This document shows, one piece after another, positions 1 to 38,963 of a DNA stretch of 38,963 bases. The notes under the pieces are model-generated. The model saw only the letters and a list, made by a program, of their open reading frames with translations. It was not told the origin of the DNA and did no database searches. The position numbers and the translations under genes are program-made. Within the stretch, counting starts at the first letter, position 1. Each line of letters starts with the position of its first letter. This DNA comes from a virus: the IMG/VR virus record IMGVR_UViG_3300010885_051447, positions 1 to 38,963 of that record, one strand, 5' to 3'.

Positions 1-1
1 A

Positions 2-2413
2 ATGATTCAAGAAAAGGAAGGAATGGCTTGGGGCAGGGCCACCAATTCTGTGGCTTACTTGCACGTTTCCGATTTTGATACTTCTAGTCTCACCACAGAA
101 GAAATCGAATTGCTTACTCAAGGGACTATTCAGTGGTCGGCACTAAATAATCATCGTTGGGCTAGCAATAATAGCGTTTTCGCTAAGGTCGGTATGCCGT
201 ACTCGCAATATGAGAAGGATATTGCTACTAATGGCGAGCCTGGTTTCCTATGGCTTGAAAATTGTAGGAATTTTGGTAGGATGATTGATGGTTATAAAGA
301 GGGGATCGACGGGGAGGTGGTGGGGAGTAACCCTTGCTTCTCAGGAGACATGCGTCTTTTAACTGAAGACGGATATGTTCCGATATACGATCTCTGGGTC
401 GCTGGTGGCATGCAAGAATATTCTGGATTGGGAGATGATCCTGTCGGCAAGTATGGTTCTCAGAAGATCGTCAACAATGATGGCGTCGTCGAGGCCACCA
501 AGGTTTATAAGACTGGCTCTAACGAAGACATCTGGCGTGTAACGATGTCAGATAATTCTTGTGTTGATGCGACAAAAAACCATGAATTTATCGTGCTTAA
601 TCGCGTTGGTGGCAAGAAGAAATCTTTGATGCAGCAGAGAGTTAAATTGTGCGACCTGAACATTGGCGATTTGATTCCTCTAAATCAGACTATTCACTTC
701 GGTAATTTCCATGACCCTGCCTACGCTGAATTAGCTGGTTGGTGTATTGGTGATGGTTCTTTATCACCAAAGAAAGATGGTCAGGTACGTGCTGAATGTA
801 CCTGTTATGAAGGAGATGTGGAAACAGTTCTTCCTCGATTGGCTTCTTTGATGCATGAGTTATATCTTATGCATAATAAGTCTTCTAATCAGAAACCGGC
901 TTATGTTGGCTGGCAGCGAGATCAAGACTATTTTGAGCATGTGGAACAAAGAGTAGGGTCAGCTGTTCTTGGTAGGCTTCTAAAGAATGATGGCGTGAGA
1001 ACTGGTGATAAGCACAGAGTCCCTAGTTCTATATGGAGTGGTACTCGCGAAACTGTTGCCGGTTTCATCAGGGGTTTTGCGTCTGCCGATGGTTATATCC
1101 ACATCAGTGATAATGGTACGATTGGTGTTAGGATCAGTCAATCCAACAAGCCATTTTTGGGACAAGTCCGCCTTCTTTTGAGCCAATTTGGCATTGCTAG
1201 CACAGTCCACAAGCGACATGACGCTAGAACCATGACGATGAATGATGGGAAAGGAGGTAAGAAGGACTACAAGACGAAGGCTGGATATGAATTGATTGTG
1301 TCTGGTATTAAGCAAGTCAGGTCTTTCTTGGATCAGATCGGCTTCATACAAAACGAGAAGATGGAACCTGCCAGAAAATGGCTGCAAACTCATTTCGGCT
1401 CGAACAATTCTGACACTGGTCGATACGTCACAGTCAAATCGATAGAATATGTCGGAAAGGCTGATACGTTCTGTCTAACAGAACCTAAAACCAGCCAAGT
1501 GGTAGTCGAGGGTTATCAAGTTGGACAATGCGCAGAACAATCGTTAGAGGACTCAGAACTTTGCTGTTTGGTGGAGTCGTTCCCCAATTTGCATCAAGAC
1601 GATGAAGATTATAAGCGCACTTTGAAGTTTGCTTTCCTCTACGCCAAGACTGTGACTCTTCTCCCTACTCACTCTGCTCGCACTAATGCGGTTATGCTTC
1701 GTAATCGTCGCATTGGTCTTAGTCAGAGTGGTATTGTTCAGGCTTTTGTGCAGTTCGGTCGGCGTGAAGTGCTTAACAAATTCTGTGATGATGGTTATAA
1801 CGTCATTAAGCAGTGGGATAAGGTTTATAGCAAGTGGTTGTGCATTCCGCAGAGCATCAAGATCACGAGTGTGAAGCCTTCTGGCACTGTTAGTCTGCTG
1901 ACTGGTTGCACTCCTGGTATTCATTATCCTGAGGCTCAGCATTATTGGCGTCGTGTTCGTGTGAAGAGTGATAGTCCTTTGGTGCAGATTCTTAAGGATG
2001 CTGGTTATCATGTTGAGCCATCTGTGACTGATCCTGTGAATACTGTGGTCATCAAGTTTGCTGTGTCTGATCCTAGAGTGAAGCCTACTAATGAGGTATC
2101 TATTTGGGAGCAGGTCGCAAATACTGTGGATTATCAGAGATATTGGGCAGACAATCAAGTGTCTGTGACAGTCAAGTTTAAGGCTGATGAGGCTAAGGAT
2201 ATAGCTAGTGTTTTAGAGGTTTATGAGGATCAGTTGAAGAGCATTAGCTTTTTGCCTCATTCTAATCATGGTTATGCCCAGGCTCCTTATGAGCCTTGTA
2301 CTGAGCAAGAGGTCTTGGACTATAATGCTCAATTGAAAGATTTAGATTTTTCTACTTACTATGGTAAGGAAGAGGGATCTAAGTTTTGCGATAGCGATTC
2401 TTGTGCTGTCTGA
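2..2413 (+). CDS. nrdJ: Class II (B12-dependent) ribonucleoside-triphosphate reductase, 3' part, with intein
   Basis: Makes deoxyribonucleotides for phage DNA synthesis. The reading frame is open at the window edge, and the first ATG at base 2 is almost certainly internal because the N-terminal part of a monomeric RTPR is missing. Visible residues are extein 1-111, intein 112-509 and extein 510-803. Removing the intein rejoins the active-site motif NPCAEQSLE. The downstream extein has the KPSGTVS loop followed by a TGCTPGIHYP-like stretch. The C-terminus, FCDSDSCAV, has a C-X4-C pair like the redox cysteines at the end of Lactobacillus RTPR. These features favour class II over class I or III. 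The closest alternative is a dimeric NrdJ, but the C-X4-C tail fits the monomeric triphosphate enzyme. A terminator-like hairpin follows the stop. Confidence 0.88.
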   Translation: MIQEKEGMAWGRATNSVAYLHVSDFDTSSLTTEEIELLTQGTIQWSALNNHRWASNNSVFAKVGMPYSQYEKDIATNGEPGFLWLENCRNFGRMIDGYKEGIDGEVVGSNPCFSGDMRLLTEDGYVPIYDLWVAGGMQEYSGLGDDPVGKYGSQKIVNNDGVVEATKVYKTGSNEDIWRVTMSDNSCVDATKNHEFIVLNRVGGKKKSLMQQRVKLCDLNIGDLIPLNQTIHFGNFHDPAYAELAGWCIGDGSLSPKKDGQVRAECTCYEGDVETVLPRLASLMHELYLMHNKSSNQKPAYVGWQRDQDYFEHVEQRVGSAVLGRLLKNDGVRTGDKHRVPSSIWSGTRETVAGFIRGFASADGYIHISDNGTIGVRISQSNKPFLGQVRLLLSQFGIASTVHKRHDARTMTMNDGKGGKKDYKTKAGYELIVSGIKQVRSFLDQIGFIQNEKMEPARKWLQTHFGSNNSDTGRYVTVKSIEYVGKADTFCLTEPKTSQVVVEGYQVGQCAEQSLEDSELCCLVESFPNLHQDDEDYKRTLKFAFLYAKTVTLLPTHSARTNAVMLRNRRIGLSQSGIVQAFVQFGRREVLNKFCDDGYNVIKQWDKVYSKWLCIPQSIKITSVKPSGTVSLLTGCTPGIHYPEAQHYWRRVRVKSDSPLVQILKDAGYHVEPSVTDPVNTVVIKFAVSDPRVKPTNEVSIWEQVANTVDYQRYWADNQVSVTVKFKADEAKDIASVLEVYEDQLKSISFLPHSNHGYAQAPYEPCTEQEVLDYNAQLKDLDFSTYYGKEEGSKFCDSDSCAV
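335..1528 (+). other. LAGLIDADG intein in the NrdJ active-site motif
   Basis: A 398-residue in-frame insertion starts at Cys112 (CFSGDMRLLTEDGYVPI, block A) directly after NP, and ends at Gln509 directly before the +1 Cys of CAEQ. Two dodecapeptide motifs mark a LAGLIDADG homing endonuclease: ELAGWCIGDGSL at about residue 243 and GFIRGFASADGYI at about residue 354. The splice junctions are fixed by the conserved NPC(A/G)E motif of RNR. The C-terminal end reads GYQVGQ then C, so the usual terminal His-Asn is replaced by Gly-Gln. The insertion point at the catalytic loop is typical, because perfect excision there is hard to avoid. Confidence 0.88.
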
Positions 2414-2435
2414 TTTGACGTGAGGATGGTAGGAG

Positions 2436-2460
2436 TGGCCAAGAGTATTCTTGGTCACTT
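2436..2460 (+). terminator. Probable terminator hairpin after nrdJ
   Basis: TGGCCAAGA (2436-2444) can pair with TCTTGGTCA (2449-2457), with one G-T wobble, around a four-base loop. The T-tract that follows is short (CTTTAG), so termination may be weak. It lies between the RNR stop and the next start codon. Confidence 0.5.
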
Positions 2461-2497
2461 TAGTATACAAAAATAATTCAGGAGATAAGGGTATACT

Positions 2498-4405
2498 ATG
2501 AAGCTTTCGCACTTGCACTCCGCCACCGATGTTATTTTAACGTTCTCTGAAAACTTGTTTGTAGGCGATATCCCTATAAATGAAGAGACAAAGTTTTATG
2601 ATCACATTGTACAAGAGGGTGATCAAACTGTCTTTACTTTTTCTGAAGTTGGGACTAGATTGCCAGCAGAATCAAAATTCGTTGGTGGTATATCCGCTAG
2701 GGTTTATGTTAAGAAATTGGCTGATAAGAAATTCCAGATCTCTGGTGTGTTATTTAATGTGCGTAAGGCTTGGGTTTGGGATCTGAATGACCCTGATCAG
2801 CAGCAAAAACCGTTGGCTGGCAAGATCTCTAAAGATAGAGAGCAGATTTTAAAGGAGTATTTGGCTAAGAAGCTTAAGGATGGTACTCTAACTGCTGGTA
2901 GACCAGAGCAAATTGATAATGTTTTTTCTTACATAAAGGGTAAGCTCAGTAAACCACAGGCTGAGACACCTGAGACACCTGAGACACCTGAGACACCTGA
3001 GACACCAGTATTAGATCCTGAGCAACAGGAATCTCCGGTCCAGCCTGACTCCTCTCAATCAGTTGATGATACAACTGGCTCAGGAGATAAACCATCTGAT
3101 GATGAATCAAATGGTTTTTGGGATGGTCCTTCTGCTGATGAACCACCAGCAGGCGATGAGCCACCATCAGACGATGAGCCACCAGCAGGCGATGAGCCAC
3201 CAACAGAAGATGAGCCAACAATAGACGATGAGCCGCCAGCAGATGATAAGCCGCCAGCAGATGATAAGCCAACAAGAAGCGATGAACCACCAGCAGAAGA
3301 TGAGCCAGCAGAAGATGAACCAACAATAGACGAGCCCATTGACCCTGTTGCTATGCCTTCCATGGCAGGACAGACTGATCAAGAAGAACCGGCAGCACAA
3401 CAATTGTCTGATAAAATAGACTCAGCTACCCAAGATCCAGACGAATTCAGTGATATACCAGAATATCAAAAAGACGACATCACCGGAAGTCTCTCAGAAG
3501 CACGGGATGAGCTAAAGCAAAAGATTTCTCAAGGTAAAGCGATCGATATCAATGTTAAATCAGAAGAAGAGGTATACGATAATACACAGTACGGTAAAAG
3601 CTTAAAGCAGACCTCTGGTGGGAAGATCCAACTATCAGCTATACCGTCAGAAAGCGTAGAGTGGTTGGAGAGTGTTGGCTATACTCCATTGAGTTATCTC
3701 GGGATTCCGTTAGTGAACTACTATTACGAGCATGGACGCATGCATAATAAGATTGGCTACGGATATCCGATGGGGCGTGCCGAATCACCTATCGCACGCC
3801 TGAGGGAAGGTCCCCCACGATATTTTATGATTCAGGATTTTAGGCGTGCTAATTCAGAAGCTTCTAGCGAGTCAATAAGCAACCAATTTCAGGATTTGTA
3901 CACACTACAGGCTTTTCTGCACCGTACGAAGAAATACTATGTTCCAAATCCTCCGGTAGCCCCAGCTGATAAATCAAAGCCTGAGCCTGAACCGACTGCT
4001 CAAGAACCAGCAGCACCAGCACCAAAGCCACCAGCACCAAAGCCACCAGCACCAAAACCACCAGCACCAAAACCACCAGCAACATCAGAAAAGCCAATAC
4101 AATTAGACACAGACACAGCAGACACCAAAAAGCAAAACTTCGCAGAAAAAGCACAGAACTATATAACAGACCTAGCCAAGCCCGACCAAGCGAAGCTCAA
4201 CAACCTCATAAAGAAAGCTGCTAAACAACGAGACGGTAGTTACCAAACACCAGAACCATCAGATTTTGCAAACCCGTCGATGAAAGCAGTATACCTCAGA
4301 GGCTTAAAAAACATCAACGAATGGGCCAAAAAGAACTTCGGAATCGAAGGCGATTTAATGAAATACAATCCTTCCGAAAAAAGAATAAAAATTAACTTCC
4401 CATGA
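2498..4405 (+). CDS. Unknown acidic, proline-rich repeat protein
   Basis: Not recognised. The 635-residue product has a folded-looking N-terminal domain (about 1-155), then a long low-complexity middle. The middle contains five TPE units (about 155-170), a Pro/Asp/Glu stretch of PPADDE- and PPAGDE-like units (about 209-276), a probable second globular part (about 300-485, with a tyrosine-rich segment near 408-415), a PAPKP repeat linker (about 505-530) and a C-terminal domain (about 540-635). This architecture suits an extended multi-domain virion or assembly protein, but no motif identifies a function. The ATG follows AGGAGATAAGG, a good ribosome binding site. Composition changes from G/T-rich in the first 450 bases to strongly A/C-rich at the 3' end. 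The stop overlaps the start of a small membrane peptide (ATGA). Confidence 0.75.
   Translation: MKLSHLHSATDVILTFSENLFVGDIPINEETKFYDHIVQEGDQTVFTFSEVGTRLPAESKFVGGISARVYVKKLADKKFQISGVLFNVRKAWVWDLNDPDQQQKPLAGKISKDREQILKEYLAKKLKDGTLTAGRPEQIDNVFSYIKGKLSKPQAETPETPETPETPETPVLDPEQQESPVQPDSSQSVDDTTGSGDKPSDDESNGFWDGPSADEPPAGDEPPSDDEPPAGDEPPTEDEPTIDDEPPADDKPPADDKPTRSDEPPAEDEPAEDEPTIDEPIDPVAMPSMAGQTDQEEPAAQQLSDKIDSATQDPDEFSDIPEYQKDDITGSLSEARDELKQKISQGKAIDINVKSEEEVYDNTQYGKSLKQTSGGKIQLSAIPSESVEWLESVGYTPLSYLGIPLVNYYYEHGRMHNKIGYGYPMGRAESPIARLREGPPRYFMIQDFRRANSEASSESISNQFQDLYTLQAFLHRTKKYYVPNPPVAPADKSKPEPEPTAQEPAAPAPKPPAPKPPAPKPPAPKPPATSEKPIQLDTDTADTKKQNFAEKAQNYITDLAKPDQAKLNNLIKKAAKQRDGSYQTPEPSDFANPSMKAVYLRGLKNINEWAKKNFGIEGDLMKYNPSEKRIKINFP
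2961..3006 (+). repeat. 9-bp tandem repeat (GAGACACCT) coding TPE units
   Basis: Five near-perfect copies of GAGACACCT lie in frame and encode Thr-Pro-Glu units at the edge of the folded N-terminal domain. Identical copies suggest recent slippage. Confidence 0.85.
3124..3325 (+). repeat. Degenerate Pro/Asp/Glu repeat block
   Basis: Imperfect units of about 15-18 bases (GATGAGCCACCAGCA-like) encode DEPPA-type repeats. It is a strongly acidic, probably disordered linker. Confidence 0.75.
4000..4083 (+). repeat. 15-bp repeat coding PAPKP units
   Basis: Units like CCACCAGCACCAAAG are repeated about four times and encode an Ala/Pro/Lys linker resembling the rigid PAPKP spacers of many secreted or structural proteins. 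Confidence 0.75.
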
Positions 4406-4500
4406 ACCCATTCAGATCAATCGAATATCTAGGATGGCTAGTCATACTCGTACTAGCCGTCCAAATAGCAATAATAATGTTCCCATACGAAGAACAATGA
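4402..4500 (+). CDS. Small single-pass membrane peptide
   Basis: A 32-residue product starting at an ATG that overlaps the previous stop (ATGA). It has a short polar N-terminus (MNPFRSIEYLGW), one hydrophobic segment (about residues 12-27, rich in Leu, Ile and Val) and a short acidic tail (YEEQ). The stop-start overlap and the clean hydrophobic segment support a real gene that is translationally coupled to its neighbour. No family is recognised. Confidence 0.55.
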   Translation: MNPFRSIEYLGWLVILVLAVQIAIIMFPYEEQ

Positions 4501-4532
4501 TATTCAAAGTATTTGAAAGATAAGGAAACAAA

Positions 4533-4970
4533 ATGCCAGACATCATACTGATTGTGACTGCTATGATAGTTATCGCCGCCATAGCAGCAACAATATGCAA
4601 CGACTTTGACAACGTGATCAACGAGCTGTTAATCGCAGAAGAGAATCATGAAAGACTATTCAGCAAAATCCAGGTCATCTTGGATGAGCACACAAGACTC
4701 ATAGAATATCTGAGGAGCAATACAATGGATAACTGCGACAAATACGAATCACAAAAGCGATTTAAAGATGAGACCTTTAGCCTTCTTGTCGCTCTCGGAC
4801 CGGAGAGCAAATGGGAAGTTTTAAGTCCAATTGAATCAAGCAGGCTATCGATGTACCCTATTGGCGGATACGCTATATTCAGAGATGATAAACGTGTAGG
4901 AATAGTTAGCGAAGACGGTAATAAAGTGAGCCAAGTACTAGACATATATTCAAGTTCGAAAGCACTATGA
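4533..4970 (+). CDS. Unknown membrane-anchored protein
   Basis: A 145-residue protein with an N-terminal hydrophobic segment (about residues 3-22: ILIVTAMIVIAAIAATI) that looks like a signal anchor. A helical, charged stretch (about 24-65) and a small C-terminal domain (about 85-145) follow. The ATG follows AGATAAGGA. The stop overlaps the helicase start (ATGA), so the two genes are probably co-translated. Like the preceding 32-residue peptide it may act at the host membrane. No family is recognised. Confidence 0.7.
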   Translation: MPDIILIVTAMIVIAAIAATICNDFDNVINELLIAEENHERLFSKIQVILDEHTRLIEYLRSNTMDNCDKYESQKRFKDETFSLLVALGPESKWEVLSPIESSRLSMYPIGGYAIFRDDKRVGIVSEDGNKVSQVLDIYSSSKAL

Positions 4971-6562
4971 TAGCCGAAATACACGACAATCAGCATGTAT
5001 ACCTTACCCATATAACTGATGCTGAAGACCAAATGGTGTGGGTAGAATTCAGTGTCAGCAAGCCAAACAGATATGTGGACCCAACGCAGCTAGGAAATTG
5101 GGACGGCATATTCAGAAAATACAACCGTCTTAAGAAGAGGTTCGCAAGACCTCTTTTAAAATTCTTAGAAAAAGCATGTGAGAAGCATAATGTTCCTATT
5201 CGTGTCGTAGACAAGCGCGACGCTTGGGGCTATGAGATCATAGACCCAGAGCTGATTAATGAAGACTTTTTACCGGGTATAAAACTCGAAGACTACCAAA
5301 TAGATGCCATAAAGCAAGCGTGTCTAAACGAATGTGGCATTGTTGACGTTCCGACAGGCGGCGGAAAAACCGAAGTCGTAAGTGGAATATGCAAAGCAAT
5401 ACAGTGCCCGACAATCATTCTGGCAGATCAGACAGTTATAATTGACCAGATCAAGCAAAGATTAGAGCTGCGTGATGTTATTGACGAAGTTGGATTATTT
5501 TATGCTGGAAAAAAACCCAACGGACAACTAATAGTGGTAGGTTCTATACAGTCTATATCACCTCCCACAAAGTTCCCTGAGATGCCAATTCAGAAGCATA
5601 ATGAAACTGATAAGGCTTATTCAAAGAGATACGACATGTGGGACAAGAAAGTACAGGCTTTTAAAACCAGAAAAAAGAACGCCAAGATTTTACAGAAGTA
5701 CGTCCATGAAGCTGAAATGCTAATCGTGGATGAAGCGGATAAAGCCACTTCTGAGCAGTGGAAAGCATTATTTAGGTATCATTTTAAGGGTCGTAGAAGG
5801 TATGGTGTAACTGGCACTCCTTTTGATAAGGCAAAGCCCGTAGAGGCTTTGGTGCTACAGGAGCATTTGGGGTCTATCATTTTTAAGGAGACTCGTGCTA
5901 GGTTGACGGAGCTTGGTCGGATTATTCCTTGTGAGTATTTCATGATTGCCTACGGTCTCGATGGTAGTATTCAAGAGTCTACCGCATATGATGAGGCATA
6001 TGATGAGCATATCACAAATAGTGTGAAATATTCTAATATCATTAAAAATTTATGTAAGAAATATTGTGTGAATGATGATGGCACTTTAATTATCGTAGAT
6101 AGAGAGGCTTTGGGGTTAAGGCTTAAAGAGACTTTGCTGCTGGCGGGTATAAAAGCTGAATTCATCTACGGTAAGACTCCCTTGAAGCAACGAAACGAAG
6201 CGTTGCGTTCTTTTGAGCGTAGAGAACTGCAGGTACTCATTGGTGGTAAAATAATTAATCGGGGCCTTGATCTTGCTGGCGGGTGTGAGACACTTATTAT
6301 TGCGTCTGGTGGAAAGCTTCAATCTGAGTTCCTTCAGAAGATCGGTAGAGCTTTGCGCCGAAACAAGTATGGTAAAAGTCGAATATTTGACTTCTACTTC
6401 AGATGTAATAAATATCTCTATCAGCACTCAAAAGCAAGGATGCAAACGATCATTGAGGCTGGCTATCCCGTCAAAATTGTCTTACCTGGTGGATTAATGG
6501 ATGGAACAGAACTCATCAGAAACCGTTGGAAAATTACCAGTAGATACCTTAACAAAAGTTGA
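4967..6562 (+). CDS. UvsW-like superfamily 2 DNA helicase
   Basis: ATP-driven helicase of 531 residues, close in size to T4 UvsW, which remodels branched DNA and resolves recombination and replication forks. An N-terminal region of about 100 residues precedes the helicase core. Core motifs are Walker A PTGGGKTE (129-136), DEAD box (255-258), TGTP (282-285) and motif VI QKIGRALRR (about 457-465). The two-RecA-domain order is complete. The start overlaps the previous stop, and the 3' end overlaps the next gene by 62 bases in another frame, an unusually long overlap. Third-position composition changes from A/C-rich to G/T-rich near base 5730. A general DEAD/DEAH restriction-type helicase is the alternative, but the size and phage context favour UvsW. 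Confidence 0.85.
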   Translation: MIAEIHDNQHVYLTHITDAEDQMVWVEFSVSKPNRYVDPTQLGNWDGIFRKYNRLKKRFARPLLKFLEKACEKHNVPIRVVDKRDAWGYEIIDPELINEDFLPGIKLEDYQIDAIKQACLNECGIVDVPTGGGKTEVVSGICKAIQCPTIILADQTVIIDQIKQRLELRDVIDEVGLFYAGKKPNGQLIVVGSIQSISPPTKFPEMPIQKHNETDKAYSKRYDMWDKKVQAFKTRKKNAKILQKYVHEAEMLIVDEADKATSEQWKALFRYHFKGRRRYGVTGTPFDKAKPVEALVLQEHLGSIIFKETRARLTELGRIIPCEYFMIAYGLDGSIQESTAYDEAYDEHITNSVKYSNIIKNLCKKYCVNDDGTLIIVDREALGLRLKETLLLAGIKAEFIYGKTPLKQRNEALRSFERRELQVLIGGKIINRGLDLAGGCETLIIASGGKLQSEFLQKIGRALRRNKYGKSRIFDFYFRCNKYLYQHSKARMQTIIEAGYPVKIVLPGGLMDGTELIRNRWKITSRYLNKS

Positions 6563-8726
6563 GCCCCCGCTTAGAAAGTTATATTTTATAAATGAAAAAG
6601 TTGAATGGGATCTGACCCAATATATCTGGACAGGCTGCACAAGGATAGAGTTACGTGACAGCATAATGAGCCACGCAGCAGAGCTAATAAGACAGATAAT
6701 AAGAAAACAAGGGCTGCACACGATATACCCAGGTCAAGAAGAATCGGCATTCGGAGATCTATTGCAAACAGCGTGGTGTGTTGTCCCTGGCACTATGATA
6801 TTCACCGAGCGTGGTTTAATGCCTATTGAGATGTTGGCGAACCACCCTGAAGAAGGTGATATTAGTATAAAAGTGTTTGGGAAGGAGGGTCTGCATCTAG
6901 CTGAATACTGGGCTAGAAGACCCAAAACAAGAACATACAAGATTAAGCTGGCCCAACATTATAATATTGAAGCGACTGGAGATCATCCTCTTTATGTGAT
7001 GGGGCCTGATGGTCCGTTTTTTAAGAACGCTGATAAAATAGAGATCGGTGATCTGATTGCTGTACAATCTGGTCAGCAAATGTTTGGTAACGAAGATGAT
7101 GTGGAGTTTAGCCCTGTTAAGAGAGCCACCTTCGATTGGTGGCCAGATATGTTTACAGAAGACTTAGCTTATATAATAGGTCTAGTTATATCAGAAGGTT
7201 CTATCGAAAAAAACAGAGTTATAATTTATAACACTAATCAACAGGTCATAGATTTCCTTTCAGCTAATCCAGCTGGCCTAACATTCAGATATGAAGGTGA
7301 GGGCAGGAACACCTGCAATAGGATTAGATTGGTAGAGCTTTTTACACAGCTCGGGCTTCCACCAGGAACGACATTTAAAGATAAGCATATCCCAGATAGG
7401 CTGTTTCGATGTAGTAAGAAAATATTAGTGGCTTTACTGCAAGGGATGTTTGATGGCGATGGGCACTCGTCAGAGCATAATGGTGAGATAGGATACAGTT
7501 CTGGTTCGCCTACGCTGATAGAACAGCTTCGAATACTCTTATTGAATTTTGGGATATTCACTAAGACTACTATAGTCGACAGAGGAGAAGTGATTGGTCC
7601 TAAGGGATGGACCCATATCGCCAGCACAGCGTACCAGTTAAAGGCTTCTACACGAGATTCGATAAAATTTTACGACGAAATAGGCTTCAGAATTGATTAT
7701 AAGCTAAAAAAGCAAGATAATCTATCCTGTAAGCCATTTCAATATATGGACATGGTAAGCTCTCAAAAAATGATTGAGTATATTAGGAAGGTGCCAAAAA
7801 AGCTTCTGAGTATAATTGGGGTCGACAAGCATTTGATAATCAAGAAAAAAAGACTGACTGATAACACTTTCATAAAGCTGGTTGATGACCTAGCCATTAC
7901 CGATAGGTTCTTACTCGAACGCCGAATCGAGATCGGGACGATTAGATGGTTCCCAGTGTCAGACATCTCATACGGTGAATCTGAGACTTACGACATTAGG
8001 GTCAAGGATGTTCATAATTTTACGGCCAATGGTATTATAACCCATAATTGCCAACTAGAACGCACCCTGTACAAATACCGATCAAGGCCACACTGTCGCA
8101 CATGCTTTAACCCAGATAGACCAGCCGATTCAGTTCTTTATTTGCCAGATATTAGAGAATATGGTATCATTAAGATAAACCAAGTAATATTAAATCATCC
8201 AAGCTGCCCGCACTGTAATACTAAATTAGAATCATATCCATACATTTTACCAAGACAAGGATGCTTCGGGGGTACAGAGACAATAATCTACAGAGGCATG
8301 AGTAAAGTTTTCAATATGTGGTCCCAGATTTCGAGAACGGTTATCTTAGCATACATTAAAAAAGAAGGCAGAGACAGAAAGAACGGCCATAACTATATGA
8401 ATCACCTAGGAACAAGGCAACGTAACAATAATAATATCGTCGATAGGTTTTTACAAGAAGCCAGACAATTGTCCCAATATAGTTCAGACCATTTGAGTAT
8501 CTTAGATGCTTTAGAAAAAATAGTGATGACTGACGATCGGCCCCACGACGGGCTAATAGGTAAACTGGTAGACGAATCTGGGTTATCTAGAGCTATTGTC
8601 ACCAATTTTCTCAAGATGGTGAAATTGAGAAGCTTTGAATTTACAGATAGTCCTCTCAACCGCACTTATAGTGAATTTAAATATGATAAAAGGAAAAATG
8701 TCATTGATGATGAGGATTTTGGATAA
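6501..8726 (+). CDS. T4 gp55-like late sigma factor with intein and zinc-ribbon insertion
   Basis: Predicted to direct host RNA polymerase to late phage promoters. The precursor is 741 residues: extein 1-92, intein 93-516, extein 517-741, giving a spliced product of 317 residues (T4 gp55 has 185). The N-extein segment LYFINEKVEWDLTQYI resembles the start of gp55 (NYVNNKELLQAIIDW). The region FGDLLQTAW/CQLERTLYKYR matches sigma region 2 (DLIQ...YK), and VFNMWSQISRTVILAYIKKE matches the gp55 segment before its KKERK helix. Between these two halves lie CRTC (532-535) and CPHC (569-572), a probable zinc ribbon that T4 gp55 lacks. No other ATG lies upstream of the conserved region, so the 62-base overlap with the helicase is accepted. 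The identification rests on short motifs read by eye. Confidence 0.68.
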   Translation: MEQNSSETVGKLPVDTLTKVEPPLRKLYFINEKVEWDLTQYIWTGCTRIELRDSIMSHAAELIRQIIRKQGLHTIYPGQEESAFGDLLQTAWCVVPGTMIFTERGLMPIEMLANHPEEGDISIKVFGKEGLHLAEYWARRPKTRTYKIKLAQHYNIEATGDHPLYVMGPDGPFFKNADKIEIGDLIAVQSGQQMFGNEDDVEFSPVKRATFDWWPDMFTEDLAYIIGLVISEGSIEKNRVIIYNTNQQVIDFLSANPAGLTFRYEGEGRNTCNRIRLVELFTQLGLPPGTTFKDKHIPDRLFRCSKKILVALLQGMFDGDGHSSEHNGEIGYSSGSPTLIEQLRILLLNFGIFTKTTIVDRGEVIGPKGWTHIASTAYQLKASTRDSIKFYDEIGFRIDYKLKKQDNLSCKPFQYMDMVSSQKMIEYIRKVPKKLLSIIGVDKHLIIKKKRLTDNTFIKLVDDLAITDRFLLERRIEIGTIRWFPVSDISYGESETYDIRVKDVHNFTANGIITHNCQLERTLYKYRSRPHCRTCFNPDRPADSVLYLPDIREYGIIKINQVILNHPSCPHCNTKLESYPYILPRQGCFGGTETIIYRGMSKVFNMWSQISRTVILAYIKKEGRDRKNGHNYMNHLGTRQRNNNNIVDRFLQEARQLSQYSSDHLSILDALEKIVMTDDRPHDGLIGKLVDESGLSRAIVTNFLKMVKLRSFEFTDSPLNRTYSEFKYDKRKNVIDDEDFG
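6777..8048 (+). other. LAGLIDADG intein in the sigma factor
   Basis: A 424-residue insertion from Cys93 (CVVPGTMIFTERGLMPI, block A) to Asn516 (VHNFTANGIITHN), followed by the +1 Cys of the extein. Block B is ATGDHPLYVM. Endonuclease dodecapeptides are LAYIIGLVISEGSI (about 222) and LLQGMFDGDGHS (about 312). All splicing residues are canonical (Cys1, His-Asn end, Cys+1), unlike the intein in the RNR gene. It sits between QTAW and CQLER in sigma region 2, the likely core-polymerase-binding segment. Confidence 0.92.
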
Positions 8727-9214
8727 TGGACATATTTGAAGAGATATTGAGTAAAATCGAAAATATGACAGTTACCACTGAGGATTTCGATGCCCTTATA
8801 AATGATAGTATAGCTTCATCTGTACAAGAAAGAATACGACGGCGCACACAAGTTAACGCTACCAAATCGCACATCGATCGAGATGGCCACCAGCCATTGC
8901 GTACCCCGACATTTGATAGCCGGGTCAAGCCAAAGCGAAAGCCAAAGAATAAACAAAATCACGGTAGAGGTAAGCTAGGCAGAAAACATAGTTCCAAGAC
9001 CATCCAAGCCATGCATGAAGACAAAAAAGAGCCTGAAGCCAAAGCAGACACATTGTACTTTGAAAAAGCGAAAAAAATATCAGAGCTAATTAAAGACAAA
9101 AAGATAATTCTCGATCTGATCGAGCACCGATTAATCGATTCAAATTTTGCTTACGCTATTTTAAAAGAGCTAGACACAGACCCCAAACCGAACGATAAAA
9201 AAGAACATGAGTGA
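8726..9214 (+). CDS. Unknown small basic protein
   Basis: A 162-residue protein whose start overlaps the sigma stop (TAATG). The N-terminus is acidic and helical. Residues about 60-95 are very basic (KPKRKPKNKQNHGRGKLGRK), suggesting nucleic-acid or polymerase binding. Residues about 110-150 form one or two amphipathic helices, and the C-terminus is charged. It lies between the late sigma gene and the terminase genes. In T4-like phages a late co-activator (gp33) works with gp55, and this protein occupies a plausible place for such a partner, but no gp33 motif is recognisable, so the role is left open. Confidence 0.7.
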   Translation: MDIFEEILSKIENMTVTTEDFDALINDSIASSVQERIRRRTQVNATKSHIDRDGHQPLRTPTFDSRVKPKRKPKNKQNHGRGKLGRKHSSKTIQAMHEDKKEPEAKADTLYFEKAKKISELIKDKKIILDLIEHRLIDSNFAYAILKELDTDPKPNDKKEHE

Positions 9215-9707
9215 AGAATTAGACGCATTATTTCAAGAACTTGATGATGAGTCAGACGAGCCCAATGACGCTTTGAATATACCAGAAGCATCAGAAAAAA
9301 AAGCTCCAGAGCAACCGATTATACTGAAAGCAGAGCCACAGAGCCCGCCAGTCGATGTCATAAAATATCATGCAAAGCTAGACATCGTAACAGAAGAAGT
9401 GTTGACAGCCTGCAAGCAAGACAGAGCAGAAATCCAAGAAGTCGTTAACTTAATGTTCGACGAAATACGAGAAGACAGGGATAACGGACGAATCCCCTCA
9501 CGTGGGTACACGGATAATCTGACTAAGCTTTTAGAAACTAAAGCTAATGTCAATATGATGGCTGTCAAGATAATGGAAGTAAATGCGAAGATGCTGGCTG
9601 CGACAAAGGCAGGTTCATTAACCGTTAATAATAATAATTTGAACATTGCTACAGGCGACGATTACCTTAAAGACATTCTAGCAAATCCGATGGATGACGA
9701 ATATTGA
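9207..9707 (+). CDS. Terminase small subunit, T4 gp16-like
   Basis: Predicted DNA-recognition subunit that loads the large terminase for packaging. It is 166 residues (T4 gp16 is 164). It has an acidic N-terminus, a central helical region (about 55-130, consistent with a coiled-coil oligomerisation core) and a C-terminal segment NNNNLNIATGDDYLKDIL. That segment resembles gp16 in its order of an Asn-rich strand, 'NIQNATVF' and an acidic end. It lies immediately before the large terminase, as gp16 precedes gp17, and overlaps the previous gene by 8 bases. The assignment depends on position, length and a weak resemblance. Confidence 0.62.
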   Translation: MSEELDALFQELDDESDEPNDALNIPEASEKKAPEQPIILKAEPQSPPVDVIKYHAKLDIVTEEVLTACKQDRAEIQEVVNLMFDEIREDRDNGRIPSRGYTDNLTKLLETKANVNMMAVKIMEVNAKMLAATKAGSLTVNNNNLNIATGDDYLKDILANPMDDEY

Positions 9708-9714
9708 GGAATGA

Positions 9715-11703
9715 ATGGCACTAGATAAACACCAGTTAGAAGCTGTCAAGCGGTGCCAGAAATCATGTTCATGGTTTCTTAGAAACTTCGGCAAGATCAA
9801 ACACCCGATGGCTGGAATAATTCCATTCAATGTTTTCAACTATCAAAAGCATGCTTTAAAATGCTTTAGAACAAATAGATTTAACATATTCAAAAAATGT
9901 AGACAAGTAGGCGCTTCAAAAATCGCTGGAGGTTTCGCGTTATGGTACGCGATGTTTCAAAATAATAAAACCATTCTTATCGTCTCTCGCCGAAACGAAG
10001 ATGCAATGGGTTTTCTACGAGAGCAGATCATGTTCCCCTTCAACCATCTACCCGAATGGATGAAGGAACACTGGAAGCCGGTGAAGCAAACAGAACACGA
10101 AGTGATCTTCCCTAACGGGTCGAGAATAAGCAGTCTGACAAGCCATCCTGACGTTATGCGCTCAAACAGTTCCTCGTTAAACATTATCGACGAAGCAGCG
10201 TTCATCCAAGGCATGGATGAAATGTGGGCGTCAGCAGCTCCCACATTAAACATGGGTGGTAGTGTTATAGCAATCAGCACCACTGCTGGTATCGGCGGAT
10301 GGTACTGGAATACTTGGGTAGATGCGGAAGCTGGCTTAAATAGCTGGAACCCAATTGTGATAAATTGGTGGGATATGGACTGGGTCATCAAATATGTGGA
10401 CCCGTTAAGCAAAAAAGATGTGAGGATCTGTCCGATAGACGGAATTCGCCCATGTAAAAATTCAGATGAGATTAAAAAATATGGCCCCTATTGGTCCCCA
10501 TGGTTAGAGCACCAGTATCAGAATCTTGTCTCAGAAGGTGAAGCCTGGAAATTCGAACAGGAAATCCTCGCATCCTTTGTTGGTAGCGGCAATACCGTTT
10601 TAGATAAAGAGGTCCTGTCGCTTATATCGACGACTGTTCGAGACCCAGAGACACGAGTTAAAGGGACCCAGGTTTACATCCACCCTGTAACAGGCCAATC
10701 CGAAGCGCAGGATTTCGAATTTGATGACGCAGATCAGGGGCTCTGGATCTTTAAGAAACCGGTAATCGCTCTACCAGAAAAACGAATAAATGGCAAGATA
10801 GTAGACCCAGGCCAAGGCGCTCACACTTACGTTATGGGTGTCGATATTTCAACAGGCAAAGGCCGTGACTATAGCGCAATAGAGGTGTTCGACTTGGAGG
10901 AGCAAGAACAAGTAGCTGAATTCATGGCTCGTGTTCTACCAAGAGAATTAGTAAAATATGTCGACAGAATAGGACGCTATTATAATAATGCTGTGGCTGT
11001 CGTAGAACGTAACAACGGCGGAGACATTGTTATTGATAGTCTTAGATATGATGTGAACTACCCCAAGCTTTGGAGGAAAAAAGACATAAATGACAAACCC
11101 GTACCCCAAAGCGGAACACGAAGAAAGCAACGAGCGCTAAAAGTATCGCATTACGGTTATAACACAAGCAATGCCAGTAAGGCTATTCTTAACAAGTACT
11201 TGACTGATTGTATTCGAGCTAATCCAGAAGAAACATGGAAGATCTACAGCAAGAGATTGTATAAACAGCTGCAGATCTACGTCAGGAAAAGAGATAGGTC
11301 TGGCAGAGACACCGGCAGGACTGAGGCAGAAGACGGTGCTGGCAACTTCGATGACCTTGTGATGAGTACAGCTTTAGCACTTGTTGGTACAAGCGATGGT
11401 TTTGTGCTTGATGCTGGCAATATGATGCCTACGAATGGCAGCATTGATTTCACTAGCATGACTGGCCCGATGCTGTACGGCGATAGCGCTATGATTGATT
11501 ACCAGAAGAGCTTTATTGAGAAGGGTGGTCAGATGACTTTGATGCCGATGGCGCTTAGCCCAGAAGAGCTTCCTGAGACTGTGGCTTCTAGAGTTATCGA
11601 TGCTTATACGTTGCAGCTTGGAGCTATTCCTATAAGCCAGGGTAAGCCGATTGTCACCCCAAGAGATTATTTCTATACTAAAGCTCCTAAGAATAATAAA
11701 TAA
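9715..11703 (+). CDS. Terminase large subunit, T4 gp17-like
   Basis: Packaging motor ATPase and headful nuclease, 662 residues. The ATPase domain has a Walker A variant CRQVGASK (62-69), Walker B NIIDEAA (Asp159, Glu160) and the coupling motif STTAG (about residues 192-196). The C-terminal RNase H-like nuclease has GVDISTGKGRDYSAIEVFD (Asp377), VVERNNGGD (Glu431) and NFDDLVMSTALA (Asp546/547), the acidic triad expected from gp17. Two ATGs lie four bases apart in different frames, at 9711 and 9715; only 9715 is in frame. Composition changes to G/T-rich after about 11200. Confidence 0.95.
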   Translation: MALDKHQLEAVKRCQKSCSWFLRNFGKIKHPMAGIIPFNVFNYQKHALKCFRTNRFNIFKKCRQVGASKIAGGFALWYAMFQNNKTILIVSRRNEDAMGFLREQIMFPFNHLPEWMKEHWKPVKQTEHEVIFPNGSRISSLTSHPDVMRSNSSSLNIIDEAAFIQGMDEMWASAAPTLNMGGSVIAISTTAGIGGWYWNTWVDAEAGLNSWNPIVINWWDMDWVIKYVDPLSKKDVRICPIDGIRPCKNSDEIKKYGPYWSPWLEHQYQNLVSEGEAWKFEQEILASFVGSGNTVLDKEVLSLISTTVRDPETRVKGTQVYIHPVTGQSEAQDFEFDDADQGLWIFKKPVIALPEKRINGKIVDPGQGAHTYVMGVDISTGKGRDYSAIEVFDLEEQEQVAEFMARVLPRELVKYVDRIGRYYNNAVAVVERNNGGDIVIDSLRYDVNYPKLWRKKDINDKPVPQSGTRRKQRALKVSHYGYNTSNASKAILNKYLTDCIRANPEETWKIYSKRLYKQLQIYVRKRDRSGRDTGRTEAEDGAGNFDDLVMSTALALVGTSDGFVLDAGNMMPTNGSIDFTSMTGPMLYGDSAMIDYQKSFIEKGGQMTLMPMALSPEELPETVASRVIDAYTLQLGAIPISQGKPIVTPRDYFYTKAPKNNK

Positions 11704-11708
11704 AAATA
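11701..11708 (+). promoter_or_regulatory. Candidate gp55-type late promoter (-10 box TAAAAATA)
   Basis: TAAAAATA matches the T4 late -10 octamer TATAAATA at 7 of 8 bases and lies 25 bases upstream of the fibre ATG, overlapping the terminase stop. Support comes from similar octamers before other late genes and from the gp55-like gene, but the region is A/T-rich and chance matches are possible. Confidence 0.35.
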
Positions 11709-11733
11709 TAGTATCTAACATTTGGAGAGCGTT

Positions 11734-13953
11734 ATGGCACTGATTACAACCGATAGAGTCAAAGAAAACGCATCAGTGATTGGGTTTGGTGATGCTGTGT
11801 TGATTGGCAACCCAGCAGGGTTTAAGACTTTTTCTTCAGTTATGGCTATTGGAGACACATGTTATTATAGCATTGTCGATACAGGAACCGGATACTGGGA
11901 AACTGGTATCGGGACTCTTATAAATGTTAACTTATTACAGAGAACCACTGTTAAGACTAGCAGTTCTAACGATGATAAGGTGTCTTTTATTGCTGGCGAT
12001 AAGACTATTTCCCTTGCTCTGACTTCTGATCAGTTTGTTAACTTGGTAGCTGCCACACTTACTCAAAGTGATATTACTTCTCTGGTAGATGCTAGGTATG
12101 TGCAGTTAGACAATAATATAGCTCAGTCTGTAACAGGTAGCGGTACATTTGGTGTTGCTTCGAGTTCAGGGGTTAATGAAGCTTCTGTAGTTTGGGACTA
12201 CGCATTGGGAGTTGAATCGTCATATAGTGACGACACTTATATATCGACGTTTAATCTTAGGACAAATCAGTCTAGCTGGACTGTTCAAGATTTAGTTTCA
12301 AGCCAGAACATCAATGTGGTTTTAACTTCTACCAGTTTTGATCTTTTCTATAACGGCAACTATACTGAAACAGACGATTCAATTCTTACACGTAGTATGA
12401 TGGATGCCCGCTATATGGGTGCTACGGGTGGTCTCAGGGGCTCAACTGGCGTGCAGGGAGCCTCAGGTGTTGCTGGAACTACTGGAATTAGCGGGGCAAG
12501 TGGAGCATCCGGTGCAAGTGGAGCAACTGGGGTTCAAGGTACGACTGGTATTAGTGGAGCGACAGGGATAAGTGGAGCAACTGGTGCTATTGGATTAGTT
12601 GGGGCTACAGGGATAAGCGGCGCCACAGGGATAAGCGGCGCCACAGGGATAAGCGGCGCGTCTGGGGTTCAAGGTGCATCTGGGGTTCAAGGTGCATCTG
12701 GGGTTCAAGGAACGACTGGAATTAGTGGTGCAACAGGAATAAGCGGCGCATCTGGGGCATCTGGGGTTCAAGGTGCATCTGGGGCAGCTGGGGCTACAGG
12801 GATAGGTGGTGCAACAGGATTAAGCGGTGCATCTGGGGCTCAAGGTGCATCTGGGGCAGCTGGGGCTACAGGGATAGGTGGTGCAACAGGAATAAGCGGT
12901 GCATCTGGGGTTCAAGGTGCATCTGGGGCAGCTGGAGCTACAGGGATAGGTGGAGCAACAGGATTAAGCGGTGCATCTGGGGTTCAAGGTGCATCTGGGG
13001 TTCAAGGTGCATCTGGGGCCACTGGGGTTCAAGGAACGACTGGAATAAGCGGCGCTACTGGGGTTCAAGGCGCATCTGGGGTTCAAGGCGCATCTGGGGT
13101 TCAAGGCGCATCTGGGATTCAAGGCGCATCTGGGATTCAAGGAACGACTGGAATTAGTGGTGCAACAGGAATAAGCGGCGCTACTGGGGTTCAAGGAACG
13201 ACTGGGATTGGTGGTGCCACAGGAATAAGTGGAGCAACAGGAATAAGTGGTGCCTCTGGGGTTCAAGGAGCAACTGGGGTTCAAGGTGCATCTGGGGCAG
13301 CTGGGGCTTCAGGGATAAGCGGGGCAACAGGAATAAGCGGGGCAACAGGAATAAGTGGAGCGTCCGGTGCAAGCGGAGCAACTGGAGTTCGAGGAGCAAC
13401 AGGGATAAGCGGTGCAACTGGGGTTCAAGGTGCTTCGGGATCAGGCGTAGGTGGAACAACGGGAATCAGCGGTGCGTCTGGAGCAACAGGAGCAGCGGGA
13501 ACGACGGGGATAAGTGGTGCCTCAGGAGCCACGGGACCTGGTGGAGCTACGCTGGGTGCTAACAGCTTTACGGGTGCTCAGAATCTCCAGGACAACGAGC
13601 TGATCCGGGCTAAAATCCGGGACTACTCAGAAACGATCTCCAGCCCAACGATATCAGCTGGAACGCTGGTGCTAGACCTAGAAACATCTAACATCTTTGC
13701 GGTCTCGCTGAACGCAGCGATCACCACCTTGACGATCAGCAATCCTCCCGCCAACGGCAGCGGTGGGACATTTACTTTGATCTTTACTGCTGACGGCACA
13801 GCACGGGCAGTCACTTGGCCTGCAAGTATTAAATGGATGGGAGGCTTTGCTCCATCGATCACTAGTACATATGGCAAAGAGGACACGTTTGCCTTCTTCA
13901 GCCGAGATGGTGGAACATATTGGCATGGATACGTAGGAGGGCAGAATTTTTAA
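11734..13953 (+). CDS. Collagen-like tail fibre protein
   Basis: Probable structural host-contact protein of 739 residues. The N-terminal domain (about 1-105) begins MALITTDRVKENASVIGFGD and contains the GDTCYYSI...WETGIGTL pattern common at the start of phage baseplate and fibre proteins; this likely anchors it to the virion. Residues about 228-607 are Gly-X-Y collagen-like triplets (GIS, GAT, GAS, GVQ) with almost no proline, interrupted near the end by a GSGVGG break. The C-terminal domain (about 608-739) contains ITTLTISNPPANGSGG, and its end AFFSRDGGTYWHGYVGG is typical of fibre tips. The ATG with GGAGAG upstream is preferred to the in-frame TTG at 11722. Its stop overlaps the next start (TAATG). 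Confidence 0.88.
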   Translation: MALITTDRVKENASVIGFGDAVLIGNPAGFKTFSSVMAIGDTCYYSIVDTGTGYWETGIGTLINVNLLQRTTVKTSSSNDDKVSFIAGDKTISLALTSDQFVNLVAATLTQSDITSLVDARYVQLDNNIAQSVTGSGTFGVASSSGVNEASVVWDYALGVESSYSDDTYISTFNLRTNQSSWTVQDLVSSQNINVVLTSTSFDLFYNGNYTETDDSILTRSMMDARYMGATGGLRGSTGVQGASGVAGTTGISGASGASGASGATGVQGTTGISGATGISGATGAIGLVGATGISGATGISGATGISGASGVQGASGVQGASGVQGTTGISGATGISGASGASGVQGASGAAGATGIGGATGLSGASGAQGASGAAGATGIGGATGISGASGVQGASGAAGATGIGGATGLSGASGVQGASGVQGASGATGVQGTTGISGATGVQGASGVQGASGVQGASGIQGASGIQGTTGISGATGISGATGVQGTTGIGGATGISGATGISGASGVQGATGVQGASGAAGASGISGATGISGATGISGASGASGATGVRGATGISGATGVQGASGSGVGGTTGISGASGATGAAGTTGISGASGATGPGGATLGANSFTGAQNLQDNELIRAKIRDYSETISSPTISAGTLVLDLETSNIFAVSLNAAITTLTISNPPANGSGGTFTLIFTADGTARAVTWPASIKWMGGFAPSITSTYGKEDTFAFFSRDGGTYWHGYVGGQNF
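12415..13554 (+). repeat. Collagen-like Gly-X-Y coding repeat array
   Basis: About 1.1 kb of in-frame 9-bp-based units encode roughly 125 Gly-X-Y triplets. Larger blocks recur almost exactly, for example GGTGCATCTGGGGTTCAA and GGGATAAGCGGCGCCACA, showing expansion by unequal recombination or slippage. Confidence 0.92.
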
Positions 13954-16900
13954 TGCTTGCAAATATTGGCAGAAATGCAAAAAAGGCTGCCGGTCGTGGT
14001 GGTACTATTGGCAACATAAGCCTCGATTATCTGATTGTCGCTGGTGGTGGATCTGGGGGATCAGGATCGGGTTTTAACGCTGCTGGTGGAGGTGGAGGTG
14101 CTGGAGGCGTTCTGCAAGGTGCTGTCAGCATAAGCGTAGGCGACACTTATACATTGACAGTTGGTAATGGTGGTGCTACCGCTGCACCGTTTGCCTTGGG
14201 AAACAATGGCACAAATTCGGTTTTTAATACGCTTGTGGCAATCGGTGGTGGTGCTGGAGCAAGCCATACGGTACAAGGGCAGTCGCCAAATAATATTGCC
14301 GGATCAGCTGGTGGATCAGGTGGTGGTGGATCGGGATCAACTGATCTGGGTGGAGTTGGAGGTGCTGGTGGTGCTGGAACTGCTGGGCAAGGTAATAACG
14401 GTAGTGCTGGAGCTAACGATCAGCCTTTAAGCGGTGGTGGCGGTGGTGGTGCTGCTACTGCTGGAGTCGCGGCTGCTACTGGTAATGGGGCGAGGGCTGG
14501 GTCGGGCGGTGCTGGCATCTTGTCGAACATTACTGGCACTCCGATTTATTATGGCGGCGGCGGTGGCGGCGGAATTTACAGTTACTATAATACGCCTTAT
14601 ATCGGTGCTTTGCCTGGTCTTGGTGGCATCGGAGGTGGTGGCAACGGTTCAGGGAATTATTCAAATGCTGGTGCAGATGGGACAGCAAATACAGGTGGTG
14701 GGGGTGGGGGTGGTACTACTAACGACCCAATTCTCTCACCTAGCGGCACAAACGGTGGTGCTGGTGGATCTGGTATAGTAGTTTTACGGTGTTCGAGTGC
14801 TTTTGAGATAGCGGAAGCATCCGGGTTAAATTATTCGTCAGTATTGTCTGGCGGCTATAGGATATACTCGTTTTATAGCGGCACAGGAAATGTAACTTTT
14901 CAGTTTGCTAACACAGATCAATATTTTTCAACTGTTTCTCTGCTATTGTCAATGAACGGTCCCAACGGAAGTGCAACATTCGCCGATTCTGGACCGAATG
15001 CAATTGCGGTGACTCGAGTCGGCAACGCTCAAATATCCACAGCCCAGAGCAAGTATGGTGGTGCTAGTGCTTATTTTGATGGTAGCGGGGATTATCTGTC
15101 AATGGCAAGCAATCCTTTGTTTAATTTTGGGACTGGTGATTTTACTATTGAATTATGGGTAAACCTGCCTAATGATAACGTAGACTATTCTCTTGTAAGC
15201 GGATCAGCCAATGGAAATATGGACTTTCGGCGGGAATCGAATGGTAAACTATCACTAGGCAGGGCGGCTGTAGCCTGGGACGCGAATTCTTCTGTAATGA
15301 GCATTGCAAACCAATGGACGCACCTCGCAGCTTCTCGGTCTGGATCGACGTTGCGACTGTTTTGTAATGGAATCCAAATTTATTCGGGATCAAATTCGAT
15401 TTCGTACTCTGTTGCGAGCTTACAGATAGGTAGATCAACGGGCGTGAGTGATGTCGATCTAAGCGGCTATATAGACGATCTCCGCCTTTCCCGATTTGCT
15501 CGCTACATATCCAATTTTACTCCTCCCACATCCGCATTGCCAACAATTGCACCCTTCGCGGTTGGCGACCCTTATTATTCAGCCGTTTCTCTCCTGCTTA
15601 GTATGGATGGGACGGATGGTTCGACTACTTTTACGGACTCCGGGCCGAATGCGTTGACGGTGACTCCGAATGGAAATACACAGCTCAAAGCGACCGTGAG
15701 CAAGTTTGGCGGATCAAGTGCGTATTTTGACGGGACGGGAGATTATTTGTCAGTTGCGGCTAACGCAGCTATCGACCTGTCGTCTAGTGATTTCACAATT
15801 GAATTCTGGATTAGACCAGCTCCTAAGACTAATGCTGTGGACGCCGCTTTTGGGTATAGCAATTACGCTTGCATGTTTTATCACGATGGCGTGAATTGGA
15901 CTCTGGAACTTTCGTCAACTGGTTTTTCTAACCAGTTAGTAATATCTAGTCCAGTTACTTTGAATAACTGGCAACATATAGCGATTGTCAGGTATGGCAA
16001 TAGTATTGTTGTCTACAAGGATGGTGTATCATCGGCTACTGGTTCTTTCTCTGGTGCTGTTGCGACTTCAGGGAGAACCTTAAGAATTGGTGATAATGGC
16101 AACAGTCAAAACATTAACGGCTACATCGACGATTTCCGTATCTCTCTGTTCGCTCGCTATCTCTCAACGTTTACTCCTCCCACAGCAGCACTGCCAACAA
16201 CGGCATCATCCACGGTGGGAGACCCTTATTTTTCAGCCGTTTCACTGATGCTCAGTATGGACGGGACGAATGGATCGACTACGTTTACCGATAGCAGTTT
16301 AAATGCATTGACGGTTACGGCATCGGGCAACGCACAAATCAGCACGACTCAAAGCAAATACGGTGGTGCTAGTGCTTATTTTGATGGGACAGGAGACTGG
16401 CTAGATGTATCTGGAACAGGCATCGCAACTGCGTTCGGTTTAGGCGATTTTACGATTGAGTTTTGGTACTACCCTTTAACGGTGTCTGTACAGCAAAATC
16501 TTGTAGATAAAATCGGGTCGGCTTCAAATGCAATATACATGTCATCAGCAGGTGTTCTAAAGTATTATGTTGGTGCTGATAGGATCACTGGTTCAACCTT
16601 GTCTGCAAACACCTGGTATCACATCGCTTTAGCCCGGTATTCCGGTGCAACTAAGCTATATGTGAACGGCGTCCAGAGCGGGGCGAGTTACGCTGACGCA
16701 AACAATTACGCTCTCAATCCTAATAGTCCAAGAATTGGTGCCGCATTTAACAACACTGTTCCTGTGAACGGCTACATCGACGATTTCAGGATCTCTCTGT
16801 TCGCTCGCTACGTCTCCACGTTTACTCCTCCCACGGCAGCATTGCCAACACCCATATCATCCCCGGTTGGCGACCCTTACTACAGTGCTGTTTCGCTGAT

Positions 16901-19900
16901 GCTCAGTATGGATGGAACGGATGGATCGACCACTTTTACCGATAGCAGTTTAAATGCGTTCGCGGTGACTGCGACATCCGCGACTATATCGACGACACTG
17001 AGCAAGTATGGTGGATCATCAGCTTTCTTCAATGGTTCTTCAGGGTATTTGTCACTGACTGGGAACAGCTCGTTTCAATTTGGCACAGGCGATTTCACAA
17101 TTGAGATGTGGGTGTACATCTCTGCGAACGCAAGTAGTCAACAGACTTTCTTGGATACTAGAGGTGCAGCTACAGCAGCCCCAATTACCTTTGGGATTTA
17201 TCAGTCAAAACTAGCATTTTACGATGGCACGATGCGGCAGACATCTGCAACGGTTACAACCGGTCAATGGTATCATTTTGCGGCTAGCCGATCTGGTGGG
17301 AATCTACGGTTATTCATCGACGGAATAAGCTACTATAGCGCATCCAACACGACTGATATTACGACTGGAGCGAGCAGCATTTATGTTGGAAGAGGGTTTG
17401 ATGGGGCTGGGTACTATACAAACGGCTACATTGACGACCTCCGTATCTCACGATTCGCTCGCTACGTCTATGACTTCACGCCTCCCAACTCAGTTCTGCC
17501 AATAATCGCATCCTCCACGACTGCCGACCCATATTACAATTACACTTCGCTTCTGCTACGAATGGACGGAGAAAACGGATTAACAAACTTTGTGGATAGT
17601 GGGCCAAATGCAATAACGGTGACAGCGGTTGGGAATGCTCAGATCAGCACGGCACAGAGCAAATACGGTGCTAGTGCGTACTTTGATGGTAGCGGGGATG
17701 CTATCCAAATCCCATATTCCGCTGCACTTGACCTTACTTCTGGTGATTTCACAATCGAGGGATGGGTGTATTTTAACGCAGTCTCTGGAACCCCGACCAT
17801 TATTACTCCATTTGGTACTGGAACCAATTTTGGCGGCTGGGTGATCGTTCTTAACAGTAGTTCACAGTTTGCATTTTATTTAAGCACAAGCGTGAATGTG
17901 TGGAATTTGGCAAGCAATGTGCTGTTCTCTGCTACTGCCGCTGTCATTCGGACATGGTATCATTTTGCCTTAGTACGGAATGGCAGCACATTTACTCCAT
18001 ATTTAAACGGTATTGCTGGTACAACAACAACAAGTAGCTCTACCCTGTATCAAAACAGCACACCTCTGAAGATTGGTGCAGAGAAAGATAGCAATGTTTT
18101 TCCATTAAATGGCTATATCGACGATCTCCGCATCACCAAATACGCTCGCTACACATCAGCATTCACGCCCCCTGCAGCGGCATTGCCCACAACCGTACCT
18201 TCTACTGTGGCCGATCCTTACTACAATTACACATCGCTCCTGTTGCACATGGATGGGTCAGATACCTCAACAAACTTTGTAGATTCTGGGCCATCGGCTT
18301 TGACGGTGACTGCGGTAGGGAATGCCCAAATATCAACAACTCAGAGCAAGTATGGTGTAGCAAGTGCTTACTTTGATGGAACTGGAGATTACCTAGCAGT
18401 TACTGGCAATGCGTCTGCCTTTGCGTTCCCAAGCGACTTTACGGTCGAAGGCTTTGTCTATTTCTTAGCACTCCCTACAAACGGTAACTACGCTGGATTA
18501 TTCTTTGCACGTGGCGCATCTGCTGCTGCATCGGCTTTTCAATTCTACATTTTTAACAGCGTTGGAACATATAGGTTTGAAACCACAATATCGGTTGGAT
18601 CCACCGATTACGGAGGAACATACAATCTGCCATCAACGCCAACAACTGGAGTGTGGTATCATTTTGCTTTTGTACGATCTGGCAGTTCCGTTTCGGCTTA
18701 TTGGAATGGAGTACAGGCGGGAAGTGCAACAACTGCTTCTGGAACAACAAACACGCCTTCAACGCAAATCGCCATCGGGGGCAGAGGCACGCCTTACACA
18801 GGGTTGTATTTAAACGGCTACATAGACGAATTCCGAGTCACCAAATACGCTCGATACACCGCAGCATTCACCCCACCCACCGCAGCACTACCAGAATTCG
18901 CAGCCGGTACGGACAGATATTTTAGCAACGTGTCTCTACTCCTACATATGAACGGGGCCAACGGAAGCACGACATTCACGGATAACTCGTCAAATGTAAG
19001 AACAATCACTGCCGTAGGCAACGCCCAAATATCCACGACTCAATACAAGTTTAACGGATCATCAGCGTATTTTGACGGCACTGGAGACTACCTATCTCTT
19101 TCAGGCGGGATGCCCTCAGGCGCAGGCACCCCATTCACGATCGAGTGCTGGATCAGGCTGGACGACCTTGCAGACTACAGATCAATCACTCGCACTGCTG
19201 GAGGTCTTGACATAGGTGTTCAGGCCAACGGCCTCATCGGTTGCGACCAAACGTCCGTGGGTATTATAGCTAACTCGGCAACGGGTGTTATAACAGCAGG
19301 AACTTGGTATCACATTGCAGTCACCAGAGACACGTCGAATAACTACAAGATATACGTTAACGGCACACAAGTAGCATCTGGAACAAACGCTTTTAGCGTA
19401 ACAGCAGCCACAACAATCGGATACTCAGCCTACAGCGGATCGCACTTTTTCAAGGGCTACATCGACGATTTCCGAGTGACAAACGTGCTTCGGTACACGG
19501 CAACATTCGCACTACCAACAGCGGCACTGACAGATATCTATAACCCCTATACAGTGGCAGACCCATACTTCAGCTCGGTATCGCTCCTGCTGCACATGGA
19601 TGGCACGAACGCATCGACTAACTTTATCGACTCTGGGCCAAACGCACTGACTGTGACTGCTGCTGCTAATGCCCAAATATCAACGACCCAGATTAAATAC
19701 GGTTCGGCTTCAGGTTACTTTGACGGCACTGGAGACAGTTTGACGATTCCCGCTAACACGGCGTTAGCCCTTGGTACTGGAGATTACACGATTGAGGGGT
19801 GGTTTTATTCCCTGACATCCACCTACAGTTTACGGGGGATGATTGATTTTCGCACGGCGACGACAGGCACAAATGGTCTCATGCTTCGCGAAAACGATGG

Positions 19901-20864
19901 CGGGTTTCTGGTCTTTCTAAATAGTGCCACGATTTTAGCAACCTCGACTGGTCGAATTGAAAACCAATGGCAACACGTTGCAATTGTAAGAAGAAGCACG
20001 ACAGTAACGCTATATGTAGATGGCGTCTCACAGACTTCTACTACATCATCAGCAGACCTAACTGACAGTATTCTACGGATTAGTGGTTTTGTCGACACTC
20101 AGTCCAGCGTTTACGCTTACAACGGCTACATCGACGACATTCGCATCACTAAAGGCATAGCTCGTTACACCGCAAACTTCACGCCACCCGCCACAGCACT
20201 ACCAGAATTCGCCGCCGGAAATGACCCATACTTCAGCTCTGTTTCGCTTCTGATGCACATGGACGGAGCTAACGGAAGTACGACATTTAGAGATAACTCG
20301 TCAAATGCACTAACGGTGGCTGCGGTCGGGAATACTCAATTATCTGCAGGTCAAAGCAAGTACGGTTCTGCAAGTGCCTATTTTGATGGTACGGGAGATT
20401 ACCTCACAGTTGCAAACTATGGGTCGCTATTTACCTTCGGAACAGGCGACTTCACTGTCGAGGCTTGGGTTTATGTGACCTCAAGCGGAACTAGTTTCTC
20501 ATTCTTCCTCACAGAAGGATTGGCTACGGATTTTGCGTTTTATGTTGATGACACCCGATTAGGCATGTGGGATGGAGCATCATCATCATATTATTCTAGC
20601 TCCGGTGCAGTTCCTTTGAACCAATGGGTGCATGTTGCATTTACACGGACTGGCGGATTTATTCGAGGCTTTGCTAACGGAGTGCTGACTGGATCAGTGA
20701 GTAATTCCAGGAATATGACCAACTCTCAAGCAGTCAGAATCGTGGCCTCGTCCACATATCCCAACTCATCAACTTGCTATGTAGACGACCTTAGGGTTAC
20801 AAAGGGTATTGCCCGCTATACGGCAACCTTCACTCCACCACCATCGGCTTACCCAGACGCATAA
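13953..20864 (+). CDS. Giant adhesin: glycine-rich head plus nine LamG-like domains
   Basis: A 2303-residue product, probably a receptor-binding or tail appendage protein. The N-terminus (MLANIGRNAKKAAG) leads into a glycine-rich domain (about 30-285) starting LDYLIVAGGGSGGSGSG, a fold seen in phage adhesins. Nine tandem concanavalin/LamG-like domains of about 220 residues follow. Each starts with (S)VSLLLSMDG, contains YFDGTGDYL and GDFTIE.W, then W.H.A..R and NGYIDD.R, and ends FTPPTAALP. Such jelly-roll domains bind glycans or proteins. The ATG at 13953 overlaps the previous stop and has AGGAGG upstream at 13935, so the TTG at 13920 is rejected. Composition drifts from G/T-rich at the 5' end to A/C-rich at the 3' end. 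Confidence 0.9.
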   Translation: MLANIGRNAKKAAGRGGTIGNISLDYLIVAGGGSGGSGSGFNAAGGGGGAGGVLQGAVSISVGDTYTLTVGNGGATAAPFALGNNGTNSVFNTLVAIGGGAGASHTVQGQSPNNIAGSAGGSGGGGSGSTDLGGVGGAGGAGTAGQGNNGSAGANDQPLSGGGGGGAATAGVAAATGNGARAGSGGAGILSNITGTPIYYGGGGGGGIYSYYNTPYIGALPGLGGIGGGGNGSGNYSNAGADGTANTGGGGGGGTTNDPILSPSGTNGGAGGSGIVVLRCSSAFEIAEASGLNYSSVLSGGYRIYSFYSGTGNVTFQFANTDQYFSTVSLLLSMNGPNGSATFADSGPNAIAVTRVGNAQISTAQSKYGGASAYFDGSGDYLSMASNPLFNFGTGDFTIELWVNLPNDNVDYSLVSGSANGNMDFRRESNGKLSLGRAAVAWDANSSVMSIANQWTHLAASRSGSTLRLFCNGIQIYSGSNSISYSVASLQIGRSTGVSDVDLSGYIDDLRLSRFARYISNFTPPTSALPTIAPFAVGDPYYSAVSLLLSMDGTDGSTTFTDSGPNALTVTPNGNTQLKATVSKFGGSSAYFDGTGDYLSVAANAAIDLSSSDFTIEFWIRPAPKTNAVDAAFGYSNYACMFYHDGVNWTLELSSTGFSNQLVISSPVTLNNWQHIAIVRYGNSIVVYKDGVSSATGSFSGAVATSGRTLRIGDNGNSQNINGYIDDFRISLFARYLSTFTPPTAALPTTASSTVGDPYFSAVSLMLSMDGTNGSTTFTDSSLNALTVTASGNAQISTTQSKYGGASAYFDGTGDWLDVSGTGIATAFGLGDFTIEFWYYPLTVSVQQNLVDKIGSASNAIYMSSAGVLKYYVGADRITGSTLSANTWYHIALARYSGATKLYVNGVQSGASYADANNYALNPNSPRIGAAFNNTVPVNGYIDDFRISLFARYVSTFTPPTAALPTPISSPVGDPYYSAVSLMLSMDGTDGSTTFTDSSLNAFAVTATSATISTTLSKYGGSSAFFNGSSGYLSLTGNSSFQFGTGDFTIEMWVYISANASSQQTFLDTRGAATAAPITFGIYQSKLAFYDGTMRQTSATVTTGQWYHFAASRSGGNLRLFIDGISYYSASNTTDITTGASSIYVGRGFDGAGYYTNGYIDDLRISRFARYVYDFTPPNSVLPIIASSTTADPYYNYTSLLLRMDGENGLTNFVDSGPNAITVTAVGNAQISTAQSKYGASAYFDGSGDAIQIPYSAALDLTSGDFTIEGWVYFNAVSGTPTIITPFGTGTNFGGWVIVLNSSSQFAFYLSTSVNVWNLASNVLFSATAAVIRTWYHFALVRNGSTFTPYLNGIAGTTTTSSSTLYQNSTPLKIGAEKDSNVFPLNGYIDDLRITKYARYTSAFTPPAAALPTTVPSTVADPYYNYTSLLLHMDGSDTSTNFVDSGPSALTVTAVGNAQISTTQSKYGVASAYFDGTGDYLAVTGNASAFAFPSDFTVEGFVYFLALPTNGNYAGLFFARGASAAASAFQFYIFNSVGTYRFETTISVGSTDYGGTYNLPSTPTTGVWYHFAFVRSGSSVSAYWNGVQAGSATTASGTTNTPSTQIAIGGRGTPYTGLYLNGYIDEFRVTKYARYTAAFTPPTAALPEFAAGTDRYFSNVSLLLHMNGANGSTTFTDNSSNVRTITAVGNAQISTTQYKFNGSSAYFDGTGDYLSLSGGMPSGAGTPFTIECWIRLDDLADYRSITRTAGGLDIGVQANGLIGCDQTSVGIIANSATGVITAGTWYHIAVTRDTSNNYKIYVNGTQVASGTNAFSVTAATTIGYSAYSGSHFFKGYIDDFRVTNVLRYTATFALPTAALTDIYNPYTVADPYFSSVSLLLHMDGTNASTNFIDSGPNALTVTAAANAQISTTQIKYGSASGYFDGTGDSLTIPANTALALGTGDYTIEGWFYSLTSTYSLRGMIDFRTATTGTNGLMLRENDGGFLVFLNSATILATSTGRIENQWQHVAIVRRSTTVTLYVDGVSQTSTTSSADLTDSILRISGFVDTQSSVYAYNGYIDDIRITKGIARYTANFTPPATALPEFAAGNDPYFSSVSLLMHMDGANGSTTFRDNSSNALTVAAVGNTQLSAGQSKYGSASAYFDGTGDYLTVANYGSLFTFGTGDFTVEAWVYVTSSGTSFSFFLTEGLATDFAFYVDDTRLGMWDGASSSYYSSSGAVPLNQWVHVAFTRTGGFIRGFANGVLTGSVSNSRNMTNSQAVRIVASSTYPNSSTCYVDDLRVTKGIARYTATFTPPPSAYPDA
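14917..20850 (+). repeat. Nine-copy LamG-like domain repeat
   Basis: Repeat units begin near 14917, 15568, 16221, 16871, 17526, 18211, 18911, 19558 and 20221, with a period of about 650-700 bases. Copies 2-4 are most alike (PYYSAVSL.LSMDGT). Copies 5-6 share PYYNYTSLLL, and copies 8-9 share PYFSSVSLL, which suggests stepwise local duplications. Confidence 0.9.
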
Positions 20865-20875
20865 GGAGCAAACAC

Positions 20876-21604
20876 ATGCAATACTGCCAAGTCAGCCCAA
20901 GCGGTAATATCTCCGGCCCCCAGTGGCTGCCACAGTATACCCCGACTGTCTCCAATTTCAACGCGCTCGATGATGCAGCCTTAGCCGAACACGGATATTA
21001 CCCGTACTACCCATCACCAGTTCCAAGTTATGACCCCGCCGCACAAGGGGTTGATCAGACCTTCACCTTCAATGGCACATATGTATCAGACACGTGGACA
21101 GTCTTTGATCTAATGGCAGAAGAAAAAGCTGCATATGTGCTTGTAAGACTAACTGAAATAGGCCGACAAATCGGCTCATTCTTGGATAAACAAGTATCTG
21201 TCAAGCAATACGATTCCATACTGTCGGCTACAAGCTGGACAATGAGCAGCATCTCGACTTACAAGGCCGAAGGAGAAGCGGCTACAGCATATCGGGACAC
21301 AGTCTGGAACCTGTTTTACATTATGGCTCAGGCTGTGCAGACGGGTACTCAGCCAGTTCCAACTGTGAGCGAGTTTTTTGCAACATTACCAACACTTTGG
21401 CCTGAAAACAACGCCAATGGTACCTCCAGTGATACATCCAATGGGACATCCAATGGGACATCCAATGGGACATCCAATGGGACATCCAGCGGCACATCCA
21501 ATGGCACCTCCAATGGGACATCCAATGGCACCTCAAATGGTACCTCAAATGGTACCTCAAATGGCACCTCAAATGGTACCTCAAATGGCACATTGGTTTT
21601 ATGA
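20876..21604 (+). CDS. Fibre-associated protein with NGTS-repeat tail
   Basis: A 242-residue protein directly after the giant adhesin with a GGAG site before its ATG. Residues 1-180 form a probable folded domain: a Tyr/Pro-rich front (GYYPYYPSPVPSYDP), then helices that include KAAYVLVRLTEIGRQIG. The arrangement recalls small proteins encoded behind tail-fibre genes that act as assembly chaperones or tip proteins. Residues about 180-238 are repeats of Ser-Asn-Gly-Thr, unlike any chaperone tail, and would be flexible and hydrophilic. Function is inferred only from position. The repeats may vary in number between relatives. Confidence 0.72.
   Translation: MQYCQVSPSGNISGPQWLPQYTPTVSNFNALDDAALAEHGYYPYYPSPVPSYDPAAQGVDQTFTFNGTYVSDTWTVFDLMAEEKAAYVLVRLTEIGRQIGSFLDKQVSVKQYDSILSATSWTMSSISTYKAEGEAATAYRDTVWNLFYIMAQAVQTGTQPVPTVSEFFATLPTLWPENNANGTSSDTSNGTSNGTSNGTSNGTSSGTSNGTSNGTSNGTSNGTSNGTSNGTSNGTSNGTLVL
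21415..21592 (+). repeat. 12-bp tandem repeat coding SNGT units
   Basis: About 14 copies of a 12-base unit like TCCAATGGGACA encode SNGT, with third-base drift that falls in blocks (GGGACA early, GGTACC or GGCACC late). There are thirteen NGT triplets. No spacers are present, so this is not a CRISPR array. Confidence 0.9.
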
Positions 21605-21630
21605 TAGTCTACAAACCCACGAGGTGAATC

Positions 21631-21918
21631 ATGTTCGGTGAACCATTTGGTGTATATGCATTTGCTGAAGACGCACAGATATCAATATTCACACAAGCTG
21701 AATTCTTGGCTGACATCTTGAGCCGTCGCAGATTGAACTATAGTCGTGGTGATTGTGTGTGGTTTTTAGAAAAGCATGGCGCACACATAGTCCAGCCCAC
21801 AGCATTCGAACCAGACCCAGAAACCCACAGAAGCGATTACTATTACAATGCTATCGAAAATGTCCTCTACAGGAAGAATAAAGCAACTGATAAAAATGTA
21901 TGGGTTAGGATGAGATGA
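21631..21918 (+). CDS. Unknown small protein
   Basis: A 95-residue protein with a strong ribosome binding site (GAGGTGA) before ATG. It contains a helical front (FTQAEFLADILSRRR), a central Cys and a Tyr-rich segment (DYYYNAIENVLYRK). It is the last + strand gene of the adhesion block and converges with the nuclease/GNAT gene on the other strand, 9 bases away. No family is recognised. Confidence 0.68.
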   Translation: MFGEPFGVYAFAEDAQISIFTQAEFLADILSRRRLNYSRGDCVWFLEKHGAHIVQPTAFEPDPETHRSDYYYNAIENVLYRKNKATDKNVWVRMR

Positions 21919-21927
21919 ATATGGGGT

Positions 21928-23199
21928 CTAAACGCTATAGACGTAGCAAAATTTCTTTCCGCCATATTTCTTAACATAACCAAAGAGACTTGAATATTCT
22001 GATTCTGTCAATTTTGATCTCGTAGCAAGGCCATACAAAGTTTTTTTGTGCATTACGAAGCCTTCTTTGTCAGTATACCAATAGTCTGGCTCGACTTCGT
22101 GGAGCAATTTGAAGTTAGAAGCTTTGTAGATAGTGCCATAGTGCCCAACAGTCGTATCAGAATATGCCACTATATTTTTTTTAATTTGTTTCATCGTTCT
22201 TGATATTAACCAGCTAGCAAAGTTCTTCTTTTGATAAGAGGGATGAATACAAAACCTTGAGAGTTCCACAAAATCGCCAAAAAGATGACTTAAGTTCTGT
22301 CTTAGCGGAGGGCTAAAAACGACACATGCTACCAGCTTATCATTCAAATAAGCCCCAAAGGTCTTACCACCACGCCCTTTGCCTATGTAATGATATGCGT
22401 TTAAAAATGATTTCAAATCATCTTTTGTGACGTCTTTTATAGTTATTTCATCGAAAGAAAACATTTCGATATTGATATCAATACCTAACTTGGCTTTTAA
22501 GCGATTTAAAGCTTTTTCTTTTGTGCGAAACTCGTGTTCCCAAATGTACATTATCTCGTATTCAGGGAAATACCTCTCAATATAAGTGAATTTAGCTCTA
22601 TCTGATCGTTTGACGTTATCTTGAATATGCCAATAATCACCTTGGACCTCGATTAGCAATTTTTTTCCGTTATTAATAGGCACAAGACAGTCAAACACAT
22701 AGTGCCCTAATCTTGTTTTATCGCTTTCTTTTATATAATCTACTTTTAAATCGTCCAATAAAGTATAGAGAAGATTTTGGACAGAGCTAATGCGAGGCTG
22801 CTGACACCTTAGTTTGGCCATATTCTCTCTAGATGCGTTACCAAACTTGTATATGTTATTATCTAACACTGCTTTTCTATATTTTGGATCTTGCCATTTT
22901 TGTTTAATAATCGTTGACTGTATGCATTTATAATCTTCTTCAGACTTTCTCTGGACTTGTTTATTTCTGTAAGTATCATCTTTCCAATTAGCAGTTACCT
23001 GTGTGCTAATTTCATTACTTCTTTCAAGACCTACGCAAGAAGGGCATTTATAGATGTGCTCCTTTTTGGTTCTTAATTTGATTTCGCTTGTTTTATTGCA
23101 GGCAACACAGGAGCATATGACTGTTGGCCTCTTAATGCCTATCAATTCGTTCAATGAGCCATACCCATACTTTGCTTTTGTCTTCAACCAGTCAATCAT
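21928..23199 (-). CDS. Composite zinc-ribbon / Vsr-like nuclease / Mom-like GNAT protein (copy 1)
   Basis: Probably a free-standing homing-type endonuclease with an added acetyltransferase-like domain, 423 residues. The N-terminus has a zinc ribbon CVAC (31-34) and CPSC (52-55). Residues about 65-135 carry short NUMOD-like repeats (WKDDTYRNK, WQDPKYRKA). The nuclease core has FDCLVP (Asp170), LLIEVQGDYWH (Glu184, His191), DRAKFTYIERYFPEYEIMYI, then WEHEF, the layout of Vsr and of the EDxHD homing nucleases. Residues about 262-405 resemble the phage Mu Mom family: ELSRFCIHPSYQKKNFASWL, then AYSDTTVGHYGTIYKAS (Asp348, Tyr358), compared with ADPEQGHHGGIYQ in Mom. It lies opposite to all neighbours, between fibre genes and portal, with AGGAG before its ATG. 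A second copy lies at 29402. Confidence 0.75.
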   Translation of the reverse strand: MIDWLKTKAKYGYGSLNELIGIKRPTVICSCVACNKTSEIKLRTKKEHIYKCPSCVGLERSNEISTQVTANWKDDTYRNKQVQRKSEEDYKCIQSTIIKQKWQDPKYRKAVLDNNIYKFGNASRENMAKLRCQQPRISSVQNLLYTLLDDLKVDYIKESDKTRLGHYVFDCLVPINNGKKLLIEVQGDYWHIQDNVKRSDRAKFTYIERYFPEYEIMYIWEHEFRTKEKALNRLKAKLGIDINIEMFSFDEITIKDVTKDDLKSFLNAYHYIGKGRGGKTFGAYLNDKLVACVVFSPPLRQNLSHLFGDFVELSRFCIHPSYQKKNFASWLISRTMKQIKKNIVAYSDTTVGHYGTIYKASNFKLLHEVEPDYWYTDKEGFVMHKKTLYGLATRSKLTESEYSSLFGYVKKYGGKKFCYVYSV

Positions 23200-23211
23200 T
23201 CTGCTAGCTCC

Positions 23212-23219
23212 TGTAAATA
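23212..23219 (+). promoter_or_regulatory. Candidate late promoter (TGTAAATA) for the portal operon
   Basis: TGTAAATA matches TATAAATA at 7 of 8 bases, 38 bases before the portal ATG, in the short gap between the divergent nuclease/GNAT and portal genes. The same octamer occurs before the glycosyltransferase-like gene. Its complement also overlaps the ribosome binding region of the minus-strand gene. Confidence 0.42.
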
Positions 23220-23249
23220 TATTTTAACAATACATACGGGGATTTTTCG

Positions 23250-25232
23250 ATGCCTAGTAATTGGCTTGTCTTTGATAGAATACGCGCGCTGACCAAATCC
23301 GCGAACGTATTCAGAGCAGATAAAATATTTCAGGATCAGTCCAGCTTAGATAAGCTCACTACAGGTGGAGAATTCCTGGATTTCAGTTCCCAAGCTGCGA
23401 TATTAGATCAGACTAATCTTCAGATAAATCGTTTGGAGCGTTATAAGGATTATGAGCAGATGGATCAAACCGGCGAAGTAAGTCTTGCCCTGGACTTATA
23501 CGCCGATGAAGCTTCCCTAGTCGATAGTGAACGAAAGCACACGCTAGTCATAAAAGCAAAAAATAAAAGGCTTAAAAAAGAATTAGAAGACTTATTCTAT
23601 AACATACTAAGATGGGACAATTTCTGTCGTCCCACTATGAGATACCTCTGCAAATATGGCGACGCCCCGTTTGAAATAGTATTAGACCAAAACCGTGGTG
23701 GCGTTAGCTCGCTGCGGTTCATGAATGTCTACAATTTTACAAGAATTGAGACTAGGTATGGTGACCTAATCGGTTTTTTCTTTATGGATGCTCTCTTTCC
23801 AAAACCACAGTTTTTACATCCTTGGCAGGTGATGCATTTACGTCTTACGAGCTTCGAAAACATCTATCACCCTTATGGTAGAAGCTTGCTTGATGGCGGT
23901 AGGAAGGCTTTTAAGCAGTTGCGGTTGATGGAAGATGCTGCTCTGATTTATAGAATCACCAGAGCTCCTGAGAAAAGGAAGTTCGTGATTCCCGTCGGTA
24001 ACATTCCTCCGAAGGAAGTCCCTGAGTACATGCAGATGGTCGCTAGGACGTTTAAGAGGCAGCGGTTCTATAATCCGACCACCGGTGCTTTTGATGAACG
24101 ATATTCTCCGTTGATCCAAGAGGATGATTTCTTTTTACCACGTCGTCCTGATGGTTCTGGCCCTGATATCGAAGTGATGCCTGGTGCTGAGAATCTCGAT
24201 CAGATCAAGGATATCGAGTATTTCAAGAAAAAGATGATTGCTCCCATGAAGATCCCGTTTGCGAGAGTCGGGATTGGCGATGGTGCTGGTGAGGCTAACG
24301 ATAAGTCGCTATCGCAGTCCAGTTCTGAGTTTGCTAAGGCTGTTCAGTGGGTGCAGCGTGAGGGTGTTAATGGCTTAACTAAGGTTGCTATTGTTCACCT
24401 TGCGTTGCGCGGTTATTCTGTGGATGATATGAAGGGCTTTGAGCTGATGTTTTCTGCTGGCTCTGCTTTGGAGGAGCTTTATAGGATTGAGACTTGGCAG
24501 ACTCGTGCTTCTGTTATGAATGATTTAAAGGATTTGGGCTGGTTTCCTAAGGAGTGGATTGTTACTCATTTTACTGATTTGTCTCCTGATGAGATTGAAG
24601 AGCTTAAGGATGTTGAGGCTGATGAGGCTGCCGGTGGTGGTGGCGGTTTTGGTGGCGGTGGTGGGATGGGCGGTGGAATGGCTGATCTTGGGGGCGGTGA
24701 TGATTTGGGCGGCATTGAGGGGGGTCCTGAGGGGGCTCCTCCTGAGGGTGGTGAGGCTGGTGGTGCTCCTCCTGAGGCTGGCGCGGCTGGTGGTCCTGAA
24801 GCTGGTGCTCCTCCTGAGGGTGGGTTACCTGAAGGCTTGTATGGGCTTGATCAGTCTGCTAATCGTCGTCTGATTAATGAGATGGCTAAGACCAGGGATC
24901 GTAACAGACGACGTAAAATCATGGAGTCTTGGACTAAGCGTCAGAATAAAGAGGTCTATAAGGATGAAGAGCAGTCCTTTAATAATGCATATGAGTTCAT
25001 GCTGAATACTAAGGAATTCGATGGTTTGACTAGGGAGAGGTATCTGAATGATGGTTTAGATATTTATGATCCTAGTCGTTCTGAGAGCTGTTTGGTCCGT
25101 TGGTCTGTTGATGAGGGTGAGAGAAATGACGCTATCAGGGAGAATTATGATGTTTTAATGGAGAATGTCGCTAAGCCTGAGGCAGAAGAGGGCGATATTA
25201 CTGATGATGATCTACCTGCTATAGTTGGGTAA
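23250..25232 (+). CDS. Portal protein, T4 gp20-like
   Basis: Forms the dodecameric ring at the head vertex through which DNA enters, 660 residues. The core resembles gp20: SLALDLYADEAS near residue 77, HPYGRSLLDGGRKAFKQLRL, RITRAPEKRKFVIPVGNIPP, then DDFFLPRR and IEVMPGAENLDQIKDIEYF. A long low-complexity insert of about 75 residues (Gly-rich GGGGGFGGGGGMGGG, then Pro/Glu/Gly units) separates the core from a C-terminal domain of about 120 residues; such an insert is not expected in T4 gp20. Composition changes from A/C-rich before about 23700 to G/T-rich after it. ATG follows GGGG at a normal distance. Confidence 0.93.
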   Translation: MPSNWLVFDRIRALTKSANVFRADKIFQDQSSLDKLTTGGEFLDFSSQAAILDQTNLQINRLERYKDYEQMDQTGEVSLALDLYADEASLVDSERKHTLVIKAKNKRLKKELEDLFYNILRWDNFCRPTMRYLCKYGDAPFEIVLDQNRGGVSSLRFMNVYNFTRIETRYGDLIGFFFMDALFPKPQFLHPWQVMHLRLTSFENIYHPYGRSLLDGGRKAFKQLRLMEDAALIYRITRAPEKRKFVIPVGNIPPKEVPEYMQMVARTFKRQRFYNPTTGAFDERYSPLIQEDDFFLPRRPDGSGPDIEVMPGAENLDQIKDIEYFKKKMIAPMKIPFARVGIGDGAGEANDKSLSQSSSEFAKAVQWVQREGVNGLTKVAIVHLALRGYSVDDMKGFELMFSAGSALEELYRIETWQTRASVMNDLKDLGWFPKEWIVTHFTDLSPDEIEELKDVEADEAAGGGGGFGGGGGMGGGMADLGGGDDLGGIEGGPEGAPPEGGEAGGAPPEAGAAGGPEAGAPPEGGLPEGLYGLDQSANRRLINEMAKTRDRNRRRKIMESWTKRQNKEVYKDEEQSFNNAYEFMLNTKEFDGLTRERYLNDGLDIYDPSRSESCLVRWSVDEGERNDAIRENYDVLMENVAKPEAEEGDITDDDLPAIVG

Positions 25233-25318
25233 ACGGGTCTGGCCGGAGAGACATATGGTTGGTTTCTCGGCAAATTTATGAGTAGTTTAATATGCATGCA
25301 AGCATAAGGGGTCATAAC

Positions 25319-28300
25319 ATGGCACAAAATCAGAATACTATGGCTAGTTCAAGTATCAAAATGGATAGCCGAAAGTTTCTGAGTGCGTTGAACGATAGCG
25401 CTCAAGCAAGAGTTTCATTCTTCTCCGAAAAGGTCGAAGAGATGGGTAAATTGGCGGGCAAACAGTGGCGATTAGCCGCTCTTCGCTCTAAAGATTTATT
25501 CATCGAAGACGTCAATGACAATCAATTTTTTGTAGCATCGCATACAAAAGATCAAGGCCGTATTGCTATCAGCAATATTCGTTCCATTGAGGTCGTTGAA
25601 GGTGAAAAAGCCGGATTATTCGAAGACTCCTGCTTGCGTTTAGTCAATGCAATCGAAGAAAACGATCAGAGCAAAATGTCATCTGCCTTTGGCAGAATGA
25701 AAGCCCAAAGATTTAGCGGACGAACAGTCCCAGCTTCGGGTGTGGTCCGCACAAGAGACGGTATTATCCGTAATATCAGTGTAAGCCAAGACGGTTTTAA
25801 CGAATCAGTTAAAGACAAGCTAGTTTCAACTATCGTAGAAAGTCTACAAGATAAAGTAATCGTCGAAAACGGTCAGGTAACTGCCGGATACTTCAACGAC
25901 GGTCAACGCTTTAGACTTCCAGTCACCAAATGGGCAACCCGCAAACTGGTAGCTCGCAAGATGCGAGACGTAGCAAACACCGCCTACCAAAGCCAAGGAT
26001 TCCAGGAAAGAATCCTCGCAGTGTCCAATATGATTGCTGAAAACAAAATAGAGAACGCAATCAAGACACTCGCACCATTCCTGATGGAAATGGAAGAATT
26101 CACACTGTTAAACCGGAAACAAGTCTCGACACTGATCGAGAACACTCTTGCAACACAAGGTGTATTCAACCAACAACTCTGTGACGACACATCAACACTC
26201 TTCTTCAAGACTAACTTAAAAGTCAGTAAGAACAAGATTGTAAAAGAGTGGAAAGCAATCGCGAGAAACGCCGAACACCCAGTGCTCGCAGAAAACGTTC
26301 AGATTCTATCAGAATCCAAAAACTTCGAAGCTTCATACAATAAATTCCTCCACCTCGTGTTCGAAGCAATCAGCAACCGCCAAGTCGCTGCTGAATCACT
26401 CGCCACGACGCTCCAAGTCCTCCGCGACAAAACGCCAAAAATCAAAGAATCGCATGACCTTTCAAGCAAGCTGATGAGCCTCATCTCACGCTTGAAGAGA
26501 TCAGACTTTGATGATTCAGCGATCTACGAAGCAGAAGACCTGATCGCCACAATTCAAGAAGAATTGTCAGCATCAGAATCACTCAAAGACTTCGATTCAA
26601 TGCCTGGCGACATGGGTGGCGCGGGTGGTGGAATGAACGCACCAGTTGATGCTATTTCGAATGGTGGCGGAAAAGGCCAACCAATCATTAATATCAACAG
26701 CCCTCTGATCCAAATCGGTGGATCAAGCGGTAGTGCTGAGGAAGAAGAGCTCGATCCAGAAATGCCACCGTCAGAAGACGATGAGCTCGACTCTATGCTC
26801 GGCGGCGAAGAAGAATTCGCACCAGCTCCGGCTCCAGCCCCGGCCCCAGCTCCAGCAGGCCCAGGTGCGGCAGGCGCTCCAGCAGCTCCAGCAGCCCCGG
26901 CACCACCTCGTTTCGAATCACGTAATCGTTTCAGCTCACTCAATGAATCGCGTCCGCTTCATTATGAGATGAACGATGAAAATGATGATCTTTCGGATGA
27001 CACAGAAGAAGTTGATCACGAAATTGAAGAGTCGAATGACCCATATGCCTTCTCAGGCAAGGGTAAGTCTTCTTATCTGATGGAATACGGTTCGCCAGTC
27101 ATTAAAGATGAAGCTGACCTCGACCGTGTTGTTGGCTTGATGCGACGTCTGGCTGTTGAGCATAACCTCACCGGCAGAGATCTTGCTGAAAATCTTGATG
27201 ACATGGCTGAAGCCAGTATCGAAGCTGTTGGCCTGAGAGTTCCAGAAGCTAGAATGGAAGCTGCTATCGAGCAAGCCGTCCAGACTTTCATTTCAGAAGC
27301 CAAGGCTCCGTTCCCAGGTGCTGCCAAGCCGTTCGCCAAGAAGCATAAGGACGACGAAGATTCGGACGAAGAATCTGAAGAATCTGATGGCAATCCTTTC
27401 GCTACGGTTAAAGAAAGCGACGATCAGCTTTCAAATGACATGGAAGAATATGACGTCTTCGAAAGAGACTCGTACGACAAGGAATACGTCAAAGTCGGTA
27501 CTAAGACAGGCAGACAGTTAGCTCAGAAATATGGCTATGATTGGGATGAAATTGTCAAGGGTGGATACATTGTTCTTGCCCGTGACATTTATAATGCCAT
27601 GGAAACTGGTAACTTGGTAGACTTGTTCGCCCGTCGTGCAGATGGAACGCCTCCTCCGGTGCATCCAGGTGACGAAGATGATGGCTTCGCAGAAGACCAG
27701 TACAAATCAGCCCGTATGAAGAAGGCTGGTTACGGCAGAGCTGGCATGACAGCTAGCAAGTCCAAGAGGGGTGTCGCCTCAGAAGGCAAGATCACTTGGC
27801 TTGAGCGACAAGAAGATGCAGCCATGGGCATGATCAACGGTGTTAACTTCATCCTTGATCACGGTGGTTCAGCTAGCTCGATTCAGCCTGTAATCCTGAG
27901 CGAAGATGGTATCAGTGCTGAAATCCCGATTCCTGCCAAACTCGTCAAGGGTGCTCTGGCTTCAGCCGGTCTGGCTAAAGGTGACTCTTCTGCCTTCACG
28001 AGATGGCTAACCGAATCGGTCGAACAGCTCCGTGGAGCCAGCTCTGAAGAAGATCAGGCTCTCAACGAAGCTATGGCAGTTATCACTACTGGCAAGAATG
28101 GTTCAATGAAGGTGGAATTGTCTGGAGATATCGACGTCGATGACGAAGATATTGATGACGAAGACATGGACGAAATGAAGCCAGTAGACGCAGTCGAGAT
28201 CGAGCCAGTTGACGACACGATCGAAGTCAAGAAAGACCTCGATGGCGACGAAATGCCTGATTTCGATAAAGACGACGAAGAAGACGAAGACGAAGAGTCT

Positions 28301-28567
28301 GATGACGAAGAGTCTGATGACGAAGAGTCTGATGAAGATGATGAGTCTGACGACGATGATGAAGGTCTGGCCGAAGATATGGACATCACAGCTCCATCAG
28401 AAGGCGGCTACAATAAAGTCGCAAACGCTGATCGCCGTGAAGTACCAAAACACGCCATCGGCAAAAAAGGTAACGGTAACAAGCTAGAGGGCATGGGTCC
28501 TGATCTTAAAACCGATGATGGCAAAGGATCAAACCCACCATTCGCAAGAAAAGGTGGCAAAAAATGA
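25319..28567 (+). CDS. Large acidic prohead-core-position protein, function unknown
   Basis: A 1082-residue protein between portal and protease, where T4 has the small prohead-core genes 67 and 68. The N-terminal about 430 residues are helical and probably folded. Then come a Gly/acidic linker, a PAPAPAP stretch (about 510-525), a domain near 540-700, an acidic linker, a segment VGTKTGRQLAQKYGYDWDEI, and another domain near 830-940. The C-terminus has extreme Asp/Glu runs including three DDEES units, and ends Lys/Gly-rich. The acidic content suits a scaffold or core protein processed by the prohead protease, but no family motif was recognised. The ATG with AAGGGG upstream is preferred to the in-frame ATG at 25292. 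The stop overlaps the protease start (ATGA). Confidence 0.75.
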   Translation: MAQNQNTMASSSIKMDSRKFLSALNDSAQARVSFFSEKVEEMGKLAGKQWRLAALRSKDLFIEDVNDNQFFVASHTKDQGRIAISNIRSIEVVEGEKAGLFEDSCLRLVNAIEENDQSKMSSAFGRMKAQRFSGRTVPASGVVRTRDGIIRNISVSQDGFNESVKDKLVSTIVESLQDKVIVENGQVTAGYFNDGQRFRLPVTKWATRKLVARKMRDVANTAYQSQGFQERILAVSNMIAENKIENAIKTLAPFLMEMEEFTLLNRKQVSTLIENTLATQGVFNQQLCDDTSTLFFKTNLKVSKNKIVKEWKAIARNAEHPVLAENVQILSESKNFEASYNKFLHLVFEAISNRQVAAESLATTLQVLRDKTPKIKESHDLSSKLMSLISRLKRSDFDDSAIYEAEDLIATIQEELSASESLKDFDSMPGDMGGAGGGMNAPVDAISNGGGKGQPIININSPLIQIGGSSGSAEEEELDPEMPPSEDDELDSMLGGEEEFAPAPAPAPAPAPAGPGAAGAPAAPAAPAPPRFESRNRFSSLNESRPLHYEMNDENDDLSDDTEEVDHEIEESNDPYAFSGKGKSSYLMEYGSPVIKDEADLDRVVGLMRRLAVEHNLTGRDLAENLDDMAEASIEAVGLRVPEARMEAAIEQAVQTFISEAKAPFPGAAKPFAKKHKDDEDSDEESEESDGNPFATVKESDDQLSNDMEEYDVFERDSYDKEYVKVGTKTGRQLAQKYGYDWDEIVKGGYIVLARDIYNAMETGNLVDLFARRADGTPPPVHPGDEDDGFAEDQYKSARMKKAGYGRAGMTASKSKRGVASEGKITWLERQEDAAMGMINGVNFILDHGGSASSIQPVILSEDGISAEIPIPAKLVKGALASAGLAKGDSSAFTRWLTESVEQLRGASSEEDQALNEAMAVITTGKNGSMKVELSGDIDVDDEDIDDEDMDEMKPVDAVEIEPVDDTIEVKKDLDGDEMPDFDKDDEEDEDEESDDEESDDEESDEDDESDDDDEGLAEDMDITAPSEGGYNKVANADRREVPKHAIGKKGNGNKLEGMGPDLKTDDGKGSNPPFARKGGKK
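28289..28333 (+). repeat. Three perfect 15-bp repeats (GACGAAGAGTCTGAT)
   Basis: Three identical in-frame copies encode DEESD units in the acidic tail. Perfect identity at third positions shows recent duplication. Confidence 0.9.
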
Positions 28568-29286
28568 TCCGCTCAAGAAACGCAAACCGCCGATCAATTG
28601 ATCGGCGGCTGATAGCCGAAACCGGCATGATTCCTGCCGGTTACTCCCTGATGCAAGACACTTACCCATTCCAAGTGCTTGACCAGAAAAAAGTGATGGC
28701 AGAAGACTCAAATGGACGCGAGCACCAAGTGATGAAAATCACCGGGCTCATCCAAATGGGCGATAACGAAAACGCCAACGGTAGAGTCTATAGCTCTAAC
28801 GATGTGCTAGGCCCAGCTGTAAGAGACATCCAAGAGGATATCTCAAGAAGATCAGTGATGGGCGAATACGACCACCCAGCAGACGCCAAAATCCACCTAG
28901 ATCGCATTAGTCACCTTATGACTAAAATCTGGATGGAAGGCAAGAAGGTATACGGTGAAGCAGAAGTGCTCCATAAACTACCACTGGGGGCATGCCTGCG
29001 GGGCCTGTTTGAGCACAAAATCCAAGTTGGGATCTCCTCTCGCGGCGTGGGCGACATGGAAATCGTCGAACACAATGGCAAAGAGATCTACAGAGTACTT
29101 CCAGGGTATTCTTTCGTGACGTGGGATGTTGTCGCCGAACCATCAGTAACTGGCGCTATTCTAAACATCTCAGAAGGACTGCAAAAAAGAGTACGTCCTA
29201 TCCAAGAGAAGAAGGCGATGTTTAGACCAGAAGTATACCAGGACATGCTTGTTAAAGAGATCAACAAGTATTTTGGTGTTAAATAA
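28564..29286 (+). CDS. Prohead maturation protease, T4 gp21-like (peptidase S77)
   Basis: Serine protease that processes the prohead core and capsid proteins during maturation, 240 residues (T4 gp21 is 212). It has NANGRVYS (about 75-82), GEYDHP with probable catalytic His104, and IQVGISSRGVGDM with catalytic Ser158 or Ser159, followed by PGYSFVTWDVVAEPS with a candidate third residue. The gene lies in the T4 position after the core gene and overlaps it by four bases (ATGA). A strong terminator follows, so the portal-core-protease set ends as one transcript. Confidence 0.93.
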   Translation: MIRSRNANRRSIDRRLIAETGMIPAGYSLMQDTYPFQVLDQKKVMAEDSNGREHQVMKITGLIQMGDNENANGRVYSSNDVLGPAVRDIQEDISRRSVMGEYDHPADAKIHLDRISHLMTKIWMEGKKVYGEAEVLHKLPLGACLRGLFEHKIQVGISSRGVGDMEIVEHNGKEIYRVLPGYSFVTWDVVAEPSVTGAILNISEGLQKRVRPIQEKKAMFRPEVYQDMLVKEINKYFGVK

Positions 29287-29293
29287 TTCCTCC

Positions 29294-29344
29294 CCTAGGG
29301 TTTTATCCTAGGCCCAAGGCCAACAGGAAACTGTTGGCCTTTTT
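29294..29344 (+). terminator. Double-hairpin rho-independent terminator after the protease gene
   Basis: The second hairpin is perfect: AGGCCAACAG (29317-29326), loop GAAA, CTGTTGGCCT (29331-29340), followed directly by TTTT. The first hairpin pairs CCTAGG (29294-29299) with CCTAGG (29307-29312). The GAAA tetraloop design is the same as in the terminator after the capsid gene. Confidence 0.9.
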
Positions 29345-29376
29345 CATATAATCCGTAGCTTGGCAGCTCTTTGTAT

Positions 29377-29384
29377 TATAAATA
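29377..29384 (+). promoter_or_regulatory. Late promoter candidate, exact TATAAATA
   Basis: TATAAATA is identical to the T4 late -10 box. It lies just after the terminator and 18 bases before the ATG of the second nuclease/GNAT gene, with the ribosome binding site AAGGAG in between. The leader would be very short. Confidence 0.5.
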
Positions 29385-29401
29385 TAATAAGGAGCACTCA
29401 T

Positions 29402-30922
29402 ATGATAGATTGGCAGCTTTCAAAATCATCGGCAGAAATAGCGAAAAATAAAGACAAAATTATTGTCGTCTGCGAAAAATGCAATAAGCCTAGAAGCCAG
29501 CTATATCAAGTGGCTAAAAGAAAGCCAGAGCATATATGCATGTCATGTGTTAAGCAGAAGCATGAGATTAAGACTAACGAAATAGTGATTTATACTTGCA
29601 TTGATTGTGGTAAGACACAGGAGCAGCTATTTAGGGCTGGAAGGTTTAAAGATTGGAGATGCCATCATTGTGCTATGGTTCAAGGGCATAAGGATGGAAA
29701 ATTCATTGTGGTTCACAATACCCCGTCTGAAGAGGGTAAAAAGATACTATCAGAATTAGCTAAAGAGAGGTGGGCAGATAGCAGTTATAGGGACCAAATG
29801 TCTGCTAAAAAGGAGTTATCCAAAGACAGAAGATCAGAAATATCACAGAAGATATGGTCTGATACACAGAGAATTAAGATGCTATCAGAATCAGTAAAAT
29901 TGGCTTGGCAAAGAGAAGACTATTCTGAATTAAAGAGTAGGCAGAGCAAAGCTTTATGGAATAATGATGGCTACAGAGCTAAGCAATCATCAGGATATAC
30001 TGAAGACATGAAGTCCAAAATGGCTGTTGCTAGGGCTAATCAGCCTAGAGAGAGTAATATTCAGAGGTTACTCTACAAGTTTCTAGATGATTTGAATATC
30101 GCCTATCACAAAGAGGGTCCAAATACAGTGATAGGGCCATATGTCTTCGATTGTATGGTCCCTACGAGGTATAAAAGACTATTGATTGAATGTCAGGGTG
30201 ACTATTGGCATACATTAGAAAGAGCACCTGCCAGAGATAAGGCTAAATTCACCTATATCGAGAAGTATTTTCCAGAATATGAGATAATGTATATCTGGGA
30301 GCATGAATTTTATGCTAAGGATAAGGTACTCGGAAGGCTGAAGTCCAAGTTTGGCATTGATGTTAAGGTGAACGATTTTGATTTTAAGGATCTTAAAATA
30401 TCTGATGATGTATCAGCGAAGTCCTTGAATAGCTTCCTCGATGCTTATCACTATATTGGGAAGGGAAGGTCAGGCAAATGCTTTGGAGCTTTTTTAGGGG
30501 ATGAGCTTGTGGCTTGTGCCGTTTATTCTAACTTGGTCCGTCAGAATATTGGTCATCAGTTCGATGGTAAGAGTTTAGAACTAGCAAGGCTGTGTATTCA
30601 TCCCAGTTACCAAAAGCATAATATGGCGAGTTATTTTCTGTCTAAGACATTTAAGCATTTGGACTGTGATAATATTGTGAGCTATTGTGACACCACAGTT
30701 GGACATACTGGAGCTGCCTATAAGTCTTTGGGTTTTAAGATGCACCACGAGGTTGACTCTGATTATTGGTATGTGGATCAGAATGGATGGGTGATGCATA
30801 AGAAGACATTATACTCTAGGGCTAAAAGGCTTAGCACAACTGAGAACGCTTATGCAGAGCAGTTCGGATATATTAAAAAGTATGGTGGTAAGAAATTATG
30901 TTTTGTAAAGATCATCATTTAA
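29402..30922 (+). CDS. Composite zinc-ribbon / Vsr-like nuclease / Mom-like GNAT protein (copy 2)
   Basis: A 506-residue paralogue of the minus-strand protein at 21928, with the same MIDW start and domain order. Two zinc ribbons (CEKC...CMSC and CIDC...CHHC) are followed by a longer run of NUMOD-like repeats (SEISQKIWSD, LWNNDGYRAK). The Vsr-like core has VFDCMVP, LLIECQGDYWH, DKAKFTYIEKYFPEYEIMYI and WEHEF. The Mom-like domain has ELARLCIHPSYQKHNMASYF and SYCDTTVGHTGAAYKSLGF. All proposed active-site residues are kept. ATG 29402 with AAGGAG is preferred to an in-frame TTG at 29360. The gene sits just past the protease terminator, interrupting the T4 order 21-22-23, and converges with the methyltransferase gene with an 8-base overlap. 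Confidence 0.77.
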   Translation: MIDWQLSKSSAEIAKNKDKIIVVCEKCNKPRSQLYQVAKRKPEHICMSCVKQKHEIKTNEIVIYTCIDCGKTQEQLFRAGRFKDWRCHHCAMVQGHKDGKFIVVHNTPSEEGKKILSELAKERWADSSYRDQMSAKKELSKDRRSEISQKIWSDTQRIKMLSESVKLAWQREDYSELKSRQSKALWNNDGYRAKQSSGYTEDMKSKMAVARANQPRESNIQRLLYKFLDDLNIAYHKEGPNTVIGPYVFDCMVPTRYKRLLIECQGDYWHTLERAPARDKAKFTYIEKYFPEYEIMYIWEHEFYAKDKVLGRLKSKFGIDVKVNDFDFKDLKISDDVSAKSLNSFLDAYHYIGKGRSGKCFGAFLGDELVACAVYSNLVRQNIGHQFDGKSLELARLCIHPSYQKHNMASYFLSKTFKHLDCDNIVSYCDTTVGHTGAAYKSLGFKMHHEVDSDYWYVDQNGWVMHKKTLYSRAKRLSTTENAYAEQFGYIKKYGGKKLCFVKIII

Positions 30923-31652
30923 TTTTAATGAATATCGCATGCCCATTTAGATTATATAAATACAGCAAATTCTCATCTTCTCTAAGCATATCACAAAGCA
31001 AGCTTATTCCATTGCATTGTTCAAACCCATAGTCATCAAATACGAGTATACCACCGACTGAAAGCTTTGGCAGGCACCATTGCGTAATGTCTCTTGCTGA
31101 CTCATAAACGTCTACATCACAATGTAATAGCGCTATATTTTCTGAAATCATATGCCCAGTGTCGTCGGGAAATACGCCAACTAGCACCTCCGCGTTTGTG
31201 ATATCTAATTCGTCCAGTATTGTCTGGACTGTCGCTCTAGAAGTATCAGAATGTTCTCCACCAATATAAGTTAAGTCTTTACTGGATGCCTTGACGACCC
31301 CACTAAACGTATCTGCCAAGTATACTTTTTTGTCGGGTGCGGCTTTGGCTAGAAGAGCCCCGGAGCCTCCCCTCCATACACCAACTTCTAGGATTACACC
31401 TGGTATCTTGTGGGACTGCTTTGCTAGCGTCCAGAGTTCATAGCACCTATAATGGTCGACGAGGGTGTAGTTTATGCCTATTTTGGAATAGATTTCTATG
31501 AATTCTATATCGCTATACCAAGGGCTTAGTGTAGAGGCAGGAACTATATGGTTATAAGCATATGGCGAGTTTTTTACCCCCCATGGTTGCATTCTTTTTA
31601 GGATATTCAAAGAGACTTCGCAGGTCTCTTTATTAGCTGGTATATTGTTCAT
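30915..31652 (-). CDS. TylF/macrocin-type SAM-dependent O-methyltransferase
   Basis: Class I methyltransferase of 245 residues. The SAM-binding loop is ILEVGVWRGGSGALLA (about 87-102). LADTFSG follows, then ALLHCDVDVYESARDI with an acidic metal-binding style pair, and the strand GGILVFDDYG, the usual TylF-family signature. This family methylates sugar hydroxyls in antibiotics and surface polysaccharides, so a carbohydrate substrate is likely. AAGGGA precedes its ATG. It is divergent from the glycosyltransferase-like gene 71 bases away, a pairing that suggests joint sugar modification. A methyltransferase acting on DNA is less likely, as no DNA-methylase motif is seen. Confidence 0.85.
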   Translation of the reverse strand: MNNIPANKETCEVSLNILKRMQPWGVKNSPYAYNHIVPASTLSPWYSDIEFIEIYSKIGINYTLVDHYRCYELWTLAKQSHKIPGVILEVGVWRGGSGALLAKAAPDKKVYLADTFSGVVKASSKDLTYIGGEHSDTSRATVQTILDELDITNAEVLVGVFPDDTGHMISENIALLHCDVDVYESARDITQWCLPKLSVGGILVFDDYGFEQCNGISLLCDMLREDENLLYLYNLNGHAIFIKIK

Positions 31653-31681
31653 TTTTTGGTCCCTTATGTTGTTCGGCTATA

Positions 31682-31694
31682 TGTAAATACTACT
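31682..31694 (+). promoter_or_regulatory. Candidate late promoter TGTAAATACTACT
   Basis: It matches the extended T4 late consensus TATAAATACTATT at 11 of 13 bases, 30 bases before the glycosyltransferase-like ATG, in the divergent gap shared with the methyltransferase gene. Confidence 0.45.
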
Positions 31695-31723
31695 AGAATG
31701 TCTCTAAGACCAAAGAAGGATAT

Positions 31724-32428
31724 ATGAATAAAATCTTGTTTCAGCCTTGGGGTGGCCTCGGAGATAATCTGCAATACAGCACATTGCCGGAGTTATACGC
31801 TGATTGTGGATGGGATTTTTACGTCTCAGAAGCTAATGCCTATAGGAGTCCGGAGATATACGACCTAGTGTGGGGGACAAATCCATTCGTTAAAGGCATA
31901 TCGAAAGAACCGCATAATATCGGTAGTTGCATGTATGATAAGAGGATAGTGCCTCATAAAAACATTGTTTTTAATCAAGAGATCGCTCACGGTTTTGCCC
32001 CTAAGAATGATCTCTGCAAGTTATATTACAAGCCCAATTTTATAGATGAGCTTAAGGATATAGTTGTCATAGATATTAGTGGTGTGAGTGGTTCTAATAG
32101 CATACCGTTGCGATTCAACGAGATGATTCGGGAGCAGTTCCCGGGTAAGCTTGTAGTGAGTCCTGTTTTTAAGCGCAAGGTTACCACGGCTGTGAATAAT
32201 GAGTTCTCCGTTAATGGACATGTTGATGTTGATTCGTTGATGCACTATGCTGACGTTATCCATAGTTGTCATCATTTTGTGTGTTCATTTAGTGGTCAGG
32301 CTGTTCTTGCTTCTGCTTTAGGTAAGGCTGACACGACTTGCTATATCCCTGATGGCTGGCAGGGGCATTTGACTTCTGGGCAGAGGCACCAGTTTTGCTT
32401 TTCAAATATCAAGTACGTTACATTTTGA
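31724..32428 (+). CDS. GT-B glycosyltransferase-like protein (GT9-like)
   Basis: A 234-residue protein, shorter than typical heptosyltransferases (about 330). The N-terminus ILFQPWGGLGDNLQYSTLPELYA has the glycine-rich loop of GT-B enzymes. The C-terminal half has VDVDSLMHYADVIHSCHHFVC followed by SFSGQAVLASALGK, which matches the nucleotide-sugar-binding 'ADLFVGNDSGPSHLAAAL'-type region of GT9 family members. Missing middle sequence could reflect a compact phage enzyme or loss of part of the acceptor domain. GAAGGA precedes ATG. Together with the methyltransferase it may decorate a virion protein or host glycan. Confidence 0.65.
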   Translation: MNKILFQPWGGLGDNLQYSTLPELYADCGWDFYVSEANAYRSPEIYDLVWGTNPFVKGISKEPHNIGSCMYDKRIVPHKNIVFNQEIAHGFAPKNDLCKLYYKPNFIDELKDIVVIDISGVSGSNSIPLRFNEMIREQFPGKLVVSPVFKRKVTTAVNNEFSVNGHVDVDSLMHYADVIHSCHHFVCSFSGQAVLASALGKADTTCYIPDGWQGHLTSGQRHQFCFSNIKYVTF

Positions 32429-32450
32429 TGTGCTTTGCGAGGGGTGATCT

Positions 32451-32549
32451 ATGCTGTGCATCAGGCTGATAGTAGAGCTGATTGGGTGGTTCATTGTGGG
32501 TATACTTGTTGTTGGGTTTGCTATTAAGTGCTCATCTTATAAGAGCTGA
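32451..32549 (+). CDS. Small single-pass membrane peptide
   Basis: A 32-residue product with GAGGGGT ahead of its ATG. Almost the whole N-terminal two thirds is hydrophobic (LIVELIGWFIVGILVVGFAI), ending in a short polar tail with Cys and Lys. It fills most of the gap between the glycosyltransferase-like and next gene. It resembles in length the peptide at 4402 but shares no clear sequence with it. Confidence 0.5.
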   Translation: MLCIRLIVELIGWFIVGILVVGFAIKCSSYKS

Positions 32550-32620
32550 TAATGTAGTCTTGTCGCCGTTATGGTTTGATTGTGAAAATATTTTATACTT
32601 GAACCATGTTGGGGTGCGCT

Positions 32621-33535
32621 ATGAGATTCAAAGAAAAAGTAAGCCTTGTTCTTAATGAAGTGTTTGATCGAGATCCGCAGAAGTTAAAAAGCCTTGGTAT
32701 AGAGCCCATTATCAAGAATGGTGAATATAATTATGTTTTTAGAGATCCTAAGCTTGGGGCTAAGAGTCCTTATTATAATGTTAATATAGCCAATGATCCT
32801 TTAGGAATGTCTAAGGTGATGAAAGCGATTTTGAAAAAGTATCCTGGATCTGTAGGAACGGGGTTGACTTGGGGTAATGATCCTAGTGGTATTGAGAATT
32901 TTGATAAGACTGGGTTGAAGAATGAGGTGTTTGTCTACAGTATTATGATTAATTGCTTGACTGATTATGTTGATAGACTCGGCGACGCTCCGGCGTTTTT
33001 GAATTTTTCTGGTTTTACTGATGATATGAACATTGTGTATGATAGGTTTATGAAACGGTTTTTGGATGAGCCTGCTCTTCATAAATATGCTTATATTCCA
33101 TTTCGTGCTGATTATTACATTTCTAAGAGTGTTTATGACTCTATTTTGGCTGGTGAGTCTGGTCTGGCATCGCATTTTGTGAAGGAGGTTCGGGAGAATG
33201 TCGTTAAAAAGTCTTATCAACAAGAGAAGCAACTTAAATTCTTCCGTCTACAAAAGAATTTGAAGAGGATTATCAAGAAGGCTTTGGGGTGTTCTGATGA
33301 GGCGGCTGATGGGTATGTTGATATGCTTGGTGTTTTGGATGGTGTGTATGGTATTTCGCCTTCTGAGCCTGCCAAGGCTGCGTTGAGGCGTGAATATGCA
33401 GTTTTTAAGGCTGTTATGTTGGATAAGTTGAAGGATCGTAATGCTGTTGCTGATACTGTGGATGAGATTGGTAAGCTTTTGCAGGATATGAAGGCTGCTT
33501 ATGCTGAGGACGATGACGATGACGATGGTAATTGA
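32621..33535 (+). CDS. Unknown protein in the capsid operon
   Basis: Not recognised. It is 304 residues, probably mostly helical and soluble. The N-terminal half has aromatic-rich segments (YNYVFRDP, AFLNFSGFTDDMN). The middle is basic (QLKFFRLQKNLKRIIKKALG), and the C-terminus ends in an Asp run (AEDDDDDDGN). The ATG at 32621 with GGGGTG upstream is preferred to the in-frame ATG at 32606. It is strongly G/T-rich at third positions, unlike the scaffold and capsid genes that follow, but like the cargo genes before it. It may therefore belong to the inserted segment between gp21-like and gp22-like genes, or be a head protein without a T4 counterpart. Confidence 0.75.
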   Translation: MRFKEKVSLVLNEVFDRDPQKLKSLGIEPIIKNGEYNYVFRDPKLGAKSPYYNVNIANDPLGMSKVMKAILKKYPGSVGTGLTWGNDPSGIENFDKTGLKNEVFVYSIMINCLTDYVDRLGDAPAFLNFSGFTDDMNIVYDRFMKRFLDEPALHKYAYIPFRADYYISKSVYDSILAGESGLASHFVKEVRENVVKKSYQQEKQLKFFRLQKNLKRIIKKALGCSDEAADGYVDMLGVLDGVYGISPSEPAKAALRREYAVFKAVMLDKLKDRNAVADTVDEIGKLLQDMKAAYAEDDDDDDGN

Positions 33536-33565
33536 GAAAAAATACTATATGACTATTGTGCCGAG

Positions 33566-33573
33566 TATGAATA
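33566..33573 (+). promoter_or_regulatory. Candidate late promoter (TATGAATA) for the scaffold-capsid operon
   Basis: TATGAATA matches TATAAATA at 7 of 8 bases, 61 bases upstream of the scaffold ATG. An imperfect inverted repeat (TAGGGA...TCCCTA, about 33578-33617) lies between it and the start and could form a leader hairpin. Confidence 0.4.
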
Positions 33574-33626
33574 TTTTTAGGGATTTCGGCAAAAATAAGC
33601 TAAACTGGTCCCTATAGGAGCTGATA

Positions 33627-34337
33627 ATGGATAAGATCAAAGAGTTGCTCTCCAAGTCTGGTTGCAAGCCTGAATTGGTAAATGCGATTGCTGAATCTTT
33701 GGACAGATACAAGACAGGTCTTCAAGAGCAATTTGCTGCTAATTTTAATAGCACAGTTGAAAAAACCAAGAAGGTCTGCGTCGAAGAAACGGAAGCCCAC
33801 AAGCGTGAGCTAGCCCGTCGTCTCCAGATTTTCTGTGAGACAAAATCCGCTGCGATCGAGACCCAGCTGGCTAAAATGTCGGCATTAAGCGAATCCCAAG
33901 CAATGACCAAGCTCAAGAGCGTTCGAGCACTGCTCGAAGGCGTACAGCTGAATGGTATTGCAAATGGACAATCCGCCGCCGCTCTGGAAAAAGCCAACCG
34001 TCGAGCTCAGCAACTTGCAGAAGAACGCAACAGAGCAGTCGCCGAAGCTAATCGTAAGACAGCTATCGCCGAAAAAGCCCTGAAGCAGAACCGAGCCCTA
34101 GTCGCCGAAAACGCTAAATTCCAAAACGCGAGCAGACCGGTTGTAGAAAACCGCTCACCCCGCCGTATGGAACCTACCGTGCGTCAAAGCAAACCGACAA
34201 CGACTCGGGCCACTCTTCTCGAAAGCCAAGAGCGCCGTCCAGCCTCGAAGCCAAGACAAAGTAACGTAACTGTCCGACCGACCAGTAACATTACAGTCCT
34301 GGACATCGCGGCAAACATGGACACGGACCTCGTCTGA
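33627..34337 (+). CDS. Prohead scaffold protein, T4 gp22-like
   Basis: Predicted internal scaffold removed by the protease during head maturation. The 236-residue product is nearly all helical. Residues about 15-160 show coiled-coil character, with an Ala/Glu/Arg-rich stretch (RRAQQLAEERNRAVAEA), followed by a basic, Pro/Arg/Thr-rich tail. The assignment relies on composition, length (T4 gp22 is 269) and its position directly before the capsid gene. The GGAGCTGATA site precedes its ATG. Composition turns from G/T-rich to A/C-rich after about 33750. Confidence 0.75.
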   Translation: MDKIKELLSKSGCKPELVNAIAESLDRYKTGLQEQFAANFNSTVEKTKKVCVEETEAHKRELARRLQIFCETKSAAIETQLAKMSALSESQAMTKLKSVRALLEGVQLNGIANGQSAAALEKANRRAQQLAEERNRAVAEANRKTAIAEKALKQNRALVAENAKFQNASRPVVENRSPRRMEPTVRQSKPTTTRATLLESQERRPASKPRQSNVTVRPTSNITVLDIAANMDTDLV

Positions 34338-34389
34338 CACTAGAATCCGATTTCACACACTTTTTCCTGAACAGGTACGGAGTTAGTAA

Positions 34390-35976
34390 ATGCTACCCAG
34401 AACACAATCACGCGCCCCACAAGGCCGTCGTCACCTCACCGAAAACCGCCAAGCCATCGCTGGAGCCGCCACGGACCTCCACAAGGCCAGCATTATCCAC
34501 GAGTCCAAGAAAAACCAACTCGTTGGCAAATGGGCCTCAGTCCTCAACAAGTGCAAAGAAGTACCTAAGGCCAAATTCGGCCTCATGGCCAGCATCCTGG
34601 AAAACCAGTTCAACGCCTGGAACCCAGAACGTCGCTCCATGATCCTGGAAGACCAGACCACGACAGCGAACATCGCTGACTTCACACGGTTTGCCCTCCC
34701 CCTCATCCGCAAATCATATCCAAAGCTGATCGCCGACAACCTGGTCGGTGTCCAGCCAATGAGCCAGCCAGCATCGCTCATCTTCTACATCCGCTATCGC
34801 TACGCCCTCTCCAAGGGACAAACGGTCGCCGGAACACAGATTATGCGCCAAAACACAGCCCAAAGTTACGCCCGTAACAACGGCTGGGCTCTTGACCCAT
34901 ACTACTCCTCACAACAAGTTGTGGGTGAAACCGGTACGATTCTGAACCGTAACCACGTCCAACAAACACTGGCTCACCGCCCAGTTCTCGCCGGTACAGT
35001 AGCCGTAGAAGTCTACACCGACGAAGCCGGAGCAAGCCCAGCTTGTAACGACCCAACACCATGTCTCCGCGTCACCTTCGACTCCGACGGCGCAGTCGAC
35101 ACGGTTGTCATCGGCGACTGTAGCTTCACCGCTAATCTGGCAGTCAACGAAGCCTCTTCAAGCTTCAACCACGCCACCGGCGAAGTAAACATCCGCCTCA
35201 CAGCGGGCATCTACCCAGTTGGCGCGATCGCTCGCATCAACTACGAGTACGACCTGGAATCCAACCCATTCCAACCAGAAGTCACCCTCAGCATCGACAG
35301 TGATTCGGTCTCCGCAATCACCCGTAAGCTGAAGACATCCTGGAGCCTCGAAGCCGCTCAAGACCTCAAGTCAGTCCATAACATTGACGCTGAGAGCACC
35401 CTGACCGACCTCATGGCCGATGAAATGGTTGCCGAAATCGACCGGGAAATCATCAATGACCTCATCATTGCTGCCGCTATCCGCGCCGATCACAACTTCG
35501 CCACCGCTGCTGGTGCTTCGGTTAACTTCACCGACCGTAACATCGCCCTGATGTACAAGTCACTCGAAGTTGCCAACATCATCCACAGAACCACCCTGCG
35601 TGGCCCTGCTAACTGGATGGTTATGAGCGCCGACATCGCATCGAAGTTCGAGCAACTCAACGACTTCCGCGCCTCAGACGCCATGAACACCGAAGGTGTG
35701 GACATCGGAATCATGAACGTTGGAACAATCCAAGGCAAGATGCGCCTCTACAAGGACCCATTGTTCCCTAACTGCAAAATCCTGATGGGCTTTAAGGGAT
35801 CAAGCGTTCTGGATGCTGGTTACTTCTATGCTCCTTATATTCCGCTGCTGAGCACCCCTACGGTTCTCGACCCCAACAGCTACTCGCCATCTAAGGGCAT
35901 CATGTGCCGTTATGGTAAGAAGCTGATTGAGGATGGCGGTCTATACTATGCGACAATAAATGTTTCTAACCTGTAA
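34390..35976 (+). CDS. Major capsid protein, T4 gp23-like
   Basis: Main head shell subunit, 528 residues (T4 gp23 is 521). The diagnostic region ADFTRFALPLIRKSYPKLIA then DNLVGVQPMSQPASLIFYIR closely follows gp23. The C-terminus has APYIPLLSTPTVLDPNSYSP and YGKKLIEDGGLYYATI. Candidate protease cleavage sites of the gp21 type (hydrophobic-X-Glu) are ILE/N (about residue 60-61) and ILE/D (about 78), before the conserved domain. High use of C-ending codons up to about 35740 fits a highly expressed gene, but the last 200 bases change to G/T-ending codons. A strong terminator follows. Confidence 0.96.
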   Translation: MLPRTQSRAPQGRRHLTENRQAIAGAATDLHKASIIHESKKNQLVGKWASVLNKCKEVPKAKFGLMASILENQFNAWNPERRSMILEDQTTTANIADFTRFALPLIRKSYPKLIADNLVGVQPMSQPASLIFYIRYRYALSKGQTVAGTQIMRQNTAQSYARNNGWALDPYYSSQQVVGETGTILNRNHVQQTLAHRPVLAGTVAVEVYTDEAGASPACNDPTPCLRVTFDSDGAVDTVVIGDCSFTANLAVNEASSSFNHATGEVNIRLTAGIYPVGAIARINYEYDLESNPFQPEVTLSIDSDSVSAITRKLKTSWSLEAAQDLKSVHNIDAESTLTDLMADEMVAEIDREIINDLIIAAAIRADHNFATAAGASVNFTDRNIALMYKSLEVANIIHRTTLRGPANWMVMSADIASKFEQLNDFRASDAMNTEGVDIGIMNVGTIQGKMRLYKDPLFPNCKILMGFKGSSVLDAGYFYAPYIPLLSTPTVLDPNSYSPSKGIMCRYGKKLIEDGGLYYATINVSNL

Positions 35977-36022
35977 AAAAAACCAGCGTCCTTAAGGGGA
36001 TGCTTACCATAGCGGTTCATAA

Positions 36023-36058
36023 CAATGCCCAAATCGAAAGATTTGGGCATTGTCGTTT
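36023..36058 (+). terminator. Strong rho-independent terminator after the capsid gene
   Basis: A perfect 13-bp stem pairs CAATGCCCAAATC (36023-36035) with GATTTGGGCATTG (36040-36052) around a GAAA loop, followed by TCGTTT. It marks the end of the late head transcript. Confidence 0.9.
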
Positions 36059-36089
36059 CTATGTATTTTATTTCATATAGGAGGCAAAT

Positions 36090-36773
36090 ATGGCCAGCTT
36101 GAAGAGACCAGATAGTTGTAGCTGTGGCTCTGACAAAATGCTCAAAGAGAAGAACCCAGAGCGATATGTGTGTGTGGAATGCAAAGAAGTGATCGTGGTT
36201 AGAGGTAGCAAACCAGACCACGACATCTGCAGAGAATGCAAAGCACCTCGCGGGAGTGCTGACTTTAAAGATGGTAAGAATCTTTGCATGCTTTGCTATA
36301 ATAAAGCTCAAAAGCAATACCGATCGGATAATCTGGAGGAGCTAAAAGCAAAGAATAGAACTTATTACAAGATTAACCAACCAGCATTGAGGGAGAGAGC
36401 AAATCAGTATTATCAATCTAATATAGATGCATATTTAAAGAATCTGTCTAGGAGAACATTGCTATGCGCATGTAAGAGAGATGGAGGAAGACGTCGAGAA
36501 CTAGCTCACAATATAACATATGAGTATATTAAAGAGCTATATGAAAAAGCTGGTGGAAAATGTGCGGTTACAGGACTGCAAATGCAGCATATTTGGAATA
36601 ATCTATACTCTATTTCCTGCGATCGTATTGATTCTAGTCAAGGGTATATCCACGGTAATGTGCAGTTAGTATGCAAATGGGTTAATCTAGCTAAGAATAC
36701 CCATTCGAATGATGACATCAAAGCAGTTTTTGATGATTACTATAGTCTACGCAAGAGTCAGGAGAGCGTATAA
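36090..36773 (+). CDS. HNH homing-type endonuclease with zinc ribbons
   Basis: A 227-residue protein with a strong site (TAGGAGG) before ATG. The N-terminus has cysteine pairs CSCGSD, CVEC, CREC and CMLC, so probably two zinc ribbons. A charged YRSDNLEELKAKNRTYY-type linker follows. The C-terminal HNH domain has CAVTGLQM, then SISCDRIDSSQGYIHGNVQLV, where Asp and His replace part of the usual N/H positions, then NLAKN. Such free-standing genes spread by cutting relatives that lack them. It sits right after the capsid terminator. The following gene overlaps its stop (TAATG) and may be part of the same mobile unit. Confidence 0.85.
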   Translation: MASLKRPDSCSCGSDKMLKEKNPERYVCVECKEVIVVRGSKPDHDICRECKAPRGSADFKDGKNLCMLCYNKAQKQYRSDNLEELKAKNRTYYKINQPALRERANQYYQSNIDAYLKNLSRRTLLCACKRDGGRRRELAHNITYEYIKELYEKAGGKCAVTGLQMQHIWNNLYSISCDRIDSSQGYIHGNVQLVCKWVNLAKNTHSNDDIKAVFDDYYSLRKSQESV

Positions 36774-37279
36774 TGCCTGCGCCAGTTCCAGTTCATGAGC
36801 GGTTCAGTGATGAGATTAAGCAGCTGACGATTAAACTGTTTAATGAGGGCTGGACACATGCAGAGATTGGTGAGTATTATTATGAGCCGGAGCGTACTAT
36901 AGCCAAATTGTGTAAGCATCTTGGGCTTAGTCGTTCTCGCAGTGAGGTTGGTGCTCTTAAGATGAAGAGTAAGCTTGATAATGAGGAAACTATTAGGTAT
37001 ATTCGGGAGAATAGGGATAAGCATTCTGTTGGTGAGTTGGCGTTGATGTTTAATTCGTCTATTGCGTCTGTTCAGCGTCTTTGTGTGAAGTATGATATTG
37101 TTTTTGATGGTGGTGTGTTGAGGGAGCGTTTGAATTCTAAGTTGGTGGGTGCATGGTCTGAGGAGATGCGTTGTGAGGCTAGTGTTAGGGCTAGGAATGT
37201 TTCTGATGAGGTTCGTGTGAGGATTTCTGAGCGTTCTCGTGAGGCTAGAATTGCTAAGAATGGAGCGTGTGATGAGTGA
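36773..37279 (+). CDS. Helix-turn-helix DNA-binding protein with NUMOD3-like tail
   Basis: A 168-residue protein with two probable helix-turn-helix units: residues about 25-55 (EGWTHAEIGEYYYEPERTI) and about 82-108 (HSVGELALMFNSSIASVQRL). The C-terminal segment (ASVRARNVSDEVRVRISERS) resembles NUMOD3-type repeats found beside homing endonucleases. It overlaps the HNH gene by one base (TAATG), so the pair may act together, the second giving DNA binding. It could also be an independent transcription regulator. It is extremely G/T-rich in its 3' half (45 of 60 bases at 37141-37200). Confidence 0.7.
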   Translation: MPAPVPVHERFSDEIKQLTIKLFNEGWTHAEIGEYYYEPERTIAKLCKHLGLSRSRSEVGALKMKSKLDNEETIRYIRENRDKHSVGELALMFNSSIASVQRLCVKYDIVFDGGVLRERLNSKLVGAWSEEMRCEASVRARNVSDEVRVRISERSREARIAKNGACDE

Positions 37280-37622
37280 CAAGATCGATGGAGCGCCGAT
37301 GACGCCACTTGAATCTATTGACTCTGAATTGCTTAGAATACGAAATTATGGGAATAATTTTGATGGGGAAGATTCAATTGCTCCACCTGCTGAGCTTGTG
37401 GATTCGGCGTCGCGCTTTTTCGCCTATGGCCTGATACCGGCTCCTCATAGAGTCTCAGCGACTGTGAATCAGACGATATTGTTCGAATGGTATTTCCCTT
37501 GGTTTTATCACTCAATTGAGTTTGTTTCGCCGTCTGAGGCCGAAGCGACATGGATACCAAAAGATGCGACAGAAGCGGAGACCCACAAGATCATACTAAC
37601 CCAATTTGATGAGGCTTGCTAA
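37272..37622 (+). CDS. Unknown protein
   Basis: A 116-residue protein whose ATG overlaps the previous gene by 8 bases and follows GGAGCG. It has a helical front and a beta-rich segment (HRVSATVNQTILFEWYFPWF then YHSIEFVSPSEAEATW) that recalls small bacterial proteins of unknown role often encoded near toxin-antitoxin or restriction genes. No function is claimed. The upstream in-frame GTG at 37239 is rejected because it lies within the previous gene. Confidence 0.65.
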   Translation: MSDKIDGAPMTPLESIDSELLRIRNYGNNFDGEDSIAPPAELVDSASRFFAYGLIPAPHRVSATVNQTILFEWYFPWFYHSIEFVSPSEAEATWIPKDATEAETHKIILTQFDEAC

Positions 37623-37636
37623 TATTGGAGTATGTG

Positions 37637-37837
37637 ATGTCTAATGGTATTGATGAGGTACGGCCTGTTGTGTGGTGTAGGAAGATTCATAAGACGGGTG
37701 AGTATGAGAAGAATTCTAGTGGCCATATTGCTGTATGGACATCAGATAGTGCTAAAGCCTTTCTGATTAATAGTTCAATTCCGATGTGGTACATCGAATT
37801 GGGGAAGTTCGAGAAGTATACGGGGGAGCAGAAATGA
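37637..37837 (+). CDS. Unknown small protein
   Basis: A 66-residue protein with TTGGAG before its ATG. It contains VVWCRKIHKTGEYEKNSSGH and a tryptophan-rich C-terminal half. Its stop overlaps the next ATG by four bases (ATGA). An in-frame TTG at 37616 is less likely as start. No family is recognised. Confidence 0.6.
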   Translation: MSNGIDEVRPVVWCRKIHKTGEYEKNSSGHIAVWTSDSAKAFLINSSIPMWYIELGKFEKYTGEQK

Positions 37838-38076
37838 GCGATATCAAGGATATTGATGAGGTCTACCTTGCTTTTGGCAAGTATAGAGGTATGACACCGG
37901 GTGATGTTTCGATTATAGATCCGCATTATATTGTGTGGATGTATCATACTGTGAAACCAGTCCCGTGCAGCCATGAATTGATGCTGGAATGCCAAGAAGA
38001 GGCGGAGAATATAGAGTTGGCGATGTACTATGAGGCTGAGCAATATGATATTGAGAACTATGGGGATAGGGACTAA
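37834..38076 (+). CDS. Small protein with exonuclease-X-tail / DUF3820-like motif
   Basis: An 80-residue protein starting at an ATG with GGGGGAG upstream and overlapping the previous stop. It has the motif LAFGKYRGMTPGDVSIIDPHYIVWM, here split in text as LAFGKYRGMTPGDV and IIDPHYIVWM, which matches the 'FGKYKGK...DPDYLxWL' element of DUF3820 proteins and of the C-terminal part of exonuclease X-like proteins. The helical C-terminus is acidic. The precise role is unknown. Confidence 0.72.
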   Translation: MSDIKDIDEVYLAFGKYRGMTPGDVSIIDPHYIVWMYHTVKPVPCSHELMLECQEEAENIELAMYYEAEQYDIENYGDRD

Positions 38077-38079
38077 ACA

Positions 38080-38316
38080 ATGAGAGTTCTTGATATGATA
38101 GCAATTCAGCTCCGGCAGATAGGTGCTGAGGGGCTGTGTAATGGTGAATGTGGTTGCGGGCTGGGCGACCTTGCGCCATGTGAGGACTGGATGGGCGACT
38201 GTGTGCCTGCTATAGCGGTTAAGGCTTTCGATGAGGAAGGTGGATGCGAGACGTCCTATATACCTATGCCTAAATTGAATGATAGACAAGAGCAGAATGG
38301 GTCGAACAATGCTTGA
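38080..38316 (+). CDS. Small Cys-rich phage protein, function unknown
   Basis: A 78-residue protein starting 4 bases after the previous stop. It has IQLRQIGAEGLCNGECGCGL and then APCEDW, a Cys-rich element (CNGECGC...C) of a kind often seen in small phage proteins and possibly metal binding. The C-terminus is polar. Function is not known. Confidence 0.72.
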   Translation: MRVLDMIAIQLRQIGAEGLCNGECGCGLGDLAPCEDWMGDCVPAIAVKAFDEEGGCETSYIPMPKLNDRQEQNGSNNA

Positions 38317-38572
38317 AGATGATCTGATAATGATTAACTCTGTGACAGTGAATGGTATCACAATTGAGTTGGTCAAGGAAAAAGACGAAGATCCCTTGGG
38401 CTTACCCTATACTCTCCGCACAAGGCCAAATATCATGACTGGGGATGACCCGTGCTTTTTTGGACAACATTGGAAAGCTCGGAGACATTTCCATAGAATT
38501 GTTAACAGGGTATCACCCAATGCGACGGGGAAAACGAGTGACAATAAAACCAGCGATAGGAAGATACGATGA
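38309..38572 (+). CDS. Unknown small protein
   Basis: An 87-residue protein if translated from ATG 38309, which overlaps the previous stop. In-frame ATGs at 38279 and 38297 are possible but lie deeper in the previous gene. It contains INSVTVNGITIELVKEK and RTRPNIMTGDDPCFFGQHW. The C-terminus is basic (Lys/Arg-rich). The stop overlaps the next ATG (ATGA). Confidence 0.6.
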   Translation: MLEDDLIMINSVTVNGITIELVKEKDEDPLGLPYTLRTRPNIMTGDDPCFFGQHWKARRHFHRIVNRVSPNATGKTSDNKTSDRKIR

Positions 38573-38727
38573 GCAGCTATTATAGAGATGGTGTGACGGC
38601 AGGCAATGCTATTTTTGGCCTTTTTGGTGTGCTAGTATTGGTAGCAATGGCATCAAACAGCCAACCATTAGCGATAGTATTCATTATCATACTTGCATTA
38701 CAATTTATAGCTGCGTTAAATAGATAG
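38569..38727 (+). CDS. Small two-pass membrane protein
   Basis: A 52-residue product overlapping the previous stop by four bases. It has two hydrophobic segments (about 14-28, AIFGLFGVLVLVAMA, and about 34-49, LAIVFIIILALQFIAA) joined by a short polar turn (SNSQP). No family is recognised. The size, overlap and clean hydrophobicity support a real gene. Confidence 0.6.
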   Translation: MSSYYRDGVTAGNAIFGLFGVLVLVAMASNSQPLAIVFIIILALQFIAALNR

Positions 38728-38791
38728 TGAACTATACTGCCGTAAGATATATATTTAGGTGCTTGAAAAAATATATGAATACTGAGAATAC

Positions 38792-38963
38792 ATGCATAAT
38801 CTCATACAACGATTCAAAAGGCCAATACCTCCTCAAAAGAAATATCATGATAGGTTGACTAGAGAATTCGAACTGATTGAGAAATTCAAATTCTCATGCA
38901 TATTCGAAAAAGTAGACGACATCATAAAAATCGCTGATGGTATACCCCATATAACGCGAGGAT
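38792..38963 (+). CDS. Possible DNA polymerase III alpha-like protein, 5' part
   Basis: The frame stays open from ATG 38792 to the window end (57 residues seen). The stretch KKYHDRLTREFELIEKF followed by IFEKVDDIIKIADGIP and HITRG resembles the start of the palm region of DnaE-type polymerases (YY.RL..EL..I...GF..YFL.V.D.I.WA...GIPVG.GRGS). If correct, the usual N-terminal PHP domain is absent and the polymerase begins at the palm, or the gene is split. The ribosome binding site is weak. Only the rest of the gene can confirm this. Confidence 0.5.
   Translation, partial: MHNLIQRFKRPIPPQKKYHDRLTREFELIEKFKFSCIFEKVDDIIKIADGIPHITRG

Follow-up and report, generated by a model that had tools for sequence, protein, structure and literature searches.

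A giant acidic protein between the portal and protease genes, a candidate prohead-core protein in a clade of T4-type phages

What occupies the place of the small prohead-core genes of T4 in a phage where one long acidic reading frame fills the interval between portal and protease? To our knowledge, how the core is built and cleared in large T4-type phages is poorly known. The initial annotation of the DNA analyzed here (38,963 nucleotides, the window) had placed a 1082-residue acidic protein in this slot, which in T4 holds gp67 (80 aa) and gp68 (141 aa); we confirmed the frame and its position, as well as the content of the T4 slot. The genes of the head cassette in the window are the following:

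9715..11703, + strand: terminase large subunit (TerL; phrog_2, 1e-33)
23250..25232, + strand: T4-type portal protein (PF07230, 1e-68)
25319..28567, + strand: putative giant core protein gene (1082 aa, net charge -94)
28564..29286, + strand: S77 prohead protease (PF03420, 6e-15)
33627..34337, + strand: gp22-position scaffold candidate (236 aa, basic, +13)
34390..35976, + strand: major capsid protein, MCP (phrog_138)

The order TerL, portal, giant core protein, S77 protease, scaffold-position gene and MCP matches that of T4. The core frame is uninterrupted from 25319 to 28567; its longest variant begins at 25292 (1091 aa), AAGGGG lies immediately upstream of the start at 25319, and its stop shares the tetranucleotide ATGA with the ATG of the protease. 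Aspartate and glutamate make up 20.0% of the protein, which has the most negative net charge among the 27 proteins of the window. This is not a chance frame, because 35 complete relatives (the window included, 920-1112 aa) each carry it as a single ORF. This set leaves aside L002 and L003 (99-100% like the window), L009 (99% like L007), extra loci from the same contigs and the partial ORFs L004, L016, L066, L077, L079, L082 and L089; the first 31 members compared were at most 88% alike, and none of 49 loci had a split version. The family is found in large uncultured T4-like viruses, on contigs as long as 408 kb. Searching 50,697 phage records yielded no relative at E 0.01, none of 74 candidate stretches from a prokaryote genome collection was a core-family relative, and among the titles and abstract openings listed from the open-licence literature none described the protein.

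The location of the gene is equally conserved. In a survey of 41 loci (each ORF measured from its earliest start codon; L007 and L009 both included although 99% alike; L009, L016, L066, L077, L079, L082 and L089 kept and L004 omitted) the gap from the portal to the core ORF start was below 300 nt in 36 of the 39 loci showing both genes, and the protease ORF started within 16 nt of the core end or overlapped it in 26 of the 34 showing core and protease. The core protein is encoded within the portal-protease-scaffold-MCP cassette, where the prohead-core proteins of T4-type phages are found, and directly 3' of the portal, the position of the gp67 family. It does not lie between protease and MCP, the position of gp22, where the 236-aa protein stands instead. 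Genes inserted near the core gene include Mom/MTES_1575 and a TylF-like gene, and in Bacillus phage SP-15 ribonucleotide reductase genes sit between portal and protease. We are inclined, on balance, to regard the protein as a giant prohead-core protein of this T4-type clade, processed by the head protease.

The distribution of charge within the cassette raises another reading. The core protein is strongly acidic in all 35 members (net charge -61 to -143) and the protein at the gp22 position (227-337 aa) is basic in 24 of 25, the reverse of what is seen in ten reference phages, whose gp22-position proteins are all acidic (-5 to -60; the table does not cover Phosso, RM378, SP-15, GXN1, XacN1, LR756508 and the marine loci L025-L029). 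Because the core protein bears the acid charge that the reference phages carry at the gp22 position, it might be the main prohead scaffold, gp22-like in its job, with the short basic protein as its partner. We consider this unlikely, as the gp22 position is already filled in every locus that reaches the MCP (49-locus survey) and the core protein has no similarity to gp22. According to excerpts of PMC5694885, no giant phage had a confirmed gp22 counterpart as of 2017.

The initial annotation had also claimed several domains joined by polyacidic linkers, for which it proposed structure prediction, and as an AlphaFold2 prediction this holds: the model has three folded domains (13-423, 598-661 and 823-936) linked by disordered acidic segments. 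The layout predicted is as follows:

25355..26587, + strand: N-terminal folded domain, residues 13-423 (AlphaFold2, mixed confidence)
25619..25726, + strand: helical hairpin, residues 101-136, weakly and not significantly like the gp67 N-terminus (hhalign)
26588..27087, + strand: mostly disordered Ala/Pro and acidic linker, residues 424-590 (pLDDT mostly <50)
26681..26722, + strand: conserved hydrophobic segment in the linker, residues ~455-468, PIININSPLIQIGG
27110..27301, + strand: second domain, three helices, residues 598-661 (AlphaFold2, pLDDT 82-91 over 601-660)
27419..27658, + strand: lineage-specific insert, residues 701-780, present in few other members
27785..28126, + strand: third domain, alpha/beta, residues 823-936 (AlphaFold2, confidence drops after 900)
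28127..28375, + strand: polyacidic segment, residues 937-1019, 52 D/E of 83
28376..28564, + strand: conserved C-terminal tail, residues 1020-1082, net +4 in the window

Domain 1 is modelled as an alpha+beta N-terminal part with a long beta sheet followed mainly by helices, and AlphaFold2 gives low confidence to its stretches 131-160, 168-187 and 261-284.

In T4 the protease gp21 cleaves after L/I-X-E and degrades gp22, gp67 and gp68, according to passages of PMC9026906 and PMC9958956. Candidate sites of the same hydrophobic-X-Glu type (Phi-x-E) stand in the linkers of the core protein:

26945..26947, + strand: E543, conserved Phi-x-E, predicted site (E in 97%, hydrophobic at -2 in 94%)
27029..27031, + strand: E571, conserved Phi-x-E, predicted site (E in 91%, hydrophobic at -2 in 86%)
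27692..27694, + strand: E792, invariant Phi-x-E, followed by DQ in most members, predicted site with the MCP-site pentamer
28373..28375, + strand: E1019, invariant E/D (the slash marking the bond), possible site (hydrophobic at -2 in only 69%)

Cuts at the linker sites would free the folded domains rather than break them, and this would suit a polyprotein of internal proteins whose domains remain in the head once released and pass into the host along with the DNA, in the manner of the internal proteins of T4 or the E proteins of giant phages; passages of PMC7411985 offer a precedent in the cleaved E proteins of SPN3US. Internal proteins are usually lineage-specific, unlike the core gene, which is fixed at the portal-protease junction throughout the clade, and we judge this reading quite improbable.

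How far do the sites speak for cleavage? Glutamate is conserved in five of the 276 alignable linker columns, and three of these five (E543, E571 and E792) are Phi-x-E (P 0.0098), a statistic that rests on just five columns and leaves out the low-confidence stretches of domain 1; with these included, where E174, E183 and E274 are also conserved Phi-x-E, the figure is 6 of 8. E983 breaks the rule and E1019 obeys it in part. Member counts are not independent, since the family is related by descent. Outside the low-confidence parts Phi-x-E occurs at 10 of 23 conserved Glu columns (base 24%, P 0.033), a control that slightly weakens the case for a processed core protein. E543, E571 and E792 are isolated, in that other nearby positions carry no conserved hydrophobic residue, a condition shared by three of those 23 columns. 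By plain count, hydrophobic-X-Glu triplets are not enriched in the linkers (8.7 against 8.8 in shuffles). Because of this, and because the folded parts also carry conserved Phi-x-E, what supports cleavage is a small set of linker sites, isolated and conserved, together with the pentamer of the MCP. Phi-x-Glu in accessible segments, as expected of an S77 substrate, is found at E543, E571 and E792, though it is not exclusive to linkers.

The pentamer links the core protein to the shell. In the MCP, Phi-x-E/DQ places E87/D88 in alignment with the known cut site of T4 gp23, E65/A66. Across 70 loci (ORFs dereplicated at 90%; a smaller survey covered 15 loci) Phi-x-EDQ was present in 35 of 40 core proteins, fragments included, in 21 of 21 MCPs and in none of 390 other ORFs, a class that includes chance frames on both strands; by gene, the counts were 0/36 for portals, 0/31 for proteases, 0/31 for scaffolds and 2/24 for TerL. 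The pentamer alone is not proof, because the ribonucleotide reductase of the window carries one Phi-x-EDQ. Two further motifs were noted in the cassette: I-x-E-T-G is conserved near the N-terminus of the S77 protease (24/24), and an N-terminal tag MLP[TS]R occurs in MCP and protease, with 18 matches in ten contigs against 6 for the reversed pattern.

These data bear on whether the protein is cut at all. It could be a structural protein of the head or portal vertex that stays whole, its conserved Glu sites being short binding motifs, and the shuffle-level triplet count, the conserved Phi-x-E in folded parts and the conserved segment 455-468, which contains no Glu, would all agree with this. We nevertheless give it little credence, given that the invariant E792 carries the pentamer of the MCP site aligned on the mapped cut of T4.

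The initial annotation had named homology to an enzyme as one result that would speak against a core protein, and neither Pfam nor PHROGs gave the window protein a significant match, to an enzyme family or otherwise. Among 31 relatives compared with Pfam the commonest match was DUF2267 (6 relatives, best E 0.031), and at laxer limits PHROGs returned families of unknown function (best E 0.0074 and 0.017). Foldseek found no match in the PDB at E <= 0.001. The best VIA Z was 7.2 with the full model and 4.4 with domain 3, values that may reflect no more than a common arrangement, and the lack of a convincing known fold is no demonstration of a new one. The best PDB sequence match, a 14-3-3 protein (E 0.0071), is regarded as chance. 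An enzyme or cargo gene in the slot by happenstance, for which the nearby inserts and the SP-15 arrangement give a parallel, is hardly credible given these searches and the conserved position.

We return to the giant core protein cut by the S77 protease, as the initial annotation had proposed: it is favoured by the place in the head cassette, by the conservation of the linker sites and by the pentamer shared with the MCP, and presence in the prohead and cleavage are what we infer from them. Under this reading, the three-domain acidic protein would be placed inside the growing head, between portal and shell, occupying the place of gp67 and gp68 and probably bearing the polyacidic part held by gp22 elsewhere. 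On closure of the shell the adjoining S77 protease would cut after the linker Phi-x-Glu at E543, E571, E792 and perhaps E1019, and the cuts would free three folded domains along with acidic peptides, which would make space for DNA; the pieces would then be lost, stay in the capsid or become internal peptides. More tentatively, and we hold this to be possible rather than probable, one self-dismantling polyprotein may replace both gp67 and gp68 as well as the acidic mass of gp22, and may work against the short basic scaffold through its opposite charge; being cut at the Phi-x-E/D(Q) code of the shell, it would make one signal serve both core removal and shell maturation, and would deliver three domains in the head. 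The family gives a defined and widely conserved core candidate with four named sites, within reach of an in vitro protease assay. It also leads one to expect, in a way open to checking in other clades, that core and scaffold have swapped charge.

Compared with the systems already known, the protein resembles several and matches none closely. T4 gp67 likewise follows the portal directly and has a polyacidic stretch, and it is a protease substrate in T4 (passages of PMC9958956); it differs in being a small protein of 80 aa with a polyacidic tail, against 1082 aa here with a polyacidic part followed by a conserved 63-aa tail, and in having no significant sequence match. The gp67 profile phrog_1064 matched neither the window protein nor three of its parts, and nothing at E <= 0.1 in eight clade contigs (122-408 kb), the T4 control being found. 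With a single gp67, residues 1-160 scored 19.4 in hhalign, below one control at 21.4, and homology was rejected. With a nine-row gp67-like profile, whose OLIVR5 row is probably no gp67 relative, residues 101-136 scored 17.5 (E 0.028, probability 1.8%) against 8.3-13.4 for controls and 15.1 for a huge-phage profile; because residues ~598-701 score 20.9 and domain 2 scores 16.9 with that profile, we take this match as nonspecific and do not claim it. T4 gp68 also lies between portal and protease and is a protease substrate, but has 141 aa, a net charge of +9 and no sequence match: its profile phrog_1049 gave no match to the core protein or in the eight contigs, the T4 control being positive. With these weak gp67-like matches alone, descent from gp67 or gp68 is not sustained. 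In T4 both proteins affect head shape, mutations being said to make the prolate head isometric, and cyanophages, with isometric heads, lack both according to passages of PMC2984593. The gp22-type scaffold has strong acid charge in common with the core protein and differs in gene position, filled here by another protein, and in the absence of similarity.

The nearest cultured portals, those of Microcystis phage Mel-JY01 and Flavobacterium phage immuto, belong to genomes whose slot genes are likewise flanked by portal and protease, with three smaller genes in each (276, 105 and 178 aa, and 284, 73 and 360 aa, respectively) showing no detectable similarity; a fusion of either set was rejected, as no core segment stood clearly above controls in hhalign or hmmsearch. 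The uncultured huge phage LR756511 (595 kb) also has a slot protein before the protease, shorter at 616 aa. Its match is not significant (E 0.017, probability 2.7%; hmmsearch E 0.48), yet the N-terminal parts of the two proteins line up in register (22-142 with 12-132) and score 24.1, where controls run with the profile of the 616-aa protein reached at most 18.9; this is no more than suggestive of homology.

The core protein of the window is encoded between the portal and the S77 protease genes, in the slot that in T4 holds gp67 and gp68, with the following genes around it:

25319-28567, plus strand: core protein, open reading frame of 1082 aa
neighbour of the core gene: terminase large subunit (phrog_2)
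neighbour of the core gene: T4-type portal (PF07230, E 1e-68)
neighbour of the core gene: S77 protease (PF03420, E 6e-15)
neighbour of the core gene: T4-type major head protein (phrog_138)
21928-23199, minus strand, and 29360-30922, plus strand: a related pair of genes with MTES_1575 nuclease-like and Mom/GNAT-like domains, flanking the portal-protease block

The order of this cassette is that of T4, 17-20-67-68-21-22-23, and the sheath and tube genes (18, 19) were not recognised between the terminase and the portal of the window. The initial annotation had seen one long acidic protein in the slot of the small T4 core genes, and this is what we found: the slot protein has 1082 aa and a net charge of -94 and is flanked by portal and protease, whereas the T4 slot proteins have 80 and 141 aa. 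AAGGGG lies just 5' of the start at 25319, an alternative upstream start at 25292 gives a longer open reading frame, and the stop of the core gene overlaps the protease start as ATGA. The window itself, a virus record, has 38,963 bases; a contig of 231,672 bases matches the core protein along its full length (99%).

Scans of a viral collection with the core protein, the family alignment or two core parts, and one scan with the protease, found relatives; the contigs that carry them reach 408 kb. Complete members, the window included, number 35 (920-1112 aa), and all carry a net charge between -61 and -143; the first 31 are at most 88% alike and share 44-63% identity with the window protein, and the layout is unchanged in four members that are more distant. 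The gene is unsplit in all 49 loci compared, some being interrupted by a contig end, the gap between portal and core open reading frames is below 300 nt in 36 of the 39 loci showing both, and the protease start overlaps the core end or lies within 16 nt of it in 26 of 34. Neither 50,697 phage records, searched at E 0.01, nor a prokaryote genome collection contained a match to the core protein, and the results from Pfam, PHROGs and PDB sequences were not significant; the enzyme homology that the initial annotation had named as contrary to a core protein was not seen at a significant level in Pfam or PHROGs.

The neighbourhood showed further features. The flanking gene pair is about 45% identical, with relatives recurring elsewhere in some loci, and for the product of 29360-30922 the PHROGs names are HNH, homing endonuclease or Mom-like. 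Between this gene and the scaffold, 30915-33535 holds a TylF-like methyltransferase gene (minus strand) and two unassigned genes, found in the same place in loci L002 and L003, with no match in L007-L024. The portal has a C-terminal extension at 24630-25232 (about residues 460-660), where the match ends in many relatives and which includes an Ala/Pro/Glu/Gly tandem repeat at 24735-24794. At 21414-21593 a 12-base unit repeated 15 times encodes Asn-Gly-Thr-Ser repeats near the end of a 242-aa protein (20876-21604). Over-long open reading frames suggest inteins in portals (L009 1751-4930, L085 805-5565, L135 1-3528, L136 465-3632) and proteases (L085 9388-11343, L135 7816-9735) of relatives, the L136 portal insert beginning with Cys and ending in His-Asn followed by Ser; no over-long core gene was seen.

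AlphaFold2, given a 31-member alignment, predicted the several domains and acidic linkers that had been proposed, as three folded parts with disordered stretches (mean pLDDT 56.6, pTM 0.28, pLDDT below 50 in 493 of 1082 residues). Domain 1 (residues 13-423), of mixed confidence, would begin as alpha+beta and continue in helices; domain 2 (598-661) would be three helices (pLDDT 82-91 over 601-660); and domain 3 (823-936) would be alpha/beta, with pLDDT mostly 75-89 up to 900 and lower beyond (modelled alone, mean pLDDT 76.7, pTM 0.57). Residues 424-590, 663-723, 769-821 and 937-1060 are predicted to be mostly disordered, 52 of the 83 residues in 937-1019 being acidic, and a lineage-specific stretch at about 718-771 is predicted helical with middling confidence. 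Foldseek gave no match to the PDB or viral models at E <= 0.001. Re-alignment with VIA gave Z up to 7.2 over helices, and Z about 6 for a cystatin/NTF2-like arrangement of residues 16-93, both of which may be common arrangements according to the tool. Within a disordered linker, 26681-26722 encodes a conserved hydrophobic segment, PIININSPLIQIGG, which is possibly a docking motif.

The T4 protease gp21 is described as cutting after L/I-X-E (PMC9026906, PMC9958956). Hydrophobic-X-Glu is not in excess in the core linkers (8.7 against 8.8 in shuffles), so that its number gives cleavage no support. We therefore turn to conservation, in the 276 linker columns where 80% or more of the 35 members have a residue. 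Glu is conserved (at least 80%) in five, 543, 571, 792, 983 and 1019, with a hydrophobic residue at -2 (Phi-x-E) in 94%, 86%, 100%, 0% and 69% of sequences, respectively:

E543 and E571: linker between domains 1 and 2, conserved Phi-x-E
E792: linker between domains 2 and 3, conserved Phi-x-E
E1019: tail of the core protein, conserved Glu, hydrophobic at -2 in 69%

Three of five thus reach 80%, over a base of 10.5% of columns (binomial P 0.0098), and at other offsets a conserved hydrophobic residue accompanies at most one of the five. Adding the low-confidence stretches of domain 1 gave 6 of 8 (P 0.0003). This evidence is weakened because the remaining folded columns show Phi-x-E too (10 of 23 conserved Glu, base 24%, P 0.033), a pattern expected of amphipathic helices. 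E543, E571 and E792 differ from the Glu of the folded parts in that their hydrophobic residue is isolated: a lone one at -2 accompanies 3 of 5 conserved Glu in linkers versus 3 of 23 in folded parts.

The major capsid protein (MCP) carries a related site. [IL]-[LF]-E-D is present in 22/22 MCPs of the clade (uncultured T4-type phages with the core gene), and E87|D88 of the window MCP aligns exactly with E65|A66 of T4 gp23, whose 65-residue propeptide is described as lost (PMC9958956), and with Glu in nine other phages. The next residue is Ala in 7 of 10 reference phages and Asn, Ser or Ile in the rest, unlike the Asp-Gln of seven aligned clade sequences. The pentamer Phi-x-E-D-Q is carried by 35 of 40 dereplicated core proteins (with fragments counted), by 21/21 MCPs and by 2/24 terminases; in the same loci it is absent from all 36 portals, all 31 proteases, all 31 scaffolds and all 390 other open reading frames. 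The window ribonucleotide reductase carries one. Since there are 2 matches in about 130,000 residues outside core and MCP, the chance of one in a 1082-aa protein is about 1.7%. As the members share descent, the counts do not add up as independent evidence. I-x-E-T-G lies close to the protease N-terminus in 24/24, and hydrophobic-x-E-[SNAG]-Q is found in 25/25 scaffolds, so that conserved Phi-x-E sites are common to MCP, scaffold, protease and core. An N-terminal tag, M-L-P-[TS]-R, begins 13/22 MCPs and 15/24 proteases, with near variants in others, including both of the window (34390-34500, 28564-28640); it may be a prohead-targeting propeptide common to the two. The analysis shows the gene, where it lies, its conservation, the conserved Glu sites and the pentamer in common with the MCP, and the layout is a model prediction. 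We infer a prohead location, the cutting and the fate of the products of the core protein, and its cleavage is a specific prediction open to test.

Compared with known systems, what is unusual about this probable prohead-core protein of a T4-type cassette is its form; its kind is ordinary. The gp67 and gp68 families were not found in eight clade contigs (122-408 kb, possibly incomplete), while T4 was found at once. Some resemblance to the first helices of T4 gp67 was seen in residues 101-136 and at a comparable position of the 616-aa slot protein of the 595-kb phage LR756511, neither match being significant; homology through residues 101-136 was rejected as unspecific, residues 598-701 or so scoring equally. 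Matches being this weak and unspecific, our claim is limited to place and role, without family membership: the protein stands in for the T4 core proteins and probably acts as they do. In ten reference phages the slot proteins total 63-1040 aa and an acidic protein (-5 to -60) occupies the gp22 position, whereas in the window the charges are reversed, the slot protein being at -94 and the gp22-position protein, a candidate scaffold (33627-34337), at +13. The scaffold is basic, and short like that of the window, in 24 of 25 clade loci; the exception, L050 (-11), was called with a long N-terminal extension and is +8 from an inner start, which would make 25/25. PA5oct is intermediate (slot protein -39, gp22 position -5). 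No other single slot gene in the phages compared is as large as the core gene: RM378 has a 781-aa open reading frame after the portal, the next gene not being annotated as protease, SP-15 has a 780-aa ribonucleotide reductase as slot gene, and LR756511 has its 616-aa protein.
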